Shown piece by piece: positions 1 through 64,000 of a stretch of 64,000 nt of DNA. The stretch lies in contig JAMPUU010000015.1 in NCBI GenBank assembly GCA_030144965.1, positions 1 to 64,000 on the forward strand, given 5' to 3'. The position numbers and the translations under genes were made by a program. Each line of letters begins with the position of its first letter. Within the stretch, counting starts at the first letter, position 1. The DNA comes from Nitrospira sp. BO4. GTDB lineage: Bacteria > Nitrospirota > Nitrospiria > Nitrospirales > Nitrospiraceae. The notes beneath the pieces are model-generated. The model was not told where the DNA came from and did not search any database. It worked only from the letters and a program-made list of their open reading frames with translations.

Positions 1-296
1 GGAGCAGGAGCAGAAACTCTTAACTCACCTGTCCGTAGAAACGGGGTAGAACCCATCTCCCCCCTATCAACTAAGATAGCGCGATCACCGTAGGTGTTCT
101 TTATAGATCTATAATAGAAACTCCGTAAATATGGGTCCTCAGGAATGTCCGTCATCTCTGCCATACAATGGCAGGCAATGATTGAATGGTATGGCACGCC
201 AAGGCAGCTAGCAAACTCAACACGTATCTGCAAACTAACGCTGTATGAACACCTGCCTCTTCCAGCGAAGTTTTTGTTTCCGTAACCGCTTGAAAA

Positions 297-343
297 ATTG
301 GTGCCCCCGATACGAATTGAACGTACGACCCGCGGTTTAGGAA
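297..343 (-). repeat. Displaced 3' half of tRNA-Arg(CCT): left attachment-site repeat
   Basis: These 47 bases match the 3' half of the intact tRNA-Arg at 5487-5563 exactly, from the base before the CCA end through the anticodon loop, and the match stops at the loop. The 5' half of the tRNA is absent here. This is the pattern left when a tyrosine-integrase element inserts in a tRNA gene and restores one full copy. It marks the probable left edge of the 0.34-5.5 kb island. It is not a functional tRNA. Confidence 0.85.
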
Positions 344-736
344 TCAGTTACAAGGGATTGCTCAAGTAATTGAAGACTTGGGCAATCTCTCCTTCCTTCA
401 AGGGAATACACGGTTTAAGCTATAGTCTGACTTCGTACCCATTCACTTCATTTCAGTCAGTTTTGTCGCTCTCGCTAACACCATAGTAACACCTGCACCC
501 CAAGGCATGGATCGGCGGACCCCCCACCTTGGATTCGCCTTGGTACCATATTGGGTTTGCAACACCAGGGCAAAGGGGAGCGTGGGGAAGTTGCAGCCTA
601 ACCAAAAATTATTAAGTTTCCGTCGGCAAGATACCCGTAGCACACTCCGGCTTGATTTATTTGTACTTATCGACCATCATTTCGCGGATTCAAAAAGAAA
701 TCATTATAAATGATTTGTGCGGATGGGAGGTGACTC
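344..736. other. Intergenic, no gene recognised
   Basis: Between the tRNA fragment and the first island gene I see only short open frames without ribosome sites or recognisable products. The stretch is A+T-richer than the chromosome further right. A ribosome-binding sequence (GGGAGGTGA) at its end belongs to the next frame. Bases 1-296 likewise hold nothing I can name. Confidence 0.4.
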
Positions 737-1035
737 ATGAGGAAGCTATGGCATTTGCTGTTGATCGTAGCGTCTTCAGCAATGCTCCTTCAGTGCAGCC
801 CCATTCTGCAAAACCCACCTAAGGATGCGATGAGTTAAGGGACATTAGCAGAAATAATAGGAAAGCAATTGTGTTCGTCCATGGATTTACTGATACAGGT
901 AAGGAAGCGTGGGACAAGTTTCCAAATCTTCTTTATAAAGATGAAGAATTATCACCCTTGGACGTGTGCATCTGGATCTACCCTTCATACGGTGGGCTTC
1001 ATGATGAAGTACACCTCAACGTCTCTGAGTCACTA
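737..1035 (+). pseudogene. Remnant of an exported alpha/beta-hydrolase (lipase-like) gene
   Basis: An ATG at 737 with a good ribosome site opens 33 codons of a lipoprotein signal peptide (lipobox LLQC) and stops at 836-838. In another frame from about 871 the sequence reads VFVHGFTDTGKEAWDKFP, the oxyanion/strand motif typical of lipase-like hydrolases, for about 55 residues before running into the next protein's signal peptide. The two parts are out of frame and the catalytic Ser/Asp/His region is missing. I read this as a frameshifted, 3'-deleted gene. The family call rests on one motif. Confidence 0.5.
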
Positions 1036-1755
1036 ATGAGATACATCCTTAGCTTTTTCATAGTAGGCGTACTCCTCTGTGCTCAACCAGCTTGGAGTGA
1101 TGTGTCTTATGACACAGCTTCTTCCAGTACAGGGGTTAGTTGTACGTCCCACAGTCATACTTTTGCTTCACATGCTAACCTTGCCATCATTATTGCGAGT
1201 CTTCGTGATGGAGGTGGCCCTCCCTCCTCAGTCTCCAGTATTACCGTAGCAGAAAATAATGCCACGCTTATTGCGGGTTGTGCTGGGTCGTCCGGTAATG
1301 CTCGTATCGAGATGTGGTACCACTTGAAGCACCCTAGGGGTGCCCAAACAGTTGTAGTCACAGTCGGTGGCACTATTGATCAAATGGTGACGGGGGTCAT
1401 TTTCCTGATTGGTGCTGCGACCAGTAGTACATTTGGCACCTGTGTGACTTCCCTTTCCTCAGGAACCAACGTCGATGTGTATAGTATTAGCTCAGCTCTT
1501 GGCGAGCTTGGTGTGATGGGTCTTGCGACTAATGCGGCTCCAACTTGTGCGCCTGATGCAACAGCGGTTGTCAGTGATGAACGATACGATACAGCCAATG
1601 GAGCCAATATAAAGGGTTGTGGATACACCGAACCTGGAGCAGCCGGAACTATCAATATACGAGCTGATCTTGGGGCATCCAATAGTTTTGCCGCCGCAGG
1701 GGTCTCTGTTCGGGCACTCCGCCGAGCTAGCGGTGGAGTCATCCTATTCCAATAA
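1036..1755 (+). CDS. Secreted protein of unknown function
   Basis: The protein has 239 residues. I start it at the internal ATG at 1036 because the next residues form a signal peptide (MRYILSFFIVGVLLCAQPAWS, cut near AWS); the longer frame from 871 adds only hydrolase debris. The mature part is rich in Ser, Thr, Ala and Gly, with scattered Cys that could form disulfides. It looks like a beta-sandwich surface protein, but I recognise no family. Its stop overlaps the next start by one base (TAATG), so the two are probably translated together. It lies in the low-G+C island and is likely acquired. Confidence 0.6.
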   Translation: MRYILSFFIVGVLLCAQPAWSDVSYDTASSSTGVSCTSHSHTFASHANLAIIIASLRDGGGPPSSVSSITVAENNATLIAGCAGSSGNARIEMWYHLKHPRGAQTVVVTVGGTIDQMVTGVIFLIGAATSSTFGTCVTSLSSGTNVDVYSISSALGELGVMGLATNAAPTCAPDATAVVSDERYDTANGANIKGCGYTEPGAAGTINIRADLGASNSFAAAGVSVRALRRASGGVILFQ

Positions 1756-3341
1756 TGATAATCTTTCTATTTTCCCTTACAATTTTATATCCATCTTTAT
1801 GTTCATCATCTGCCTGGGCGACCACTCGTTATGTGGATGGTAGAGCAGGAGCTTGCACTGGGGATTATTCCATAGCTTCTCGTAACTGCACAGGATCAGA
1901 TGGAAACAGTTATGCCACGCTTACAGCAGGCATGGCAGCTACAGCAGCGGCTGGGGACATTCTCTATGTGCGAGCTGGAACCTATACTACTACGCTTCAA
2001 ACTCTCAGTATGCCGGGGGGTGGAGTTAATGGAACATCTTCGAATCGTATCGTAGTTTCTACCTACAACGGAGAGACTGTGACTGTTGCTCCGGGTGGGA
2101 GTGCCCGCTGGGCTGTCTATATTTCGACTAATTACTTTACTCTCAATGGCTTTATTCTTGATTGCACCTCCTCTGCTTTAGGTTCCAATTCAGCGTGCAT
2201 CACTAATGACAATACAGCTAATTCCAATTCTATTATTACTAACAATGTTGTAAAGAATGGCCCAGGAAATGGCATGTTGTATGGGGGAATGAGCCATTTA
2301 TTTGAAGGAAATGAAGTTTTTAATAACGGGTTGGCAAGTGATTACAGTAATTCCATTGGCATGTATCTGATGGCTATTAAGAGTTCCACAGTACGAAGGA
2401 ATACGGTCTATAGTAATGAATGTGTCGGTATTCGTGTTGGCAACTCAGGAACAGTGGGTGGTGGACAAGCCAGTGACAATATTGTGGAACTAAATTATAC
2501 TCATACAAATGGAACGGCAAAAGGTCTCAGTGGAACAGCAAGTTGCAGCAGTTCATCAGCAGGTATTCTGATTGGCGACCAACGAAATGTTGCACGATAT
2601 AATGTTTCCTACAATAATGCTGGGCAAGGGCTCCGCATATTTCCCTTAACAGGAACTACGACGACTGCGAATAATGCTCTTTATAATAATACTTCCTATG
2701 CTAATGTTTCCCATGGTATTCAAATCTTTACCAATGCCCAAAGTAGCATTGTCCGCAACAACCATTCGATAGGAAACGGGGGAAGTCAATATACTGACAG
2801 CGGAACTGGTACTACAGCATCCAACAATCGTACAACTGGTTCTATTACTGACTGTACTGTTTCCACCTCTGTTTTTACCCAGAAAGCTGGTTCTTCTTGT
2901 ATTGACCAGGGGTCTACATTAACGGGATATGCTTATAATGGGAGCGCCCCAGATCAGGGAGCGTTTGAAACTATTGTCTTTTCCACTTGTGAGGTACGTG
3001 CCGCTGCAACTTCCACAGTTCGTGTAACCTTTTCTGTCAATCTTGTTCCCCCGCTTCTTCCTGCGACTGGAGCAACAACTTTCACAGTACGAAAGAACGG
3101 AAGCAGCAATGCCGTCAGAGGTTCTGTTGATCGTGTTGGTGATGGCATCTACGACATTCCTGTGACAAATAGTTATGCAGGTGGGGATACGGTTGATATG
3201 AGTATTTCGACCAACAATATTACCTCGTCAGACTATATCGGAAACACCATGGTACAGCCCTATGTCGGAACACTCAGTAATCAAAGCTGTACCAATAATG
3301 CGGGTGGGGCCCCTGCCCATACCCGTAATCAATCCCGTTAA
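1755..3341 (+). CDS. Secreted right-handed parallel beta-helix protein
   Basis: 528 residues with a signal peptide (about residues 1-22, cut after SAWA). Residues 25-80 have the ATxYVDG...GDILYVRAGTY pattern that opens many pectate-lyase-like beta-helix proteins. Residues 90-400 contain repeated asparagine-rich turns (NxxVxNN, YNNTSY) typical of parallel beta-helix rungs. The C-terminal 120 residues look like a separate beta domain. Such proteins bind or cut polysaccharides at the cell surface; no catalytic set can be named here. It is coupled to the preceding secreted protein (1-base overlap) and shares its lower G+C content, which suggests transfer with the island. Confidence 0.7.
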   Translation: MIIFLFSLTILYPSLCSSSAWATTRYVDGRAGACTGDYSIASRNCTGSDGNSYATLTAGMAATAAAGDILYVRAGTYTTTLQTLSMPGGGVNGTSSNRIVVSTYNGETVTVAPGGSARWAVYISTNYFTLNGFILDCTSSALGSNSACITNDNTANSNSIITNNVVKNGPGNGMLYGGMSHLFEGNEVFNNGLASDYSNSIGMYLMAIKSSTVRRNTVYSNECVGIRVGNSGTVGGGQASDNIVELNYTHTNGTAKGLSGTASCSSSSAGILIGDQRNVARYNVSYNNAGQGLRIFPLTGTTTTANNALYNNTSYANVSHGIQIFTNAQSSIVRNNHSIGNGGSQYTDSGTGTTASNNRTTGSITDCTVSTSVFTQKAGSSCIDQGSTLTGYAYNGSAPDQGAFETIVFSTCEVRAAATSTVRVTFSVNLVPPLLPATGATTFTVRKNGSSNAVRGSVDRVGDGIYDIPVTNSYAGGDTVDMSISTNNITSSDYIGNTMVQPYVGTLSNQSCTNNAGGAPAHTRNQSR

Positions 3342-3938
3342 GGAATTTCATTATGACCGTGGCACTGAGGCTGCCCCCGTCATTCTCCTCACTGGATATG
3401 CATCTACAGGGGCAGCGGAGCACTACAACCGGGCGTTCTGGTGAGTCTCGGTGAGTTCCCGAATGGCCTGCGTATAACACCATCACCGCCTTCCCTCTCC
3501 CATTCATATCATATCCGATACAGTCGGAATCCATTCCGATACGAACGCAAGATGTCTGAACTTCGAATCAGAACTTGAAAGTGACATGTATACGGTACTT
3601 TGTGCGCGTCATTACACGTGGCCTAAGAAATGCTTTAGAACCTCGCATGATCAGAGGTTGAAGAAGCCTCGATGCAAAAGTCAGAAGAAAAGCGAATGGA
3701 TGCGATCATGAGGCTACGCTGGTCCAATGTTCTCGGCTTTGTGATGTTGACTCCCGCCCTCTTTGTAGATAAAGCGGTTCTCCTGTACGTGCGGTACAAC
3801 TCAATAGCGATCGCGATCGCATACGTGGTGGTGGGCCTTTGCCTCTCATCCTGGAGAGGTGCAGTTCGCCAGCACACCTGATCCATCCTTGTCAGCGAAT
3901 GCTGACTCCCGGGCCCTGCTCCGGTAAAATCCTCCCCT
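3342..3938. other. Intergenic with one doubtful small membrane-protein frame
   Basis: The only frame worth noting is 3672-3881 (+, 69 codons). It has two hydrophobic stretches and charged ends, so it could be a small inner-membrane protein, but the ribosome site is weak and I recognise no family. The rest shows no gene, RNA or repeat that I can support. Confidence 0.3.
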
Positions 3939-4826
3939 ATGCCGCTCTCCCCACTCATTCGCTTCGGGACCTCCACCTAGACTTATGAAGGCTGGCAGGG
4001 GCAGGTCTACAAGAAGCAGTACGCCAAGACGATGTTTGCCCGAGAATGTCTGGGTGAGTATTGCCAATACCTCTATAACGGTGAACCCCTTTTCCGGACC
4101 GTCGGAAATGACTCCACCTTCTACCGGCCACCGACTCCCAACCAACTTCGCAAGTACCTGACTCAGATCCCCGAAGATTTCGAGATGTGTTTCAAAGTCT
4201 GGGAGGAGATCACCGTTCCAACCTATGCGAATCACCCGCGCTATGGAGCGAAAGCTGGGCAACCGAATCCCAATTTTCTGAATCCCGAGCTATTCAATGA
4301 CCTTGTGCTGACGCCCTTTCGCGATGCGAAGTTTGAACCGCACATGGGTCCCTTCCTGTTTGAGTTTCAACGACATGGGATGCCCATTCATGAGTTTCTT
4401 TTACGACTCAGTGTGTTTTTCCTGAGACTGCCTAGGGATTTCAAATATGCAGTCGAGATTCGGAACGCGGGATTCCTCGGCCCGCTCTATCGCTCGTCTT
4501 TGGAAAACTGGGGTGTCGCGCACGTCTATAATCACTGGTCTTACATGCCTTCCTTGGCGGAGCAGCATAAACGCATGGAGGAAAGCTTTACAGCACCCTT
4601 CACGGTTCTGCGTCTCCTCACACCCTTGCAGATGTCCTATGAAGCAGCAAAGAAACGAGCTGGGCCGTATAACAAGATCGTCGGTGAGTTACCGGAGATG
4701 CGGAAAGATACGATCGCTCTCATTCTGCAATCGATCAAGCAAGCAAAAGCGGCCTATGTGATCGTGAACAATCGAGCTGAGGGGAGTGCGCCGTTGACGA
4801 TTCAGGCGCTCAGCCAAATGCTGTGA
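3939..4826 (+). pseudogene. DUF72 (YecE-like) gene interrupted by an amber codon
   Basis: From the ATG at 3939 the frame reads the usual DUF72 start, with FGTST then a stop, then TYEGWQGQVY. The stop (TAG, 3978-3980) replaces the conserved tryptophan of the family motif GTSxWxYxGW, a single-base TGG to TAG change. After the stop the frame stays open for 282 codons with conserved DUF72 segments (FYRPPTPNQL, FEFQRHG, YAVEIRN) to a normal end. Restart at ATG 4032 would lose the first strand of the barrel. Function of the family is unknown (a TIM-barrel fold). I call it a pseudogene by one nonsense mutation. Confidence 0.75.
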
Positions 4827-4997
4827 GGGTTTCTTAGCCGTACAGCACGTTGCATATTAGCAACCCCGGCCTATCTAGAAACGACCCCTGCGTGGCCTTC
4901 CAAAGCGAAATATCCGCCAATAGGGAACCCGTCGAAAAGGCAATTTAGGGACTCATCCCACGATCCATTTGGCGGTGGATCTGAATCAAACACGCGC
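4827..4997. other. Degraded upstream part of integrase gene
   Basis: About 4945-4997 in one frame reads THPTIHLAVDLNQTRA, resembling the beta-sheet region just before the catalytic domain of phage integrases. The frame then breaks and the catalytic part continues in another frame. The rest shows nothing. Confidence 0.35.
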
Positions 4998-5528
4998 TTG
5001 ACTATGAGTCCTCATAAGATCTTTCGAAGCCTCAATTCCTGGCATCAGTCGAAGTGGGTGTTTCCTTCGGAGAATCCTGCCAGCCCTTTGGATGCCCGGA
5101 ATTTCTATCACCGGGTGTGGATGCCTGCGATTACCAAAGCCGGAAATGAATGGGCCACCTGGCACGATCTCAGACATACCTTTGCCAGTCGATTGGCGAT
5201 GTCTGGTCACAATGAGGGCACCATTGCAGCTCTATTGCGGCATTCCACCACGGTTTTGGTCAAACGCTATGCGCACCTGAGTCCGTCGCATTTGAAGGCT
5301 GCCGTGGAAGGGGTTGCAGGGTTTGAGAAGGCTTCCGGAGAGAAGCCAGCCCACCTGATCCAGGACGAAAAACCAGCGCCCATTTCCAATGGAACCGTGA
5401 CCGGAACCGTGATAGTGGGTCTTGGGGGAGTCAAGGACGGGAAGCCTGAAGCGGCTGAAGTCGGCGTCAGCGAAGGAGAAAAAGATTGGTGCCCCCGATA
5501 CGAATTGAACGTACGACCCGCGGTTTAG
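4998..5528 (+). pseudogene. Tyrosine integrase, C-terminal fragment
   Basis: 176 codons with the second half of a tyrosine recombinase catalytic domain: box II HDLRHTFASRL, then LLRHS and the nucleophile region KRYAHLS. The N-terminal arm-binding and core domains and the first catalytic Arg are absent, and the frame seems shifted at about 4996. The protein would be inactive. The end runs antisense into the tRNA-Arg gene, giving the tail CPRYELNVRPAV, and the stop lies in the anticodon loop. An integrase abutting its target tRNA is the usual arrangement for tRNA-directed islands. Confidence 0.8.
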
Positions 5529-5563
5529 GAAACCGCTGCTCTATCCAACTGAGCTACGGGGGC
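5487..5563 (-). tRNA. tRNA-Arg (anticodon CCT)
   Basis: The reverse strand folds as a full cloverleaf. The acceptor arm is GCCCCCG/CGGGGGC with encoded CCA (the template TGGT at 5487-5490). The D arm is GCTC...GAGC, and the anticodon stem is GCGGT/ACCGC around the loop TTCCTAA, giving anticodon CCT. The T loop is TTCAATT. It is the restored copy at an integration site: the 3' half is repeated at 297-343 and the 5' half at 6641-6680. Confidence 0.95.
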
Positions 5564-5726
5564 GTGACTGTAGTTTCAATGGTTTGCGACTCCCTGTCAA
5601 CCCCGATCGTACCCTCCATTCCGGTTCCGCCTCCTGCTACCATAAAATATAGCCTTCTATTTGTATTGCAGGCCTGCCGAGATGCATGCCGCCATTCGCC
5701 GTGATTGACTTGGCCCTCATGACCAT

Positions 5727-5820
5727 GGTTTCGTACCGCCGCTGATCAGCGGATCAGCAACGCCAAAGAAACCGGGTGAATGCCGGTCAGGGCGCAGGTT
5801 CCCAACCGTGAGGGATGAGG
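5727..5820 (+). promoter_or_regulatory. Possible cobalamin-type riboswitch leader
   Basis: GGTTTC (5727-5732) can pair with GAAACC (5768-5773). Between them is a perfect hairpin CCGCTGATCAGCGG. After them follows GGGTGAATGCCGG and then CCCAACCGTGAGG. This order resembles the core of cobalamin riboswitches (paired GGGAA-type strand, GGTGxAAxxCCGG, then a CCGCxACxGTgA-like box), but several conserved bases differ. The last segment includes the carbonic anhydrase ribosome site, so translational control is possible. The match is by eye and partial. Confidence 0.3.
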
Positions 5821-5832
5821 AGGGCATGGCAC

Positions 5833-6537
5833 ATGGAAGATCGTACGTCGAGTGACTCGGTGGTCAGCAGGAGGCAGGTTCTGCAAACGATCGTGTCAGG
5901 CGTGGTGGTAGGCATTGCCACTCAGGCGGGAAGCGAGCTGGTTTTTCCTCGAAGAAGCTATGCCCAAAGCAGTTTGAGTCCGGACGAAGCTCTGGAGAAA
6001 TTGCTTGTAGGGAATCAGCGCACAGTCGCGAATCAACTGACCTCGCTCGAACACGACCTCGCCATTCTGAGAGAGCATACGGTCGACAAACAAGAGCCAT
6101 TCGCCGGGATCCTTGCCTGCGCCGATTCTCGTGTGCCTGTGGAACTCGTGTTCGATCAAACGATCGGCCGACTATTTGTCACTCGAGTGGCTGGAAATAT
6201 GGTCACGCCAGAGGTGATTGCCGGACTCGAATATGGAGTTGCCGTCCTTGGGATCAAAGTGCTGCTGGTCCTCGGTCATAGTGGATGCGGAGCGGTCAAG
6301 GCGGCGATGAAAACTACAGCGGTACCCGGGCAAATCAGCGCTCTGTATCAACACCTTCAGCCGGGAGTGGCACGGTCCGGCGGCAACATCGATGCGGCAA
6401 TTGAAGCCAATGCGCGGATTCAGGCAGAGTTGCTGCGCATGTCTTCTCCTGTGATCCGGGATGCGATCAAAGCCGGAAACCTCAGAGTAGAAGCTGCGGT
6501 GTACGATCTTGCCACCGGCAAAGTTTCGATGAGGTGA
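5833..6537 (+). CDS. Beta-class carbonic anhydrase, Tat-exported
   Basis: The enzyme interconverts CO2 and bicarbonate. Zinc ligands are present in the beta-class pattern: Cys96 and Asp98 in CADSR, then His149 and Cys152 in HSGCG. The N-terminus has a twin-arginine signal (SRRQVLQTIVSG) with cleavage near SYAQS, so it should act folded in the periplasm. I start at ATG 5833, spaced 10 bases from GAGGAGG; an in-frame ATG at 5815 lies upstream of that site. It stands alone between two tRNA-Arg sequences, and the 1.1-kb segment may have been duplicated or inserted there. Periplasmic CO2/bicarbonate conversion would fit an autotroph. Confidence 0.9.
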   Translation: MEDRTSSDSVVSRRQVLQTIVSGVVVGIATQAGSELVFPRRSYAQSSLSPDEALEKLLVGNQRTVANQLTSLEHDLAILREHTVDKQEPFAGILACADSRVPVELVFDQTIGRLFVTRVAGNMVTPEVIAGLEYGVAVLGIKVLLVLGHSGCGAVKAAMKTTAVPGQISALYQHLQPGVARSGGNIDAAIEANARIQAELLRMSSPVIRDAIKAGNLRVEAAVYDLATGKVSMR

Positions 6538-6640
6538 CTGCCCGGCGCACAAAGTGACTGACGCGACTTGGCCATATCCCGAACGGGATGGAACGCTCCC
6601 ATGTTCGACATCGTGTGCCGCTGGAGAAGCCCTCGTCTTG

Positions 6641-6680
6641 TTTAGGAAACCGCTGCTCCATCCAACTGAGCTATGGGGGC
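6641..6680 (-). repeat. Displaced 5' half of tRNA-Arg(CCT)
   Basis: Forty bases match the anticodon-loop-to-5'-end part of the tRNA at 5524-5563 with two mismatches. The match begins at the same TTTAGGAA loop sequence where the 297-343 fragment ends. The 3' half is missing. It also forms the last 13 codons of the gene at 6642-7460. Confidence 0.85.
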
Positions 6681-7460
6681 ATGGCCGAACGGTAGGGCAC
6701 TGGCAGTCGGATTGGAAGGGGAGAGGTGGTCTGCGCCGAGGCCCTCAAAATGCTCTGCATAAGCGGGCATGGGGTCAAACGAGAGTTCTTCCGTTATGAT
6801 TTTCCCCTGCGCTTCATGTACACGGATGCAACGGTGGCTCATCACACGCAATGCGGTAAACAGCCGATGAGCCGGAGTCATCGGCCTTGGAATGGAAGGG
6901 CAGGGGCAGAGCAGTGAAACTCCCTGCCGCGTCAAGTGGCGCACCGATTCGATCATCCGGTCCGCCAGCCGGTCGGCCTCGTTGTCCGTCAAGCCGTTTA
7001 CAGACAGAGTTTCAAGCAGGCCGGAGATCACCGCCGTGTTGGTTTGATAGCGCTCTAAGGCGCCGGCCAAACACTGGGACATCAGGCGTTCCAATTGCCG
7101 CGCGCTGAAGGCACGCGCCACATGGATCATCGCAAGGGCTTTCCGAGTCTGCTGCCGTCGGCCGCGAGCCAATTTCCCGATAAGCAGCGCATCGAATGTG
7201 TGGACTCCATCCAGGTACACGATTGGACGCCCGGATAGGGCATGATCGACGAGAACCTGTAAGGCGATTCTTGAGGCGACCGGATGACCATATAACACCG
7301 TTAGTCGATCGGATGGATTCAGTACAATCGCATGGCTGCCCTGATCTCTCGCTGCTTCTCTCACAGATTTTGGCCGTGAAGCGCGCCTGTCACGGAGATG
7401 CCCCACGCCAGTAGCCGGCAACCGTATCGCGCTATTTTTTGTTGCTTCTGCGCCGCTCAT
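6642..7460 (-). CDS. RecA/ImuA-like protein of a LexA-linked cassette, C-terminus replaced
   Basis: 272 residues from the ATG at 7460, which has AGGAG upstream. The first 26 codons of the longer frame lack a ribosome site. The middle part (SRIALQVLVDHALSGRPIVY, then LDGVHTFDAL) looks like the core of RecA-superfamily proteins such as ImuA, but no clear Walker A motif is visible, so nucleotide binding is doubtful. It is the last of four leftward genes headed by a LexA-like repressor, an arrangement like SOS mutagenesis cassettes (lexA-imuA-imuB-dnaE2); imuB and dnaE2 are absent. The tail APIAQLDGAAVS is encoded by the tRNA-Arg fragment, so the original end was lost. Confidence 0.5.
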   Translation of the reverse strand: MSGAEATKNSAIRLPATGVGHLRDRRASRPKSVREAARDQGSHAIVLNPSDRLTVLYGHPVASRIALQVLVDHALSGRPIVYLDGVHTFDALLIGKLARGRRQQTRKALAMIHVARAFSARQLERLMSQCLAGALERYQTNTAVISGLLETLSVNGLTDNEADRLADRMIESVRHLTRQGVSLLCPCPSIPRPMTPAHRLFTALRVMSHRCIRVHEAQGKIITEELSFDPMPAYAEHFEGLGADHLSPSNPTASALPFGHAPIAQLDGAAVS

Positions 7461-7474
7461 ACCGAGGTGTTCTC

Positions 7475-7657
7475 CTATCCGCAGCACCCACCGGAAAAGA
7501 CTTGTCGCTGCCGGTACGCATTCCAGCAGGAGGCGCACAGCTGAACCGTGGAGTGGGTCAGACTATCAATTGATTCCACCCGCTGCTCGACGACCAGGCC
7601 ACAATCAGAACAGGGGCCTGTCGTCACCGATGATGATCTATGCTCTTGGACTATCAT
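7475..7657 (-). CDS. Small zinc-ribbon-like protein
   Basis: About 60 residues with two cysteine pairs (CSDC and CASC, about 28 residues apart) and a C-terminal GGCCG. The spacing suits a zinc ribbon. I start at ATG 7657 rather than 7687 because GGTGG lies before it. It overlaps the end of the upstream small gene by 20 bases and is followed 14 bases later by the RecA-like gene, so it is probably co-transcribed in the LexA cassette. Function unknown. Confidence 0.55.
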   Translation of the reverse strand: MIVQEHRSSSVTTGPCSDCGLVVEQRVESIDSLTHSTVQLCASCWNAYRQRQVFSGGCCG

Positions 7658-7886
7658 GAGGCACCACCTTCGTATTCGAACGCACACGTTGATTGCAGAC
7701 TGCCGACATAAACTCGTTTCCCTGTCTGGATCTCATCATGCTCCGAAAACGCCCAATCAGTGAGCCGGTATGAGGTGGCTGCAGTCCCCACTGAATCGTT
7801 CGCAGTCGGGTATCCAACGCGGCCACAGTCCTCTCCAAATTCATCAACCGGTCTTTCGTGATGACTGTTTGTTCGATCATGTCCAT
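7638..7886 (-). CDS. Small protein in LexA cassette, unknown
   Basis: 82 residues from the ATG at 7886, preceded by an excellent ribosome site (AAAGGAGG). Residues 10-40 could form a short amphipathic helix or coiled coil (DRLMNLERTVAALDTRLRTI). The C-terminus is basic. I recognise no family. It begins 20 bases after the LexA-like gene stops, which supports one operon under that repressor. Confidence 0.5.
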   Translation of the reverse strand: MDMIEQTVITKDRLMNLERTVAALDTRLRTIQWGLQPPHTGSLIGRFRSMMRSRQGNEFMSAVCNQRVRSNTKVVPHDSPRA

Positions 7887-7906
7887 CGCTCCCTCCTTTG
7901 AGTTGT

Positions 7907-8452
7907 CTAGACGGTACAATGGCGAATGACGCCGATGACAATCCCTTCGATGTGAAACTCATCCGATGGCCGGACGATGATCGGCTGCATTGTTTCATTG
8001 GCCGGGTGAAGTTCAATACGCGAGTCCTTCTTAAAATACGTCTTGATCGTGGCCTCGCGATTCACCAAGGCGACGACGGTTTGCCCGTTTTTAGCCGTGC
8101 TCTGTTTGCGCACGACCACCAGATCGCCGGGTAAAATCCCGTCATCTTTCATGGACTCGCCTTTCACCTTTAACGCGAAGGTCTCACCGCCTCGCAACAT
8201 ACTGGGCGGCACGTCCACGAGTTCCGATTGCGGCACCGGGTCGATGGGGAAACCGGCTGCAACTAGACCAGCCATCGGAATCGCCGTCTTCTGTCGTAAT
8301 TGATCCAGCACAACTGACACGACACCGGGAATCTTCCGCATCCCGGCTTCATACCGCGCGACGGATACCCGTGTGGTGTGCAATGCATCAGCAAGTTGCT
8401 GCTGCGTGAGGCCTAGTTCTTCTCGAAGGCGTTTGAGGTCTTGTGCTCTCAT
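7907..8452 (-). CDS. LexA-like self-cleaving repressor (XRE helix-turn-helix plus S24 peptidase)
   Basis: 181 residues. Residues 7-40 form an XRE helix-turn-helix (LGLTQQQLADALHTTRVSVA) instead of the winged helix of classical LexA. Residues 60-180 are a peptidase S24 domain with cleavage site Ala66-Gly67 (LVAAGFPI), nucleophile Ser100 (GESMKDDG) and general base Lys137 (REATIKTY). All catalytic parts are present, so RecA-stimulated self-cleavage after DNA damage is expected. A palindrome touching its start codon suggests autoregulation. It heads the cassette that includes the RecA-like gene. Confidence 0.85.
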   Translation of the reverse strand: MRAQDLKRLREELGLTQQQLADALHTTRVSVARYEAGMRKIPGVVSVVLDQLRQKTAIPMAGLVAAGFPIDPVPQSELVDVPPSMLRGGETFALKVKGESMKDDGILPGDLVVVRKQSTAKNGQTVVALVNREATIKTYFKKDSRIELHPANETMQPIIVRPSDEFHIEGIVIGVIRHCTV

Positions 8453-8453
8453 G

Positions 8454-8490
8454 TGTAACCATTGGTAACATGCCTATTCCCCCCTGTCAA
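8454..8490 (-). promoter_or_regulatory. Promoter and operator of the LexA-like gene
   Basis: On the minus strand TTGACA (8485-8490), 17 bases, then TACCAA (8462-8467) make a plausible sigma-70 promoter. The -10 element lies inside the palindrome TGTAACCATTGGTAACA (8454-8470; arms match at 7 of 8 positions about a central base). The start codon is at 8450-8452 with no ribosome site before it, so the transcript is probably leaderless. A repressor on the palindrome would block the -10 region. Confidence 0.6.
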
Positions 8491-8979
8491 GGGAGGATAT
8501 TTCGGGATATTCACGAGGGCTGCTGTGTATAACTTCTGGACTTGGGGAAAATTTCAACGTTACGAACTCTCTAACAATTTCGAAACATAGAATTAACCGA
8601 CTTTTAGAGCTTTTTCTTTCCGCGTCCGCCGAAGACCACTAGATGTAGTGGCCCATTTCCATTTTCAATCAATGATTAAAAAATAGGCAAAAGGGTCTCT
8701 CCCCACGCATTCGGCTGATTCAGGCATCGCGAAGGCACTTGTTCACAGACTTATCCACAGAAATTGGGGAGAGTGGAATCCCTCGAGAAAGTGAAAAGGA
8801 ATAAGTGTGCGAGCTAAATGTGGTGACCGTCAGTTGAATCAAGGAAGATTGCGTGATGAGAAGCTGAAGAAGAAATCGGCAGCGATGGCAACACACACAA
8901 ACGCCGCTTACCCGCCTCAACGAGCGGGTAAGCTGAGCGTTATCCTGATCTCTATCGCGACGCGATAAGTAACGAGCCG
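8491..8979. other. A+T-rich intergenic region with DnaA-box-like sites
   Basis: No gene is visible. There are two perfect 9-mers of the DnaA-box consensus: TTATACACA on the minus strand (8524-8532) and TTATCCACA on the plus strand (8751-8759). A one-mismatch copy, TTGTTCACA, is at 8739-8747. The stretch between (about 8560-8690) is A+T-rich. This could be an origin-like region or a DnaA-regulated promoter. No dnaA, dnaN or partition gene is nearby, so origin function is only a possibility. Confidence 0.3.
8906..8933. terminator. Perfect 10-bp hairpin, possible terminator
   Basis: GCTTACCCGC and GCGGGTAAGC pair perfectly around an 8-base loop. It lies 46 bases beyond the stop of the molbindin gene (leftward). 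No run of T follows in that direction, so it is at best a weak or factor-assisted terminator. A second small palindrome, TATCGCG-A-CGCGATA, is at 8953-8967, nearer the stop. Confidence 0.4.
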
Positions 8980-9183
8980 TTACTTTCCGATCATCACTTC
9001 TGTGGCTTTGATGGCGACCAACACTGAGTCATTCACCTTCAACCCCATATTCTTGACGGAGCCTTCCGTGATGGCCGCAACAAACTCGAGTGTGCCGACC
9101 TTAACCGTTACTTCGGCCATTGCTTGTCCTTCTGTGATGCGACTGACGGTGCCTTGGAACTGATTGCGCGCGCTAAGTTTCAT
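8980..9183 (-). CDS. Molbindin (single TOBE/Mop domain)
   Basis: 67 residues, one Mop/TOBE domain: ARNQFQGTVSRITEG at the start, then KVNDSVLVAIKATEVMI. Molbindins assemble into oligomers that bind molybdate or tungstate in the cytoplasm, acting as a store or buffer. The family length is about 68, so this is complete. A ribosome site (AAAGGAGG) precedes the ATG. It is the last gene of the leftward molybdate locus, and its final motif KATEVMI is nearly repeated in the next gene. Confidence 0.9.
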   Translation of the reverse strand: MKLSARNQFQGTVSRITEGQAMAEVTVKVGTLEFVAAITEGSVKNMGLKVNDSVLVAIKATEVMIGK

Positions 9184-9354
9184 GATCTGTCCTCCTTTGA
9201 TAAGTAAAGAATCGTCGTAGCTCCTCCTCGTACCGTATCAGCTGCTCATGAGAAAAGGATGTACGTTCGGTAAGAATATTTCGCTAGTTTGTGCGGGATC
9301 GATTGGTTTTTGTAAGTCAAGACAGTCTGGACGAGGTGGTTCGAATTGATCGGT

Positions 9355-9747
9355 TTAGTTTTTCACGATCATGACCTCGGTCGCTTTGACCAAAGCAATG
9401 GCGGTGTCTCCGATGCGAAGCCCGAGTTCGTCCAGCGCATCACGAGTGATCACGGCGGTGATCTTGTGGGAACCAATGTCGACGTCGATCTGTGCCATAA
9501 TCGCGTCCCGCTTGATTCCAGTCACCCTGCCGACGAGCTTATTTCGTCCACTGACATCATCAGCGCCGGATGGCTTTTTGCCAAGCCACCGGTCCAGCAA
9601 CGATTTTGTAAACCGATAGCGTCCCCCAATCTTCGGGGCCTCAATTTTGCCCTCCCAGATATATCGATAGAATGTCGGCAATGTCAGCCGAACATATCGT
9701 GCCGCTTCCTTGGCGGTTAGCACGTCACCCATCATTCTTTTCGCCAT
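9355..9747 (-). CDS. Excisionase-type helix-turn-helix protein fused to a TOBE domain, probable molybdate regulator
   Basis: 130 residues in two parts. Residues 8-55 are a HTH_17 (MerR/excisionase-like) DNA-binding domain (LTAKEAARYVRLTLPTFYRY). Residues 65-130 are a TOBE/Mop domain ending in KATEVMI. This combination plays the role of ModE, which has a different winged helix-turn-helix: molybdate binding in TOBE would alter DNA binding. It sits in the modABC locus between two other TOBE-related genes, and a 17-bp interrupted palindrome lies just upstream. Confidence 0.8.
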   Translation of the reverse strand: MAKRMMGDVLTAKEAARYVRLTLPTFYRYIWEGKIEAPKIGGRYRFTKSLLDRWLGKKPSGADDVSGRNKLVGRVTGIKRDAIMAQIDVDIGSHKITAVITRDALDELGLRIGDTAIALVKATEVMIVKN

Positions 9748-9783
9748 CGATGGTTCCTATCATTGAATCGACTACCCTGGAGT

Positions 9784-9800
9784 CTGTTTAGCCTAGACAG
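9784..9800. promoter_or_regulatory. Interrupted palindrome, possible operator
   Basis: CTGTTTAGCCTAGACAG reads as CTGT-n-TAG-n-CTA-n-ACAG, symmetric at 14 of 17 positions. It lies between the stop of the upstream gene (9810) and the start of the helix-turn-helix/TOBE gene (9747), 37-53 bases before that start. This is where an autoregulatory site would be expected. It does not resemble the E. coli ModE site. Confidence 0.35.
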
Positions 9801-9809
9801 GGTCTTCCA

Positions 9810-10379
9810 CTAAAGTGGCATCGACGTATCTTTGGCACTGCAGTCCTGCATCCACATTCGTCCGTATACCAACGCCTCGGGCTCCAGAGCAGCCACTCGC
9901 TGACTGGGAAATAGCTGGATTCTGCGGGGATCGACGATGATACTGACTGGATCCCATGTTCGAGCTGAACTCGTGGATCCCAAGACCGGGATCGTGCTGG
10001 CCAGAGCCCAGCTTTCGCCATGAATTTTTGCTGTGACGGTTTGCCCTTCCTTGAGCGGCTTTATCAGCACAATGCGACCGTACCAGCGGTTCAGTCGCTG
10101 TCTACTCCGACGAAATAAACCCGCCTCAAGCCGAACGGCCTCAGCCGGAATCTTGGCGATGACGGGCTGTCCGGGGAAAAAGCAATGGTCATCGCCGAGT
10201 GCCAGCCTGATGCGCATGTCGACTCGGCGTCCCGCACGGATGCGTACTGTGGGGTGAAGAAGACCCACGTACTGGGAATGAACGATTCCTTTCACAAGGG
10301 TGACCATGGAATCGGCGAGGAGCATGTTGCCCTCTGGATGATCAGGAACCCTCCCGCCAGAGATGGTGTCATGATTCAT
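9810..10379 (-). CDS. Protein with divergent TOBE-like region, molybdate locus
   Basis: 189 residues from the ATG at 10379, placed because CGGAGG precedes it; an ATG 30 bases further upstream has none. Residues 80-160 (EGQTVTAKIHGESWALASTI, then DPVSIIVDPRRIQLFP) resemble the oligobinding/TOBE-type beta-barrels found at the end of ABC-transporter ATPases. I cannot assign a defined family. It starts 33 bases after modC stops, so it is probably in the modABC transcript and may bind oxyanions or regulate the transporter. Confidence 0.45.
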   Translation of the reverse strand: MNHDTISGGRVPDHPEGNMLLADSMVTLVKGIVHSQYVGLLHPTVRIRAGRRVDMRIRLALGDDHCFFPGQPVIAKIPAEAVRLEAGLFRRSRQRLNRWYGRIVLIKPLKEGQTVTAKIHGESWALASTIPVLGSTSSARTWDPVSIIVDPRRIQLFPSQRVAALEPEALVYGRMWMQDCSAKDTSMPL

Positions 10380-10412
10380 GACCGGACCTCCGATCGTAAA
10401 TGATGCCATGCA

Positions 10413-11504
10413 CTAGGCCATCAACTCTTCATTCAACGCCACGGTCTTGATGTGGGCGAATACCCGTTGTCTAGGTTTCAATCCCAGCGTGACGAGCGAT
10501 TTTCGAGTGATGCTGGCTACGAGTGGAACTCCGATGTCCAACAGCACGTCGACCGAGGCCTGGTCCATCTCCCGGATCTCGACAATCGTGGCCTCCAGAA
10601 TATTCAACACACTGGTCGGCGCGATGGTCTTCTCCAAGACGAGGCTGACATCGCTGGAAAGGATGTGGACGCGCACGACCTGTCCAACGGTGACCGACTG
10701 AAGCGGCACAAAGAGGCGCTGGCCGTTGAATTCCAGTTGAGTGAGGCCGTACTGCGCTTCATGAACAGCGACACGAGCCTCCAAGATGGCGCCGATTCGA
10801 TGCGCTCCGAAATGTCCCCGGAATTGCAAAGAAGTGAACACCTCATTAAGCGCGCCGGACGCGATGACCTTCCCCTCTTTCAAAAGAACGACACGGTCTG
10901 CCAGTTGAAGGATTTCAGCGATCGCATGGCTGACGTACATCACCGGGATACGGAGTTCCTCATGCAGACGACGGATGAAGGGAAGGAGCTCTTGCTTGCG
11001 TTGAATATCCAGCGAGGCAAGTGGCTCATCCAGAAGGAGCAGTTTGGGACTTGTCAGCAGCGCACGGCCGATCGCCACTCGCTGTTGCTCCCCGCCGGAT
11101 AGTTTGTGAATGCGGCGTTCAAGAAGATGGCCGATTCCCAGAATGTCGACGACTTGCTCGATCGTAATGCGGCGTTCTTCTGAAGAGATACGCTTGTACC
11201 CGTACAGCAGATTCGCGCGTACGTTGTAATGGGGGAACAAGCGGGGTTCTTGGAAGACATACCCGACCGGTCGTTTATGGAGCGGTAGGCACAGATCTTT
11301 TGTTTCATCCTGCCAGACATCGTCGCCGAACCGCATGACGCCGTTCGGAGCCCGTTCGAGCCCGGCCAGACACCTCAAGAGAGTGGTCTTTCCTGATCCG
11401 GACGGTCCGAAGATGGCAGTAATGCCCGACATTGGGACATCCACATCAACGTCCAAATGAAAGGCCGGAAATCGTACATCAAAGCGTGCCAGCAGACGGC
11501 TCAT
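10413..11504 (-). CDS. modC: Molybdate ABC transporter ATPase ModC
   Basis: 363 residues. Residues 1-235 are the ABC ATPase: Walker A GPSGSGKTT (about 33-41), Q-loop FQEPRLFPHYNV, signature LSGGEQQRVAIGRAL, Walker B LLLLDEPLASLD, switch His in YVSHAIAEI. The C-terminal 120 residues hold a Mop/TOBE regulatory domain typical of ModC. The start at 11504 overlaps the modB stop by 4 bases (ATGA), so a much longer open frame upstream is ignored. It energises molybdate import with ModB and ModA. Confidence 0.93.
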   Translation of the reverse strand: MSRLLARFDVRFPAFHLDVDVDVPMSGITAIFGPSGSGKTTLLRCLAGLERAPNGVMRFGDDVWQDETKDLCLPLHKRPVGYVFQEPRLFPHYNVRANLLYGYKRISSEERRITIEQVVDILGIGHLLERRIHKLSGGEQQRVAIGRALLTSPKLLLLDEPLASLDIQRKQELLPFIRRLHEELRIPVMYVSHAIAEILQLADRVVLLKEGKVIASGALNEVFTSLQFRGHFGAHRIGAILEARVAVHEAQYGLTQLEFNGQRLFVPLQSVTVGQVVRVHILSSDVSLVLEKTIAPTSVLNILEATIVEIREMDQASVDVLLDIGVPLVASITRKSLVTLGLKPRQRVFAHIKTVALNEELMA

Positions 11505-12181
11505 GACACATGGATGGGAAATCGTCGGTTTGTGATATAGACCGCCAACAGCACCAGAAACGAAAAGATCAGCATGAAGGCTGAGACGGCGTGCGCCTGA
11601 GCGTATTCCCCGACTTCGACATGCTCGAAGATGGTTGTGGAGAGGACACGTGTTTGCCCCGGAATGGATCCACCGACCATAAGCACCACTCCAAATTCTC
11701 CCATCGTATGTGCAAACCCCAGCACAATTGCACTGATATAGCCTCGCAGTGCGATCGGGGAGATAACCGTTAGAAACGCATCCCACTTTGAAGCACGGAG
11801 TGACCAGGCCGCTTCCATGGGTGCCTTGCCGACCGCTTCAAATGCGCTTTGCAACGGCTGAATGACGAATGGCATTGAATAAAACACTGAGGCGATCACC
11901 AGACCGATGAAGGTGAAGGCGAGGGAGAGATCTGCAAACCGGCCGAGCGGCCCGTAAGGACCCAGTGCGACGAGAATGTAGAATCCCAGGACGGTGGGCG
12001 GAAGCACGATCGGGAGCGCGACCACAGCTTCTATGATAGGTCTCAACCGGGATCGTGTATGTGCCAGCCACCAAGCGAGGGGCGTGCCTACGATCAGCAG
12101 AACGATCACTGTCATCGTGGCCAGTCGGACGCTGACCCACAGCGCGCTCAGATCCAGATCTGTCAAAGCTCCCATATGCAC
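11501..12181 (-). CDS. modB: Molybdate ABC transporter permease ModB
   Basis: 226 residues with five to six membrane segments. The ATPase-contact (EAA) loop is present as EAAWSLRASKWDAFLTVISP, and HTMGEFGVVLMVGG is the ModB/CysT permease signature. The first codon shown is GTG; an ATG two codons later (12175) is equally possible. It lies 3 bases after modA and overlaps modC by 4, a tight modABC operon. Confidence 0.93.
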   Translation of the reverse strand: MHMGALTDLDLSALWVSVRLATMTVIVLLIVGTPLAWWLAHTRSRLRPIIEAVVALPIVLPPTVLGFYILVALGPYGPLGRFADLSLAFTFIGLVIASVFYSMPFVIQPLQSAFEAVGKAPMEAAWSLRASKWDAFLTVISPIALRGYISAIVLGFAHTMGEFGVVLMVGGSIPGQTRVLSTTIFEHVEVGEYAQAHAVSAFMLIFSFLVLLAVYITNRRFPIHVS

Positions 12182-12184
12182 GTT

Positions 12185-12946
12185 CTACTTCAACTCATAA
12201 CCATAGTGTTCGATGATCGCCTTTGCCTGCGGGCCACCCATGAACTCCATGAGCGCTTTGGCCGCCGGGTTGTCTTTTCCCTTCGTCAGCAAGATCACGT
12301 CTTGTTTGATCGGTTCATGCAGATTGGTAGGGACGTCCCATCGACTACCTTGACCCTTGATTTTCGGATCGAGGACCTGTGATAACGCCACAAAACCCAA
12401 TTGAACATTGCCCGACTCGATGAATCCCATGGTCTGGCCGATATTTTCTCCCATGACAATTTGGGGTTGTAGACCCTCCCAGAGATCCAACTTTTGCATG
12501 GTCTGCATCGCCGCCAGGCCGTAAGGCGCGGTCTTGGGATTCGCGATGGCGAGGCGCTTGAAATTTTTTGAGCGTAACGTTTCCTCTCCTTTCACCAGGT
12601 CGGCATTCGGACTCCACAGCACGAGGCGGCCTATGGCATACGTCAAACGGGAACCCTTGACCCCCAACCCCTCGTCTTCCAACAGCTTTGGACGTTCCAT
12701 ATCGGCAGAGAAGAACACATCGAACGGCGCCCCGTTCTTGATTTGCGAATAGAAGTTTCCGGAGGAACCGGCGGCCACCCGGAGGTTGTGACCGGTTGCG
12801 GTTTCGAATTCAATCGCTATTTCACGAAATGGCGGAACAAAATTGGCGGCGACGGCCACCAAGACCTGCTCGGCGAAAGCCGGTGTCACCGCCGCACTCG
12901 CGATGACACACACATACCATGCTAGAAACCTCTGTTTCATGGTCAA
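12185..12946 (-). CDS. modA: Molybdate-binding periplasmic protein ModA
   Basis: 253 residues, signal peptide cut near AFAEQ. The mature protein has the ModA pattern: VAVAANFVPPFREIA at the start, AAGSSGNFYSQIKNGAPFDV (oxyanion-binding Ser/Gly loop), NPKTAPYGLAA, and a GNVQLGFVALSQV segment near the end. It captures molybdate (or tungstate) in the periplasm for ModBC. It lies 6 bases after the porin gene, so an outer-membrane channel and the inner-membrane importer are transcribed together. Confidence 0.92.
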   Translation of the reverse strand: MTMKQRFLAWYVCVIASAAVTPAFAEQVLVAVAANFVPPFREIAIEFETATGHNLRVAAGSSGNFYSQIKNGAPFDVFFSADMERPKLLEDEGLGVKGSRLTYAIGRLVLWSPNADLVKGEETLRSKNFKRLAIANPKTAPYGLAAMQTMQKLDLWEGLQPQIVMGENIGQTMGFIESGNVQLGFVALSQVLDPKIKGQGSRWDVPTNLHEPIKQDVILLTKGKDNPAAKALMEFMGGPQAKAIIEHYGYELK

Positions 12947-12952
12947 TCCTTT

Positions 12953-14497
12953 CTAGATCCTGACTCGCATCTGCGCGTAAAAGTAATCACTATCCTTGTT
13001 CCCGCCGGTCGGCATTTGAGCCAGGATGGCGGGGCTGTCGAAATAGGAGCCCTTGAACCAATGGATATAGCCGACATCAAAGTCCAGGTTCTTATTGACC
13101 GCCCACCGTGCGCGTAGTTGCATGTCATGTCCGAGCGAACCACCGGAGTTGCCGGTGGGGTCCCGCAACCCAGAACTCCCGAAGACATCCTTGTTCTGGG
13201 CGAGATACCAGACGCGATGTTTGACTTCCAGAATCCAGCTGGGGGAGGGGGCGAGGATCAGCCGCCACCCCGGCGTAATGAGGTTAGTTCGGTAAAATGG
13301 CCCCCACATACTGGTGATCATGTATTCAAAGTTACGCGCGCCAAATAACGTATCGAACCCTTCGTCTTGACTATCGCCCGGCTTGTGATCGCCGCTGACG
13401 TAGTCGAAGTGAAAGAGCAGCCGGGGTGTCCAAGGCAGATTGAACATATAGCCGATATCTAAGTGCTGAAAATGGGCGAAGTGTTTGGTCACGCCCCGGT
13501 GGCCGATCTGCCAGGCGGTCTCGATTTCATAATCCACTTCTCCCGGTTTAGCCTCTTTAAAGAGGCGACCGCCAAACGTGTTATAGGTGCGATGGCTAGT
13601 CACCGTCGCGACCCGCCGATCATTCAGGCCCAGGTAATAGGCGTCCAGGTTAAACCAGCGGAACTGCTGGCTCTCAAAATATGCCCCCCAAAAGAGCGAC
13701 TTATTGTTCTCGGTATCGAGGCTCACATCGTCTCGCTGGACCGTCTCTGTGACGAAGGCCTTGAGCCGCCAGGCATTGGGCTGACTAAGTTGCCAAAGAA
13801 ACCCATCGAAGGCATTGGTGGTATTGCGGAAGTCGTTGCGCGCGACCAGGCGCCGGTTGCCCAGGTCCAGGGTAAAGCGTCCAAAGAGAAGATCGGTCCG
13901 CAACCCGGTGCTCAGGACATTGTCCAATTTCACGGCTCCAAAGAGCTGAAGCACATCGAATTCATTGATCATCGTGAGGTCTCGGAAATCGCCGGGCTTT
14001 CCATTATCAAACGACCGCGAGTCCTGTCCCTCGAAGAGAAATCGCAGCGGCCCATTGCCGCCCAAGCCCACACGAAGCCGCGACCGCATGGGAATTTGGA
14101 AGTCTGTCGCTCCGTTTCCAATTTTTTGGGCAGCCCTCCATGGGTGGTCATACGACTCAAATCTGGTCCGGTTTTCGAGCCCCAGATCGATCCAGTCGGG
14201 CAGGTGCAGCGCGGTTTTCAGGTAGCGGTTCCATTCGATATCCCTCCGGCGATTGAGGATTGCATCGGCCGGCTCAATCCAGTTTTTGCCGGTCTGTTCC
14301 GAAATTTGAAAATATCGCTCATTCGAGATCCGGCCTGTGTCACGCATGTACTTAAAGACCGGATCTTCGGTATTCTTAAATACCCATTGCCCATCTTTCT
14401 GGACCAATTCTCCATACTCGACGGCGTTCGTTGTGCTTGCTCCCACAAGCAGGAGCGACACACTGAGCAAGGCCCACCACAACGATTTCTTCGACAT
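12953..14497 (-). CDS. Outer-membrane beta-barrel (alginate-export-type porin)
   Basis: 514 residues with a signal peptide (cut near TNAVE). Residues 25-70 carry the module ELVQKDGQWVFK, DPVFKY, GRISNERYF, which also opens the unrelated porin at 16390. From about residue 95 the sequence is an alginate_exp-type barrel (DWIDLGLENRTRFESYD, repeated aromatic beta-strands, last strand ending in YAQMRVRI). Directly followed by modA, it is probably the outer-membrane route for molybdate or a similar anion; the substrate is inferred from position. Confidence 0.8.
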   Translation of the reverse strand: MSKKSLWWALLSVSLLLVGASTTNAVEYGELVQKDGQWVFKNTEDPVFKYMRDTGRISNERYFQISEQTGKNWIEPADAILNRRRDIEWNRYLKTALHLPDWIDLGLENRTRFESYDHPWRAAQKIGNGATDFQIPMRSRLRVGLGGNGPLRFLFEGQDSRSFDNGKPGDFRDLTMINEFDVLQLFGAVKLDNVLSTGLRTDLLFGRFTLDLGNRRLVARNDFRNTTNAFDGFLWQLSQPNAWRLKAFVTETVQRDDVSLDTENNKSLFWGAYFESQQFRWFNLDAYYLGLNDRRVATVTSHRTYNTFGGRLFKEAKPGEVDYEIETAWQIGHRGVTKHFAHFQHLDIGYMFNLPWTPRLLFHFDYVSGDHKPGDSQDEGFDTLFGARNFEYMITSMWGPFYRTNLITPGWRLILAPSPSWILEVKHRVWYLAQNKDVFGSSGLRDPTGNSGGSLGHDMQLRARWAVNKNLDFDVGYIHWFKGSYFDSPAILAQMPTGGNKDSDYFYAQMRVRI

Positions 14498-14561
14498 TGA
14501 TTCTCCTCTTTGTTCCGGCGGTTGATGTGAATGTGTGTCGTAACCCTTGGCGAGAAAGTAC

Positions 14562-15743
14562 TTAAACGGCCCTCAGGACATGGACTTTCCCCGTGTCGCT
14601 CGTGTCGTATCCTCCCAAGGCTTCGACCTCATTTCGAAAAGCTTTGCTCACGATGGTTTCAAACAAGTGGGCTAGGGTCGGATGAGATTTTAAGTAGAGC
14701 TTGGGTACGACCAGATCGTAGCGCGCGGCTTGGAGTGGAACGAAGTCGAGTTCAAAAAGTTGTGCCGCCGAGCGAATGCCAAGCCCAACGTCGGCCTGGC
14801 GCCCATTGATGGCTCGAGCTACTTCAAAATGAGAGGATACGACTCGGTCGTATCCTTGAACGTGTGTCGGCTCTACTCCGGAAGCCCGCAATCGTTGATC
14901 AAGCAACAGCCTCGCCCCGGAGCCTTCTTCCCGATTGATCAAGGTGACCGTCGGTTGGCCAAGATCAGCAGCAGTCCGGATGGACAATGGATTCCCTTTT
15001 CGAACTAAGAAGCCCTCTTCCCACGTCGCAAAAGTGACGACCTCATAGGCCGATCCTTTGAGGTGTCGCCGAAGGAACGGCATATTCGATTCGCCGGTGG
15101 CTGGATCAAATAAGTGCAATCCGGCAACATGGACCTCGCCACGCTGCAATGCCCGCAGTGCCGCCATACTGCCCATCGGCCAACCGACGACCGTCGTCTG
15201 ATCCTTGTGTCGCCGCAAATATTCGCCGGCCAGAAAAATTGCCGGGTCGCATCCGGCTACGGAGATTTCCTGTTGGATCGCTTCCCGGTCGCGTGAGAGT
15301 TTTACTCGAACGGTTGAGCCGGAGGGCTTGAGATGTGTGTGGGTGATATATCCATCGGCAGGAATTGCAAAGGAAAGTTGCCCGCCCAAGTCGGCGACAG
15401 GACGCACGATCATCCGTCTTCCTATAGTGGAAACCTTGACCCGAATGGGCGAGATAGTCGGCTCTTTTTCTACGCGCTGACCGATCAACTCACCTTCGAT
15501 TATGTCTTCAGCTGGGATAAGAGCGAATAGATCCTCTACGCGGCATGTCAAAACAGAGGCCAACCGGAGCGCAACGGCCGTGGTCGGCAAATACAGATTT
15601 GATTCAATCGAAGAGACAGCCTGCCGCGTCATGCCTGCTCGCCTGGCGAGTTCACCTTGGGAGAACCCGTTCTTCGTTCGGACAGATTTGAGGTGATTGG
15701 AAAACTGAACGGCGTTTTCCTGTTGTTTGGTCTGAATTTTCAT
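14562..15743 (-). CDS. XRE-type regulator with periplasmic-binding-protein-like sensor domain
   Basis: 393 residues. Residues 15-75 form an XRE helix-turn-helix (GFSQGELARRAGMTRQAVSS). Residues 90-390 resemble type-2 binding proteins of the ModA kind (VAGCDPAIFLAGEYL, VHVAGLHLFDPATGE, NREEGSGARLLLDQRL, ADVGLGIRSAAQLF). Proteins of this architecture are thought to sense molybdate or a related ligand and control transport genes. I start at ATG 15743: the ATG at 15779 lies inside a palindrome and ahead of the -10 element. It is the gene between the molybdate and sulfur loci, so it may control one or both. Confidence 0.8.
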   Translation of the reverse strand: MKIQTKQQENAVQFSNHLKSVRTKNGFSQGELARRAGMTRQAVSSIESNLYLPTTAVALRLASVLTCRVEDLFALIPAEDIIEGELIGQRVEKEPTISPIRVKVSTIGRRMIVRPVADLGGQLSFAIPADGYITHTHLKPSGSTVRVKLSRDREAIQQEISVAGCDPAIFLAGEYLRRHKDQTTVVGWPMGSMAALRALQRGEVHVAGLHLFDPATGESNMPFLRRHLKGSAYEVVTFATWEEGFLVRKGNPLSIRTAADLGQPTVTLINREEGSGARLLLDQRLRASGVEPTHVQGYDRVVSSHFEVARAINGRQADVGLGIRSAAQLFELDFVPLQAARYDLVVPKLYLKSHPTLAHLFETIVSKAFRNEVEALGGYDTSDTGKVHVLRAV

Positions 15744-15749
15744 GGCGGC

Positions 15750-15783
15750 TGTATAGCAATCATAATTGTCATATGTCAATTAT
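15750..15783 (-). promoter_or_regulatory. Promoter and palindromic operator of the 14562-15743 regulator
   Basis: On the minus strand TTGACA (15774-15779), 18 bases, TATACA (15750-15755). The ATG begins 6 bases after the -10, so the mRNA should start at or next to the start codon (leaderless); no ribosome site is visible. A 22-bp palindrome covers 15762-15783: arms ATAATTG and CAATTAT around a central CATATG, with only two non-matching positions. It covers the -35 and part of the spacer, which fits autorepression. Confidence 0.65.
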
Positions 15784-15945
15784 AATTTACTCAATCTTTT
15801 TGTATAGCTAAAAAATGAGTAAATCGCCTGGCAGGGAATATTGGTAATCGAGAGCATGTGAAACAATCATTTAAGAATATAAATATCTCCTAACAAGTTG
15901 ATTGTATTACAAGGATTAGAAATTTTCACTTTATTATTTATTATG

Positions 15946-15975
15946 TTGACAAAGAAACTCTAGTTTAGATATAAG
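15946..15975 (+). promoter_or_regulatory. Sigma-70 promoter of the sulfur locus (yezD end)
   Basis: TTGACA at 15946-15951, an 18-base spacer, then TATAAG at 15970-15975, in an A+T-rich stretch (about 15780-15980). It points toward the small YezD gene at 16043, leaving a leader of about 60 bases. It is divergent from the regulator promoter 170 bases away. Confidence 0.6.
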
Positions 15976-16042
15976 ATGCATCGTTAATCACGATCGGTAA
16001 TGTAAAGATTGACGTGGCGATCGAGAAAGTAGAGTCAAAAAC

Positions 16043-16231
16043 ATGTTTAAAGCAGATCAAGAGGTAACGAATCCAAGCTTAGATTCGGCGGTCGAGCAAG
16101 CAATCCTGCTTGCCCTGAAGGGGATTCGGTTCGGGTCTGTCGAAATCATCGTTCATGACTCAAAAGTGGTCCAGATCGAACGAAAAGAAAAGACACGCTT
16201 TGACGGCACACTTTCACGCTCGATTCGATGA
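16043..16231 (+). CDS. YezD family protein (DUF2292)
   Basis: 62 residues. The core IRFGSVEIIVHDSKVVQIER matches the YezD/DUF2292 pattern (GxxxIxIxxGKVVQIExxEK). Family members are 50-60 residues long and are often next to sulfate or sulfur assimilation genes; their biochemical role is not known. Position at the head of the rightward sulfur locus fits that. It is the first gene after the 15946 promoter. Confidence 0.8.
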   Translation: MFKADQEVTNPSLDSAVEQAILLALKGIRFGSVEIIVHDSKVVQIERKEKTRFDGTLSRSIR

Positions 16232-16389
16232 CGCGCTGATGACAGTACAAAAAGAGCCGTTGTACCTAGGAGTATTCAGATGATCAGGTAGGTAGTCCAG
16301 ACGACTGGAAGTGCCAGAGTTGCTATTAATTCATTTAACTAAGAACTGACCGGACCACCGGAAGTTCACATGTCAGGGAGGAATGCGAC

Positions 16390-18030
16390 ATGAGAATTTC
16401 CGGTTCCATTCTTTTGCTTGTGATCATGGCGATTTCGCTTACACGTGTTTCACCGACTTTGGCCGTGGAAGAAGGTCAATTCGTGAGGAAGGACGGCAAG
16501 TGGGAATACTACTCGGGCGAAGATCCAGGCTTGAAGTATCTCTACTTGAAAGGACTGATTTCGGAAGAAGAGTACAGCAAAGGCCTGAAGGTCATCGAAA
16601 CCAGAGAACGGCTCACCAAGCCGAACTTTAACGTCGATGTCAACAATGGCTTGAACTTCCGCGTCGGTGAAAAATTTCTGCTCAAACTGCGGCTTCTTAC
16701 ACAGGTTCGCTATACCCACAGCAATTACAATGAAGCCTGGGGGACCATCGGTGACTCGAGAAATCCGGAGATTCTCGGCGGGCAAGTCGAGTATCGGGCA
16801 TATCGGTATGCGAGCGATTCGAATAAATTTTCAGTTTCCAATGTGCAGCTTCAATTCATGGGGCATGCCTTCGATCCTGACCTTCGGTACAATTTTTCTT
16901 TGGCCGCGACCCAACCGGCCTTTGACCAAGAAGGGGGGAGCGGGCGACTCAACCTGCTTGATGCCTATATTTCGTCATGGCACATCCCTTGGGCCACTGT
17001 TCAAGTCGGTCAGCAACGAGTCTGGTTCAATCGTGCGCTGATCACTTCCAATGCCACGACGACTTTTGCAGATAACATGGTGGTGCAGAGGGTCTTTGCG
17101 GCGAACCTCCAGAGCAGTCGGGACGTGGGTATCACCATTATGAGTGATGAAGAGAAGTATAAGTTTAACTATGCCATCGGTATTTGGGGAGGGGTTGGAG
17201 CAAATCTCACGCGAGAGGGTACGGCGGTCAGTCAGAATGTGTTGCCCCAAACCGGAACTCCGGGCGCACCAAATGCTGGAACGACCAGAACATACAACTA
17301 CGATACTCGTTTTTTGACCGGCGAGATGATGTATACGGTCAGGTTGCTTTATAAGATCGCTGGCAATCCAGGGTACGGACAGGGAGATATTCTCAATTCA
17401 CGTACCCCACAAACAGCCATTGCGTTCGCCTATGCGTATGATCCGGCTCAAAATTACCTGAGCTCGATCCGATCCGACATCGTCGAGCGGACGTTTCGTC
17501 AGCGAGTTACCCAGGCCTACAATGGGAGGCTACTCGGTGGCGGCATTTACGATTTTCACACGTTTAACCTGGATTATATCCTCAAATACAAGGGCTGGTC
17601 GCTTCAAGCGGAAGGGTTCTATCGCATTCAAGATGTACGGAATAGCGATGCTGGAACCAGACCGTTCGACTTGGGAACAATCCCCACCAGTCCCCTCGCC
17701 GTTGGGCCGCCGGTGTCACTTGGCGATGCATGGGGCTGGTATGTGCAAGTGGGGAAGTATGTGATCCCACGCAAGCTCGAAGTCGCAGTCCGATACGGCA
17801 TCCTGGATCCTTCGATTAGACAGAAACAGGATTTGACCAAAGAACTGGGCGTTGCCATCAGCTATAGCTTCGACGGCACGTACAATAATCGCATTATTCT
17901 CGATTACTCGAATATTACGATGGGCAGCGGTGGACGAGCGCCGGATCGATTTCCCTTCGAAAATCTTCCGGGATTTGGTCGGGATCTCGTCGAAAACCGG
18001 TTCAATGTCCAATATCAGTTCTATTTCTAA
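16390..18030 (+). CDS. Phosphate-selective-porin-like outer-membrane channel (OprO/OprP type)
   Basis: 546 residues, signal peptide cut near TLAVE, ribosome site GGGAGG before the ATG. Residues 25-70 carry the same module as the porin at 12953 (QFVRKDGKWEYYS, DPGLKY, GLISEEEYS). The rest is a 16-strand-type barrel with OprP-like segments (DAYISSWHIPWATVQVGQQR, FAANLQSSRDVGI) and a C-terminal aromatic strand ending in QFYF. Given the downstream oxyanion-binding and sulfate-transport genes, sulfate or a related anion is the likely cargo (inference). Confidence 0.8.
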   Translation: MRISGSILLLVIMAISLTRVSPTLAVEEGQFVRKDGKWEYYSGEDPGLKYLYLKGLISEEEYSKGLKVIETRERLTKPNFNVDVNNGLNFRVGEKFLLKLRLLTQVRYTHSNYNEAWGTIGDSRNPEILGGQVEYRAYRYASDSNKFSVSNVQLQFMGHAFDPDLRYNFSLAATQPAFDQEGGSGRLNLLDAYISSWHIPWATVQVGQQRVWFNRALITSNATTTFADNMVVQRVFAANLQSSRDVGITIMSDEEKYKFNYAIGIWGGVGANLTREGTAVSQNVLPQTGTPGAPNAGTTRTYNYDTRFLTGEMMYTVRLLYKIAGNPGYGQGDILNSRTPQTAIAFAYAYDPAQNYLSSIRSDIVERTFRQRVTQAYNGRLLGGGIYDFHTFNLDYILKYKGWSLQAEGFYRIQDVRNSDAGTRPFDLGTIPTSPLAVGPPVSLGDAWGWYVQVGKYVIPRKLEVAVRYGILDPSIRQKQDLTKELGVAISYSFDGTYNNRIILDYSNITMGSGGRAPDRFPFENLPGFGRDLVENRFNVQYQFYF

Positions 18031-18065
18031 CGCAGATGAAACAGCACAGACATAAGGAGATTGTC

Positions 18066-18890
18066 ATGACATTCGCGCCTCTTCTTGCTCGCGCACTGTT
18101 CTTCGTCAGTATCGTCGCGTTTACCGAATCAGTGGCTACACCCGCGTATGCACAATCCGAGGTCCTCACCATCGCGGCGGCTAATAACCTGAAAGACGTG
18201 CTTCGGAAGATATTGCCTCTTTTCGAAGCGCAAAACCGAGACATCGCCGTACGGGTCATTTATGCACAACCCAAGACACTCACCAAGCAAATCGAGGAAG
18301 GGGCACCAGTGGATGTCTTTCTTCCTGCGCTCATCGAGGACATCGATCAGCTGGAGAGCAAGGAGCTTATCCTTAAAGGCACCAAACATGTCTACGCTCG
18401 CACGGCCCTTGTGTTGATCACCAACAGCGCGTTCCCGGCGCAGCTCGACTCCATTCAAGATCTTGAAACCAAACCGGTGAGGCATATCGCTATCGGAGAT
18501 CCCTCGACGTCAGCCGTCGGCAAAGACACCATCCAGTTCTTGAGAGATCGAAATCTCGAGTCCCGTCTGAAATCTCAATTCATCTACGGAGAACATTCTC
18601 GAGCCGTGCTGGATCTTGTCTCAAGAGGAGAGGCGGAGTTGGGTGTGGTACATCGAGCCGATGCCATCGGATCGAAGCGAGTGCGCATCATCGATTCGGC
18701 GCCATCCGACAGTCATAGAGCGATCGCATACGGAGTCGTCTCACCTTGGACAGCACGCAACATTTCGGGAGCCCGCGACTTCGTTTCGTTCCTACAGAGC
18801 GAAAAGGCGCAGGGAGAATTCAAGCAATACGGTTTTGAGTCGGTCGTTTCAGATATCAACCTCACACAGCGCGAGGAGGTCAAGCCATGA
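18066..18890 (+). CDS. Second ModA-like oxyanion-binding protein
   Basis: 274 residues from the ATG at 18066, chosen because AAGGAG precedes it. Signal peptide to about AYAQS. The mature sequence follows ModA: LTIAAANNLKDVLRKILPLF, KQIEEGAPVDVFLPA, IGDPSTSAVGKD, RGEAELGVVHRADA. It is only distantly like ModA at 12185, so the ligand could be molybdate, tungstate or another oxyanion. No ModBC partner is adjacent; the nearest permeases are CysTW downstream. It overlaps the next gene by 4 bases. Confidence 0.75.
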   Translation: MTFAPLLARALFFVSIVAFTESVATPAYAQSEVLTIAAANNLKDVLRKILPLFEAQNRDIAVRVIYAQPKTLTKQIEEGAPVDVFLPALIEDIDQLESKELILKGTKHVYARTALVLITNSAFPAQLDSIQDLETKPVRHIAIGDPSTSAVGKDTIQFLRDRNLESRLKSQFIYGEHSRAVLDLVSRGEAELGVVHRADAIGSKRVRIIDSAPSDSHRAIAYGVVSPWTARNISGARDFVSFLQSEKAQGEFKQYGFESVVSDINLTQREEVKP

Positions 18891-19585
18891 GGGAATGGAC
18901 AAGCAGCGACAATCATAAGAGCTCATGGTTTGCCCGCACACTTCTCGTTCTAAGCATCGGCATCGTGACTGGTTGCGCAGGGACTTCAGTTGCGCCAGAG
19001 ATGAGCATTTATCAATCTGGACTCAATCGTGTGTATTTGGAAAAAGATCCTGCTCCTCACGTGAACACCCATCCAACGGCATTAACTTCAAGCGAGGTCG
19101 GTTCGTTGTTGCGAGGGGTGCGCATTTGGAAACAACGCAACATTGTCCATCGACTCCTTTCCGGAGAAGCCGAGCGAACAAGGGCCTTTCGCAATGAAGA
19201 GGTAGCGGTGCTCGCACCGGCAATTTCCAGAGCCTTGGAGCTGGCCTCACCCGATCAGCGTGTCTATTTTCACCTCGGTCAGGTGACTGAGTACGGAGAA
19301 GAGGAAACGACGACCGGTTGGTTGTCCATTCAAGGCAATCTGCTATATCTCGCCTTGACCGAGGCCCATGACCGCCATAGTCCCGGGCCTGACATCAGCA
19401 AGTACGACCGTCAGATGCCGAATGTGCCCGAACAGGCTCCTGCCTTTCACGCGACATTTGAGCCGGAAGAGTATTTGCACACGGTCCATTCAGGATGGAG
19501 GTTGTTCACGATCGACCAGCGAGAGGAACTGCACATTCGATATCGCGATGCACTTGACGCTCTCACAAAAAGTCCCCGCTCGTGA
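18887..19585 (+). CDS. Lipoprotein of unknown function
   Basis: 232 residues with a lipoprotein signal (lipobox VTGC about residue 30). The mature part has a helical region (residues 60-120) and a mixed region with [20 protein letters not shown], which suggests a beta-sheet domain. I recognise no named family. The 4-base ATGA overlap with the ModA-like gene and the following sulfate-binding protein place it in the transport operon, perhaps as an envelope accessory. Confidence 0.65.
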
Positions 19586-19643
19586 ACGAACAGTACGGTT
19601 CGACCGGTCTGAACGGGATTGCTGTCATGGAGGCGATTGGGTC

Positions 19644-20693
19644 ATGAAGACTGAGAAGAGAAAGGAGTATGTTGTGCAGATAAAACGGTTAGCTTCCATA
19701 TCTATAATGGCAGTGTTGTCTGGATTGTTTGTGCTGAGTTCATCGCTTCAGGCTGCCGAGTCCGTGGTCATCTTGAATGTGTCCTATGATCCGACGCGGG
19801 AGCTGTACCAGGAATTCAATGCGGCCTTTGCAAAGTATTGGCAGAAGGAAAAAGGCCAACCGGTCGTCGTCAAACAATCGCATGCTGGGTCCAGCAAGCA
19901 AGCGCGGGCCGTGATCGACGGCCTGGATGCCGACGTGGTGACGTTGGCCTTGGCCTATGACGTGGATGCCATCGCCAAAGCTCGCCTGTTGCCGGCAAAT
20001 TGGCAGACACGGTTGCCACACAACAGTTCACCCTATACCTCGACTATTGTCTTCCTGGTGCGGAAGGGAAATCCCAAAGCCATTCGTGATTGGGACGACC
20101 TCGTGAAACCCGGAGTGGCGGTCATTCCTGCGAATCCGAAAACGTCGGGGGCCGCGCGTTGGGCCTATCTGTCCGCGTGGGGTTATGCACTAAAAAAGTA
20201 TGACAATAGTGAAACGAAGGCCAAGGAGTTTATCGGAAAGTTTTACGCGAATGTGCCGGTGCTTGATTCCGGTGCGCGGGGTGCAACCACGACATTCGTT
20301 GAGCGCGGAATCGGGGACGTGTTGGTCGGATGGGAAAACGAGGCATATTTGGCGCTCAAGGAATTCGGCGCAGGGAAATTTGAGATTGTGACCCCATCGG
20401 TCAGCATCCTCGCGGAGCCGACCGTATCGCTCGTCGATTCGGTGGCGAAGAAAAAGGGCACCGAAACACAGGCGCAGGCCTACCTGCAGTATCTCTATTC
20501 AGATGAAGGGCAGGAGATCGCAGCCAAGCACTTTTACCGCCCCCGTTCGGAGGCGGCGTTGGCCAAGTATGCAAATCAGTTCTCCAAAGTGAGTTTATTT
20601 ACGATTGATGACGTATTCGGAGGGTGGCAAAAGGCACAGCAGACACACTTTGCAGACGGTGGGGTCTTCGATGAGATCTACAAACTGAAATAG
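19644..20693 (+). CDS. sbp: Sulfate/thiosulfate-binding periplasmic protein
   Basis: 349 residues. Signal peptide (cut near LQAAES), then the family pattern [59 protein letters not shown]. These give the sulfate-coordinating main-chain loops. ATG 19644 is used; GTG 19674 has a better placed AAAGGAG and would give a shorter, more usual signal peptide. It delivers sulfate to CysTWA, whose genes follow after two other genes. Confidence 0.9.
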
Positions 20694-20794
20694 TTCGCTG
20701 AGCGTGAAGTTTCTGGCGGAGGCGGCAGGGAGCTGGCGGTGCTCCTTGCACGATGAGAAGGTGGTCGTCGAACAGCAAACGGTCAGGAGATACC

Positions 20795-21112
20795 ATGAAC
20801 ATCCTTCTGGTCGGCGGTGATTCCGCCGAAGTGTTCCGGAAGCGCTCGGGCGGCAGAAAAAGTCGTGTGGAGCATTGGACGGGGCGCAAGCATCGTGATC
20901 TGGTGCGATCAATCCCGAAAGCCACTGAGGCAGTCGTCGTGGTGTTGGACCGGGTGAGTCACACATTGGCGAGAAAAGTGCGCGGTGAAGCGTCGCGACG
21001 CGGGTTGCCTGTGTATTTTTTGAAGCGAGGCCGACAGATGGATGTCGATGCGCGCTCGGAATCTGTTTGTTTTGATTCTCGTCGATATCGGGAGCTTTCT
21101 GTCAATGGGTAA
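20795..21112 (+). CDS. DUF2325 domain protein
   Basis: 105 residues from the ATG at 20795 (AGGAG upstream). It begins MNILLVGGD and has VVVVLDRVSHTLARKVRGEA followed by GLPVYFLKRG, the layout of DUF2325, a small Rossmann-like domain. The function of the family is unknown, though members turn up near sulfur and metal genes. Its last 8 bases overlap the start of the next gene, which suggests translational coupling. Confidence 0.7.
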   Translation: MNILLVGGDSAEVFRKRSGGRKSRVEHWTGRKHRDLVRSIPKATEAVVVVLDRVSHTLARKVRGEASRRGLPVYFLKRGRQMDVDARSESVCFDSRRYRELSVNG

Positions 21113-21896
21113 CCTCACTCCAAGAATTCCGCACATCGGGATTGTTGCCGGAACGGCTGAGGGGGCGGCCCTCTGTTACCGAACCATCTGTCTGGAAGCG
21201 GAGCATGTCATGGGGCGCCGATATGTGCATCCGGAGATCACGCTCCATTCGTCCCCGCTTCATCTATATCTCAACGCAATCGATCGGAACGACTGGAGAG
21301 GGGTGGCTGCTCTCATGTCTCACTCGGCCTCGAAACTGGCCCGGGTCGGCGCCGATTTCTTAATTTGTCCGAACAACACGTTGCACCAGGCTATTGACTT
21401 GGTTGAATCACCGCTCCCGTGGCTGCATATCGCCAAGCCGGTTCTGGAAGAAATCATACAGCACGGTTGGCGACGAGTCGGAATTCTCGGAACGCAGATC
21501 GTCATGGAAGGGTCGATCTATTCGCATGCGCTGAAGCAGCGAGATGTCGAGACGGTGATTCCAGCGGGGGCCGACAGGGTTCGAATTCAGCATATGATTC
21601 GGAGCGAACTGATTGCAGGCCGGTTTACAAGCGACTCTCGCCTTTTTTTGCAGAAGGTGATCTCGGAGATGGCTGATGAGGGAGTCGAGGCGGTCATTCT
21701 CGGATGCACGGAATTGCCTCTATTCCTCTCTGAAGAACAATCAATTCTTCCGATGCTGGATTCAACACGCTTGCTGGCGCGAGCCGCGCTGCGTTACGGG
21801 GTCCAGAGGGAATGGCACCCGGGAGAAGAGCGTGAGACGGGTCGTCGATGTGGGGCGAGTTTCACCGACAGAGTGTTGTGTGCGGACCAAAACTGA
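21105..21896 (+). CDS. Aspartate/glutamate racemase family protein
   Basis: 263 residues, started at ATG 21105 because HIGIVAGTAEGAALCYRTIC is the family's first strand; the longer frame from 21042 adds a poor N-terminus. Both catalytic cysteines are present (CPNNTLHQA and GCTELPLF), so racemase activity on aspartate or glutamate is plausible. It overlaps the DUF2325 gene by 8 bases and is followed by cysT. Why a racemase sits among sulfate-transport genes is not clear. Confidence 0.8.
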   Translation: MGNLTPRIPHIGIVAGTAEGAALCYRTICLEAEHVMGRRYVHPEITLHSSPLHLYLNAIDRNDWRGVAALMSHSASKLARVGADFLICPNNTLHQAIDLVESPLPWLHIAKPVLEEIIQHGWRRVGILGTQIVMEGSIYSHALKQRDVETVIPAGADRVRIQHMIRSELIAGRFTSDSRLFLQKVISEMADEGVEAVILGCTELPLFLSEEQSILPMLDSTRLLARAALRYGVQREWHPGEERETGRRCGASFTDRVLCADQN

Positions 21897-21979
21897 CATG
21901 GCGATGAAGGCTTCGGTGATGAGACGAATGGGTTTTCGTATACACGGAATTTCCACGAATTGATCCGGACAAACAGCTC

Positions 21980-22816
21980 ATGCGCTTGACGTTGAAACAG
22001 CCCAGCGTGCTCCCAGGATTCGGTCTGACATTGGGGTTCACCGTCTTTTATTTCAGCCTCATCGTGTTGATCCCTCTCAGCGGACTCTTCGTGAAGACCA
22101 GCACATTGTCCTGGGAACAGTTTTGGGAGATCGTCACCAATCCACGGGCCATTGCCTCCTATCAGCTGACGTTCGGGGCTTCGCTGGTCGGCGCGCTCAT
22201 CAACGGATTGTTCGGGTCGATCATCGCGTGGGTGTTGGTCAGGTACCGTTTCCCAGGCCGGTCTCTCGTCGATGCGCTCGTCGATCTACCCTTTGCCCTG
22301 CCGACCGCAGTCGCCGGCATTACGCTGACGGCGATCTATGCGTCAAACGGATGGATCGGCCGGTATCTGGAACCGTTGGGCATCAAGGTCGCTTTCACTC
22401 CGTTGGGTGTGCTTGTTGCGCTGACGTTCATCGGATTGCCGTTCGTCGTCCGTACCGTTCAGCCGGTGCTGCAGGACTTGGACAAGGAAGTCGAAGAGGC
22501 CGCCACCACGCTGGGGGCCAATCGATGGCAAACATTTCGAGCCGTCATCGTGCCCGAGCTTTGGCCTGCGCTCCTGACCGGGATCGCGATGGCGTTTGCG
22601 CGCGCCGTCGGGGAGTATGGATCGGTCATTTTCATTGCGGGCAATATGCCGCTCAAATCGGAGATCACCCCGCTGCTGATCATGACCAAATTGGAACAGT
22701 ACAATTATTCGGGAGCCACTGCGCTGGGCGTGGTGATGCTTGTGGCATCGTTTGTCCTGGCCTTGGCGATCAACCTCCTTCAGTGGTGGAGCAGCACTCG
22801 CCACATGAATCAATAG
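21980..22816 (+). CDS. cysT: Sulfate ABC transporter permease CysT
   Basis: 278 residues, six membrane helices. It has the CysT/CysU features: [40 protein letters not shown] (the ATPase-contact loop) and [18 protein letters not shown]. It forms the inner-membrane channel with CysW. It lies 6 bases before cysW; an 83-base gap to the racemase gene leaves room for a promoter, though I see none. Confidence 0.93.
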
Positions 22817-22822
22817 GAACCT

Positions 22823-23698
22823 ATGAATTCTGTCACGACTGCCGCCGACAAGGATCTGGAGTGGAAAGATTCGCTCACGACCGAGAGCTCTCTCGTCCGT
22901 AGGCTGTTGATTGCCGCCGCGTTCCTCTATTTGACGCTCTTCCTATTCGTCCCGATTGTCGCCATCTTTAGCGAAGCGTTGAAACATGGACTCGCCAGTT
23001 ACTTCGATTCGTTTCTCAATGAGGATGCCCTTGCAGCTATTCGTTTGACCCTCCTGGTCGCGGCTGTGGCTGTGCCGCTGAACGCCGTCTTCGGGGTGGC
23101 GGCGGCTTGGGCTATCGCCAAGTTCGAATTCATCGGCAAGCAGGCGCTTATTACCCTGATCGATATGCCGTTGGCCGTCTCGCCCGTAATCTCCGGATTG
23201 ATCTATGTCCTGCTCTTTGGGGCTCAGGGCTGGCTGGGTCCGTGGTTGGCCGAGCATGATATCAAGATCATCTTTGCGTTGCCCGGTATCGTCCTCGCAA
23301 CGATTTTTGTGACGGTTCCGTTTGTCGCCCGCGAGCTCATTCCCCTTATGCAATCGCAAGGGCGTGAGGAAGAGGAAGCGGCCATCACGCTGGGGGCCTC
23401 GGGCTGGCAAATGTTTACACGCGTGACGCTCCCGAATATCAAATGGAGTCTCCTCTATGGGGTGATTTTGTGCAATGCGCGTGCGATGGGTGAGTTCGGC
23501 GCGGTGTCGGTGGTCTCAGGCCATATTCGAGGGCTGACGAATACGATGCCGCTGCACGTCGAGATTTTATACAATGAGTACAACGCTGCGTCGGCGTTCG
23601 GCGTCGCCTCACTCCTGACCCTGTTGGCGATCGTAACCCTCTCAGCAAAGGCGCTGATCGAGCGGAAAACAGCCTCACCGCATCAGCGCATGCCCTAG
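22823..23698 (+). CDS. cysW: Sulfate ABC transporter permease CysW
   Basis: 291 residues with six membrane helices. Signatures: [20 protein letters not shown], the contact loop [20 protein letters not shown], and [19 protein letters not shown]. Its short hydrophilic N-terminus is usual for CysW. It pairs with CysT in the sulfate importer, and cysA follows after 41 bases. Confidence 0.94.
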
Positions 23699-23739
23699 CG
23701 GTAACTGGACACAGATGCCTATTTAGCCAGGAGTCCATC

Positions 23740-24807
23740 ATGAGTATCCGGGTCGATCATGTCACGAAACGGTTTGGAACGTTCACCGTCTTGAACGACG
23801 TCAATCTGCAGGTTGAGGCGGGAGAACTTGTTGCGCTCCTCGGCCCGTCAGGTTGCGGCAAGACGACGCTGCTGAGAATTCTCGCTGGATTGGAACGTCC
23901 GGACCAGGGACGCATCTTTCTGCATGGCACGGAGGTGACCGATCAGCGAATCACCGAGCGCCGCGTGGGATTCGTCTTTCAGCATTACGCGCTGTTCCGT
24001 CATATGACCGTGGCGGAGAATGTCGCGTTTGGGCTGAGCGTACTGCCTCGGACACAACGGCCTTCCGCAGCCCGCATCCAGGACAAGGTCCATGAACTGC
24101 TCACGCTTGTGCAGCTGCAGGCAATGGCCGATCGGTATCCCAGCCAGTTGTCGGGCGGCCAACGACAGCGCGTTGCGCTGGCCAGAGCGCTGGCCGTGGA
24201 ACCGAAGCTCCTTCTGCTGGATGAACCCTTTGGGGCATTGGATGCGAAGGTCCGTAAAGAACTCCGCCGCTGGCTCCGGCGGCTCCACGACGACTTGCAT
24301 ATTACGAGCATCTTAGTAACCCATGACCAAGAAGAAGCTCTTGAAGCGGCTCATCGTGTCGTCGTGATGCATCAGGGGAATATCGAGCAGGTGGGTACGC
24401 CGGATGAAGTCTATGAAAATCCGGCAACTCCCTTCGTGTATCAATTCCTCGGCGATGTCAATGTCTTTCACGGGCGCATGGCACATGACCGACTCCTGGA
24501 CAGAGAAGCCGGTGAACGGGCGCAGGCCGATGGAGATGCTTCCGATCATAAGGAAGTGACGTTCGTGCGGCCTCATGATTTTGAGCTCAGCCCGACTCGG
24601 ACGGCACCGACACAACTCGAGGCGACCGTCCAGTTTCTCATTACGGCCGGCGCCCGAGTTCACGTGGAACTGGTGTCGAAAGAATCGTCTGAAATTATCG
24701 CGGTCGAGTTGACGAAGGAACGGTATCGTGAGTTGAAATTACAGCAAGGTGATGTCGTCTTTGTGCACCCGAAGCAGTTGCAGGTGTTCAAAGTGCCTCA
24801 TGCTTAA
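23740..24807 (+). CDS. cysA: Sulfate ABC transporter ATPase CysA
   Basis: 355 residues. Walker [11 protein letters not shown]-loop [12 protein letters not shown], signature [15 protein letters not shown], Walker [13 protein letters not shown], switch His in LVTHDQEEA. The C-terminal 120 residues are the TOBE-3 type regulatory domain ([13 protein letters not shown]-like stretch at about 265-280). It powers CysTW. Confidence 0.95.
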
Positions 24808-24850
24808 TTCCGCTCTGCCAGATTGATTGTCGATATATGAAGGTCAAACC

Positions 24851-25270
24851 ATGACACAGCAACCTCGTTTTGTCGTGTTTGCGCACAATGCGACCTATGA
24901 CAAACTCCACCAGGTGGCAACGCTCGGCATGACCGCAGCTGCAATGGGGAAGGATGTCATCATCGTGCTACTCTTCTGGACGATCAAGAAACTTGCGGAA
25001 GGGAAAATCGATGAAGTGGATTTTCCTCCGGAGTATGCCTCTGTGTCCGGTGAGGTCTCACGTTTGTTGCAGGAGAAAAAAGTTCCAAAGATTTCTGAGA
25101 TGTTTGCAGATGCCAAGCTGGTGGGCAAGCTCCGATTGATCGCCTGTAGCGCAGGGCTTGAGTACATGGGTGTGGAAGAAGAAGCGGTCACGACACGGGT
25201 GGATGCGGTGATGGGATTGCCGGCTATCCTGACATTGACCGCCGGCGCCGAAACCACATTGTTCATCTAG
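24851..25270 (+). CDS. DsrE-family sulfur-handling protein
   Basis: 139 residues from the ATG at 24851. The fold pattern is that of DsrE/DsrF-like proteins: FVVFAHNATYDKLHQVATLG, GKDVIIVLLFWTIKKL, and LIACSAGLEYMG with the single Cys placed where DsrE-type sulfur carriers have theirs. Such proteins relay persulfide sulfur. It comes directly after the sulfate importer and before ThiS/CysK and the desulfurase system, so a role in moving reduced sulfur between these is likely (inference). Confidence 0.75.
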   Translation: MTQQPRFVVFAHNATYDKLHQVATLGMTAAAMGKDVIIVLLFWTIKKLAEGKIDEVDFPPEYASVSGEVSRLLQEKKVPKISEMFADAKLVGKLRLIACSAGLEYMGVEEEAVTTRVDAVMGLPAILTLTAGAETTLFI

Positions 25271-25299
25271 CGGTCCGGAGGCGGGAGTGAACACTCGGC

Positions 25300-25500
25300 A
25301 TGGTGATCACGGTTAATGGAAAGCCTGAAGACATTCAGGCGTCGCTTCTCTTGGATCTTCTGAATGTCAAGCGGATTGAACCTCAAATGGTTGCCGTGGA
25401 ATTGAACGATGTCATGATCGCACAGGACCAGTTGGCCGGCACGCCGCTCAAGGAGGGCGACCGTGTCGAGTTCTTGTTTTACATGGGAGGCGGTCGGTGA
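25300..25500 (+). CDS. ThiS/MoaD-like sulfur carrier protein with C-terminal GGGR
   Basis: 66 residues, ubiquitin-like fold (ITVNGKPEDIQASLLLDLL, VAVELNDVMI, GDRVEFLFYMGGG). Carriers of this family must end in Gly-Gly to be activated as a thiocarboxylate. Here one Arg follows, so it is either trimmed by a peptidase (as for QbsE) or the ending is a by-product of the 4-base GTGA overlap with the next gene. That gene is a cysteine synthase, so it may be a CysO-like donor for cysteine rather than a thiamin ThiS; no thiG or thiF is in the window. Confidence 0.8.
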   Translation: MVITVNGKPEDIQASLLLDLLNVKRIEPQMVAVELNDVMIAQDQLAGTPLKEGDRVEFLFYMGGGR

Positions 25501-26429
25501 CCGGTCGACGGCATAACAATGCGACGGAATTGATCGGGAATACTCCACTCGTTCGGCTGAATCGGCTTTCGCCCAAAGGCGGTGCAACGATCTATGCGAA
25601 GGTGGAATATGCGAACCCCGGCGGGAGTGTAAAGGACAGAATTTGCCTCAATATGATCGATGAGGCGGAGCGGAGCGGGCGGCTGAAGCCCGGCGCGACG
25701 ATCGTCGAGCCAACCAGTGGGAACACCGGCATCGGCCTGGCGCTTATCGCAGCGGTACGAGGGTACAAATTGATCCTAGTCATGCCGGAAACCATGAGTC
25801 TGGAACGGGCCAGTCTCTTATCGTCGTATGGAGCGGAATTGGTGTGCACCGCCGGTTGGGAAGGGATGTTGGGTTCAATTAGAGAAGCCGACCGCATTGT
25901 GAGCCGTAACCCGTCATACTTCAAACCGGATCAATTCTCCAACCCCGCAAATCCGTCGATCCATCGGAGAACGACGGCTGAGGAGATTTGGAATGCGTTG
26001 GACGGGCGGATCGACGCGTTCGTTGCCGGCGTCGGCACCGGCGGCACGATCACGGGTTGCGGCGAAGTGTTCAAGGAGCGGAACCAAGCGGTTCGCATCA
26101 TTGCCGTTGAACCAAGCGCCTCGCCGGTTCTTTCTGGAGGCGCTCCTGGACCGCACAAGATTCAGGGTATCGGTGCGGGATTTGTGCCGGACGTCTTGAA
26201 TCAAAAGATCCTTGACCGGGTAATTGCCATCACGGACGACGAGGCGTATCGCACCTCTAAAATCCTGGCGAGCCAAGAAGGTTTGTTCGGAGGAATTTCT
26301 TCCGGCGCGAACGTGGCTGCAGCCCAGCGCGTAGCGGCCGAGTTGGGGCGCGATCAAACGGTCGTCACGATACTTTGTGATACCGGCGAACGATATCTCA
26401 GCATGGGAAAGTATTTCGCTGAACATTGA
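25497..26429 (+). CDS. Cysteine synthase (CysK/CysM family)
   Basis: 310 residues, PLP-dependent fold type II. The PLP lysine is in NPGGSVKDR, the phosphate or substrate loop in EPTSGNTGIGLA, and the glycine-rich PLP-phosphate loop in GVGTGGTITG. It makes cysteine from O-acetylserine (or O-phosphoserine) and a sulfide donor. It overlaps the ThiS-like gene by 4 bases, which raises the possibility of a carrier-bound sulfur donor, as for CysM/CysO. The serine acetyltransferase at 29264 could supply O-acetylserine. Confidence 0.9.
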   Translation: MTGRRHNNATELIGNTPLVRLNRLSPKGGATIYAKVEYANPGGSVKDRICLNMIDEAERSGRLKPGATIVEPTSGNTGIGLALIAAVRGYKLILVMPETMSLERASLLSSYGAELVCTAGWEGMLGSIREADRIVSRNPSYFKPDQFSNPANPSIHRRTTAEEIWNALDGRIDAFVAGVGTGGTITGCGEVFKERNQAVRIIAVEPSASPVLSGGAPGPHKIQGIGAGFVPDVLNQKILDRVIAITDDEAYRTSKILASQEGLFGGISSGANVAAAQRVAAELGRDQTVVTILCDTGERYLSMGKYFAEH

Positions 26430-26438
26430 TGCTGATCG

Positions 26439-26454
26439 GAATCAAATTTGCCGA
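26439..26454 (+). promoter_or_regulatory. Weak candidate sigma-54 promoter before the encapsulin gene
   Basis: GG at 26439-26440 and GC at 26451-26452 are separated by exactly 10 bases, with TTT before the GC (-12 like TTTGC). The -24 block (CGGAATC) is a poor match to TGGCACG. It lies about 80 bases before the shell gene and would fit the sigma-54 activator at the end of the operon. Chance occurrence is quite possible. Confidence 0.2.
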
Positions 26455-26529
26455 CGAACAGATCACGTGAGGCGATAAGTCTCCATACAGGCGGGTATCA
26501 TGCCCGTCCATTTTAGAAAGGATAAGCCA

Positions 26530-27489
26530 ATGAGTCCAAGCGATACCCGAACCAGCTTGAGCGCCCAAGCGGCGCGTAATCTCGCAACCGCCACGGTCAC
26601 TGTTCCGCAGATGCTGGAGATCACTCCGCGCTGGCTGCACAAACTGCTGCCTTGGGTGGATGTCGATGGGGGCGTCTACCGCCTCAATCGTATGGCCAAA
26701 GCCAAAGGAAGACAGGCGAACGAATCCGGTGAAGTGAAAGTGGAACTGTTGACGGTCGATACCGGCGAGCCACAACTGCCGAACACGTTCGTCGATTACG
26801 AGTTGGATCCGCGTGAATATCATTTGAGTACCATCCAGACCATCGTGCACACGCATACACGCGTCACCGACTTGTACAGCAACCGCATCGATCAGCTCCG
26901 CGAACAGGTGCGCTTGACGGTTGAGGCGGTGAAGGAGCGCGAGGAGTGGGAACTCCTGAATCACCCGAAATTTGGTCTGCTGAACGAAGTGGTGCCTGGA
27001 CAGCGCATCGATGCCCGTAAGGGGACCCCCACGCCGGACGATCTGGATGAACTCTTGACTCTGGTTTGGAAGAAACCGGCGTTCTTCTTGGCGCATCCCA
27101 AAGCGATTGCCGCCTTCGGGCGTGAAGCGACCAGGCGGGGCGTACCGCCTGCCACCGTGCAGCTGTTCGGGTCTCCGTTCATTACCTGGCGTGGCATTCC
27201 GCTGATTCCGAGCAACAAGCTGGAAGTTGATAAGGCGGGCAAGACCAGCATCCTGTTGTTACGTGTGGGTGAGCCGCAGCAGGGCGTCGTTGGCCTACAA
27301 AAAGCCGGTGTCGCCGGCGAACTCGAGCCCGGTCTCTCTGTCCGCTACATGGGGACCAACGATCACGGCATCGCCTCCCATCTCATTACACGGTATTTTT
27401 CAACCGCCGTGCTGACGGAGGACGCGATCGGCCGTCTCGACAATGTTTCGATCAAGTTCTATCACGAGTATGTCTATCCGAAGGGATGA
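26530..27489 (+). CDS. Family 2A encapsulin shell protein (SrpI-like)
   Basis: 319 residues from the ATG at 26530 (AAAGGA upstream). The N-terminal arm is followed by TVPQMLEITPRWLHKLLPWV, and the rest has the HK97-type shell pattern of SrpI-like proteins (QLPNTFVDYELDPREYHLST, TLVWKKPAFFLAHPKAIAAF, FITWRGIPLIPSNKL). It lacks the cyclic-nucleotide-binding insertion of family 2B. Such shells form 60-mers around a cysteine desulfurase. The next gene, 4 bases away, is that desulfurase with a long disordered N-terminus. In studied relatives the particle stores sulfur derived from cysteine. Confidence 0.92.
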   Translation: MSPSDTRTSLSAQAARNLATATVTVPQMLEITPRWLHKLLPWVDVDGGVYRLNRMAKAKGRQANESGEVKVELLTVDTGEPQLPNTFVDYELDPREYHLSTIQTIVHTHTRVTDLYSNRIDQLREQVRLTVEAVKEREEWELLNHPKFGLLNEVVPGQRIDARKGTPTPDDLDELLTLVWKKPAFFLAHPKAIAAFGREATRRGVPPATVQLFGSPFITWRGIPLIPSNKLEVDKAGKTSILLLRVGEPQQGVVGLQKAGVAGELEPGLSVRYMGTNDHGIASHLITRYFSTAVLTEDAIGRLDNVSIKFYHEYVYPKG

Positions 27490-27493
27490 CACC

Positions 27494-29260
27494 ATGACTA
27501 CCGCGCACAACCCGATCAGTCATGACGACGATTCATTCGACACGGCGTTGATTACGCGACTCGCGAATGAGTTGTACAGGGATTCCGCCATCACGACCCA
27601 ATCATCGTCACCGACTCCCGGAGGGCCACCTGTGTTGCCGGGTATTCCCACAGCGCTCGCTGGAATACCGGGAGGATTACCGGGTATCAGCGAAACACTC
27701 TCGGCATTCCCGACCTCGTTTGCCACGTTCCCGACCGACAAGCCGGACAATCCCGGTTTAGCAGGCGGGTATCCTTTGGCTACCACGACGACCCATCTGC
27801 CGGTGCATGCCGCGCAGACAGAATCCCCTGATGTGTCATCTCCCGAAAAAGCGTTCGGCTCCGGTGAGCATAAAGCTGACTCCGACGAGGTGTACCCATT
27901 CGGGGAGCCTCGTTGCAACGGCAGCTTCAGTGCGCGAGAAGTTTACACCGAGGCCATCGACGCGGCTCCGGCATACTACTTTCTACGTGAAGGCGGTTCA
28001 CGCCCCGGTTCCATAGCCCGCGAGCCCGCAGCCGGTTCCACATTGTCGAGACTGGAGGTGGATGCCATCCGGCGGGATTTCCCTGTGCTTCACCAACGTG
28101 TGCACGGTCACCCGCTCATCTGGTTCGACAACGCCGCGACCACTCAGAAGCCTCGGAGCGTCATCGATGCCACGTCGCGCTTCTACAGCCGTGACAATTC
28201 CAACATCCATCGCGCCGCCCATGCCTTGGCGGCACGCGCAACGGATGTGTATGAAGGTGGGCGTGAAAAAGTTCGACAGTTCATCGGCGCAGCCGATACT
28301 AAGGAAATTGTCTTTGTGCGTGGCACCACAGAGGCCGTCAACTTAGTTGCTCAGACCTATGGACGCGCCCATATCGGCCGCGGCGACGAAATCCTCCTCA
28401 CCGTAATGGAGCATCACGCGAACATTGTGCCCTGGCAAACCCTGGCAGAGGAGACGGGAGCTCAGATTCGAGTTGCGCCGATCAACGACGCCGGGGAATT
28501 GATTCTCGAGCAGTTCGCCCCGCTGCTGGGACCACGCACCAAACTGGTGGCAGTTACACAGGTCTCGAACGCCTTGGGTACGATCAACCCGGTTGAGACG
28601 ATCATTGGTATGGCCCATGCTCAAGGGGTGCCAGTCCTAGTAGATGGCGCGCAATCCGCGCCGCATCTCCCGATCAATGTGCAGGCCATGGATTGCGACT
28701 TCTTCGTGTTTTCAGGACACAAAGTTTTCGGGCCGACCGGCATCGGAGTGTTGTACGGCAAAGCCGCTCTGTTGGAAAAGATGCCACCCTATCAAAGGGG
28801 TGGCAATATGATCAAAGACGTCACCTTTGAGAAAACGACTTATCAAGGAATTCCACAAAAGTTCGAAGCGGGCACTCCGGATATCGCCGGAGTCGTGGGC
28901 CTTGGCGCGGCGATCGACTACCTCACGCACATCGGCATGCCTGCCATTGCCGCGTATGAGCACGAGTTGCTGGAGTACGCGACTCAGGCGCTTTCGGCCG
29001 TTCGCGGGCTCCGTCCCATCGGGACGGCTTCCGCCAAGGCCAGTGTACTGTCGTTCGTCATGGACGGGCTTTCCAACGAGCAGGTCGCCAGGCACTTGGA
29101 TCATCGTGGGATTGCCGTGCGAGCGGGACACCATTGTGCCCAACCCACAGTACGTCGGTTCGGCTTGGAAGGAACCGTGCGCCCGTCGCTGGCCTTCTAC
29201 AATACACACGATGAAATCGGCGTACTGGTCAATGCATTGCATGAATTGCGGAGGACATGA
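27494..29260 (+). CDS. Encapsulated cysteine desulfurase with disordered cargo-loading N-terminus
   Basis: 588 residues. Residues 1-184 are Pro/Gly/Ser-rich and probably disordered, with repeated short motifs (LPGIP, LAGIPGG, LPGIS) at 47-66, as in the cargo-loading regions of family 2A desulfurases. Residues 185-588 are a SufS-type enzyme: FDNAATTQKP, HHANIVPW, PLP lysine in FSGHKVFGPTG, catalytic Cys in RAGHHCAQP. It takes sulfur from cysteine as persulfide. I start at ATG 27494, 4 bases after the shell gene. Loading into the shell is inferred from architecture and position. Confidence 0.92.
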   Translation: MTTAHNPISHDDDSFDTALITRLANELYRDSAITTQSSSPTPGGPPVLPGIPTALAGIPGGLPGISETLSAFPTSFATFPTDKPDNPGLAGGYPLATTTTHLPVHAAQTESPDVSSPEKAFGSGEHKADSDEVYPFGEPRCNGSFSAREVYTEAIDAAPAYYFLREGGSRPGSIAREPAAGSTLSRLEVDAIRRDFPVLHQRVHGHPLIWFDNAATTQKPRSVIDATSRFYSRDNSNIHRAAHALAARATDVYEGGREKVRQFIGAADTKEIVFVRGTTEAVNLVAQTYGRAHIGRGDEILLTVMEHHANIVPWQTLAEETGAQIRVAPINDAGELILEQFAPLLGPRTKLVAVTQVSNALGTINPVETIIGMAHAQGVPVLVDGAQSAPHLPINVQAMDCDFFVFSGHKVFGPTGIGVLYGKAALLEKMPPYQRGGNMIKDVTFEKTTYQGIPQKFEAGTPDIAGVVGLGAAIDYLTHIGMPAIAAYEHELLEYATQALSAVRGLRPIGTASAKASVLSFVMDGLSNEQVARHLDHRGIAVRAGHHCAQPTVRRFGLEGTVRPSLAFYNTHDEIGVLVNALHELRRT

Positions 29261-29263
29261 TCC

Positions 29264-30238
29264 ATGGATGTCAACGCGCTGGATGGGAAAGAGACTGTGA
29301 CGTCAACCTGGAATCTCGACGAGATTGTGACGGAACTCCGAGCGTCGCGCGAAATGGCGCACAATATCAGGCTGCACGGACGGAGTTGCGAATTGCCGTC
29401 TCGGCAGGCGTTGCGGAGCATTGTGGAGAACCTATGCGCCGCATTGTTCCCGACCCACTACGGCCGTGCGGATTTGAACGAGACGAACCTCGATTATTTT
29501 GTCGGGCACATCTTAAACCAAACCTTGTCTCTCTTGCAGGATCAAATCAGAAAAGGATTGCTGTTCGCCGCCGGCCCAGTCGAATTAGGACAAGCGCCGC
29601 TCGACCGTAGGGCTGCAGAAATGACCGGTGTCTTTGCAAGACAGCTCCCGGCAATCCGGGCTCTCCTGTTCACTGATTTGCAGGCTGCCTATCAAGGCGA
29701 TCCGGCGGCCACCAGCGCCTCGGAAATTCTGCTCTGCTATCCAGGCATGACCGCCGTGATCTATTACCGCATCGCTCATGCCTTGTATGATTTGGGCACG
29801 CCCCTGGTTGCTCGTTTGATTTCGGACATCGCGCATTCGTCCACCGGCATTGATATTCATCCAGGCGCTGAGATCGGCAGTCATTTTTTCATCGATCACG
29901 GAACCGGTGTGGTCATCGGTGAAACAACTGTCATCGGCCGGCGCGTCCGTCTCTATCAGGCTGTTACGCTCGGCGCGAAGCGCTTCACGGAGGGTGAACA
30001 CGGCGTGCTCGTCAAGGGAGAATCTCGCCATCCGATCGTCGAGGACGACGTCGTCATCTACGCCGGGGCTACGGTCCTGGGACGGATCACGATCGGGCGA
30101 GGCTCGGTCATTGGGGGCAATGTGTGGCTGACGCAGAGCGTTCCGGCCGGCAGCGAAGTCGTTCAGGCGCAAATGCGTACGTCGGCGATGATCCAGCCAA
30201 AGGCGCTCGAGCAACGCATCGGGCAATGGACCATTTAA
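29264..30238 (+). CDS. cysE: Serine O-acetyltransferase (EpsC/CysE type)
   Basis: 324 residues. The C-terminal half has left-handed beta-helix hexapeptides: GIDIHPGAEIGSHFFIDHGT, VIGETTVIG, VTLGAKRF, PIVEDDVVIYAGATVLG, with the acetyl-CoA and serine-site His/Asp in the DHGTG segment. The N-terminal 150 residues are a helical domain as in the longer EpsC-type enzymes. It makes O-acetylserine for the cysteine synthase. It lies 3 bases after the desulfurase gene; serine acetyltransferases are recurrent partners of family 2A encapsulins. Confidence 0.92.
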   Translation: MDVNALDGKETVTSTWNLDEIVTELRASREMAHNIRLHGRSCELPSRQALRSIVENLCAALFPTHYGRADLNETNLDYFVGHILNQTLSLLQDQIRKGLLFAAGPVELGQAPLDRRAAEMTGVFARQLPAIRALLFTDLQAAYQGDPAATSASEILLCYPGMTAVIYYRIAHALYDLGTPLVARLISDIAHSSTGIDIHPGAEIGSHFFIDHGTGVVIGETTVIGRRVRLYQAVTLGAKRFTEGEHGVLVKGESRHPIVEDDVVIYAGATVLGRITIGRGSVIGGNVWLTQSVPAGSEVVQAQMRTSAMIQPKALEQRIGQWTI

Positions 30239-30256
30239 CCGTTCACTGTGTCAAGC

Positions 30257-31333
30257 ATGCGCAGTTCTCCCACATTTCCGATTCAGATCGACATGGCCCC
30301 GAATTCGCATGCGCTGGATCTGTCCGCTCGTGCGAGTTGTTTGGTATTCGAGGACCAGGCTTCCAGGTCGCTTCTGGTTGAAGTTCAACATATCGCGCCT
30401 AGCGACGCGACGGTGCTCATCATCGGTGAGACCGGGACGGGCAAGGAGTTGATTGCCCGCCATATTCACGAATTGAGCAACCGCCGAGGTGGTCCATTCG
30501 TTGCGGTGAACTGTGCCGCCATCAGCGAGTCGCTCATGGAAAGTGAATTATTCGGTCATGAGCGCGGCGCCTTTACCGGCGCTGTCGGCGATAAAGCAGG
30601 ATGGTTTGAAGCTGCTCAGGGGGGCTCATTATTCCTGGACGAGATCGGAGACCTTCCCTTCTTGTTGCAAGCCAAATTGCTGCGAGTGATCCAAGAACGG
30701 GAAGTCGTCCGTGTCGGTTCACGACGCCCTATTTCAATCGATACACGATTGATCGCTGCGACCAACGTGAAGCTCGACGAGGCCGCAAGTGCCGGCCGGT
30801 TTCGGAGCGATCTCTATTACCGGCTAAAAGTGGCATCGATTGATTTGCCTCCGCTCCGGAAACGTCCCGGAGATATCATGCCGCTGGTTCGGCATTTTTT
30901 GAATCTCTATGGGGCGAAACTCGGTTATGCCAAGGTTGAACTTACCCCTGAAACCGTGCAGACCCTCCTGTCGTATCCATGGCCTGGCAACATTCGTGAA
31001 CTTGAAAACTCCATCCACCATGCGCTCCTCGTCTGCTCGGGGACGAGCATATGTCCAGAAGACCTGCGTCTGCCGGTTTCTCCTCCGCAGGAATCAGGGA
31101 CGCTGGAGGCGGCGCTGCTGCCAGCGCTCGAATCGGTTCTGAACCATTTGTTCTCGAGCAAGAATGCCGTACCGGATCTGTATCGGTCGATTGATGAGAC
31201 AGTCATTCGCACGGCGTATGGCTATTGTGAGGAAAATCAGCTTCGTACCGCGCGGCTTCTTGGCATCAGCAGAAATGTGGTTCGCGATCGCTTGATCCGG
31301 TACGGGATGCTCGGCTCTCAGGCCGTGAAATAA
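30257..31333 (+). CDS. Sigma-54-dependent activator without receiver domain
   Basis: 358 residues (a GTG three codons earlier, 30248, is also possible). The AAA+ domain fills most of the protein: Walker A GETGTGKE, sigma-54 contact loop GAFTGA, Walker B SLFLDEIGDL, arginine-finger region around RFRSDLYYRL. The last 45 residues are a Fis-type helix-turn-helix (RTARLLGISRNVVRDRLI). There is only a short N-terminus and no sensor, like SfnR-type regulators of sulfur starvation. It closes the operon, so it probably controls sulfur genes. Confidence 0.9.
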   Translation: MRSSPTFPIQIDMAPNSHALDLSARASCLVFEDQASRSLLVEVQHIAPSDATVLIIGETGTGKELIARHIHELSNRRGGPFVAVNCAAISESLMESELFGHERGAFTGAVGDKAGWFEAAQGGSLFLDEIGDLPFLLQAKLLRVIQEREVVRVGSRRPISIDTRLIAATNVKLDEAASAGRFRSDLYYRLKVASIDLPPLRKRPGDIMPLVRHFLNLYGAKLGYAKVELTPETVQTLLSYPWPGNIRELENSIHHALLVCSGTSICPEDLRLPVSPPQESGTLEAALLPALESVLNHLFSSKNAVPDLYRSIDETVIRTAYGYCEENQLRTARLLGISRNVVRDRLIRYGMLGSQAVK

Positions 31334-31491
31334 TCATCGCGACGATGCCGCCTCTCTGCCGGACCATGAACGTGAGAACGGAGATGGGGGAGGAAACGAA
31401 ACTGGTTCCAACGGCACCGGGGGCCCGAGGAGTACGATACGGCCAGTTCTCTACTATTGAATTGCCTCGCTGCTGATCGCTCAGCTGAGTT

Positions 31492-31511
31492 CCGGCTCCT
31501 AGAGGAGCCGG
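31492..31511. terminator. Perfect 8-bp hairpin around a stop codon
   Basis: CCGGCTCC and GGAGCCGG pair around the loop TAGA. The leftward gene's stop codon (31499-31501) lies at the stem-loop junction. It faces the end of the rightward sulfur operon (stop at 31333) as well. There is no T run on either side, so terminator function is plausible but not proven. Confidence 0.4.
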
Positions 31512-31753
31512 TGATTTGGCGGTAACACCCACAGGAGATACTCTCCCTTTTGAGGCGGACCTATCGCAATCTTCCCTGACCGGCTGAGTCGATCGATCGC
31601 GAACAGCAGTTGTGCGCTTCCAATGTGAAGCAGCTCGCTTTCGAGTTGACCCAACGTCCTCGCGCCTTGCCGATTCAAGATATCCAGAACGTGTGTTTCC
31701 ACTGCAGTACTCTGAGTCTTTACGTGATTATGTTCGACGGTTTCCAACATCAT
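31499..31753 (-). CDS. Small winged-helix-like protein
   Basis: 84 residues. Residues 18-75 (VLDILNRQGARTLGQLESEL then LLFAIDRLSRSGKIAIGPP) have the helix pattern of a winged helix-turn-helix domain, ending in a wing-like YLLWV strand. AGAGGTG precedes the ATG. It is probably a small DNA-binding or regulatory protein, convergent with the sulfur operon. No closer family can be named. Confidence 0.6.
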   Translation of the reverse strand: MMLETVEHNHVKTQSTAVETHVLDILNRQGARTLGQLESELLHIGSAQLLFAIDRLSRSGKIAIGPPQKGEYLLWVLPPNHRLL

Positions 31754-32089
31754 GTTTCACCTCTTCGGTAGAGTAGCTATAGGGTATGGTCACATCTGCC
31801 TGATCAGTGTTGTCCTTCTTGCATCGGCTCTGCAGAATGTGTGCCGTTGTTTCGTGGGGGATTTCAGGTCTAGTCAGCGCACAATGCTGCCGGTTCAGCA
31901 ATGATCGCAGGGGAGGAGTTTCCCCAGAAGCAGATCAGTACGTGTCTGCACACTAGCTGGAAGCCTGCAAGGGCGTTCCACACTCGTGCTGCGTGAGATC
32001 TCGCCCGCCATCGTGTATATGTGGCGGGCGAGAACACCGTAGGTAACGTCAGTGGTATGAGGACAGAGCCGACCCGTCGACGCCCTCAT
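31754..32089. other. Intergenic with a strong hairpin at 31999-32033
   Basis: No gene is visible. TCTCGCCCGCCA (31999-32010) and TGGCGGGCGAGA (32022-32033) pair perfectly over 12 bases with an 11-base loop. It lies 57 bases beyond the stop of the YHS-domain gene (leftward). No T run follows. It may be a terminator or part of a small RNA. Confidence 0.45.
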
Positions 32090-32260
32090 TCACATAGTTT
32101 GCTTCGCATAGCGTTCGGGGTCTAGTTGAAACGCGCTATGGCAAACTGCGTTGCAGAAGTAATATTGGTGGTTCTGATAATCTTCCCGCTCGACCGCCTC
32201 GTCAGGATCGATCTCCATTAGGCACACCGGGTCCTTAACCGTCTTGGAAGTGGGTGTCAT
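32090..32260 (-). CDS. YHS-domain protein
   Basis: 56 residues from the ATG at 32260 (AAGGGAG upstream; the longer frame to 32362 lacks a site). It shows the YHS metal-binding pattern VKDPVCLMEIDPDEA, then YYFCNAVCHSAFQLDPERY. The Cys residues probably bind a soft metal such as Cu or Zn. Stand-alone YHS proteins are found with metal transport and respiration genes; nothing nearby narrows the role. Confidence 0.8.
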   Translation of the reverse strand: MTPTSKTVKDPVCLMEIDPDEAVEREDYQNHQYYFCNAVCHSAFQLDPERYAKQTM

Positions 32261-32399
32261 GGTATGCTCCCTTTGTTCATATCCGAAGTACATTTCTACT
32301 GTTCTTAATTGTGGTGGAAGATCGACCTTTGTCCGAACTGGGCAGATCCCTAGTCCATCCATCGCACGCAGTCACATTCTATGAGTGTTTATAGGAGCA

Positions 32400-32957
32400 T
32401 CATCGCAATCCTTTTTCCGACCTACAGCGCCATACAGAGTGAACCGCGCGAAGAATCAGGTATATCCCGATCGTAGGAAGCCAAATCCACTTGATCTCAC
32501 TGGTGAGGATACGCAGGGCATCGATGCTGAAAAACTCGCTGAGACCGATCGGAGACACCGCAACCGGTCGAACAGTGAAGAAATATCGGTTTGTGTCGAA
32601 CGGGGAGAGGAACGCCACACCTAATCCTCCATTGGTCATGGCGTCTAGCGCGCCATGGGAAGCGGCGCAGAGAAGGAAATAAGCACAAAGCCACGCCTTT
32701 GTCGATGCCGATCTGTCCCGGTAGAACAAACCTACGAGAGCGGCGCTTAGCAGCCCGGCGAAGAAGATTGAGTGTGTCATGCCTCGATGTCCCCAGAGAT
32801 CGCCATATTGAATGCCAAAGGAAAAGCCTAAGACATCCACATCCGGAAGAATCGAGCAGATCGCGCCCAGCAGCAAAACAGGCGGAGTCATGATGGGATG
32901 TTGAGGAGCTTTACCCAAGGCAAGGGCGACGAACGCATGAGAGAAGGCAGAGGCCAT
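32400..32957 (-). CDS. Membrane-bound metal-dependent hydrolase (YdjM/DUF457 type)
   Basis: 185 residues with four or five membrane helices. The family motifs are visible: SILPDVDVLG, GHRGMTHSIFF and SHGALDAMTNGG, whose His and Asp residues are the presumed metal ligands. E. coli YdjM is SOS-inducible, and others are linked to lipid metabolism. Substrate unknown. It is a single gene, divergent from the one at 33126. Confidence 0.8.
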   Translation of the reverse strand: MASAFSHAFVALALGKAPQHPIMTPPVLLLGAICSILPDVDVLGFSFGIQYGDLWGHRGMTHSIFFAGLLSAALVGLFYRDRSASTKAWLCAYFLLCAASHGALDAMTNGGLGVAFLSPFDTNRYFFTVRPVAVSPIGLSEFFSIDALRILTSEIKWIWLPTIGIYLILRAVHSVWRCRSEKGLR

Positions 32958-33125
32958 GTGTCACTCTATGCTCATCCAAACCGACGACAGGTCACTTTTT
33001 ATTATTAGGATGCCGGTAGAAATTCGAGAATGGCAACAACTTGTTCATTCTATGGAATCAGTCGACATCCGCACATCAAACCTTCTCATCCCTTGGAAAC
33101 ATGTTTCGCTGGGCTATAGTGTGCC

Positions 33126-34046
33126 ATGCTCCATCATGTCCCTCCCACATCGACCGAACAGCTGCTCCTTTCGCTGGAGGACTGTATCGAGCGTTATATT
33201 GCCGAACGACGCAGCCGCATTGAGCCATTTGTCCACAGCCATTTTTCCCTTGAAGAAACAATCAGGCTTCAGAGACGCTCGCTCCTAAGCGACTTGGCAT
33301 GCTATCCGATCAATACTTTATGGGCGATCCCCTATGTGTTCATGAAAAAATCAGGCGAATCTTTTGCCAAAATGGGATGGACCACCGCCCACAGTTTTCT
33401 GTCTATTGTGCCTTCTGGCATGAAGCGCCGTTACCAAAAAGACATTGAGACCGCTGTCCGAAACGAGATCTTGGAGTGGCCGATTGACTGGCCTTCTGAT
33501 ACGGACAACCGTCACGGTCTACTCCAAGTCCTGAAAAATGAGGAGCGCGTCGCCCCTCTTTTGGCCACGCCGCAATTTGCGAGCCAGCTTGACCTCGCAG
33601 TAGCTGATGTCAATCGCCTTATCGAATCTTATGGTGCCAATCGCACACTCGCTTCAGATCTTGTGGGATCGTTCCTAACGCTTGCTACGGGCTGGTTGAT
33701 GTTCGGCGACCATTCTCTCGGTGTCGGAGGGATCGGAGAACAGCTGGCAAACAAGAGGGCAAAAGAAAGAGCCGCCTCGTCTTTCATTCTGGGATCCGGC
33801 TTGGGCTCGATGTTTTATTCCGTATTCCCGCCGAAGCCGTCCCTATGGGAAGTCGTGCTCGCGACGGCGGTAGTAGGCCTTCTACTCACGATCTGCGGGA
33901 TGATCATCGGAGTTTTCGCTGATCCGGTCTTGAAACGACTCGGTCTCCATTGCCGCCAGTTGCATGCTCTGCTCGACGATATCGAGGATCGCCTCCATCT
34001 TCTGAGAAGACGGATCAAGCCGGCCGTCAAGCAACTCGCAGCTTAG
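33126..34046 (+). CDS. Inner-membrane protein of unknown function (DUF6635-like)
   Basis: 306 residues. There are two clear membrane segments near the C-terminus (about 180-205 and 240-270) and a helical, charged N-terminal half (SLEDCIERYIAERRSRIEPF, HSHFSLEETIRLQRRSLLSD). The C-terminal 35 residues form an amphipathic, basic helix. The DUF6635 resemblance is from memory and unsure. The downstream trmL gene is convergent. Confidence 0.55.
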   Translation: MLHHVPPTSTEQLLLSLEDCIERYIAERRSRIEPFVHSHFSLEETIRLQRRSLLSDLACYPINTLWAIPYVFMKKSGESFAKMGWTTAHSFLSIVPSGMKRRYQKDIETAVRNEILEWPIDWPSDTDNRHGLLQVLKNEERVAPLLATPQFASQLDLAVADVNRLIESYGANRTLASDLVGSFLTLATGWLMFGDHSLGVGGIGEQLANKRAKERAASSFILGSGLGSMFYSVFPPKPSLWEVVLATAVVGLLLTICGMIIGVFADPVLKRLGLHCRQLHALLDDIEDRLHLLRRRIKPAVKQLAA

Positions 34047-34119
34047 CCCGTTCGAGAACGGCTTGGTCAATAGAACAAGGATAGGATCTAGATCAGAAGA
34101 ACAATCTGCTGCTCTTCCG

Positions 34120-34584
34120 TCACCTGTTCGATCCGAATCCGATCTGCCGCCAAGCTTCGTACACCACGACCGCCACAGTATTGGAGAGATTCAAGCTTCT
34201 GCTGTCGGGCATCATTGGGAGACGAATCCGCTGTTGTTCAGTAACGGCTTCCAACAATTCGGCCGGCAAGCCTCGGCTTTCCGGTCCGAAGAGGAACACG
34301 TCGTTTGTAGCATACGCGATCAGATCGTAGCGTTGAGTGCCTCTGGTGGAAACGGCAAATAGCCGGCAGCCAGCAAACCGTGTTGCGCACGCAGCCCAGC
34401 TGTCGTAGACCTGAAGCGTGGCAAACTCGTGGTAATCCAGCCCGGCGCGTGTCAGTTGCTTATCATCCATCGAAAAACCCAGCGGCTTCACGAGATGCAA
34501 TCTCGCGCCGGTGTTAGCGCACAGGCGGATGATGTTGCCTGTGTTGGGCGGGATCTCGGGTTGATAAAGGATCACGTCGAACAT
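34120..34584 (-). CDS. trmL: tRNA (cytidine(34)/uridine(34)-2'-O)-methyltransferase TrmL
   Basis: 154 residues, the usual length. SPOUT-fold motifs: VILYQPEIPPNTGNIIRLCA (start), FLFGPESRGLP (S-adenosylmethionine knot) and LPMMPDSRSLNLSNTVAVV (knot and active site). It methylates the ribose of base 34 in certain tRNA-Leu species. It is a single gene with no obvious partner here. Confidence 0.93.
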   Translation of the reverse strand: MFDVILYQPEIPPNTGNIIRLCANTGARLHLVKPLGFSMDDKQLTRAGLDYHEFATLQVYDSWAACATRFAGCRLFAVSTRGTQRYDLIAYATNDVFLFGPESRGLPAELLEAVTEQQRIRLPMMPDSRSLNLSNTVAVVVYEAWRQIGFGSNR

Positions 34585-34718
34585 CGAGGGAGGGAGTGTA
34601 TCACGGAGCGGGTGGTTTCACGATGCAGCCCGATGCGCTGGGAAGGACACACAAGCAGTCGACTCATTTCGCCGTCGCTGGCTTCTTGATATAGTGAGTC
34701 TTCTGAAGGAAAAACGGG

Positions 34719-36506
34719 ATGATTCGAGTTCGATCCTTGCCCGCATGGGCGCAATGGTTCACCGTCCAGCCGATCGAGTGCTTGGTTGTCCGACTCGTTG
34801 GCATGCCGCTGATCCTGACGCTGAGTACAGGTTTCTCCGCGTTCGCTGGCGAGCACTCGCTTAGTTCAGACGAGCAAGTTGCTCAGCATGCCGAGGCCGC
34901 ATGGGAGAGTGGCGCGATCGCGACGGCGCTAGAGATCCTTGACCACGGCGTGAGTACTCATCCGAAAGCGGGCTCTCTGTACAAACTCCGCGGCGATATT
35001 CTTTCCACGTTTCGAGATCCCCAAGAAGCCATTCAAGCGTACGACCGGGCTCTTGCCGTACAGCCCATGGCATTGGATATCCGCTGGGCCAAGTGGGGCC
35101 TGTTGGCGAGGTGGGGACAAGACGAGGGCGCGATTACGGAATTACGGGAGATCGCCCGGACCGAAGAGAGCAATCCGTTGATCCACTGGCGTCTGGCGCA
35201 AGAACTTCGAAAGCTCGACCGCTTGGAGGAATCTCTGGATGCGTACAAGCGGGCGGTAGCACTCATGCCGGGCCTATTAGGTTGGAGACTGGCGCTGGCT
35301 CGTGCGCGCTTCGACGTCCTTGACTATCAAGGAGCGGACACGGATTTGCATTATGTGCTGCAACATGTGCCCCCAGGTTCTCCTCTCGAGGTTCCGGCTA
35401 GGAATCAACTTGCGCAGCTGTATGAATCGATGGAACGGGGGCGGCGGTTCAAACCGACACCGACGCCTCAGGCCTCCGAGTCTCAACTGAAGGAATGGGC
35501 CGCCATTCGTTCGGATGCTTGGAAGCTGTTCGAAGCAGGTCGGTATCGGCAAGCCGAACCGATGTATCGCAAGTTGCTGAGCCTCAATCCCTATGATTCC
35601 CTTGCCACCCATCAGTTGGGCCTGACTCTCATGCAATTAGGCCGATGCGAAGATGCGCTCGCCGTGTTCGGTAACATGTCGAATCTGAACCCAAGTGAGG
35701 AAGACTTCGCAGACACGACCTATCGCATGGGCCAGTGCTATGTGGAGTTGGAACGATGGGATGAAGCCTTTGTCCACTTTCAGATGTTGTATGATGCCGC
35801 GGTTGAGTTTGAACAGGCCAACAAGGATGTCCCGATACCGGCCGGTACGCGAGTGCTGGCAAAGGAGAAGATTGGCCGTTGGCTCGATAAAGTGCGGCCT
35901 CATGTCCCGGAGTTGGTGAAGCTGAAAGAAGAGGAAGCGAAAAGGGCCGATCGCCTAAGAGAGTCTTCACCTCCGCTGCCGGAAGAAGCTGCCTACGCAG
36001 GAGCCCTCGAGAAGATAGAGCCGCAGAAAACGCTCGATACGGGAGTGGCGATTGCGGGTCGTGATGCTGATTTCAGCTGGTTTCGCTTCGTGATTCCAGC
36101 TGCCAAAGTTGTGCGGGACGACTTTCCGACCGGAGCCCACGAGTTCATCCCGCTGAATCCGGGAGACACGTTTCTTGCCACTCAACCCGAAATCTACTTG
36201 GTCTTTAAACTGGTGTCGGATTCATTCGACAGCGTGGCTCTGACGGCACGATGTTCACCGGAAGTGCCTGAGATGACCGAAGATCCGCAAGCGACAGTAC
36301 AGGACCGAGTCATGACCACCATGAACGACCGCTCCGGTTATTTCCTCTTGAACCGCCCGAAAACCGGCTGGACGCCGGGTCTCTATCGCTGCGGGTTGTT
36401 TGCGGGTGAGCGAGCCTCCGCCTACACCTATGTGGATGAGGTCCGGTTCCGGATCGTCGAACGCACCAACGTGCGGGGTACTGAACCAGACAGAGCTGTT
36501 CACTAG
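34719..36506 (+). CDS. Exported TPR-repeat protein
   Basis: 595 residues with a long signal/anchor region (hydrophobic segment about 22-45, likely cut near AFAGE). Residues 55-230 and 265-400 carry tetratricopeptide repeats (WESGAIATALEILDHGVSTH, WKLFEAGRYRQAEPMYRKLL). The C-terminal 170 residues form a separate beta-rich domain. TPR arrays bind other proteins, so it is probably an envelope scaffold. No operon partner is evident. Confidence 0.75.
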   Translation: MIRVRSLPAWAQWFTVQPIECLVVRLVGMPLILTLSTGFSAFAGEHSLSSDEQVAQHAEAAWESGAIATALEILDHGVSTHPKAGSLYKLRGDILSTFRDPQEAIQAYDRALAVQPMALDIRWAKWGLLARWGQDEGAITELREIARTEESNPLIHWRLAQELRKLDRLEESLDAYKRAVALMPGLLGWRLALARARFDVLDYQGADTDLHYVLQHVPPGSPLEVPARNQLAQLYESMERGRRFKPTPTPQASESQLKEWAAIRSDAWKLFEAGRYRQAEPMYRKLLSLNPYDSLATHQLGLTLMQLGRCEDALAVFGNMSNLNPSEEDFADTTYRMGQCYVELERWDEAFVHFQMLYDAAVEFEQANKDVPIPAGTRVLAKEKIGRWLDKVRPHVPELVKLKEEEAKRADRLRESSPPLPEEAAYAGALEKIEPQKTLDTGVAIAGRDADFSWFRFVIPAAKVVRDDFPTGAHEFIPLNPGDTFLATQPEIYLVFKLVSDSFDSVALTARCSPEVPEMTEDPQATVQDRVMTTMNDRSGYFLLNRPKTGWTPGLYRCGLFAGERASAYTYVDEVRFRIVERTNVRGTEPDRAVH

Positions 36507-36842
36507 CTTTTCTCTTTCTAATCGGATGTAAACTGGTAAAGAGATCCCTCTAAAAAACCCCTTCGACAAAAAATTGGCAGCTGAATGGCATTAAAGCGCG
36601 ACCCGTTTCACCCCGCCTTTGGATACCCTGCCGTTTTTATCTGTGTGGTGTCAGGTAATGCTTGTACTTATGTTTATGCTCAGGCCTACACCCCACTGTT
36701 CGGATAGAATCTGACCCCTTGATTGCCTGTCGACTAAAAGTTTCTCCCGTAAGAAGGGCGGAAGTGTCTCCACACGCAATCCCCGTGTCTTGGGTGCGGA
36801 AGTGCAGCACCAGGTTCTTCTTGCCATCTCCGTTGACATTCT
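36507..36842 (-). pseudogene. Intergenic with remnant of a secreted repeat protein (about 36655-36841)
   Basis: Reading leftward from about 36841, one frame gives ENVNGDGKKNLVLHFRTQ, then DTGIACGDTSALLTGETF and GSDSIRTVGC, for about 60 residues without a start. This resembles the C-terminal beta domain, with its calcium-type NGDGK loop, seen in many secreted bacterial proteins. It overlaps the tail of the NHL gene. The rest (36507-36650) shows nothing. I read it as debris of a lost gene. Confidence 0.5.
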
Positions 36843-37901
36843 CTAATGACCTCGTTCGTGTTCTTCATGGTCTCGTCCCTGCTCCTCATGATGATCGCGT
36901 TCGTGCTCTTCATGATTACGCTTGCCGCTCTTCACAAACTTGATGCAGTTGCCCTGGTTTTTAAAACCGAAATTGATCCAGCCGCCGTTTTTGCATTGTC
37001 CTTTAGAAGGACTAAACGTCAAGTTCCCCGAAAAACCTCCGCTCACTGGAGACACGAAGGAATTGATGAACGCACCTGTCTTGCCGTTGTAGCGCAGAAC
37101 AGAGCCGCCAAAAAAATTGAGAATGTACAGGTTGTGATCTGGACCAAAGACCATATCACCGGTATTACCGCCAGGAATGAAGGTCCCGAGAAAAACACCT
37201 GTCCGGCCATTGTAGCGCAGGACATCGAGTGTGGCGCCGCTCAAAACAAAAAGGTCTCCATCTGGACCAAATGCCACTCTCGTATTAAAAGGACCGGGTA
37301 CACCAGATACAAAGCTTGCCCCATTCTTCCCCGGAGCGGGGAAAGGGAGCCCGGTATCGCCGTGGTAGCGTAGAACATCGCTTGTGGTGGCGTTTCCGAC
37401 AAAAAGATTCTTATCTGGGCTGAAGATCAATCGATGTGGTTGTTGCATCCCGCCACCTGTCGCAAACACATCAAGAAAGTCGCCAGTTGTTCCATCGTAA
37501 CGAAGTATACTGTTGGTGCCAAAAAATCCATCCGCGACGTATAGGTTGCCGTCAGGGCCAAATTTCACATCATTAGGCGCCCCTAAGCCCCCTCTGCCTG
37601 GGGGTACGAACTCATCGATGAAATCCCCGGTTTTGCCGTTATAGCGAAGAACGTTTCTGCTATTGAAGCTCGCAACATAGACATTTCCATCGGGACCGAA
37701 AGATATACCCGTTGCGTTAGTGAGTCCTCCGCTGCCTGGTGATACAAAGTTGTCAATAAAAGCCCCTGTGACCTGGTCGTACCGGAGCACTCTTGTATCT
37801 TGCAGGATCAATAAGTCCGCCCAAGAGTTCTGGATGGAGACTCCCATAAAAATTACTATCGCTAACACTAGGCTGGTTCCCCATCGCTGGAGTATAAACA
37901 T
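36843..37901 (-). CDS. Secreted NHL-type beta-propeller protein with His/Glu-rich tail
   Basis: 352 residues from the ATG at 37901 (GGGGGGAAAA before it), signal peptide cut near SWADL. The body is five to six repeats of about 45 residues, each with LRYNGKTGxF and FGPDGNLYV, the pattern of NHL/SMP-30-like beta-propellers. After a Cys-bearing segment (NQGNCIKFVKSGK) the last 28 residues are almost only His, Glu, Asp, Arg (repeats of HEEHERD), a possible metal-binding tail. Function unknown; binding or scaffold role likely. Confidence 0.8.
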   Translation of the reverse strand: MFILQRWGTSLVLAIVIFMGVSIQNSWADLLILQDTRVLRYDQVTGAFIDNFVSPGSGGLTNATGISFGPDGNVYVASFNSRNVLRYNGKTGDFIDEFVPPGRGGLGAPNDVKFGPDGNLYVADGFFGTNSILRYDGTTGDFLDVFATGGGMQQPHRLIFSPDKNLFVGNATTSDVLRYHGDTGLPFPAPGKNGASFVSGVPGPFNTRVAFGPDGDLFVLSGATLDVLRYNGRTGVFLGTFIPGGNTGDMVFGPDHNLYILNFFGGSVLRYNGKTGAFINSFVSPVSGGFSGNLTFSPSKGQCKNGGWINFGFKNQGNCIKFVKSGKRNHEEHERDHHEEQGRDHEEHERGH

Positions 37902-37993
37902 GGCTTTTCCCCCCGATATTATTGACAACAATTTTTTATGCCCGGTCGCAAAGCATGAGCCTCCGTCCCAGATACCGAGACGGAGGCCGGTGA

Positions 37994-38545
37994 TCAACGC
38001 ATGTTGTCGCGAGCTAGCGGCCCCAGAGGGGGGGCGTGAAAGCTGTTGCGGATCTCGAACTGGGCGCGCACCGCAGACGCCGACGCGCCCTTCACCGTCA
38101 CCGACGCGGCATACGCTTGCCCCCCCACTATGTATGGCTGCTCAGTGATGAAGACACAGGTGGTGGTCGGGGCGACGCTGGAGCCGCAGGTGTCGTAATT
38201 GATTGGTAGGTCGTTACCTTGCTCGTTAACGATGCGCTTATCCGAGATTGTGACTGGCTTCGAGCTTACATTTCGCACATAGACAAGTGCGCCGTCCTGT
38301 AACGGGCCGCCAAACATCGTTGACGACGCGAGTGTCTGCTGATCGGAATCTTTGGTATCGCCCTTGATCGCATCGAGGATTTTGTCGAGCTTGTGCAGAA
38401 TCTGGTCAAATGGGTTCCCTCTATTATGATTGTCGTCCCGTTCCCCAGCCTGCGTCACCACGCTACTGGTTCCCAGGACCAGCCCACTCACCAGCACGAC
38501 CGCACTGATCCTCCAGCCCCATTTGCTTTTCCGCCCGTCTTTCAT
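37994..38545 (-). CDS. Secreted protein of unknown function
   Basis: 183 residues from the ATG at 38545, chosen for AAGGAGGG upstream. It has a signal peptide (cut near TQAGE), then a short amphipathic helix (FDQILHKLDKILDAI) and a beta-rich domain with two Cys (DTCGSSVAPTTTCVF) probably forming a disulfide. No family recognised. It lies 92 bases upstream of the NHL gene on the same strand. Confidence 0.6.
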   Translation of the reverse strand: MKDGRKSKWGWRISAVVLVSGLVLGTSSVVTQAGERDDNHNRGNPFDQILHKLDKILDAIKGDTKDSDQQTLASSTMFGGPLQDGALVYVRNVSSKPVTISDKRIVNEQGNDLPINYDTCGSSVAPTTTCVFITEQPYIVGGQAYAASVTVKGASASAVRAQFEIRNSFHAPPLGPLARDNMR

Positions 38546-38642
38546 CACACCCTCCTTGATGAGATAGTAATCGTCTCGACTGACGCTTAGCCCACGGCTC
38601 GTCATGTCGTCGCTCGTACACCATCGAACCTCTTGTTCTGTG

Positions 38643-39161
38643 TTATCTCTCTTCCACCTGCGCTCGGACCCAATCTTCCTCGATCAACGCCAGCGCCCGC
38701 GCTTGAACTCGTTCGTCTGGATCGGTCAATGCCAGCATAAGCGGATCAACTGAACCTGTGTGTTCTTGCTGCACCCAGCGATCAAGCGCCTGGAGTCGCA
38801 CCTGAACATCCGGTGAGTCGAGTTCCTTGGCCATCCACGCGGGGACGACAAGCGGCTCATCTGGGCGTGCCTCGTCGTGATCGGCACGCGAGAGATCCGA
38901 ATCCAGGGGCACGGGCTTCGTCCCCGGCAATACCACTTGCCTCGTGGTTGGTCCCAGAGGGGTCGTCCACATGGGAAGAGCCTCGCGTGCGGATTTGAGG
39001 GCAGCTGAGCTGACGTGTGCCGTATCGTCCGTGGAGGAGGAGACGACGGCCTCTCCCGCTCCGGTGATGTTCCCCGACACCTGACCATCCTGTGGCGGAT
39101 TACCACAGCCCATGAGGGTCGCAAGGCCGACTACAGCACCGTAACAATGCCAATGGTCCAT
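38643..39161 (-). CDS. Lipoprotein with HEAT-like C-terminus
   Basis: 172 residues. Lipobox LMGC near residue 19. A Ser/Thr-rich linker follows, then residues 105-170 look like one or two HEAT-type helical pairs (SPDVQVRLQALDRWVQQEHT, DPDERVQARALALIEEDW). HEAT repeats mediate protein contacts. It is upstream of the secreted protein at 37994 on the same strand, 97 bases away. Confidence 0.6.
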   Translation of the reverse strand: MDHWHCYGAVVGLATLMGCGNPPQDGQVSGNITGAGEAVVSSSTDDTAHVSSAALKSAREALPMWTTPLGPTTRQVVLPGTKPVPLDSDLSRADHDEARPDEPLVVPAWMAKELDSPDVQVRLQALDRWVQQEHTGSVDPLMLALTDPDERVQARALALIEEDWVRAQVEER

Positions 39162-39947
39162 GGCGTGCCACCTGTCCCTCTCGCCGAGATGAAGCTGCCT
39201 CGGCGGGCCTGCTTTATTCCCGATGTACAGTGACCCTCTTCCCCTACCGCCTCACGCCGTGCCGTCGTTGAGTGCGATACACCATTCCACGGCCCAGGCG
39301 TAGGAGGGCAATTATTTGCGCTTCTCTCTGAGCCCGGCGTGTTGAGGGCGGAGCACCTGCGGGGCCAGAGGCGCAGCGCTCATTACCCACACACCTGTAC
39401 TCCTCACGAACAGAGTTGCAGTACAGCACCCATTCGTTCTTCCCTTCCCACACTGTAAGACAGCAGGGATCATGCCCATTGGGGTGGTCGAAGTCGGATA
39501 AATGCGGCAGTCCTATATCAACGAGATATGCAGAGATACTTATGATGACTGTGGAGCGTGCAAGGCCGGCGGGGCAGTAGAGGGCATTTCGCGAGGGAGA
39601 TCCTGGAGACAAGTGCGACAGTAAAAAGGTCGTGCCCTAGCAAATATCACTGTCAAGGCTACATGTTGAAGTCAGGCATGACTACGGACTTCGTTGCTTG
39701 CTTGGTGTTTCTTGCCGTTTCCACAAGACGATGAGAGGGTGGTCAGCAAATTATGCAAAGTCTTGAGTCTCGCGCCACTGAGCAGAACCGATCGCGTAAT
39801 ACCTATCCATCATGTGGGAAGAACTCTTGGCGTCTGGAGCTGTTGAGCCAGAAAGTGGCTGGTTCTTTGTCAAAGATGTCGAAGGAATCTCATGGCAAGA
39901 CCACCCATATCCGCGAGAAAGATCTGGTAGGTGATAGGCCAGAAAGC
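39162..39947. other. Intergenic, no supportable gene
   Basis: Open frames here (for example 39244-39612 minus and 39753-40028 plus) lack ATG starts with ribosome sites, lie antisense to something more convincing, or have shadow-like composition. I see no RNA gene, repeat or mobile-element end. Confidence 0.4.
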
Positions 39948-40024
39948 TCAGGGCTTCTTCACCACCACTTTGCCGTTTCCCCAGACGTAGATGGGCGTCC
40001 CATACATCTTGGCGTTTTCTTCAT
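39948..40024 (-). pseudogene. Tiny gene ending YGTPIYVWGNGKVV, apparently frameshifted
   Basis: An ATG at 40024 with GGAGAG 6 bases upstream starts MKKTPR. One base out of that frame, 39948-40007 encodes MYGTPIYVWGNGKVVVKKP, which looks like the conserved core of a tiny protein type seen in other bacteria (from memory). Removing or adding one base near 40010 would join them into a protein of about 24 residues. Alternatively the 19-residue frame itself is used. Confidence 0.35.
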
Positions 40025-40155
40025 GTGACTCTCTCCAGCGGGTGTGGTGCAGGCGAAAGGAATTCACTGGAGAAAGAGGTCTGCTCAAAGCCATTTGGCC
40101 AGGCAGTAATAAATGCAACGAGGATGTCGAACCGGTCAATCGTCCACTCTAACGA

Positions 40156-41148
40156 TTAGCCGGCCACCGGTTGCTGATAATCCACTTCGATGGTGAAGCC
40201 GAGATCTTTGATCATGCCCCAGACTTCCGGAGCCGGAGCGCCCGGGGTCGTCAGATATCCGTTCACGAAGACGGAGTCAGCAGGATAGAGCGCGAGAGGT
40301 TGCAAGCTGCGAAGGTTGTGTTCGCGACCACCCGCGATGCGAATTTCAGTGCGGGGGTGAAGAAAGCGGAAGAGACAGAGCACTTTCAAACAGCGCTGGG
40401 GCGTGAGATGGTCGCAATTCTCCAATGGGGTGCCAGCTACGGGATGAAGTGTGTTGAGGGGGATCGAATCCGGCTTTACTTCGCGCAAGGCCGTCGCTAG
40501 TTCGATGATATCCTCGTCCTTCTCGCCCATGCCGACAATTCCACCCGAGCAGATCTCTAGCCCTGCTGCGCGGGCGTTTCTGATCGTCGCCAGCCGGTCT
40601 TGAAATGTATGGGTCGTGCAGATCGATGCGTGAAAAGCCTCGCTGGTGTTCAAGTTGTGATTCACCCGATCGACGCCGGCTGCTTTCAGTCGCTTAGCTT
40701 GCGATTCGTTCATCAGTCCAAGCGAACAACAGATCTGAATCGGAACTTCCTGCTTGATGGCGCGCACAGCTCCGGCGATTTCGTCGATTTCACGATCCAA
40801 TGGACTGCGTCCGCTGATGACGATGCAGTAGCGCTGGGCTTTTGAGGCGGCCGCTTGCCGGGCGCCCGCGATCATTTGCTTCTGCGGAAGGAGATTGTAG
40901 CGCTCGATCGGTGCCGTCGAGATGGAAGATTGCGAACAGTAGTGGCAGTCTTCTTGACACGCTCCGCTCTTGGCATTCTGGAGCATCTGCAGGCGAACGG
41001 TGCGGCCGAAGTATTTGGATCGGACTTGAAAGGCCGCGTGCAACAATGAAAGCAATTCGTCGTCCGGCGCACTCAAGACGGAGTGGCATTCTCCTTCGGT
41101 AAGGAGTTCGTCATTGAGAGCTTTATCTGCCAAGGTCATATAGTTCAT
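40156..41148 (-). CDS. bioB: Biotin synthase BioB
   Basis: 330 residues, a radical SAM enzyme that inserts sulfur into dethiobiotin. The radical SAM cluster motif is in GACQEDCHYCSQS (CxxxCxxC); the auxiliary-cluster residues are in CCSLGLM, NHNLNTSE and RIAGGREHNLR. I start at ATG 41148 (GAGG just upstream); a 26-codon extension has no site. No other bio genes are near. Confidence 0.94.
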   Translation of the reverse strand: MNYMTLADKALNDELLTEGECHSVLSAPDDELLSLLHAAFQVRSKYFGRTVRLQMLQNAKSGACQEDCHYCSQSSISTAPIERYNLLPQKQMIAGARQAAASKAQRYCIVISGRSPLDREIDEIAGAVRAIKQEVPIQICCSLGLMNESQAKRLKAAGVDRVNHNLNTSEAFHASICTTHTFQDRLATIRNARAAGLEICSGGIVGMGEKDEDIIELATALREVKPDSIPLNTLHPVAGTPLENCDHLTPQRCLKVLCLFRFLHPRTEIRIAGGREHNLRSLQPLALYPADSVFVNGYLTTPGAPAPEVWGMIKDLGFTIEVDYQQPVAG

Positions 41149-41262
41149 GGAATCCTCAAAAACAGTGACATGATGATGGGCTGCTTCATTTCCCATCCGT
41201 TGAATCGAGGAGCAAGACTTCTCCAACCTGTCAGGTCAAATCCGCAAATACCGGTGGGAAAC

Positions 41263-42663
41263 CTACACGGTTTCAAACGGAGAAGCAATGCCTTGGTAAG
41301 GAACTGCGGGCACGGAGGAGGGCTCGGCATCCGAGTGTGCAGCGGCTTGGCCGGCTTCGAGCCAGGGGAGAGCAGTGAGCGTATTCCACTTGGCGCAGCG
41401 GCGGCAGCGGCCGGACCACTCGACGGACTCCTGCTGGCATTGAGTGCAGATATAGGGCACCACCACACGCTTCTTGAAGCTGAGGGCTTTCTTCAATTCG
41501 ATGATGGCTTCCTCAAAATGCTGCTTGCGCAAGAAGAGATTGGCCATGATCTTGTGATAGTCCAAGAGGTGATCTTGAGGCCCCTCTATGGTCGAAAGCA
41601 GGTCGAACGCCTCATCCACCATTTCCAGCCGATAGTAAAGTTTGCCCAGGTAGAATTGGAGGATCGGATTCTGCGGGTTTTGCTGCAAGGCCTCCTGATA
41701 GATTCTGATGATCTCGCTGGGCTCGCCTTGATCCAAGAAGAGTTCTTCCAGCCGATGCAGAATGATCACGCTACGTGTTCGTGCATACACCTTCTTCAGG
41801 ATTTCCACAGCGTCTTTGGTTTTGCCTTCGTGGAGCAGAATTTCACCCATCCCAATATAGGCGGGGAGGAAACTGCGGTCCTTCTTGATGGCGCCTCGGA
41901 AGTATCGCCGAGCTTTGTCGGGATGCCCGCGTTCGAGCAGTTGCCGCCCGACTTCGTACATGCATCCGACCAGCAACGCCGCTTCCGCCTGCTTTTCGGG
42001 AGCGGGGAGATTGGCTTTGAGTAAGCGGTGCTGAATCTCAAGCGCTTCGCTCCATCTCTCCATGCGGATGTTGAGGTCCCGTTTTCGGATGAGGGCCGTC
42101 AGGTTGTCGGGCTCAATCTTGAGAATTTTCTGGAGGGCTTGAAGCGCCTCTTCATACCGTTTGGCGTCTTCCAAATCCTTGCCCAACTCCAACAAGACCT
42201 CGATGTTCCGATCATCGACGCGATGCGCATGTTGATGGAGCCGGACGGCTTCGGGGAAATTCTGTTCCGCCCGGTAGATATTCCCCAGCCAAAGAAGCGA
42301 ATCGACGCGATTGGGATCGATGGCCAGGGCTTTTTCAAAGAGCGTAATCGCTTCCAAGGTGCGTTTCGACATGAACGCATGGGTTCCGTCTCGATGGAGG
42401 GTGTCGACCTTCTCCTTCCGACGCACCAGTCGGTTGCTGCGCCAATTCAAGATCAAATGCGCCGTTTGTTGCAGCCCCACGACAAACGTGGCGAGCACCG
42501 CGCCGAATGCCATGGAGATCAAGACGAGTGTGACGGGACTGAGCTCAAACTCTGCGCCTGGGCCGGTGTGCACCACGACGGTCCCCGGGTTGAGCTCGCG
42601 GAAATAACTGTAGATGAATACCCCGGCGCTGATGACGAAAATGGTGATCAGCAGTTTGAACAT
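41263..42663 (-). CDS. LapA/LapB-like membrane-anchored TPR protein with zinc ribbon
   Basis: 466 residues. Residues 1-70 resemble LapA: two membrane helices with an extracytoplasmic loop (FELSPVTLVLISMAFGAVLA). Residues 90-395 are a series of TPRs. The C-terminus has a rubredoxin-like metal site (ICTQCQQESVEW, CRRCAKWN), as in LapB (YciM), which controls LpxC levels and lipopolysaccharide assembly. Here LapA- and LapB-like parts are one chain. It precedes bioB and follows rsfS on the same strand (3-base gap). Confidence 0.8.
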   Translation of the reverse strand: MFKLLITIFVISAGVFIYSYFRELNPGTVVVHTGPGAEFELSPVTLVLISMAFGAVLATFVVGLQQTAHLILNWRSNRLVRRKEKVDTLHRDGTHAFMSKRTLEAITLFEKALAIDPNRVDSLLWLGNIYRAEQNFPEAVRLHQHAHRVDDRNIEVLLELGKDLEDAKRYEEALQALQKILKIEPDNLTALIRKRDLNIRMERWSEALEIQHRLLKANLPAPEKQAEAALLVGCMYEVGRQLLERGHPDKARRYFRGAIKKDRSFLPAYIGMGEILLHEGKTKDAVEILKKVYARTRSVIILHRLEELFLDQGEPSEIIRIYQEALQQNPQNPILQFYLGKLYYRLEMVDEAFDLLSTIEGPQDHLLDYHKIMANLFLRKQHFEEAIIELKKALSFKKRVVVPYICTQCQQESVEWSGRCRRCAKWNTLTALPWLEAGQAAAHSDAEPSSVPAVPYQGIASPFETV

Positions 42664-42666
42664 GGC

Positions 42667-43041
42667 CTACACCGACTTCTGCGAATCCGTCTTCCGGGTC
42701 ACGCGCCGCTTCGGGGCGATCGTTGGGGCCGGCGCTTCGTCAGGAATAGGAACATGCCGTGCATCGCTCCACAGACGCTCAATCGCATAGTGCGACCGAG
42801 AGTCCTGCCTGAATACATGGGCCACGACATCGCCAAAATCGAGGAGAACCCACTGGCCCGAGGTTGTCCCTTCAATACTCAGCGGCCGTTGGCCCACGCG
42901 AGAGAGTGCGTCGACAATGGAGTCAGCGACCGCGCGTGTTTGTCTGTCGGATTCCGCCGACCCGATGACCAGGTAATCAGCGATTGAGGTGAGCGGGGCG
43001 ACGTGGAGGACTTGGACATCGAGGGCCTTCTTGTCAGACAT
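42667..43041 (-). CDS. rsfS: Ribosomal silencing factor RsfS
   Basis: 124 residues. RsfS/Iojap pattern: KALDVQVLHVAPLTSIADYL, VIGSAESDRQTRAVADSI, then GQWVLLDFGDVVAHVF. It binds ribosomal protein L14 and blocks subunit joining when nutrients are short. The lysine-rich C-terminal tail (about 25 residues) is an extension. It follows nadD, the common pairing. Confidence 0.93.
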   Translation of the reverse strand: MSDKKALDVQVLHVAPLTSIADYLVIGSAESDRQTRAVADSIVDALSRVGQRPLSIEGTTSGQWVLLDFGDVVAHVFRQDSRSHYAIERLWSDARHVPIPDEAPAPTIAPKRRVTRKTDSQKSV

Positions 43042-43069
43042 AGCCCTAGCTACGGCAAGGGCGGTGGCC

Positions 43070-43804
43070 TTAGATGCGCGTACGATTACTGCCCTCCTGA
43101 TAAAGATTATGGTGAAGTATATAAGATTCTACTGAGGGGGGCAACATATTTGCCAGCGGCAGCCCGGACCGAATCCTCTGTCTGATTTCCGATGCGGAGG
43201 TCGGATGGGGTGGGAGGGACAAGCAGGTGATCCCAGGAGAGGCGGGGACGGCGATATCCACTTTGCTCACCGCACCGGCGTCGAGCCGTGCAAGCATCTG
43301 TGGATCGAGATGGGGAAACAAGGAAATCTTGGCTAGAGCACTGAAAGATTGTCCCGGCCTGGGAACCACGACGAAACGGCAGATCTTCAAGATCTGCTCC
43401 GGTGTTTTCCACATAGGAAAGTCGAGAAACGCGTCCAGCCCAATGATAAAGAACAGCTCTGTGGAAGGGCCAACCTGTTCCTGTAGTTCAAGAACCGTAT
43501 CAATGGAGTACGATTTCCCCTTTCGCCGCAGTTCGAGGTCGGTGACGTCAAAAGCCGGGATTCCGGCGGTCGCCAGACGCACCATTTCGAGCCGAGCGTA
43601 CGCTGGTGCGAGTGATTGGTCCTGCTTATGCGGTGGGTCGCCGGTTGGAATGAAGAGGATTCGAGAGAGCTGCATCCGATCATGCACGTCATGCGCAATG
43701 GCCAGGTGGCCGTTGTGAATGGGGTTGAAACTGCCGCCGAATAAGCCCAGACGATGTGAAGCCGAGCGCTGAGTGCTGCGTACTGATGGTTGAGGAGCAT
43801 TCAT
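43070..43804 (-). CDS. nadD: Nicotinate-nucleotide adenylyltransferase NadD
   Basis: 244 residues. The nucleotidyltransferase motif is in LGLFGGSFNPIHNGHLAIA, the substrate loop in FIPTGDPPHKQ, and the second motif near SASEIRQRIRSG. It makes deamido-NAD from nicotinate mononucleotide and ATP. The 15-residue N-terminal extension is unusual; no better start is visible. It is followed by rsfS after 28 bases. Confidence 0.93.
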   Translation of the reverse strand: MNAPQPSVRSTQRSASHRLGLFGGSFNPIHNGHLAIAHDVHDRMQLSRILFIPTGDPPHKQDQSLAPAYARLEMVRLATAGIPAFDVTDLELRRKGKSYSIDTVLELQEQVGPSTELFFIIGLDAFLDFPMWKTPEQILKICRFVVVPRPGQSFSALAKISLFPHLDPQMLARLDAGAVSKVDIAVPASPGITCLSLPPHPTSASEIRQRIRSGLPLANMLPPSVESYILHHNLYQEGSNRTRI

Positions 43805-43834
43805 AACGCAGGATTCAGTACTGGAGACTCGGGA

Positions 43835-44956
43835 CTAGAGGATCACAAGATTGTCTCGATGGATGACTTCCTCATATTCTTGAGGGCCGAACTGTTCTTG
43901 AATATCGGCTGTCTTGAGCCCTTTCATTCGGTTTAATGAGTCGGACGAACAGTTCACCAAGCCTTTGGCGAATTCCTTTCCGTCCGTATCAAGACAATTG
44001 ACCGGATCCCCGGCTTCAAATGATCCCGTGACCTGGAGGACGCCCGAAGCCAATAGACTTTTCCCTCGCTTCGTCAGTGCATCGACTGCTCCTTGGTCGA
44101 GGTGTATCTGGCCGCGGGCGCGAAGCGTGAAGGCGATCCAATGTTTGCGACTGTTGAGGCGACGCTCCCTGGCAAGAAAGAGACTTCCGCCTGGCTCACC
44201 GGCGAGAACCTTCGGCAGGAGTCCGGCCCGTTCGCCGTTGAGAATCAGGGTAGAGATTCCATACTCTCCGACTTTTTTGGCGGCTCGTAGCTTGGTTGCC
44301 ATTCCCCCGGTGCCTTCAAATGTGATGGACACTCCCGCCCGGCGCTCAATATCTTGGGTAATCTCCGGAATGAGTGGAATCAGAGTGGCGGACGGATTTT
44401 TGCGCGGATCTTCAGTATACAGACCGTCGACGTCCGAGAGAATCACCAGCAGGTCTGCATCCGCCAGGTGAGCCACTTCGCTTGCAAGGGTGTCGTTGTC
44501 GCCGACTCTGATCTCATCAACCGCGACGGTATCATTTTCGTTGATGATCGGCAGGATGCCGAACCCAATGAGCGCCGAAAGGGTATGGCGGGCATTGAGA
44601 AAACGGCGTCGATCAGCGAGATCCTGGTGGGTGAGGAGAATCTGCGCCACTTGAATCCCCAGGCGCTCGAAGGCCTTTTCATAGGCCCACATCAGTCGGC
44701 TTTGCCCCACAGCCGCCGCAGCCTGCTTGACTGGAAGGCTTTTGGGATAGTCTTTCAGCTGTAACTTTCGAATACCGGAGACGATGGCACCCGAGGAGAC
44801 GATCAGGACTTCACGATCCTGAGTTCGGAGAGAAGCAATTTCATCGGCCAATCTCTCGATTTGGTGGGGGCGTAAACCCTCCGCACGCGAAGCGATCAGG
44901 CTGCTGCCGATCTTGATGACGATCCGTTTGGCCTGTGCTAAGAGCGTGTCTCGCAT
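43835..44956 (-). CDS. proB: Glutamate 5-kinase ProB
   Basis: 373 residues. The amino-acid kinase domain (residues 8-260) has KIGSSLIA, SSGAIVSGIRKL, NENDTVAVDEIRVGDND and FEGTGGMATKLRAAK. The C-terminal PUA domain (about 280-365) is present, so the protein is full length. It catalyses the first step of proline synthesis. The start overlaps the end of obg by 19 bases. Confidence 0.95.
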   Translation of the reverse strand: MRDTLLAQAKRIVIKIGSSLIASRAEGLRPHQIERLADEIASLRTQDREVLIVSSGAIVSGIRKLQLKDYPKSLPVKQAAAAVGQSRLMWAYEKAFERLGIQVAQILLTHQDLADRRRFLNARHTLSALIGFGILPIINENDTVAVDEIRVGDNDTLASEVAHLADADLLVILSDVDGLYTEDPRKNPSATLIPLIPEITQDIERRAGVSITFEGTGGMATKLRAAKKVGEYGISTLILNGERAGLLPKVLAGEPGGSLFLARERRLNSRKHWIAFTLRARGQIHLDQGAVDALTKRGKSLLASGVLQVTGSFEAGDPVNCLDTDGKEFAKGLVNCSSDSLNRMKGLKTADIQEQFGPQEYEEVIHRDNLVIL

Positions 44957-45963
44957 GGGATCGTTCGCAACGTCTCCATCTGCTTCCCGACGTAAATGAT
45001 CAGGTTATCGAGCCCCTGATTGGTGGCGGCCGAAATCGCCAAGCAGGGATAGCCTTGCTGCCGGCAATAGGTCTGCAGCCGAGCCAGCCGCTCACTTTGG
45101 CCGATCACATCGATCTTTGTCGCAACGATGGCAAATGGGCGGTGGGTGAGTGTCGGGTCGTAGGCAGAAAGTTCCTGCCGCAGAGTTTCGAAACTGGCGA
45201 CCGGATCTTCAGCGGCCCATTCTGAGACATCGATCAGGTGGAGTAAGAAAGCGGTGCGTTCGATATGACGGAGGAACTGTACCCCCAGACCTTTTCCTTC
45301 GTGGGCACCCTCGATCAAGCCGGGGATATCGGCCACGACAAAGCTGCGGTCGGATCCCCACCGAACAACGCCGAGATTCGGAACCAGCGTGGTAAAGGGA
45401 TAATCAGCGATCTTGGGACGCGCCGCTGAAATAGCGGCAATGAGCGTTGATTTCCCGGCGTTCGGAAATCCCAGCAGCCCAACGTCGGCAAGCAGTTTGA
45501 GCTCAAGCCGCAATGTCCGCTCTTCTCCCGGAGTGCCGGGAGTGCATTTTGTCGGTACTCGATTGACGGAGGTGGCGAAGTTGCTGTTCCCTTTCCCGCC
45601 CCGCCCTCCTTGTGCAATCACGGCTGTTTGGCCATCCTCGATGAAATCGACGACTATTTCTTTCGTCTGGTCATCGTAGACGATGGTACCGACGGGAACG
45701 GTGATGGTGACGTCTTCTCCCGAGCGGCCTGTGCAATTGGACCCACCGCCGTGGCGCCCATCTTGGGCCTCATACTGCTTCTGGTAGCGGAGGTCGAGTA
45801 GAGTCGTCAATCGATGGGACGCGGTCATGATGATATCGCCGCCATCGCCGCCGTCGCCGCCGTCCGGACCTCCGCGTGGAACGAACATCTCCCTTCGGAA
45901 GCTGCAGATGCCGTTTCCGCCGCGGCCGGCTCGCACCATGATGTGTACTTCATCGACGAACAT
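44938..45963 (-). CDS. obg: GTPase Obg (CgtA)
   Basis: 341 residues. The glycine-rich Obg fold is at 1-158 (GGPDGGDGGDGG and similar), then the GTPase domain: G1 GFPNAGKST, G2 region DYPFTTLVPNLG, G3 DIPGLIEGAHEG, G4 ATKID. It helps assemble the 50S subunit. It sits after rplU-rpmA, the widely conserved order. Confidence 0.96.
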   Translation of the reverse strand: MFVDEVHIMVRAGRGGNGICSFRREMFVPRGGPDGGDGGDGGDIIMTASHRLTTLLDLRYQKQYEAQDGRHGGGSNCTGRSGEDVTITVPVGTIVYDDQTKEIVVDFIEDGQTAVIAQGGRGGKGNSNFATSVNRVPTKCTPGTPGEERTLRLELKLLADVGLLGFPNAGKSTLIAAISAARPKIADYPFTTLVPNLGVVRWGSDRSFVVADIPGLIEGAHEGKGLGVQFLRHIERTAFLLHLIDVSEWAAEDPVASFETLRQELSAYDPTLTHRPFAIVATKIDVIGQSERLARLQTYCRQQGYPCLAISAATNQGLDNLIIYVGKQMETLRTIPCETRS

Positions 45964-46086
45964 AGGCTGGTAAACCCTATAGACGGTTTGATTAAGAGAT
46001 GAGAAAGTATACCTGACCCTGAGCCGAGGAGGGGAGGGAGAATTTACCCAACCATGATCGTTAGGGAAGCGAGCGGAAAACGAGAA

Positions 46087-46350
46087 TCAGGACTTGGTTG
46101 GAACGGGGTACACGCTGACCTTTCGTCTGCCGCGTCCACCCTCAAACTTGACCACGCCGCTCATTTTGGCGAACAAGGTATGGTCCCTCCCAAGGTCCAC
46201 ATTGAACCCAGGAAAAAACTTGGTACCACGCTGGCGGACGATAATGCTGCCGGCGGTAACCGTTTGACCGCCATAGGCCTTCACACCTAAATATTGAGGA
46301 TTGCTGTCGCGGCCGTTACGTGATGATCCGCCGCCTTTGTTTGTCGCCAT
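46087..46350 (-). CDS. rpmA: 50S ribosomal protein L27
   Basis: 87 residues. The N-terminus [20 protein letters not shown] is the standard L27 start without the cleaved leader seen in Firmicutes. It has the L27 core [20 protein letters not shown]. It lies 21 bases after rplU and 123 before obg in one transcript. Confidence 0.97.
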
Positions 46351-46371
46351 GGTAGGTCCTTCTCGTCTTAA

Positions 46372-46686
46372 TTAGGCCGTTGCAATGTTCGTGATCAACA
46401 GCTTGGTGAATCCTTGTCGGTGTCCACGGGTGCGGCGGTAGTTCTTACGGCGTTTCTTCTTAAACACGGTGATCGATCGAGTCCGTCCGTGCCGCACGAT
46501 TTCGGCTGTGACTTTGGCACCGCTCAGTAGCGGTTGTCCGATCATGACACCGGCATCGCCGTGCACGAGATGAACCTGGTCGAGTTCGACCTGAGCCCCG
46601 ACGTCTCCGGCCAGGCTTTGAACCTGAATCGTAGAACCTGTTTCGACCCGATATTGTTTACCACCCGTTTCAACGATTGCGTACAT
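46372..46686 (-). CDS. rplU: 50S ribosomal protein L21
   Basis: 104 residues starting MYAIVETGGKQYRV, the conserved L21 start. The longer open frame to 46725 is rejected because it runs across the -10 element at 46717-46722. GGAG is 8 bases before the chosen ATG. The ending (KKKRRKNYRRTRGHRQGFTK) is the rRNA-binding tail. Confidence 0.96.
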   Translation of the reverse strand: MYAIVETGGKQYRVETGSTIQVQSLAGDVGAQVELDQVHLVHGDAGVMIGQPLLSGAKVTAEIVRHGRTRSITVFKKKRRKNYRRTRGHRQGFTKLLITNIATA

Positions 46687-46716
46687 ATCCATATCTCCAC
46701 GCTTGAGGAACGGTTC

Positions 46717-46745
46717 ATTTAACATGGGGGTATGAGGGGTGTCAA
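46717..46745 (-). promoter_or_regulatory. Promoter of rplU-rpmA-obg
   Basis: Leftward TTGACA (46740-46745), 17-base spacer, TTAAAT (46717-46722). Predicted start of the transcript is near 46710, leaving a 5' leader of about 25 bases before the L21 ATG at 46686. Confidence 0.65.
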
Positions 46746-46895
46746 GCCGAGCGCCTCATAAATCAGCGATCGCCTGCAAGCCCCCTCTTTCGTGGGCTAG
46801 GACGTCGGCCCCGCCCGCACGTATGCTGAGCGCCACCAAGAGATAGCACCGATCCGGTGCTTCTACAGTACAGACAGGGAGATGACAACGAGATC

Positions 46896-47240
46896 ATGCC
46901 TGCTACCAACAAATTTGTGATTCGTACGTATCACCGGATTCCGGTTCGCTGCGAGGTGTACTACCTGGGCGGAGATTTTCTCGGAAAGGGAACCGTGATG
47001 AACCTGTGTCGTAACGGATTCCGTGTGCTGGGCGATCATCAAGTGGTGCCCGGGATGGAGCTTGTCATTCGGCTCACCCTTCCTGACAGAGATGAGCCGG
47101 TCGAAATCCAGCGTGTTATTGTTCGATGGGTGCGTGGTCTGTTGTTTGGGGCCAAAGTGGTGACCATGAGCCCGGATGGGGAAGATCGAGTCGGAACGTT
47201 TCTGAGTTCCCGCCTTCGCGCCTATTGCGCCTCTTCGTAA
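46896..47240 (+). CDS. PilZ-domain protein
   Basis: 114 residues from the ATG at 46896. RTYHRIPVRCEVYYLG carries the arginine strand and NLCRNGFRV sits where the D/NxSxxG motif of c-di-GMP-binding PilZ domains is expected, though the Ser is replaced by Cys-Arg. Binding of c-di-GMP is therefore uncertain. A start at GTG 46857 is possible. It precedes ilvE by 136 bases. Confidence 0.75.
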   Translation: MPATNKFVIRTYHRIPVRCEVYYLGGDFLGKGTVMNLCRNGFRVLGDHQVVPGMELVIRLTLPDRDEPVEIQRVIVRWVRGLLFGAKVVTMSPDGEDRVGTFLSSRLRAYCASS

Positions 47241-47376
47241 GCGAGCGCGTCACCCGGCGAGCATGCTTCCAGGCTAAGTACCGGTCCGTTTGCTTGACCC
47301 CCGTACAGCCTCACGCTATAGTCGTTCTCGTTGATCGAGCCGGGATTGCACCATCCTGAACGGGAGATTGCCTCCA

Positions 47377-48291
47377 ATGCTGGAACCAGTTGAAAAAATC
47401 TGGATGGACGGAAAGTTTGTGGCGTGGGAGGAGGCCAACGTCCATGTCCTGACTCATTCGTTACACTATGGTTTGGCAGCGTTTGAAGGACTCCGGTGTT
47501 ACAAAGGCAAATCGGGATCCGCAATTTTCCGGCTGCAGGAGCATGTCGATCGACTATTTGATTCGGCCCATATCGCCATGATGGTCATGCCGTATGACAA
47601 GAAACAGATTGCCGACGCCATTGTGGAAACAGTTCGCATCAATCGTCTCGATGCCTGTTATATTCGCCCCTTGGTCTACATCGGGTACGGTGCGATGGGC
47701 GTGCACCCGGGCGACAATCCGATACGGATGGCCATTGCGGCTTGGAAATGGGGCGCTTACCTGGGTGACGATGCGCTGGCCAATGGGATGCGTGCGTGTG
47801 TTTCTTCCTTCACCAGGCACCATGTGAATGTGTCCATGACCAGAGGAAAAATATCCGGGTACTATGTGAACTCCATCATGGCCAAGCGACAGGCCAAGGC
47901 CGACGGATATGACGAAGCGATTCTTCTCGACCCCGAGGGCTACGTAGCCGAGGGAACCGGAGAGAATGTGTTTATCGTTCGCCGGGGCGTTCTCAAAACG
48001 ACGCCGCTCACGTCGGTGCTGGAAGGGATCACGAGAAACTCCGTCATGCAATTGGCCCAAGAGCGAAAAATCACTGTGGCCGAAGAACGATTCACGCGCG
48101 ATGAAATGTACATCGCCGACGAAGTGTTCGTAACCGGCACTGCCGCCGAATTGACCCCGGTTCGAGAAATCGACAATCGGCGAATCGGAAATGGCGCGCC
48201 CGGACCGATTACGCGTGCCCTCCAACATGCCTTCTTTTCGATTGTGCGTGGGGAAGATCCTGCCCACGAATCCTGGCTGACCCGGGTCTGA
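47377..48291 (+). CDS. ilvE: Branched-chain amino acid aminotransferase IlvE
   Basis: 304 residues, PLP fold type IV. Family pattern: HSLHYGLAAFEGLRCYKG, YIRPLVYIGYGAMGVHPG, PLP lysine region in GKISGYYVNSIMAKRQAK, EGYVAEGTGENVFIVRRG, and TGTAAELTPVREID. It makes Val, Leu and Ile from their keto acids. ATG 47377 is preferred to the TTG at 47368. Confidence 0.93.
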   Translation: MLEPVEKIWMDGKFVAWEEANVHVLTHSLHYGLAAFEGLRCYKGKSGSAIFRLQEHVDRLFDSAHIAMMVMPYDKKQIADAIVETVRINRLDACYIRPLVYIGYGAMGVHPGDNPIRMAIAAWKWGAYLGDDALANGMRACVSSFTRHHVNVSMTRGKISGYYVNSIMAKRQAKADGYDEAILLDPEGYVAEGTGENVFIVRRGVLKTTPLTSVLEGITRNSVMQLAQERKITVAEERFTRDEMYIADEVFVTGTAAELTPVREIDNRRIGNGAPGPITRALQHAFFSIVRGEDPAHESWLTRV

Positions 48292-48384
48292 CGATCGAAA
48301 GCACCGTAGAACGATCATTGACCGGGGAGCGGCCTCGCCGCGATATTCCCGTTTGAAGAAAAACGCGAAGCTGATTTCGTCCGG

Positions 48385-48741
48385 TTAGTGGCCGGCTGCC
48401 GGAGTGTCCCCTGACGGATGCGATTCCGAGGGTGGCTGGGAGGATGGCCCTGACGGAGGTGCCGCCGGTTCGCTTTTTTGCTGCAGGTCAATCACTGTCG
48501 AGGAAAAGTTCCGTTGCTTGGCCAAAATTGCCAGCGTGAGCGACGTGACCATGAATACGGCCGCGACGATGACGGTAAACTTGCTCAGGAAGTTGGCAGG
48601 TCCCCGGCTTCCAAACACCGTCTGACTGGAGCCGCCGAATGCGGCACCGATCTCCGCTCCCTTCCCTGATTGCAGAAGAATCGCCCCGATCATCAGAAAA
48701 CATATCAGCACGTGGACTACGACAATCAGCGTATACAGCAT
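48385..48741 (-). CDS. secG: Protein-export membrane protein SecG
   Basis: 118 residues. Two membrane helices (LIVVVHVLICFLMIGAILLQ and FTVIVAAVFMVTSLTLAILA) flank the conserved SGKGAEIGAAFGGSSQTVFG. The C-terminal 40 residues are Pro/Ser-rich. It is part of the SecYEG translocon. It follows tpiA by 6 bases, the common arrangement. Confidence 0.95.
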   Translation of the reverse strand: MLYTLIVVVHVLICFLMIGAILLQSGKGAEIGAAFGGSSQTVFGSRGPANFLSKFTVIVAAVFMVTSLTLAILAKQRNFSSTVIDLQQKSEPAAPPSGPSSQPPSESHPSGDTPAAGH

Positions 48742-48747
48742 GAGATT

Positions 48748-49530
48748 TCAGACTCCGATTGACTTCGTGACGGAAGCGATCTTGGCGATTGTAGCAAAGG
48801 AATCAACCTGGAGACAAGCTCCGCCGATGAGTGCGCCATCGATCTGGTCAGAGGATAACAACGATTCTGCATTTTGAGGCGTGACGCTCCCTCCATAGAG
48901 AATCCTCGTGGATTCGGCGATCGTGGGCGACCATGTGACGGCAAGGACTTGTCGAATCGTGCGGTGGGCGGCGACGGCTTGGTCCGCTGTCGCTGCTTTG
49001 CCGGTGCCGATCGCCCATACCGGCTCATAGGCGATGATGAAGTCGGCCATTGCGTCGGAGGGAATGCCGGACAGACTTTCCTGGAGTTGGTGGGTCAGCA
49101 CGGTGTCGGTCGTCCCGCCGTCTCGTTGGGCCAGCGATTCCCCGATGCAGAGGATGGGGCGCAGCCCATGTTTGAGCGCTGCGCGAATCTTCTTGTGGAT
49201 GCCGTCGTTCTGCTCGCCGAAAAGAGTTCGCCGCTCAGAATGGCCTAGGATGACATAGCGGCAGCCGAGGTCTTTGAGCATCGGCGCGGAGACTTCTCCC
49301 GTAAAGGCGCCGCTATCTTCCCAAAACATATTCTGGGCGCCGAGCTGAATCGGAGACGATGGGCCCAAGGCGTTGCGGACCGATTCCAGCGCAGTGAATG
49401 GGGGAGCAATGGCCAGTTCAACGGTTGTGGATGGAGCAGGAAGGCGCTCTTTCAGCTCACGCACGAAGGAGACCGCTTCGGACGCGGTCTTATTCAGCTT
49501 CCAGTTGCCGACGATCAGGACTCTGCGCAC
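48748..49530 (-). CDS. tpiA: Triosephosphate isomerase TpiA
   Basis: 260 residues. Active-site parts: GNWKLNKT (Lys), ILGHSERR (His), AYEPVWAIGTGKAA (Glu and flexible loop), ILYGGSVTPQNA (phosphate loop). It interconverts dihydroxyacetone phosphate and glyceraldehyde 3-phosphate. Third gene of the leftward gap-pgk-tpiA-secG run. Confidence 0.96.
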   Translation of the reverse strand: MRRVLIVGNWKLNKTASEAVSFVRELKERLPAPSTTVELAIAPPFTALESVRNALGPSSPIQLGAQNMFWEDSGAFTGEVSAPMLKDLGCRYVILGHSERRTLFGEQNDGIHKKIRAALKHGLRPILCIGESLAQRDGGTTDTVLTHQLQESLSGIPSDAMADFIIAYEPVWAIGTGKAATADQAVAAHRTIRQVLAVTWSPTIAESTRILYGGSVTPQNAESLLSSDQIDGALIGGACLQVDSFATIAKIASVTKSIGV

Positions 49531-49566
49531 CGCGATTCCCGGTCTCTATTCTTTGAGGGTTATCGA

Positions 49567-50766
49567 TCAGTTCGGGCGGTCAGGCAGCGCCGCAAGGCCG
49601 GGAAGTGTTTTGCCTTCGAGTAATTCCAGGGCCGCGCCACCTCCGGTGGAGATGAACGACATATTCTCCGAGACGCCGGCTCGATGAACGGCCAGACTCG
49701 TTTCGCCGCCGCCGACTATCGTGAGGGCGTATGCATCGGCGATCGCGTGAGCCATGGCAAACGTGCCCCTGGCATAGGCGTCGATTTCGAACACACCCAT
49801 CGGGCCGTTCCACAGGATGGTTTTCGCATTTTGAACCGCTTCATTGAACAGCTTGACGGAGGCCGGACCGATGTCGAGGGCATACCATCCTTTGGGAATC
49901 TCCTGCACAGGAACAATCTTGGTTTCAGCGCCCACCTCTCGGCTGGCCGCAACCACACAATCGACGGGTAGGTAAAATTTGACTCCTCGTGAGAGCGCGT
50001 GGTCTTCGATTCCCCGGGCAAAATCCAACATGTCCATTTCGACGAGGGAATTACCGATCTCCATGCCCTTTGCCTTCAAGAACGTAAACGCCATCCCGCC
50101 GCCGATGATGACTTTATCGACTTTCTTCCCCAGGTTTTCGATGACGCCGATCTTTCCGGATACCTTCGCGCCTCCCAGAATGGCGGCAAACGGCCGAACG
50201 GGGTTGGCGACAGCGCCCTCGAGGTACTCGATTTCCTTCTTCAGCAGCGCGCCTGCGGCCGCGTCAGCAATGAACTTCGTGATCCCGACGGTCGACGCGT
50301 GAGCCCGATGCGCTGCTCCGAAGGCGTCGTTGATGAAGACGTCGCCGAGCGAAGCCAGGGCCTTGGCGAAGGCGTCGTCGTTCTTCTCCTCGCCTTCGTG
50401 AAAGCGGAGATTTTCCAGCAAGAGCACATCTCCGTCCTTCATCTTGGCGACCAGCTTCTCGACGGCCGGGCCAATACAGTCCGGCGCGAAGATCACTTCT
50501 TTACCGAGCAGCCGGCCCAGGCGTTTTGCGACAGGCGCCAGGCTATACTTGGGCTCAAAGGCACCCTTCGGCCGACCGAGGTGAGAGCAGAGAATAACTT
50601 TGGCGCCCTCGTCGACGACGCGATTGATGGTCGGCAAGGTCGAGCGAATGCGGGTGTCGTCGGTAATTTGCAGCGCTTCATCGAGCGGGACGTTGAAATC
50701 GGCGCGGATGATGACGCGCTTGCCACGAAGTTGCACATCGTCGATCGTTTTCTTGTGCAAGTTCAT
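49567..50766 (-). CDS. pgk: Phosphoglycerate kinase
   Basis: 399 residues from the ATG at 50766 (AAGGAG upstream). Family pattern: GKRVIIRADFNVPLDE, LCSHLGRPKG, APDCIGPAV, AILGGAKVSGKIGVIENL, and the C-terminal TIVGGGETSLAVHRAG. It forms 1,3-bisphosphoglycerate in the fixing direction or ATP in glycolysis. Spacing to gap is 83 bases. Confidence 0.96.
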   Translation of the reverse strand: MNLHKKTIDDVQLRGKRVIIRADFNVPLDEALQITDDTRIRSTLPTINRVVDEGAKVILCSHLGRPKGAFEPKYSLAPVAKRLGRLLGKEVIFAPDCIGPAVEKLVAKMKDGDVLLLENLRFHEGEEKNDDAFAKALASLGDVFINDAFGAAHRAHASTVGITKFIADAAAGALLKKEIEYLEGAVANPVRPFAAILGGAKVSGKIGVIENLGKKVDKVIIGGGMAFTFLKAKGMEIGNSLVEMDMLDFARGIEDHALSRGVKFYLPVDCVVAASREVGAETKIVPVQEIPKGWYALDIGPASVKLFNEAVQNAKTILWNGPMGVFEIDAYARGTFAMAHAIADAYALTIVGGGETSLAVHRAGVSENMSFISTGGGAALELLEGKTLPGLAALPDRPN

Positions 50767-50849
50767 GGCGAGGCTCCTTCTGCTAGGTTCGGCCAAAACG
50801 GGTTAGATGAATTCGTTAGACGCCTATCCCACCTTCACGCTCGGGGCAC

Positions 50850-51968
<1,119 letters not shown>

Positions 51969-52083
51969 TCAAAATGTCACAACTACGGGGGACGCTCGTG
52001 GGCACCGGACCCGTGGGCGCGCTTTTGGTTCCGGTACGTGGCTGTGGAGTCCAAAGTACAGGCAGGCAATTTTGGAGACACAT

Positions 52084-54501
52084 GTGAGCGAGACATTATC
52101 TGAACAGGCGGCACAGGCATTGGAGTGGCCTCGGTTACTGGAACTCCTCGCGCAACATGCGCGGTCGGTGATCGGAATGGCTCAATGCCGGTCTCTTCCC
52201 CTGTCGGGTGACCTCGCGGAGGCATGCCTCCGGCAACAAGAGACGACGGAAATGGTGAGATTACTGGAAGGGAGTGATCCGGTGCCGACGCTGTCATTTC
52301 CCGATATTCGTGAGCAACTGACTCGATCGAGCAAGGGTGGAGAGCTTGAACCCGTTGAATTGCGAGATTGCGCGATGGTCCTGACACTGATGACTGAAGT
52401 GGAGCAATACGCAAAGTCCCATACAGTCGAGACGCGGACTCTGGCGAGGGTTCTGGAGCCGCTTCATGTCACGAAGAGTCTGCAGGGCCTCCTGAGGGCT
52501 ATTGAGAGAGTCATCCAAACGGACGGGTCGATTAAGGATTCGGCGTCGCCGGAGCTCCAGCGTCTGACAAGTCAGGCACAGGAGCTCAAGCATGAAATGC
52601 GTCAGCATCTCGAGCGGATCTTGCATTCCAAAAGATATGAAGACGTGCTCCAAGAGTCGTATTTTGCACAACGAGAAGGCCGCTACGTCGTGCCCGTAAA
52701 GGCGGACATGCGGGGGAGAGTTCCCGGGATCGTCCACGACGTGTCGGCCAGCGGCGCAACCGTCTTTGTGGAGCCTCGCGAATTGGTCGAACTGAACAAT
52801 TCTATTAAAGTGGCGGATTTGGAGATCGAGCGGGAGGTGCATCGCATCTTGCGAGAGCTCAGCGGGTTGGTGGCTTCCAAAGCGAACGATATCGGTCAGG
52901 GAATCGAAGCGTTGGCCGAATGCGATGTCATCAAAGCGAAAGCCGAGGTGAGTCGTCGGCTGAAATGTAATCCGGTCGCGTTGAATGAGCAGGGACGTGT
53001 GGTCCTGAAGCAGGCACGGCATCCGCTGCTGCTCATCGCGAAAGATCATGTTGTGGCCAATGACATTCACATGGAAGAAGCGATCCGGGTTCTGGTGATC
53101 TCCGGACCGAATACGGGAGGGAAGACCGTCACACTGAAGATCCTTGGGCTGTTCGCGCTCATGGTGCGGGCAGGACTGCATCTCCCTTGCGCTCCGGAAT
53201 CCGAGATGGCGCTCTTCACGGATCTCTACGCCGACATCGGGGATGCACAGGACTTGAGCCGCGATCTGTCCAGTTTTTCGGCCCACATGACCCATATGAT
53301 CCGATTGCTTTCCGAGAGCGCTGCCGGACCGACACCAGACGAATTCTCCATGCCGTGTTCGCTGGTGCTTCTTGATGAGCCGGTGACCTCGACCGATCCG
53401 CAAGAAGGGGCAGCCTTGGCAGAGGCGCTTCTGTGCCGCTTGTTCGAAATGAACATGAAGGTGGTGGCGACGACGCATTATGGCGCGCTCAAAGAGCTGG
53501 CACAGACGACTCCTGGTTTCGCCAACGCCAGCGTGGAATTCGACGTGGAGCGCTTTGCGCCGACCTATCGATTGTTCGCAGGGATCCCGGGTGGTTCATC
53601 TGCCTTGGAGATCGCCGGCCGACTTGGGATGGATGAACGTATCGTGAACGACGCGCGAACGCGGCTCCACCGCGATAATCAACGGCTCGACGAACTCATG
53701 GCCGATTTGCAACGGAAGCAGCGCCAACTGGCTGAAGATAGCGTCCGGATCCAGAGAGCCAGGCAAGAAGCCGAGCAAGCGGCTCGGGAAGCGCAAGCGC
53801 TCCGGGCGCAATTGGAAGCGGCCGAGCAGGAAGCTCGACGAGGGCTCAAGAAGAAACTTGGCGAGCAGTTTCAACGCGCACGAGCGGAGGTCCAGGCCAC
53901 CGTCGATTCCCTGAAGCGCGAGCAGAAGCTGATCAAGGCGAAAGAAACCAAGGAGCGCTTGCGCGAATTGGAAACGCGAACCAGAGAGGAACTTGCTCCG
54001 ACCGGCAAGCCGATTCCACTTGAGCAGCTTGGGATCGGCGATACGGTGGAAATCGTCGGGTTGGCCATGACCGGAAGTTTGCTGGAAACGCCTCAAGGGA
54101 AAAAACGCGTTCGTGTCAAAGTCGGCGAGGGGGAAATCCTGGCGACTGTCTCGAGCCTTGTCGGTCTCGCGCACGAAACAGGTGCAGAAGCGGCACCATC
54201 GACATCAACCGTTACAACTCCCCGACGAGTTTCGACGAGCAATGGATTGGGGCTGGATGAACAGACAGTGGTAGACGTACGAGGGCAGGCGGCAGATGAC
54301 GCACTCGATCAGGTCGTCGCGGCGTTAGATCGGGCGGCTCTGAGCGGCGCCCCGTACCTCCGTATCATCCATGGGCATGGGACTGGTCGTCTCAAATCTG
54401 TCCTGCGCGAGTACCTGGAAGAGTCGCCCTATGTAGCGGAGTTTCGCCCTGGTGATCGCGCCGAAGGAGGGGATGGAGTGACGGTGGCGAAATTGTGCTG
54501 A
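52084..54501 (+). CDS. mutS2: MutS2 (recombination/ribosome-rescue ATPase with Smr domain)
   Basis: 805 residues from the GTG at 52084 (GGAG 7 bases upstream). The MutS core and clamp occupy 1-320. Walker A SGPNTGGKTVTLK at about 345 and signature/Walker B region DLSSFSAHMTHMIRLL, LVLLDEPVTSTDPQEG follow. A coiled coil runs about 520-640, and the C-terminal Smr nuclease-like domain (VDVRGQAADDALDQV, IIHGHGTGRLKSVL) is intact. MutS2 proteins act on recombination intermediates or collided ribosomes. Confidence 0.94.
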   Translation: MSETLSEQAAQALEWPRLLELLAQHARSVIGMAQCRSLPLSGDLAEACLRQQETTEMVRLLEGSDPVPTLSFPDIREQLTRSSKGGELEPVELRDCAMVLTLMTEVEQYAKSHTVETRTLARVLEPLHVTKSLQGLLRAIERVIQTDGSIKDSASPELQRLTSQAQELKHEMRQHLERILHSKRYEDVLQESYFAQREGRYVVPVKADMRGRVPGIVHDVSASGATVFVEPRELVELNNSIKVADLEIEREVHRILRELSGLVASKANDIGQGIEALAECDVIKAKAEVSRRLKCNPVALNEQGRVVLKQARHPLLLIAKDHVVANDIHMEEAIRVLVISGPNTGGKTVTLKILGLFALMVRAGLHLPCAPESEMALFTDLYADIGDAQDLSRDLSSFSAHMTHMIRLLSESAAGPTPDEFSMPCSLVLLDEPVTSTDPQEGAALAEALLCRLFEMNMKVVATTHYGALKELAQTTPGFANASVEFDVERFAPTYRLFAGIPGGSSALEIAGRLGMDERIVNDARTRLHRDNQRLDELMADLQRKQRQLAEDSVRIQRARQEAEQAAREAQALRAQLEAAEQEARRGLKKKLGEQFQRARAEVQATVDSLKREQKLIKAKETKERLRELETRTREELAPTGKPIPLEQLGIGDTVEIVGLAMTGSLLETPQGKKRVRVKVGEGEILATVSSLVGLAHETGAEAAPSTSTVTTPRRVSTSNGLGLDEQTVVDVRGQAADDALDQVVAALDRAALSGAPYLRIIHGHGTGRLKSVLREYLEESPYVAEFRPGDRAEGGDGVTVAKLC

Positions 54502-54657
54502 TTATTTTGGCGGAGGATACGTGCCGAGATAATTCTCAAGCCACTCGATGTGGCCAAGAAATTCCCTCCTACTCTTGGGCCTCGCCCCGATGACGCCCAA
54601 TGCTGAGTCCATGATGACCGATCTGGCGTCATGGCTGTCGCCTGCGAGAGTGCCTAA

Positions 54658-55896
54658 TCAAAACGTTTCATCCCCAGTCGGCTCATAGTGCGGCTCAGCG
54701 TTCATGTCGTGTCGCAACTTCGATAACTCGAAATACATTCGGCGCCGTGCCCGGCTTTGATTGCCGAGCGGGCGGTGCTCGGCGATGCAGTGCCACGGGT
54801 TGTAGGATAGGCGTCGCGCGAACGCGATCTGTGCCGGTGCGTCAAACTTCTGTTTTGGGATGCGCAAGGTGGCCACCGAGACCCGGGGCGACAGTCGCTC
54901 CGGCCACAGCACCGCATTGTTTTCGATCGGCATCAGATGAGGATCGGTCTGTAACTGCAAGCGAATATCCAGCTCGACATCGCCCTGATCGAGCGCGGCG
55001 ACCATGGCCTTGCGCAGGTAGTCATCAGGCGGCCGCAGCGGCAGGCGTGGGATTGGGGTTTTCTTGTTTGATTTCGGCCACACCGAATACTGCATCGCCT
55101 GCCCTTCTCCCAGCAGATAGGGCACACAACTGAAGTACGGCGCCTCGAACGGGCTACTCTGCGTCTTGATCCACAATCCCTGCATGATGAAGTCCAACAG
55201 GTGGGGACGGCGAAGATTGAAAAAGTAGAACATCTGCGCATTCTTCAGGCTCTCAAGTTGCAACTGAGCATTCGCGCGCGTATCCGGCGTGACAAAGGTC
55301 GGCGTGGACACGCCAAACATATCCTGCGTGAATTTCTCCTCGTCCATTAATTTTGGACCGGGAACTCCCATCAGCTTGATGCTGATGCTCATGAACCCCA
55401 CGTCGTCGATGTCCGGCGTCACGTAGGGCCCGGGCCCGGAAAAGCGGACCCATGCGCGATAGGTTTTGGGTTGCGCGTAGATACCGTGTCGGAACCGAGA
55501 CGGCAGGCCGTCATGGACGATGAACTCCGCGCGCACGATGCCGTGGGTCTTGGTATTTCCGCCGCGTTCGAATCCGCCCGGCTTCCACAGCCCGCGCATC
55601 TGCTTCCGGAAGGTATCGATGATCGATTGGAGCGAACTTTCTTCGTCTGGTTGCACCCGTTCCTCGGCAATCTTCAGCCCTTCGTCCCGACGCTGCCAGT
55701 TGATCAGGGCGGTGGTCAGACTCGTGATCGGGTCTCGCAGCACCGCATCGAAGGCCGGACGCATCCAGGGATCGATGCGCCGCTGCAGTTGCACCAGTCG
55801 CAGGGACGTATCGCTGATCCAATTGAGAACTGCCGAACCCGTATTGGAAGGCGGCACCGGGCGGCTCGTGTTTGAACCCAACACGTTCCTTGTCAT
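54658..55896 (-). CDS. Catalase-related heme protein
   Basis: 412 residues from the ATG at 55896. Catalase-fold segments are visible: THGIVRAEFIVHDGLPSRFR with the distal-His position, then HGIYAQPKTYRAWVRFSGPG, and near the end YNPWHCIAEHRPLGNQSRAR. It is shorter than true catalases and of the small SrpA-like/allene-oxide-synthase-like type, which can act on organic hydroperoxides. The proximal Tyr cannot be fixed by eye. Last gene of a leftward heme-enzyme operon, 11 bases after the DyP gene. Confidence 0.75.
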   Translation of the reverse strand: MTRNVLGSNTSRPVPPSNTGSAVLNWISDTSLRLVQLQRRIDPWMRPAFDAVLRDPITSLTTALINWQRRDEGLKIAEERVQPDEESSLQSIIDTFRKQMRGLWKPGGFERGGNTKTHGIVRAEFIVHDGLPSRFRHGIYAQPKTYRAWVRFSGPGPYVTPDIDDVGFMSISIKLMGVPGPKLMDEEKFTQDMFGVSTPTFVTPDTRANAQLQLESLKNAQMFYFFNLRRPHLLDFIMQGLWIKTQSSPFEAPYFSCVPYLLGEGQAMQYSVWPKSNKKTPIPRLPLRPPDDYLRKAMVAALDQGDVELDIRLQLQTDPHLMPIENNAVLWPERLSPRVSVATLRIPKQKFDAPAQIAFARRLSYNPWHCIAEHRPLGNQSRARRRMYFELSKLRHDMNAEPHYEPTGDETF

Positions 55897-55907
55897 GGTG
55901 ACCCCTT

Positions 55908-57419
55908 TCAGCGCGCCGTGGCGAGGTACCGCAATGCGCGAATACCGGGCAGGAAAAAGTAGGCGCCGCCTTGCACGGTGACGAACCGTGGCAGGCCGGT
56001 CAGCCGTCGATCCGGACCATCGGCTTGCGGAATCGAGAAGCCGTCGGTGGGAGAATCTCCGGGGTCCGGCAATCGATGGCCGAGCAGTGGGTCGCTTTCG
56101 CCGGTGAGCCCGGCAAACTTGCTCCCGATCAACCACGCGCTTTGCACGAACTCGAACTGGCGCTTGATATTGGCCACAAGGCAGATGAAATAGATCCCGG
56201 TCTCCGTGCAGGGCGAGGATTGCGTCGCAGACAGCTCAGGCGTTACGCCTGCACCGAATGTTCGTCCACGGCGAAGCAGGCGATGAAAGCGTGTCGATGC
56301 GACCAAATCCTGTTCCAGCGCCGCTGCGTTGAATCCCAACATGCGCCACAGACCCGAGAGGATTCCCCCCGGGCCGCCCGGCAAATCCGCATTGCGCGGA
56401 TTGGTCCGGCGAATGTGAGCACCCAACGGGCAGCGCAGCCCTCGCGGATCAGCTCCGTAGGTGAAGTCGTTCAGTTTTGATTGCTGCGCGGCAGCGTCGC
56501 CGGCGACTGAGTCCTCGCTTGGCGCGACCAGAGGTTCGCCATTCTTCTTCCGGCCAACCATTGCGGCGGCTAGTCGCTCGCGCAAGTCCGTATTGCCTTC
56601 CGCTTGCCGGTCCAGTTCGCGCCAGAAGCCTTGCACGTCCTGGTGAAGTTGACGCAACACGAGATAGCAGCCGTTGCGTCCGAGGTCGGCTTGGTCCGGC
56701 GCGTCTTCGGCTCTCGGCAGGAGAGCATCGGGGTCACGCCGTGGAGTAAGCAGCGGACGCGGTGTGTAGAGCCCGTATTCGTTGGGATAGCCGAGCAGGA
56801 ACTCGCCGAGGCAACTCACGTTGCTGTACTCGAGCTGGTCCTGGTCGCGCACCGGGCGCTTGCGCTCCCAATCGATTTGCGGTTGCGAAATGCCGTCGAC
56901 GAATCCAAACGGTTCCACGCCATGTAAATCGGATGTCGACAGGCGTTCGATGCGCACGAATCCGGCCCCGCATTGCGCTTCGATCTCCTGTTCCCATGTC
57001 GCCAGTCGCCCGGAACGGGCATACAGAAGCACGGCGACGTGCGGCACCCGCTCCCCGGCGCCCCAATGCCAACCGCTTGGATCATTGGCGCCGATATCTC
57101 CCAGACGGCGCGCACGTGCGGCATCACTCGCCACGCCGGCGACAAATTCAGCTGAAAACTCCGCGAGCAGGTCGGGGGCGAACTCCAATGCACGCAGTCC
57201 CTCGCTCGTGAGGGCGACGTGGAGCGCAGTCTCGGGCAGTGGATCGGCCTTGACGGCGCTCGTGACCGGCGCCTGCGCCAGCCACGCGCGCGCAGCGGCC
57301 GGATCCTTGACGCGCAGTAGGAGAAAACAAGCTTCCGTCAGGTGCTTGTACCCGAACCGCACCAGGCCCTGAACGTCGTCCAGTTCCACAGACCGCCCCT
57401 GACTCAGGATTGTGCTCAT
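55908..57419 (-). CDS. DyP-type heme peroxidase
   Basis: 503 residues. DyP motifs: catalytic Asp in GFVDGISQPQIDWE (GxxDG) and heme-ligand His in CPLGAHIRRTNPRNAD, with the conserved Arg further on. No Tat or Sec signal is visible at the N-terminus, so it is probably cytoplasmic or carried with a partner. It oxidises organic compounds with H2O2 or hydroperoxides. The 4-base overlap with the upstream membrane-protein gene shows tight coupling. Confidence 0.9.
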   Translation of the reverse strand: MSTILSQGRSVELDDVQGLVRFGYKHLTEACFLLLRVKDPAAARAWLAQAPVTSAVKADPLPETALHVALTSEGLRALEFAPDLLAEFSAEFVAGVASDAARARRLGDIGANDPSGWHWGAGERVPHVAVLLYARSGRLATWEQEIEAQCGAGFVRIERLSTSDLHGVEPFGFVDGISQPQIDWERKRPVRDQDQLEYSNVSCLGEFLLGYPNEYGLYTPRPLLTPRRDPDALLPRAEDAPDQADLGRNGCYLVLRQLHQDVQGFWRELDRQAEGNTDLRERLAAAMVGRKKNGEPLVAPSEDSVAGDAAAQQSKLNDFTYGADPRGLRCPLGAHIRRTNPRNADLPGGPGGILSGLWRMLGFNAAALEQDLVASTRFHRLLRRGRTFGAGVTPELSATQSSPCTETGIYFICLVANIKRQFEFVQSAWLIGSKFAGLTGESDPLLGHRLPDPGDSPTDGFSIPQADGPDRRLTGLPRFVTVQGGAYFFLPGIRALRYLATAR

Positions 57420-58726
57420 AGCAGCTGTAACCAGGCTTGAGCCTGCGTATCAGTCACGTGCGCAAGCTCCAGCCCTTCCCTGATGCGCTGGTTGCGCTTG
57501 AGGTTGACCAGGGCCAGGCCCGGGTAGGCCTGGTACCAGACCTGTGTCGGCAACTGATGGCGCCGCTGGTAGTGCTTGAACTTGTTTTCAATGCGTGCGC
57601 CGCGCGCGACCAGCCAACGCGTGCGCGGCCAGCCCACGCCGTGGCTGAAAGCGAGATTCAGGCCCCACGCCACCTTGTTGATGAAGTCATCCATGTAGGC
57701 CTCGTGGCCTCCGTCATAGTTGCTGGTGAAGACGAGCCGACGATTGTCATCGAGAAAGGCCCAGAACGCGAAGTGAATCGTCTGCACGCGTGCGAGAAAA
57801 CCGCGCGTGAAGACATGGCGACAGGTATAGTCGATCAGCACCAGCAGCACCGTCACGAGCCAGCGGCGAAATAGCCCCGGCTTGACCGAGCCGAACGCCG
57901 TGTATTGGTTGGTCACGTCGTAGTCTTCCAGATGTTGCAATTCCAGGAGCGCCGCGCGGTCCGGGGGCGGGCATATTTCGGCGTCGCTGTTCTCTTTCGT
58001 TCGCAAGACGAGGATCAAGAGCGGCGACAGGACAATCAGAAACGGCAGCAGGATCAGGCCCGCCAGCGGAATCGTAACGAGATGGAGGAACTTGGCGATG
58101 TGCCAGCGCAGTGGTGTCGGCTCCGGCGGCGTCAGGCCAAGCCTCCCGGCGCTGACTTCAGCATCGACGAAGTCGATCAACTCGCGCCGGAGTTGCTGAG
58201 CTTGCACGGCCGATGCGATCGCCGCGCGCGGCACTCTCGCGGCGAGAGCACGTTGCAGTGCGCTTTCCTCCTTGACTTGCCGTACCGTGCGACCGACCCA
58301 GTTGATGTAGTTGGCAGCGAGTCGATGTTGATGCGCTTGCATCCAGGGTAGTAGATCCTCATCCGCGTTGAAGCCGTCGCAGTGCATGAAGATTCGGCGC
58401 AACCCCGTGTCCGCGCGCCGAGCCAGATCCGCGATGCACTCGCCTGCTGATCCGTCACAGCTACCGATAAACGCAAGGTAGACGGGTAGGCTCGGGCGTG
58501 GGACACCGTGCGCTTCGATGTCGCCGAGCGTGGGATCGTCCAGCACCACCAGCCGCGCAAAATGAAGGCGTTCGAACTGCCCGAATGGCAAGACCGCGTT
58601 CGTTGGGTCGGCCATACCTGGCTTCGAATTCATCGTGTTCAGCAGTTCCCGCAGACCGCGTTCCCGACCTGGCGTGACCGGTGCCACCAGCATGAATTGG
58701 GACTGCGGAGTCACGGCATCACCCAT
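57416..58726 (-). CDS. Membrane protein linked to DyP peroxidase, unknown function
   Basis: 436 residues. The N-terminal 100 residues (QSQFMLVAPVTPGRERGLRE, FARLVVLDDP) look like a ferredoxin-like domain similar to the DyP fold half. Two hydrophobic segments lie at about 215-245 (ITIPLAGLILLPFLIVLSPL). The C-terminal half has conserved-looking aromatic motifs (FTSNYDGGHEAYMDDFINKV, FSHGVGWPRTRWL). I recognise no named family. The stop overlaps the DyP start by 4 bases. Confidence 0.6.
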   Translation of the reverse strand: MGDAVTPQSQFMLVAPVTPGRERGLRELLNTMNSKPGMADPTNAVLPFGQFERLHFARLVVLDDPTLGDIEAHGVPRPSLPVYLAFIGSCDGSAGECIADLARRADTGLRRIFMHCDGFNADEDLLPWMQAHQHRLAANYINWVGRTVRQVKEESALQRALAARVPRAAIASAVQAQQLRRELIDFVDAEVSAGRLGLTPPEPTPLRWHIAKFLHLVTIPLAGLILLPFLIVLSPLLILVLRTKENSDAEICPPPDRAALLELQHLEDYDVTNQYTAFGSVKPGLFRRWLVTVLLVLIDYTCRHVFTRGFLARVQTIHFAFWAFLDDNRRLVFTSNYDGGHEAYMDDFINKVAWGLNLAFSHGVGWPRTRWLVARGARIENKFKHYQRRHQLPTQVWYQAYPGLALVNLKRNQRIREGLELAHVTDTQAQAWLQLL

Positions 58727-58750
58727 CTCGTAGCAGTCTTGGCTGTTGGC

Positions 58751-60718
58751 CTATCCGTGGTGTGCTCCCGCTCCCGACGCCACGGTTGGTTCACGACGGG
58801 GTGCGAGGCAGGCCGGTAAGGTGTCGTAGTCCTGTCGCAGCAAATCTTCCGCGTCAAAGGTTGCACCCCGTGTTCGGTGGATCGCTGCCACTGTTTCTTT
58901 GCGAAGCATCTGCAGATCTGGATGACTCTTCCACTGGTCCAGGCTCACTCGGTGATGCAATAGATGCATGGCCGGCGGCATCGGCGCTTCCAGCTGTGCG
59001 GGACCGGCAAGATCCCACATGCCTAACCGCACGAAGATCCGATCGGCACATTGCGTTAAATTCGTCTCGACCTCGGCGGGAGACCCATGGAGAAAGTTCG
59101 GGGGGAAACTATCCTCTCCATGATGGCAGGCACCACAATACTGATGGAACGTCTTGTGTTCGCCGATCAGTGAAGCCTCGTGTGCCACGCCTGGTCTGGG
59201 ATGAGAGGCAACTTCGTCGTCCACCGGCAGGGGCATGCCACGATCATCCAGACAGCAGCGAGCGACGACCGGAACGCCCAATTGCTGATCGAGTGCCGCC
59301 AAGAGTGTCACACGGCGGAACGGCTGGTTTGCGAACACATCAGTTCGGCTCATCAAGGTCTCTCGTGCCACGGCGCTTACCGCATGTTTGAACCGCTCAG
59401 GTTGCCGATGTGCCACGTGTTTCAGTCGATCGAGATCCACTGGAGTGAAAAACTGCGCGAACGTAGTCAGGACTCGTTCGAGTGTCTGTGGAGTATCGGG
59501 GACGGTCCACACTTCCAGTGGTTCTCGCGGCAGCGTCGGTTCGTGCGGTCCGCGAAACAAGGATCGTGGTTCTCCTCCCTCCAGGGCAGTGGCTTCTACC
59601 TCACTGAGCCCTGGAAACTCGCTTACCGCCACATACCGAAACGGATTGCGGTTGGGGATATCCGGATTGGGAATGGACAGCCCTCGCGGCCAGCGTGCTC
59701 GCCACGTGGCAAGGAAGGATGGTGGCTCCACGTGGGGATCTCCAGTTTGCCAATCCTGGACCGATCCTTTTGACATCGCATACCGGAGCACCCGCTCGAT
59801 CAGTTCGGCTCGACACCTGATCGACTGTTCCGGTCGATCGGCCTGTTCGCATCCCTCGCGCCAGAGCAGGTGGGCCAGCGAAATCTCGTTGGCTCGGTCG
59901 GTGGCATCATCGAAGGCCTGTAGCACACCCACCCCTTGTCGAATGGGAAAGCCGTGATATTGGCGGCGTTGATGCGCAATGAGCGCGGCGATTTTGGGAT
60001 TGACGTTGGTTTCATCCCACATGGGTCGGGAAAAGATGGGGCTCTGATTCTGGTGGCAGGCGGTGCAGAGTGCACGGTTGGCATACCGAACAGTCGGCGT
60101 GCCGCCGGCCAGATAGTTGCTGACAATTTGAAACTCGAACCGGCCCGCCGCCTCGTTATAGCTGATGATCTCCAATACAGCCGTCTTTTCGTGGTAGCCG
60201 ATGAAGAGCCGATCTTTGAGATGTAGGCTCGACGCGCCTAAGGCCGAATCGGCTTCCGTATCGACAGCGAGCACAGCTCGCGGATAGGTAAAGTACTCGC
60301 CGTCGCCGGCCCGCCGCTGCAGCGAGCGATTGACGGGAATCAGCAATCGTTTCAGGGCCGGCTGTGCGTGTTCGGGATGGAGGTGCGATTCGATGCGAGC
60401 CAACAGAGCGGAAAACGGAAATGGAATGTCATAGATCTTCTTACCGTTCACGTTCTTTGTAATAAGGAAATCGAACAGAGATCGCCCAATCGGTGGAAGG
60501 TTCGTCCCTGGTTCGGTCGGATCGACAACCCATGGTGGTATCGTGGAGCTGGGAGGCGAAAGAGCAGTAGATTGTGCAACCTTGGCAGGCCGTTGGTCAG
60601 CAGACGTTCCTGCATCTCGGGGATCACATCCTGAAACCAATACCGTGATCATGACCATACATCCCAATCTCGTCGCCCACAGTCTGGCCATTCGTCGCAT
60701 GGTTTGTCCGGTTGACAT
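58751..60718 (-). CDS. Di-heme cytochrome c-type lipoprotein
   Basis: About 655 residues. Lipobox VSGC after a hydrophobic segment. Two CxxCH heme sites: CTACHQNQSPIFSRPMW and CGACHHGEDSFPPNF near the C-terminus. It is probably an outer- or inner-membrane-anchored periplasmic electron-transfer protein. The TTG at 60724 is not needed; ATG 60718 is used, and ATG 60703 is also possible. It lies just after the lipoprotein gene and 24 bases before the membrane-protein gene. Confidence 0.75.
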   Translation of the reverse strand: MSTGQTMRRMARLWATRLGCMVMITVLVSGCDPRDAGTSADQRPAKVAQSTALSPPSSTIPPWVVDPTEPGTNLPPIGRSLFDFLITKNVNGKKIYDIPFPFSALLARIESHLHPEHAQPALKRLLIPVNRSLQRRAGDGEYFTYPRAVLAVDTEADSALGASSLHLKDRLFIGYHEKTAVLEIISYNEAAGRFEFQIVSNYLAGGTPTVRYANRALCTACHQNQSPIFSRPMWDETNVNPKIAALIAHQRRQYHGFPIRQGVGVLQAFDDATDRANEISLAHLLWREGCEQADRPEQSIRCRAELIERVLRYAMSKGSVQDWQTGDPHVEPPSFLATWRARWPRGLSIPNPDIPNRNPFRYVAVSEFPGLSEVEATALEGGEPRSLFRGPHEPTLPREPLEVWTVPDTPQTLERVLTTFAQFFTPVDLDRLKHVAHRQPERFKHAVSAVARETLMSRTDVFANQPFRRVTLLAALDQQLGVPVVARCCLDDRGMPLPVDDEVASHPRPGVAHEASLIGEHKTFHQYCGACHHGEDSFPPNFLHGSPAEVETNLTQCADRIFVRLGMWDLAGPAQLEAPMPPAMHLLHHRVSLDQWKSHPDLQMLRKETVAAIHRTRGATFDAEDLLRQDYDTLPACLAPRREPTVASGAGAHHG

Positions 60719-60724
60719 TCGCAA

Positions 60725-61639
60725 TCACTGGGTTTCCGCTACCCGGGCATGTTGGTTGCCCGGCTTGTTGGTCATCGCCGTCATGCGTTGATTACCGATC
60801 CAACAGTCTTCATTGATGGACCCAGAGCCGACAAAGCCAGGTGCCTCCTTCTCCGCGACCGCCTTATTGTAGAGGGTGAAATTCAATGCGAAGACCTTTC
60901 TGATGTAGGCACGCCCAAGATAGAACCCGGGGCGAACCATGCGAATCTCGTCGCGTATCTCCAAGCCTTCCCGTCCGGCCAGCACGTCCGGCATCTCGCG
61001 GTAGCCAGGCAGGTCGTCCGTAAAGGCATAGTCGATGATGATGGATTCTCGACGCCCATCCAGCAGGCTCTGACCACAATAGAGTTTCGCGGGGAACAAC
61101 AACCAGGCGTCCTTGCCGTCTACATCCAGTTTTTGGATCTGCTCGATGTCGGGACCCACAATCGGCTTCAGGATGCGCAGATCCTCAATGCGATTTCGAA
61201 GTACTCCTTCGCTGCGATAGAAGACCTTCCCTTTCCAGATAAATTCACCGACGTGCTCGAGTGTGGCGGCCTTGAGGTCGACGATGAATCCTTTGATGCC
61301 TCCTCCGACGATTTCGGCAAGGCGGGCCCGTTCGCTCGATCCCTTCGGGAAAAACATTTGCCCATCGTAAACCCCGTCCGGAACCCGGCCGGCTGTCAGG
61401 CGGGCATAGATCTGATCGATCTGTTCCTGAGTGGCCCCCTTGAGATTGTCCGGCGTGACCTTCATGAGATCGGCCGGCTTGAGGGGGGACTCGTGCTCCA
61501 GTCGGGCCAAGTCGATCTTGTCGGAATATCGTTCGCCGCCCTGGGCGAAGGGAATCGGCGGCGGATCTGGGTTACAGCCGAGGAGAACGGTTTGGCTTAC
61601 CATCAAGCCGATTGCTATCAACCATCGTGTGCGTCTCAT
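60725..61639 (-). CDS. Lipoprotein of heme-enzyme cluster, unknown
   Basis: 304 residues with lipobox LLGC at residue 22. The mature part has FKG-type beta segments (GEFIWKGKVFYRSEGVLRNR, DGKDAWLLFPAKLYCGQSLL, ESIIIDYAFTDDLPGYREMP). The pattern suggests a beta-barrel or lipocalin-like body. It may bind a lipid substrate, but this is only a guess from context. It is between the RoxA-like and the di-heme lipoprotein genes. Confidence 0.6.
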   Translation of the reverse strand: MRRTRWLIAIGLMVSQTVLLGCNPDPPPIPFAQGGERYSDKIDLARLEHESPLKPADLMKVTPDNLKGATQEQIDQIYARLTAGRVPDGVYDGQMFFPKGSSERARLAEIVGGGIKGFIVDLKAATLEHVGEFIWKGKVFYRSEGVLRNRIEDLRILKPIVGPDIEQIQKLDVDGKDAWLLFPAKLYCGQSLLDGRRESIIIDYAFTDDLPGYREMPDVLAGREGLEIRDEIRMVRPGFYLGRAYIRKVFALNFTLYNKAVAEKEAPGFVGSGSINEDCWIGNQRMTAMTNKPGNQHARVAETQ

Positions 61640-61669
61640 CGTGATTACCTCTTCCCAGGGTTCATGCCA

Positions 61670-64000
61670 TCAGAGTGTCGCGAGGAACGCTGTCAGCGCA
61701 TCCTTCTCCTGATCCGAAAGATCTTCGCCGAATCGGTGCCCATCGTTTTCGATGACCGCGAGACTGTTGCTGTAGATCTCGCGCAATTCCGCTCCGGCCT
61801 CGAGTATCGATCCCGGTTTCGCGAGCAACTCCGTTCCCTTGTCTTGGATCGTTTTGGCGATCCGTTCGCCTTTTTCTGCTCCATACCGGTCGGCGTACTT
61901 GGCTTTCAGTTTGTCGAAATTTACCCGTGCCATGACGAGGTCTCCCACCAGCTCCTTGTGACGGAAGTTCCCAATGCGCGCGGCCGGCGTGCCGACCGGA
62001 AAGCGAATGGCCGTGTCAATAAAACGTTCCAGCTTGCCGTCACCCAGCTTCGGGAACAGCCGAATGGTTACGTCGGAATTGAACCCGGTCACTTTTGGAA
62101 TTCGTTGGGATGGGTTGAGGAGCTCTTTCATCGACGCTTTGTAGAGCGTGAATCGACCCTCTACGCTGGGATCGAAGACCCAACAGGGCGGCGGGCTGGC
62201 CAGCGGCTTCCCATCTTTATCGACATATGGCGGGTAGTAGTGTTCGTCCAATGGGCCACCGCAGACTTCAGGGCCCACTGCGTTATCGTGCATGAATGGC
62301 GCATAGGCCCATAGGCTGAGCAAGGATATGTTTCGGTAGTAGCCCCGTCCACCGTCGGAGGGTTCCTTGAGTTGAGGATCACCGGGTTTTGCCCGTAAGG
62401 TTTCCGAGGCGTACTCTTCCCAAACATGGCCTTTCATGTGATTGGAATGGAGGGAGCGAGAACGGTTTGTGCCTACCTCACTCACGGGGATGAGCTTGTC
62501 GTTCCCGAGCCAATCGACGCGAATGCCTTTGTCCTTTGGATCTGTGGAAACCGTTCGAAAGTCTCGATTCTCGAACGGTCCGCTCTGGCTGGAATGGCAC
62601 GAAGCGCATTTGCTCGCGAAAATCGTGCGGCCCTTCTCGACTGCCCCTTTACCGAATTCCTTATTGAGTTGTTCGACAAGCGCGGCGTTGTTCTTCAACC
62701 CACGCGCTTGGTACAGATCGGCCGGGGCTCCAGTTAGCAAGAACTGAGCGATTTCGCCCAAGCGATCTTCAATCGCCCGGAATTGCGAACAGTCCCGGCG
62801 AACCTGTCCGATGTCGAACGGCGTCTGCCCAAAGCCGCGCATCGTGGGATCGAGTTGGCGCATATCCGTAAGATGGTTGACCCACCCTTCCTCGGAGCAG
62901 CTTCCGATATTGAAGTACACACGTTGAATTGCTTCGAGTGTCCCGATACTGTCTTCTCCACCTTTCAAAATATGGTGAACGAACTCTTTCTTTCGGCCCC
63001 GCTCCCAGCACTTGCCGTCCTTGCCCGGCTCGCACCAACAGGTCCGCTCGTCTCCTCCAGCCGGACATTGGTTGGTCTTGCGCCATTTGATGATATCTTC
63101 CTCAAAGGTCGGCCGCTTGGCCAGATTGATAATTGCGTTCATCGTGCCGGCATTGTTGACCTGATCGTTGGGAATCGCGGAGGTATCGACGGCACCCGGC
63201 CTAGAATGTCCATATATTTGGTATTCAATGGTGTTTGGCGCCATTCCCGACCCTAAGATCTGCGCAAATCGGCCGTATTGATTGCCGACCGTACCGGAGA
63301 GATTCTCCCATTTCGGATGGGCGGGATCTTTAGGAGGATGGAGTGGGTCAAAGGCGATGTGGCAGGCTCCGCAGGACATGCCGATGCGATAGGGCGGTTC
63401 AATGGAGCCATCGACTAAATGACTCTTCGCTGGCGCTTCGCGGTCCTTCCGCGGTGCCACTTTGGCCGTATAGCCGTCCCACGAGTCCAAGTGCCCGCCG
63501 TTAATCTTCAGCCATTTCACCTTGTCGAACTTTGGATTGGGAAATTTTCGCAACCCCAGTGCTCCGGTCGACGTACCGAATTCGAGGTCGCAGGCTGACT
63601 GACGCATATCTTTGGGACCGTGCGGATCATCTTTGGCGAGTGGAACATCCTTCAAATCGCAGGCGGGATCGCGATAGCCAGGCTTCCCGACATGCTTGAG
63701 CAATTCGTCATCGCCCGGGCAATAGTCAAACCCATAGGTCTCGTCATAACTCTTCGCCGGACACTGAGGATCGCCCGGTGTACAGCAGTCCGGATCGTTG
63801 ATGAGACCCCACCGATGGAAGCGTTCCGCGCGCGTGTCGCTGCGCAAGACCCGATACCAGTCAATCATGACGCCGAGCCGTTGCTGATAGACGTAGGTAA
63901 AGAAACGCGCATTGCCGGCCGTGGCGTTGAACCAAATGTCCGCTCCGACTCGCTCGGCCTCCGTCAGATTCTTGCCATATTGGAACGGTGAAGTGATTGG
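61670..64000 (-). CDS. RoxA/LoxA-like di-heme cytochrome c dioxygenase, partial
   Basis: The frame is open to the window edge, so the N-terminus is missing (at least 776 residues are seen). ATG 63868 is internal: upstream codons read ERVGADIWFNATAGNARFFT in frame. Two CxxCH sites are present: SCGACHIAFDPLHPPKDPAH and CASCHSSQSG. Segments such as VYQQRLGVMIDWYRVL and PGAVDTSAIPNDQVNNAGTM resemble the rubber-oxygenase RoxA / linoleate-oxygenase LoxA group (from memory). These oxidise polyisoprene or unsaturated fatty acids outside the cytoplasm. It is the first visible gene of the leftward cluster. Confidence 0.75.
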   Translation of the reverse strand, partial: PITSPFQYGKNLTEAERVGADIWFNATAGNARFFTYVYQQRLGVMIDWYRVLRSDTRAERFHRWGLINDPDCCTPGDPQCPAKSYDETYGFDYCPGDDELLKHVGKPGYRDPACDLKDVPLAKDDPHGPKDMRQSACDLEFGTSTGALGLRKFPNPKFDKVKWLKINGGHLDSWDGYTAKVAPRKDREAPAKSHLVDGSIEPPYRIGMSCGACHIAFDPLHPPKDPAHPKWENLSGTVGNQYGRFAQILGSGMAPNTIEYQIYGHSRPGAVDTSAIPNDQVNNAGTMNAIINLAKRPTFEEDIIKWRKTNQCPAGGDERTCWCEPGKDGKCWERGRKKEFVHHILKGGEDSIGTLEAIQRVYFNIGSCSEEGWVNHLTDMRQLDPTMRGFGQTPFDIGQVRRDCSQFRAIEDRLGEIAQFLLTGAPADLYQARGLKNNAALVEQLNKEFGKGAVEKGRTIFASKCASCHSSQSGPFENRDFRTVSTDPKDKGIRVDWLGNDKLIPVSEVGTNRSRSLHSNHMKGHVWEEYASETLRAKPGDPQLKEPSDGGRGYYRNISLLSLWAYAPFMHDNAVGPEVCGGPLDEHYYPPYVDKDGKPLASPPPCWVFDPSVEGRFTLYKASMKELLNPSQRIPKVTGFNSDVTIRLFPKLGDGKLERFIDTAIRFPVGTPAARIGNFRHKELVGDLVMARVNFDKLKAKYADRYGAEKGERIAKTIQDKGTELLAKPGSILEAGAELREIYSNSLAVIENDGHRFGEDLSDQEKDALTAFLATL

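Follow-up and report, generated by a model that had tools for sequence, protein, structure and literature searches.

A Nitrospira tRNA-Arg(CCT) gene probably colonised from both ends by integrative elements

Three tRNA-Arg(CCT) pieces and the segments they delimit

The window, by which we mean the whole 64,000-nucleotide stretch analysed here, comprises bases 1-64000 of contig C15 from a genome of 4.7 Mb, and as it begins with the first base of that contig its left flank is cut at the window edge. ARAGORN and Rfam both detected a single tRNA in the region, tRNA-Arg(CCT), and a repeat search paired it with two partial copies (Table 1). One pair, 293-343 and 5481-5531, is identical at 50/51 positions and the other, 5523-5566 and 6640-6683, at 41/44, both well apart from the remaining repeats there; when only positions inside the tRNA are counted, the 3' half matches perfectly and the 5' half differs at 2 of 39. 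Both halves and the complete tRNA lie in one orientation. An initial annotation had placed the 3' half to the left, the 5' half to the right and the complete tRNA between them, and its coordinates and assignment of the halves are right, as is its location of an island and of a carbonic anhydrase segment. It had also recognised that the two fragments overlap in the loop, although the shared sequence it gave, TTTAGGAA, has one extra base at its left end. Only TTAGGAA is common to both fragments, which is the 7-nt anticodon loop in the plus orientation and reads TTCCTAA in the tRNA sense, between the stem arms GCGGT and ACCGC. Divergence of the orphan 3' half from the complete tRNA starts right after this loop.

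Table 1 Features at the tRNA-Arg(CCT) locus (positions in the window)
Feature	Position	Strand	Evidence or remark
Decayed 3' end of older 3'-side integrase gene	201-296	plus	81% DNA identity over 96 nt to L253
Orphan 3' half of tRNA-Arg(CCT)	293-343	minus	Loop TTAGGAA at 337-343, its end
3'-side integrated segment (island)	344-5486 (to 5530 including tRNA 3' half)		Pfam, composition
Beta-helix protein	1755-3341		In 3'-side island
DUF72 protein	4032-4826		In 3'-side island
Tyrosine integrase, C-terminal fragment	4998-5528	plus	PF00589, E=6.6e-12; reads into tRNA 3' end
Complete tRNA-Arg(CCT)	5487-5563	minus	ARAGORN, Rfam; loop/crossover site 5525-5531
Putatively imported tRNA promoter region ('class B' flank)	5564-5604	minus	TTGACA-17-GAAACT, 8 nt before tRNA
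5'-side integrated segment, remnant without integrase	5564-6639		1.1 kb, one gene
Carbonic anhydrase (PF00484), cargo of 5'-side segment	5815-6537	plus	Pfam, E=8.7e-34
Orphan 5' half of tRNA-Arg(CCT)	6640-6683	minus	Loop at 6642-6648; substitutions reflect decay
Displaced native tRNA promoter flank	6684-6725	minus	90% over 40 nt to G007

The left segment has a GC content of 0.488 compared with 0.553 for the window. Its cognate 3' fragment shares the orientation of the complete tRNA and lies downstream of it in the tRNA sense, with the crossover in the anticodon loop and identity stopping at those 7 nt. The integrase fragment is 176 aa long with the N-terminal part missing, and the closest relative found for it is a 421-aa integrase in G030 (75% identical) that overlaps the 3' end of tRNA-Arg(CCT) by 21 nt; a search for the same integrase family at this target had been proposed in the initial annotation. 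We did not find an intact tyrosine integrase in 344-5530, only this C-terminal fragment, so the segment is best regarded as a remnant and not as an active island. The other genome of the window's species, G065, is nearly complete and is without most of the island (about 574-5480), only ~230 bp of the distal end being common to both.

Further to the left the sequence matches the terminal part of an integrase gene that lies on the 3' side in L253 (JAGXAR010000071), and the frame within it reads AASKLNTYLQTNAV. This identity indicates that an older 3'-side element, which had abutted the tRNA 3' end, once lay to the left and, with the left flank being the decayed end of its integrase, that the stack is deeper than two elements. 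G065 has further 3' halves at 3765343-3765387 (87%, more decayed) and 3785043-3785093 (91%), with the native left-hand gene at 3757188. Orphan decay grows with distance from the tRNA, which is what would be expected if every new element inserts beside it. Contig C14 of the window's own genome carries C15 on to the left, the two meeting at one G065 position. Positions 1-54 of the window and of C14 (L226) are similar contig starts (TGTCCGT..AAA.GGGG.AGAACCC) that adjoin G065 3784805/3784807, and these similar ends probably represent an insertion sequence at which the assembly was interrupted. Elsewhere in the same genome, on contig C7 (L117, 6916-6961), there is another partial tRNA-Arg(CCT)-like 3' half (85%).

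The right segment has a 5' fragment upstream of the tRNA with its boundary at the loop. In many relatives the 5' side of the tRNA is a conserved flank ending GATTGGAAGGGGAG, followed by S24/lexA-like and molybdate-transport genes. Within the window this native flank adjoins the orphan 5' half at 6684 and not the complete tRNA, from which it follows that the fragment at 6640 is the original 5' half of the host and that 5564-6639, with the carbonic anhydrase gene, is an insertion. The empty site whose existence in relatives the initial annotation had proposed to check was found for this segment in G075, G005, G030 and G001, in each of which the native flank adjoins the complete tRNA with nothing in between. 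The segment is common to the window and G065 (98.7%) and is therefore older than the split of both strains. Relatives of the carbonic anhydrase with 65-69% identity occur in 8 Nitrospira species, with no tRNA near them within the flanks examined. Of the two filters used by Islander, an integrase gene and a length of at least 2 kb, the segment passes neither; Pfam identified no integrase in it, no intact recombinase could be tied to it, and its right end does not resemble the termini of the 'class A' elements described below. We have filed it as a scar that works like a tRNA-targeted anticodon island, not as a full member of that group. The leader of the carbonic anhydrase gene looks riboswitch-like; it has no Rfam match at the gathering threshold and this candidate was rejected.

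Loop boundaries and integrases across Nitrospira

The window and G065 are 99.6% identical from the loop rightwards (5522-17962 and 3903563-3915999, respectively) and differ to the left of it. The complete tRNA of G065, at 3786672-3786750, lies ~117 kb away from the orphan 5' half beside the carbonic anhydrase gene, and what separates the tRNA from this old 5' half is an ICE-like element of ~117 kb (L098-L104, 3786751-3903562). Its integrase (369 aa, PF00589) ends 27 nt from the 5' end of the tRNA, the conjugation genes sampled encode VirB4-, VirD4- and VirB11-type proteins, and metal-resistance and other cargo includes RND pumps, a multicopper oxidase, a P-type ATPase and a flavin reductase. 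An 87-kb relative of this element occupies the same place in G032 with the same integrase, and in both genomes the integrase sits beside the restored 5' end of the tRNA, while the orphan 5' half marks the opposite end of the element. With respect to the right end of the G065 element the window represents the unoccupied state, and G065 directly illustrates how an orphan 5' half arises.

Our survey of the genus covered 79 Nitrospira genomes, most of the relatives being fragmented metagenome assemblies. Among the orphans, 14/20 of the 3' halves and 14/17 of the 5' halves end precisely at the loop. The others nearly all run 1-3 bases past it, an overrun attributable to the matches of this length that chance allows, and one is truncated where its contig ends. 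Two integrations with crossover in the anticodon loop, as the initial annotation had it, are supported by these exact boundaries in many genomes, by the empty sites of the carbonic anhydrase segment and by the further G065 element at the loop. For tRNA-Thr(TGT) too, 5' halves end and 3' halves begin at its loop, and both kinds of halves occur at tRNA-Arg(TCT), with less sharp loop ends.

Integrases at tRNA ends were gathered from all loci retrieved, and the relatives reached through the integrase search were nearly all Nitrospira. The 24 Nitrospira relatives of the class A integrase (the 369-aa protein of G065) all lie on the 5' side of the tRNA, at near-fixed distances from tRNA-Arg(CCT), tRNA-Arg(TCT) or tRNA-Thr(TGT), and form one clade on a maximum-likelihood tree (support 100/99). 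Both of the nearest relatives of this clade are 3'-side integrases: L253, at Arg-CCT with a broken integrase gene, and L003 (G000:C12:206224), a class A-like integrase of 408 aa (59%) that lies at the 3' end of tRNA-Thr(CGT) in the genome from which the window comes. Across the integrase tree 5 side changes were observed compared with 22 in shuffles. In six loci there are integrase genes on both sides of one tRNA (L228, L249 and L250 at Arg-CCT, L234 and L251 at Thr-TGT and L239 at Arg-TCT).

The flanks immediately upstream of the tRNA differ between genomes. Most relatives have the native TTCCAA-17-TACAGT, 8-9 nt before the tRNA, and in the displaced copy in the window the -10 has decayed to TACCGT from TACAGT. 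Sorting the distinct 5' flanks by simple patterns gave 21 native flanks, 10 of class A, 7 of class B and 10 others. The class B flank TTGACA-17-GAAACT is also found in G034, G077, G056, G021, G031 and G055, and in the window we infer that this imported promoter drives the tRNA. These six other genomes have no orphan 5' half and a rearranged neighbourhood, so that class B could alternatively be a lineage-specific native promoter that arrived by homologous recombination. The possibility that the class B flank is a mobile repeat was discarded, as the genus search found it only beside tRNA-Arg(CCT). A search inside the class A elements for a sigma-70 promoter for the tRNA found none. Between L181 in G034 (6786-10045) and L178 in G077 (4919-9867) the tRNA and its class B promoter have together switched orientation with respect to the neighbouring genes, which are a DUF326-like gene, a 167-aa gene and an S24 gene.

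A proposed two-sided stack and its alternatives

With a view to explaining the three pieces together we propose that integrative elements of both polarities have stacked on the two sides of tRNA-Arg(CCT), importing tRNA halves and a promoter, a reading to which we give a probability of about 85%. Its basis was seen directly and consists of the loop boundaries, the empty sites, the placement of integrases in relatives and the difference in promoters. Tyrosine integrases would cut and rejoin within the 7-bp anticodon loop TTAGGAA, which is flanked by the anticodon-stem palindrome GCGGT/ACCGC. An element on the 3' side would bring its own version of the 3' half, leaving the earlier one stranded, and an element on the 5' side would bring a 5' half with its promoter, leaving the earlier 5' half stranded. 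Within the window, an element of the 3'-side type (now 344-5530, with a truncated integrase) has probably restored the 3' half of the tRNA, and a 5'-side element (now 5564-6639, its integrase lost) has probably given a new 5' half and promoter, displacing those of the host. Because each element would have rebuilt the tRNA, the functional gene would be a chimera of two imported halves and an imported promoter. The initial annotation had suggested two nested or successive integrations; two integrations with crossover in the loop stand, but they are of opposite polarity, one having carried a 3' half and the other a 5' half with promoter, and the stack goes deeper.

A plain tandem duplication of the tRNA, with the copies later broken by deletions and the halves left by chance, would account for the shared orientation of the halves and the complete tRNA, as in a tandem array. 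It is however hard to reconcile with breaks at one 7-nt loop in more than 25 orphans from many species, each half lying on the side that integration predicts, with integrases abutting tRNA ends and with the existence of empty sites. Relatives having all three pieces yet no island, which would favour duplication, were not seen, and we consider duplication extremely improbable and rejected it on the loop-exact orphan ends.

The origin of the right-hand segment leaves more room for debate. If only the left island were made by an integrase, the carbonic anhydrase segment, the class B promoter and the new 5' half could have come together by homologous recombination from a class B Nitrospira lineage. 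The segment is without an integrase, and the class B flank adjoins a complete tRNA with no orphan 5' half in the six genomes named above, both of which fit such a transfer. Nevertheless, on its right side the segment is joined at the anticodon loop, as are the elements whose junctions were made by integrases in G065, G032, G037, G007, G009 and G059, and the carbonic anhydrase gene is beside the tRNA in 0 of the class B genomes. We regard homologous recombination as unlikely here, and integrase recombination as what presumably placed the segment.

Going beyond this locus, we lean slightly towards the view that a 3'-side ancestor gave rise to the 5'-side integrase clade when its attachment polarity flipped once. 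The members of this clade would systematically take over the 5' half and promoter of host tRNAs (Arg-CCT, Arg-TCT and Thr-TGT), making tRNA supply depend on element DNA, and together with 3'-side elements whole tRNA genes would be replaced piecewise.

Relation to known elements

In Islander, islands with a 3' fragment number 3,760 and those with a 5' fragment 159 (3,919 in total), and 2,083 islands are at the anticodon (PMC4383910). The Nitrospira locus resembles islands at the anticodon-loop subsite, the 'A' sites of Islander (Williams 2002, by way of PMC4383910 and PMC8371274), in that a tRNA and a displaced fragment form the ends of the island, the 7-bp overlap is the anticodon loop and the integrase adjoins the restored tRNA; it differs in that both polarities are stacked on one tRNA, whereas most islands there have a 3' fragment. 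A bacterial tRNA keeps its original promoter with very few exceptions according to one review, which describes archaeal pTN3-like integrases for which a tRNA 5' half serves as attB and the integrase promoter expresses the tRNA, and states that this situation is seldom met in bacteria (PMC8371274). As in pTN3, the 5'-side Nitrospira elements bring the 5' half so that upstream control of the tRNA becomes element DNA (PMC8371274); unlike pTN3 they are bacterial and their clade lies beside 3'-side integrases, and we claim no homology to the pTN3 integrases. ICEs of the ICEKp1/ICEclc type likewise sit at a tRNA gene with the integrase gene adjoining, but there the host tRNA promoter drives int (PMC13023037), whereas in the 5'-side clade int is directed towards the tRNA, whose native promoter has been displaced. 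By its title, as cited in PMC11476347, a study of Acidithiobacillus ICEs (Castillo et al. 2018) reports that anticodon stem/loop DNA directs ICE recombination, and the likeness we draw is to that title. Anticodon-loop islands are already known, with 5'-side ones rare; we have not found two-sided stacking, promoter replacement or the 5'-side Nitrospira clade described, and in a partial coverage of the literature no papers on elements of both polarities at one tRNA were found.

Most tRNA-borne islands spare the promoter and 5' half of the host and many Nitrospira elements do the reverse, with one tRNA colonised from both ends in an environmentally important genus. With the Nitrospira loci as a natural series one can map the crossover to the anticodon loop and ask how integrase polarity flips and what it costs the host when a tRNA promoter turns into the property of an element. 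Island finders that demand an integrase or at least 2 kb miss scars such as the carbonic anhydrase segment.

Two further observations concern other insertions. Segments of 2.2-2.7 kb on the 5' side in G013 (L184, 4352-6651), G016 (L185) and G018 (L186) adjoin a restored tRNA with a native-type 5' flank, as if an element had taken up the tRNA promoter of a close relative. At many loci a TTGAAA motif, possibly an integrase arm site, lies on the element side 7-10 nt outside the acceptor-stem GCCCCCG, in 5'-side and 3'-side insertions.

Follow-up and report, generated by a model that had tools for sequence, protein, structure and literature searches.

A family 2A encapsulin locus of Nitrospira with a ThiS-like carrier and a cysteine synthase: a candidate sulfur bank

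The closest described counterpart of this locus is the SrpI-CyD system of Synechococcus elongatus. In the accessible part of the report on it, the shell is made under sulfate starvation, mutants in the shell-system genes show no growth defect, and family 2A cargo bears two N-terminal motifs, one LARLANEFFS-like and one YYFL-like (PMC8049743). On pANL of S. elongatus an acetyltransferase and CysK lie nearby, as in the locus studied here. The portions of the literature consulted describe no route by which sulfur is recovered from family 2A shells. A second point of reference is the CysO-CysM-Mec+-MoeZ system of Mycobacterium tuberculosis, where, in the available part of the source, CysO-thiocarboxylate feeds CysM and the origin of its sulfur is reported as unknown (PMC3227635, 2011). 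Operons of like gene kinds (ThiS/MoaD, E1, JAB and cysteine synthase), some with sulfate/sulfite transporters, appear in rows 4c-4e of the table in a 2006 paper (PMC1779556), the accessible part of which mentions no encapsulin or desulfurase shell; that paper is older than the naming of family 2. Our search, which lay mostly outside the subscription literature, returned no paper joining an encapsulin with a thiocarboxylate or with a sulfur carrier protein.

Gene content of the encapsulin locus

In the window (the whole stretch of DNA analysed, 64,000 nucleotides), the family 2A encapsulin locus occupies 26530-30238 and encodes an SrpI-type shell, a SufS-type desulfurase and a serine acetyltransferase, with gaps of 4 bases (shell-desulfurase) and 3 bases (desulfurase-acetyltransferase). 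Upstream, on the + strand like the shell, are DsrE-like, ThiS-like, CysK and sulfate importer genes, and downstream is a sigma-54 activator. The genes, strand and 3-4 base gaps are all as the first-pass annotation described them, and profile matches agree with its placing of a DsrE-like protein, a ThiS-like carrier, a cysteine synthase and sulfate import upstream in the same direction. The features, with profile scores and cut-offs, are as follows.

14562-15779, - strand: divergent regulator, helix-turn-helix plus periplasmic-binding-like domain (PF01381 44.6, PF12727 206.8); possible controller of the run
16343-16367, + strand: imperfect dyad GAACTGACCGGACCACCGGAAGTTC, 22 bases 5' of the porin-like gene; possible operator or leader hairpin
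16390-18030, + strand: porin-like outer-membrane protein opening the co-directional run (label by eye; no Pfam or NCBIfam match); syntenic in 9/9 loci
18036-18890, + strand: ModA-type binding protein (TIGR01256 141.8 bits, cut-off 62.5)
18887-19585, + strand: small protein without a Pfam family, judged lipoprotein-like by eye; syntenic
19680-20693, + strand: sulfate-binding protein (NF008022 520 bits, cut-off 288; scanned as 19470-20693)
20795-21112, + strand: DUF2325 protein (PF10087 35.3 bits, cut-off 33.6)
21042-21896, + strand: Asp/Glu-type amino-acid racemase (PF01177 94.5; TIGR00035 114.6, cut-off 93.1; cysteate racemase model NF052483 97.5, under its cut-off of 190)
21980-22816, + strand: sulfate permease CysT (TIGR02139 432.8, cut-off 246.1)
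22823-23698, + strand: sulfate permease CysW (TIGR02140 407.9, cut-off 329.1)
23740-24807, + strand: sulfate importer ATPase CysA (TIGR00968 396.6, cut-off 342.75)
24851-25270, + strand: DsrE-like sulfur relay protein (PF13686 31.4 bits over the whole protein, cut-off 25; no single stretch passes alone)
25300-25500, + strand: ThiS-like sulfur carrier (TIGR01683 57.8, cut-off 37.45)
25497-26429, + strand: cysteine synthase CysK (TIGR01139 438.6, cut-off 350.95)
26430-26529, + strand: gap of 100 bases, site of an E1-like ThiF gene in 6/8 relatives
26530-27489, + strand: SrpI-type shell protein of a family 2A encapsulin (NF041162 467.9, cut-off 380; PF19307 361, cut-off 22.8)
27494-29260, + strand: presumed encapsulated SufS-type cysteine desulfurase (TIGR01979 556.7, cut-off 475.1)
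29264-30238, + strand: serine O-acetyltransferase, EpsC type (NF041874 166.3, cut-off 150; 3f1x 4.5e-84; TIGR01172 172.9, under its cut-off of 210.65)
30248-31333, + strand: sigma-54 activator (PF00158 231.9, PF25601), AAA+ domain with GAFTGA-type loop

The shell had been read as family 2A, and both profile matches bear this out, as do the closest solved chains by sequence, SrpI 6x8m (1e-111) and the Acinetobacter baumannii shell 8t6r (2e-111). The protein (319 aa) is 57% identical to SrpI over 99%, its residues 8-319 aligning with SrpI 8-308, and in this alignment it lacks the cyclic-nucleotide-binding insertion that marks family 2B; by comparison, ORF lengths are 458-543 aa among the 17 shells that we treated as 2B. 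The match to the 2B model NF041163 (469.6, cut-off 400) covers only the shell part of that model, in two stretches. A comparison of the predicted shell structure with SrpI-type capsids, proposed in the first-pass annotation, recovered 6x8m (Foldseek 6.8e-27) from a poor model (pLDDT 46.7). The listed ORF begins at 26500, whereas relatives share a start that corresponds to 26530.

The desulfurase likewise has the SufS-type profile and long N-terminus first attributed to it, with an extension of about 186 residues, a putative loading domain, preceding a catalytic domain that aligns with the solved relative 8kg1 from residue 187. Against the NCBI cargo model NF041166 it scored 792.8, just short of the cut-off of 800, over profile positions 182-623 of 623. 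Its N-terminal motifs read LITRLANELY and APAYYFLREG, and forms of both published cargo motifs occur in 9/9 loci when the patterns are loosened after viewing the alignment. The locus thus resembles SrpI-CyD and the 8t6r system in its shell and in both motif forms. At one loop position the 8 other Nitrospirota copies have Gly and the window copy has Arg (G435R), so that this desulfurase may be impaired or the change may be a base-call error.

The locus differs from SrpI-CyD in that DsrE-like and ThiS-like genes take the place of a rhodanese and in that it also has a sigma-54 activator and genes for sulfate import, with an E1 gene added in 6/8 relatives. No rhodanese was found in the run; relative G210 encodes one on the opposite strand, 2.4 kb beyond the acetyltransferase gene. 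The DsrE-like protein has one invariant Cys (ACSAGLEYMG), present in 9/9 loci and aligned with that of the solved relative 2qs7 (2e-13). The ThiS-like protein ends in MGGG plus one residue (R in the window; MGGG plus one in 9/9 loci), whereas CysO-type carriers end in GG, so that trimming would be needed. A role for it as thiamine or molybdopterin carrier was ruled out, as those carriers adjoin ThiG/ThiE and MoaC/MoaE/MoaA. The cysK gene overlaps thiS by 4 bases, and the model assigns its product to CysK rather than CysM. The window module, including 26430-26529, contains no gene for the E1 enzyme on which a ThiS carrier depends and no JAMM peptidase gene; a JAMM gene lies on contig C29.

As to control, the dyad GAACTGACCGGACCACCGGAAGTTC stands 5' of the porin-like gene in 7/9 loci and is single copy genome-wide at up to 3 mismatches. 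The activator ends in a helix-turn-helix-like region (by eye) and has no receiver domain. No conserved promoter was found, and the activator is linked to these genes by position only.

Conservation, a second gene copy and a second cassette

Among 395 Nitrospirota genomes searched, a sample of a larger group, nine bear a shell (window included). The core gene order, which the first-pass annotation had suggested comparing among related genomes, is the same in all eight others (9/9 with the window), across three genera, and the locus is therefore not a chance assembly. An E1 (ThiF) gene sits between CysK and the shell in 6/8 relatives and is missing in the window, G276 and G149 (3/9 loci).

Elsewhere in this genome, two strong E1 genes lie on contig C29, and a housekeeping cluster with the order ThiS-CysK-ThiF-ThrC-ThiS-ThiF-JAMM was present in 10/10 genomes fetched. 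The window CysK is 77% identical to the C29 CysK; the nine module CysK proteins share a clade with the housekeeping copies (100/100), as do the six module E1 proteins (100/99). Module ThiS-CysK is thus a second copy of part of the housekeeping cluster. Both genes are under purifying selection, with dN/dS of 0.06-0.14 for thiS and cysK together (nine computable pairs) and 0.07-0.14 for thiS (four computable pairs; one further thiS pair saturated). The description of the region as a "full sulfate-to-cysteine locus" proved too strong, since the reduction genes are on another contig: CysH/CysD-type genes, a GTPase with an APS-kinase domain and sulfite reductase are on C12, the sole contig with sulfite reductase, PAPS-reductase family members occur only on C12 and C17, the genome has no PF01747-type ATP sulfurylase, and the shell locus has no sulfate activation or reduction genes.

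We compared these loci with 88 other family 2A loci outside Nitrospirota. Near their shells we found a sulfate importer in 15, a CysK-like gene in 18 and an acetyltransferase in 68. The earlier view of an unusually complete module holds in that uptake, carrier, synthase, shell, cargo and activator form one conserved run; the pairing of importer and shell is not what sets the window locus apart, because it recurs in those 15 loci. A CysM-like-JAMM-ThiS-E1 cassette lies 5' of the shell in 5/88 loci, namely Verrucomicrobiota L076, L197, L198 and L200 and the Aliarcobacter (Campylobacterota) plasmid L029. The full cassette is missing in the other 83, and so is not required for the core system. The CysM-like enzymes form a clade separate from CysK (100/99, long branches), the shells of these loci are far from Nitrospirota shells, and the carriers of carrier-bearing shell loci have a single residue after GG (R/L/Q, I or C) or share one reading frame with E1 (L076). 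DsrE was found beside the shell in 0/88 loci at 60 bits, with one 20-bit match (L205). The gene set of the mycobacterial system (ubiquitin-like carrier, synthase, E1 and JAMM) recurs in the C29 cluster and in the Verrucomicrobiota and Aliarcobacter shell loci; the window differs from that system in its CysK-type synthase beside a serine acetyltransferase, its shell with attached desulfurase, its ThiS-like carrier with one residue past GGG, and the location of E1 and JAMM outside the module. The second ThiS-CysK copy, the module E1 of relatives and the second cassette are new with respect to the first-pass annotation.

Possible routes into and out of the shell

The reading that we favour, with about even confidence, is that the locus is a sulfur bank with a thiocarboxylate carrier as its putative withdrawal arm. 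Storage of sulfur by the window shell would be as in published relatives. For deposit, the desulfurase would be loaded into the shell through its N-terminal extension, as reported in relatives and expected here from family membership, and would convert cysteine to alanine and sulfane sulfur kept inside. For withdrawal, sulfur would leave as persulfide to the DsrE-like protein, standing in for the rhodanese of other loci; E1 would use it to make the C-terminal thiocarboxylate of the ThiS-like carrier, and CysK would join the carrier sulfur with O-acetylserine from the adjacent acetyltransferase to yield cysteine. In this genome the C29 housekeeping cluster would supply E1 and the JAMM protease trimming the residue past GGG. 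Flow direction, acceptor identity, carrier trimming and sigma-54 control are all inferred. Gene identities, kept order, paralogy, the E1 of 6/8 relatives and the second cassette with JAMM and E1 speak for this sulfur-bank model. Against it are the absence of a module E1 in the window and 2/8 relatives, the finding of DsrE by the shell in Nitrospirota only, the lack of the full cassette in 83/88 other loci and G435R. Making cysteine from cysteine-derived sulfur would also be circular unless separated in time, and CysK-type enzymes normally use free sulfide, and the genome has sulfite reductase.

A serious though less probable explanation is an ordinary sulfur-starvation regulon, in which shell and desulfurase are merely co-expressed with the importer, the acetyltransferase and a spare synthase cassette, and sulfur is not handed directly from shell to carrier. 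The spread of importer, CysK-like and acetyltransferase genes over shell loci of many phyla and the starvation-induced S. elongatus shell fit it; gene neighbourhood is no proof of physical coupling, and the module E1 is missing in 3/9 loci. It does not account for the ThiS and E1 genes that two different cassettes place next to, or in between, the synthase and shell genes, as plain cysteine synthase needs neither. It is unlikely that the carrier serves deposit instead, ThiS, CysK and the acetyltransferase making extra cysteine for the encapsulated desulfurase so that the run only fills the store and reductants release it. In favour of this, an acetyltransferase gene, at times with CysK, also accompanies the shell at loci where the search found no carrier gene, and the acetyltransferase has a C-terminal Ile in 9/9 loci, as the complex with CysK requires; given sulfite reductase, the reading leaves unexplained why a thiocarboxylate carrier would replace sulfide. 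A chance copying of ThiS-CysK to a place next to the shell, with the E1 now being lost and no special function, accords with an E1 missing in three loci and an intact housekeeping copy. It is very improbable, being largely refuted by the low dN/dS; the module's retention in 9/9 loci over three genera and the different cassette of like kind beside shells of other phyla also speak against it.

Returning to the sulfur bank, the occurrence of two different cassettes beside shells suggests that an encapsulated desulfurase was coupled to protein-thiocarboxylate cysteine synthesis at least twice. More broadly, we tentatively propose that encapsulin stores are drawn down via an E1-charged ThiS-type thiocarboxylate and cysteine synthase to cysteine, with the encapsulated desulfurase or sulfur deposited by it as the donor, a virus-derived shell and a ubiquitin-like relay having been coupled at least two times from different cassettes (Nitrospirota, and a Verrucomicrobiota/Campylobacterota lineage). 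The two cassettes point to one testable answer on how shell-stored sulfur is recovered. If true, the link between shell and ThiS could supply the missing sulfur source of CysO-type pathways, and the encapsulin and protein-thiocarboxylate fields would be joined.

Organization and conservation of the shell run in Nitrospirota

The shell gene belongs to a run of seven plus-strand genes (24851-31333) encoding a DsrE-like protein, a ThiS-like carrier, CysK, a family 2A shell, a SufS-type desulfurase, a serine acetyltransferase and a sigma-54 activator without a receiver domain, with genes for a sulfate-binding protein (Sbp) and CysT, CysW and CysA located upstream. The shell and desulfurase genes are 4 bases apart, the desulfurase and acetyltransferase genes 3 bases apart, and all gaps are of 100 bases or less from a porin-like gene (16390) through 31333. 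Divergent from this sulfate run, the adjoining minus-strand region (10413-14497) carries molybdate-type importer genes (ModA, ModB and ModC by eye) and a porin-like gene, and differs among relatives.

A search of 395 Nitrospirota genomes with PF19307 gave matches in nine, the window genome counted, all from one family and three genera. The gene-order comparison called for by the first-pass annotation showed that the core order (porin, ModA-like, small protein, Sbp, CysT, CysW, CysA, DsrE, ThiS, CysK, shell, desulfurase, acetyltransferase) is the same in 9/9 loci; since G276 is of the same species as the window and nearly identical, these represent eight lineages. Around this core there is variation: a second Sbp is present in three loci and a racemase in seven, the racemase and a DUF2325 gene differ in location, and the activator follows the acetyltransferase in four loci and lies between CysA and DsrE in five. 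The Nitrospirota shells are 86-100% identical to the window shell. Despite a poor AlphaFold model (mean pLDDT 46.7), Foldseek placed family 2A and 2B shells at the top; the family 2A identity is carried by the sequence match rather than by the structure.

A search with loosened patterns found forms of both N-terminal loading motifs in 9/9 Nitrospirota desulfurases, which also have the motifs of the PLP lysine and of the catalytic cysteine. Desulfurase codon 435 in the window (28796-28798) is AGG (Arg); it is GGG in G276, and the residue is Gly in all eight other Nitrospirota copies. Of 105 desulfurase frames from the fetched loci, 73 contain the GGNMI motif, with G (67), S (3), T (2) or A (1) immediately before it. 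Arg435 may be a strain variant, decay or a base-call error. A C-terminal Ile of the acetyltransferase is required for docking on CysK, and it is present in 9/9 Nitrospirota loci and 30 of 68 other loci.

Regulation was approached with a sigma-54 promoter search over the nine loci, using a consensus with weights, and plain base shuffles as the null. Sites scoring at least 13 exceeded the shuffled mean in the window (82; mean 65.9) and its twin G276 (76; 64.8) but fell below it in G210 (73; 88.3) and G115 (71; 89.6), the other loci being intermediate, and inspection of the nine loci by eye gave no conserved site before the shell or DsrE. Thus, the activator gene is present in the run as first annotated, and on these results it is a candidate regulator of the run. 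A sigma-70 scan found 12 sites (10.4 expected), terminators numbered 21 (16.2 expected, sd 4.2), and Rfam gave no matches in 9000-40000. An imperfect dyad (16343-16367) precedes the first gene of the run, is found at the same location in 7/9 loci, and is single copy in the genome.

A second copy of a housekeeping carrier set

JAMM and ThiF matches were obtained in 12/12 genomes searched, and a cluster ThiS-CysK-ThiF-ThrC-ThiS-ThiF-JAMM in 10/10 genomes fetched, including two without a shell match (its ThrC and CysK were named by profile search in the window genome). In the window genome, contig C29 carries two strong E1 matches as well as the genome's strong JAMM match. In six of eight relatives a ThiF-type E1 gene also lies between CysK and the shell; the window, G276 and G149 have none at that position. 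The module and housekeeping copies fell together, apart from other shell loci, in both the CysK tree (19 rows in the clade, support 100/100) and the E1 tree (16 rows, 100/99). These shared clades indicate that the ThiS-CysK-E1 set next to the shell duplicates the housekeeping one, and the window retains two of the three genes. Inside the CysK clade the split into module (83/51) and housekeeping copies (94/87) is less sure, and inside the E1 clade the module rows are not resolved as one group.

The window CysK shares 77% identity with the C29 copy and 54% with SrpG of pANL; the window ThiS shares 58% with its C29 copy. Pairwise dN/dS, from five pairs each, was 0.06-0.13 for cysK, 0.07-0.14 for thiS (one pair saturated), 0.04-0.11 for dsrE and 0.04-0.06 for the shell. 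These low values point to selection on the module copies and make it unlikely that ThiS-CysK is a chance duplicate.

Six ThiS-family genes, the window ThiS among them, were found in the window genome. One adjoins ThiG and ThiE and another shares a frame with MoaE next to MoaC and MoaA; each of the two pathways therefore has a carrier of its own, and the window ThiS was rejected as the thiamine or molybdopterin carrier. The following were seen in the fetched stretches:

L185 (contig C24, 116000-127000), 5553-5849, minus: thiamine-type ThiS beside ThiG, running about 18 codons past GGG before the stop
L186 (contig C26, 16000-27000), 5364-6071: MoaD-like and MoaE domains in a single open frame
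L187 (module contig C15, 102000-113000), 5497-5733, minus: further member of the ThiS family, with an ISGG end, lying about 82 kb away from the module

In the window ThiS and its eight orthologues, a single residue (R, L or Q) follows the C-terminal MGGG; the housekeeping copies have the same ending with R or C (10/10), and in the second housekeeping carrier GG is itself the terminus. Adenylation of such a carrier requires a free glycine end, so the extra residue makes trimming of the window ThiS likely, probably by JAMM, which trims other carriers such as QbsE and HcyS.

Shell loci outside Nitrospirota

For comparison, 88 other family 2A loci were assembled from 7 plasmid loci (of 32 shell-bearing plasmid records, chosen for lineage spread, with one plasmid representing Campylobacterota), 61 genome_contigs loci (the best 80 of 581 confirmed stretches, minus 17 of family 2B and minus L033 and L034, the loci of relatives G258 and G208), 8 Verrucomicrobiota loci (of 12 shell-bearing genomes among 387; three were 2B by frame length and one was already L076) and 12 Pseudomonadota loci (of 17 among 398; four were 2B by frame length and one was already L112). 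Flanking DNA was under 5 kb on one side in 26/88. Fixed bit-score thresholds were used to count neighbour genes (E1, ThiS, JAMM, Sbp, permease, CysK, DsrE and activator on the shell strand only), with profiles from Nitrospirota, Aliarcobacter and S. elongatus proteins that may miss distant forms.

The results showed a desulfurase near the shell in 87 loci, an acetyltransferase in 68 and a CysK-like gene in 18. A sulfate-binding protein or permease was near the shell in 15/88, and importer plus shell was rejected as a unique pairing on this ground. Verrucomicrobiota locus L195 (genome G614) reads, on one strand, Sbp-CysK-CysT-CysW-CysA-Sbp-shell-desulfurase-rhodanese-CysE-CysK, an uptake-to-cysteine shell run in which no carrier genes were found. 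At the set bit scores and on the shell strand, DsrE and a comparable sigma-54 activator were each found in 0/88 (not counted: L205, a DsrE match of 20 bits, and L085, an activator of 285 bits on the opposite strand 10 kb away).

A same-strand E1 was present in 6/88 loci and the full CysM-like-JAMM-ThiS-E1 cassette in 5/88, which, given how the loci were chosen, is no population rate; the sets may also overlap. The 17 family 2B loci had no E1, ThiS or JAMM. The sixth E1 locus, L109, has a lone E1 5 kb downstream; L102 (E1 on the opposite strand) and L106 (weak, 10 kb away) were not counted. The full cassettes are in Verrucomicrobiota loci L076, L197, L198 and L200 and on plasmid pACIB of Aliarcobacter cibarius (L029). 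The plasmid locus additionally encodes a sulfate-binding protein and a rhodanese, with two transposase genes interspersed. The carrier ends in GG plus C or I in L197, L198, L200 and L029; L076 has a single frame spanning carrier, E1 and rhodanese.

When "thiocarboxylate genes" was mapped as a label onto the 95-row shell tree, it required 4 changes against a shuffled mean of 13.3, starred branches forcing 3; one of the 4 is due to L199, whose contig starts at the shell. The Nitrospirota shells branch from within a set of mostly Verrucomicrobiota shells (modest support, 97/69 and 88/11); no cassette was found in the loci of that set, some of which have little upstream DNA (L037, L040, L041 and L042, which adjoin the Nitrospirota clade). 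We read this pattern as suggesting two independent couplings of shell and carrier cassette, or three if L076 stands apart, the exact number being unsure with L029 and L076 on long branches.

Proposed sulfur deposit and withdrawal

The locus had been described as a full sulfate-to-cysteine locus, which was not borne out: two PAPS-reductase-family genes, a GTPase with an APS-kinase domain and a sulfite reductase lie on contig C12, away from the module contig, and no ATP sulfurylase of the PF01747 type was found in the window genome. Another sulfur-relay fusion was seen on C12 (L174, 650000-669000), where the sulfite reductase carries a C-terminal TusA domain in one 832-codon frame (11479-13974, minus).

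The A. baumannii shell serves in sulfur storage, and deposit in the window shell would follow, by analogy, from family membership. According to PMC8049743, SrpI is loaded with desulfurase via the N-terminal domain of the enzyme and is induced under sulfate starvation; sulfur storage is also cited in PMC12407261. Withdrawal through the carrier is suggested by the genes located between synthase and shell. In this scheme, DsrE may stand in for rhodanese, since PMC8346489 gives acetyltransferase and rhodanese as accessory genes, no rhodanese was found in the nine Nitrospirota runs, and the DsrE Cys aligns with the Cys of 2qs7 and 3pnx.

In the library searched, which lacks most subscription papers, four papers mention both encapsulin and Nitrospira, and none joins encapsulin with thiocarboxylate or with sulfur carrier protein. 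The core of the locus is of a known kind; the carrier cassette attached to it, which recurs with another origin in other phyla, makes the locus as a whole a new form worth testing.
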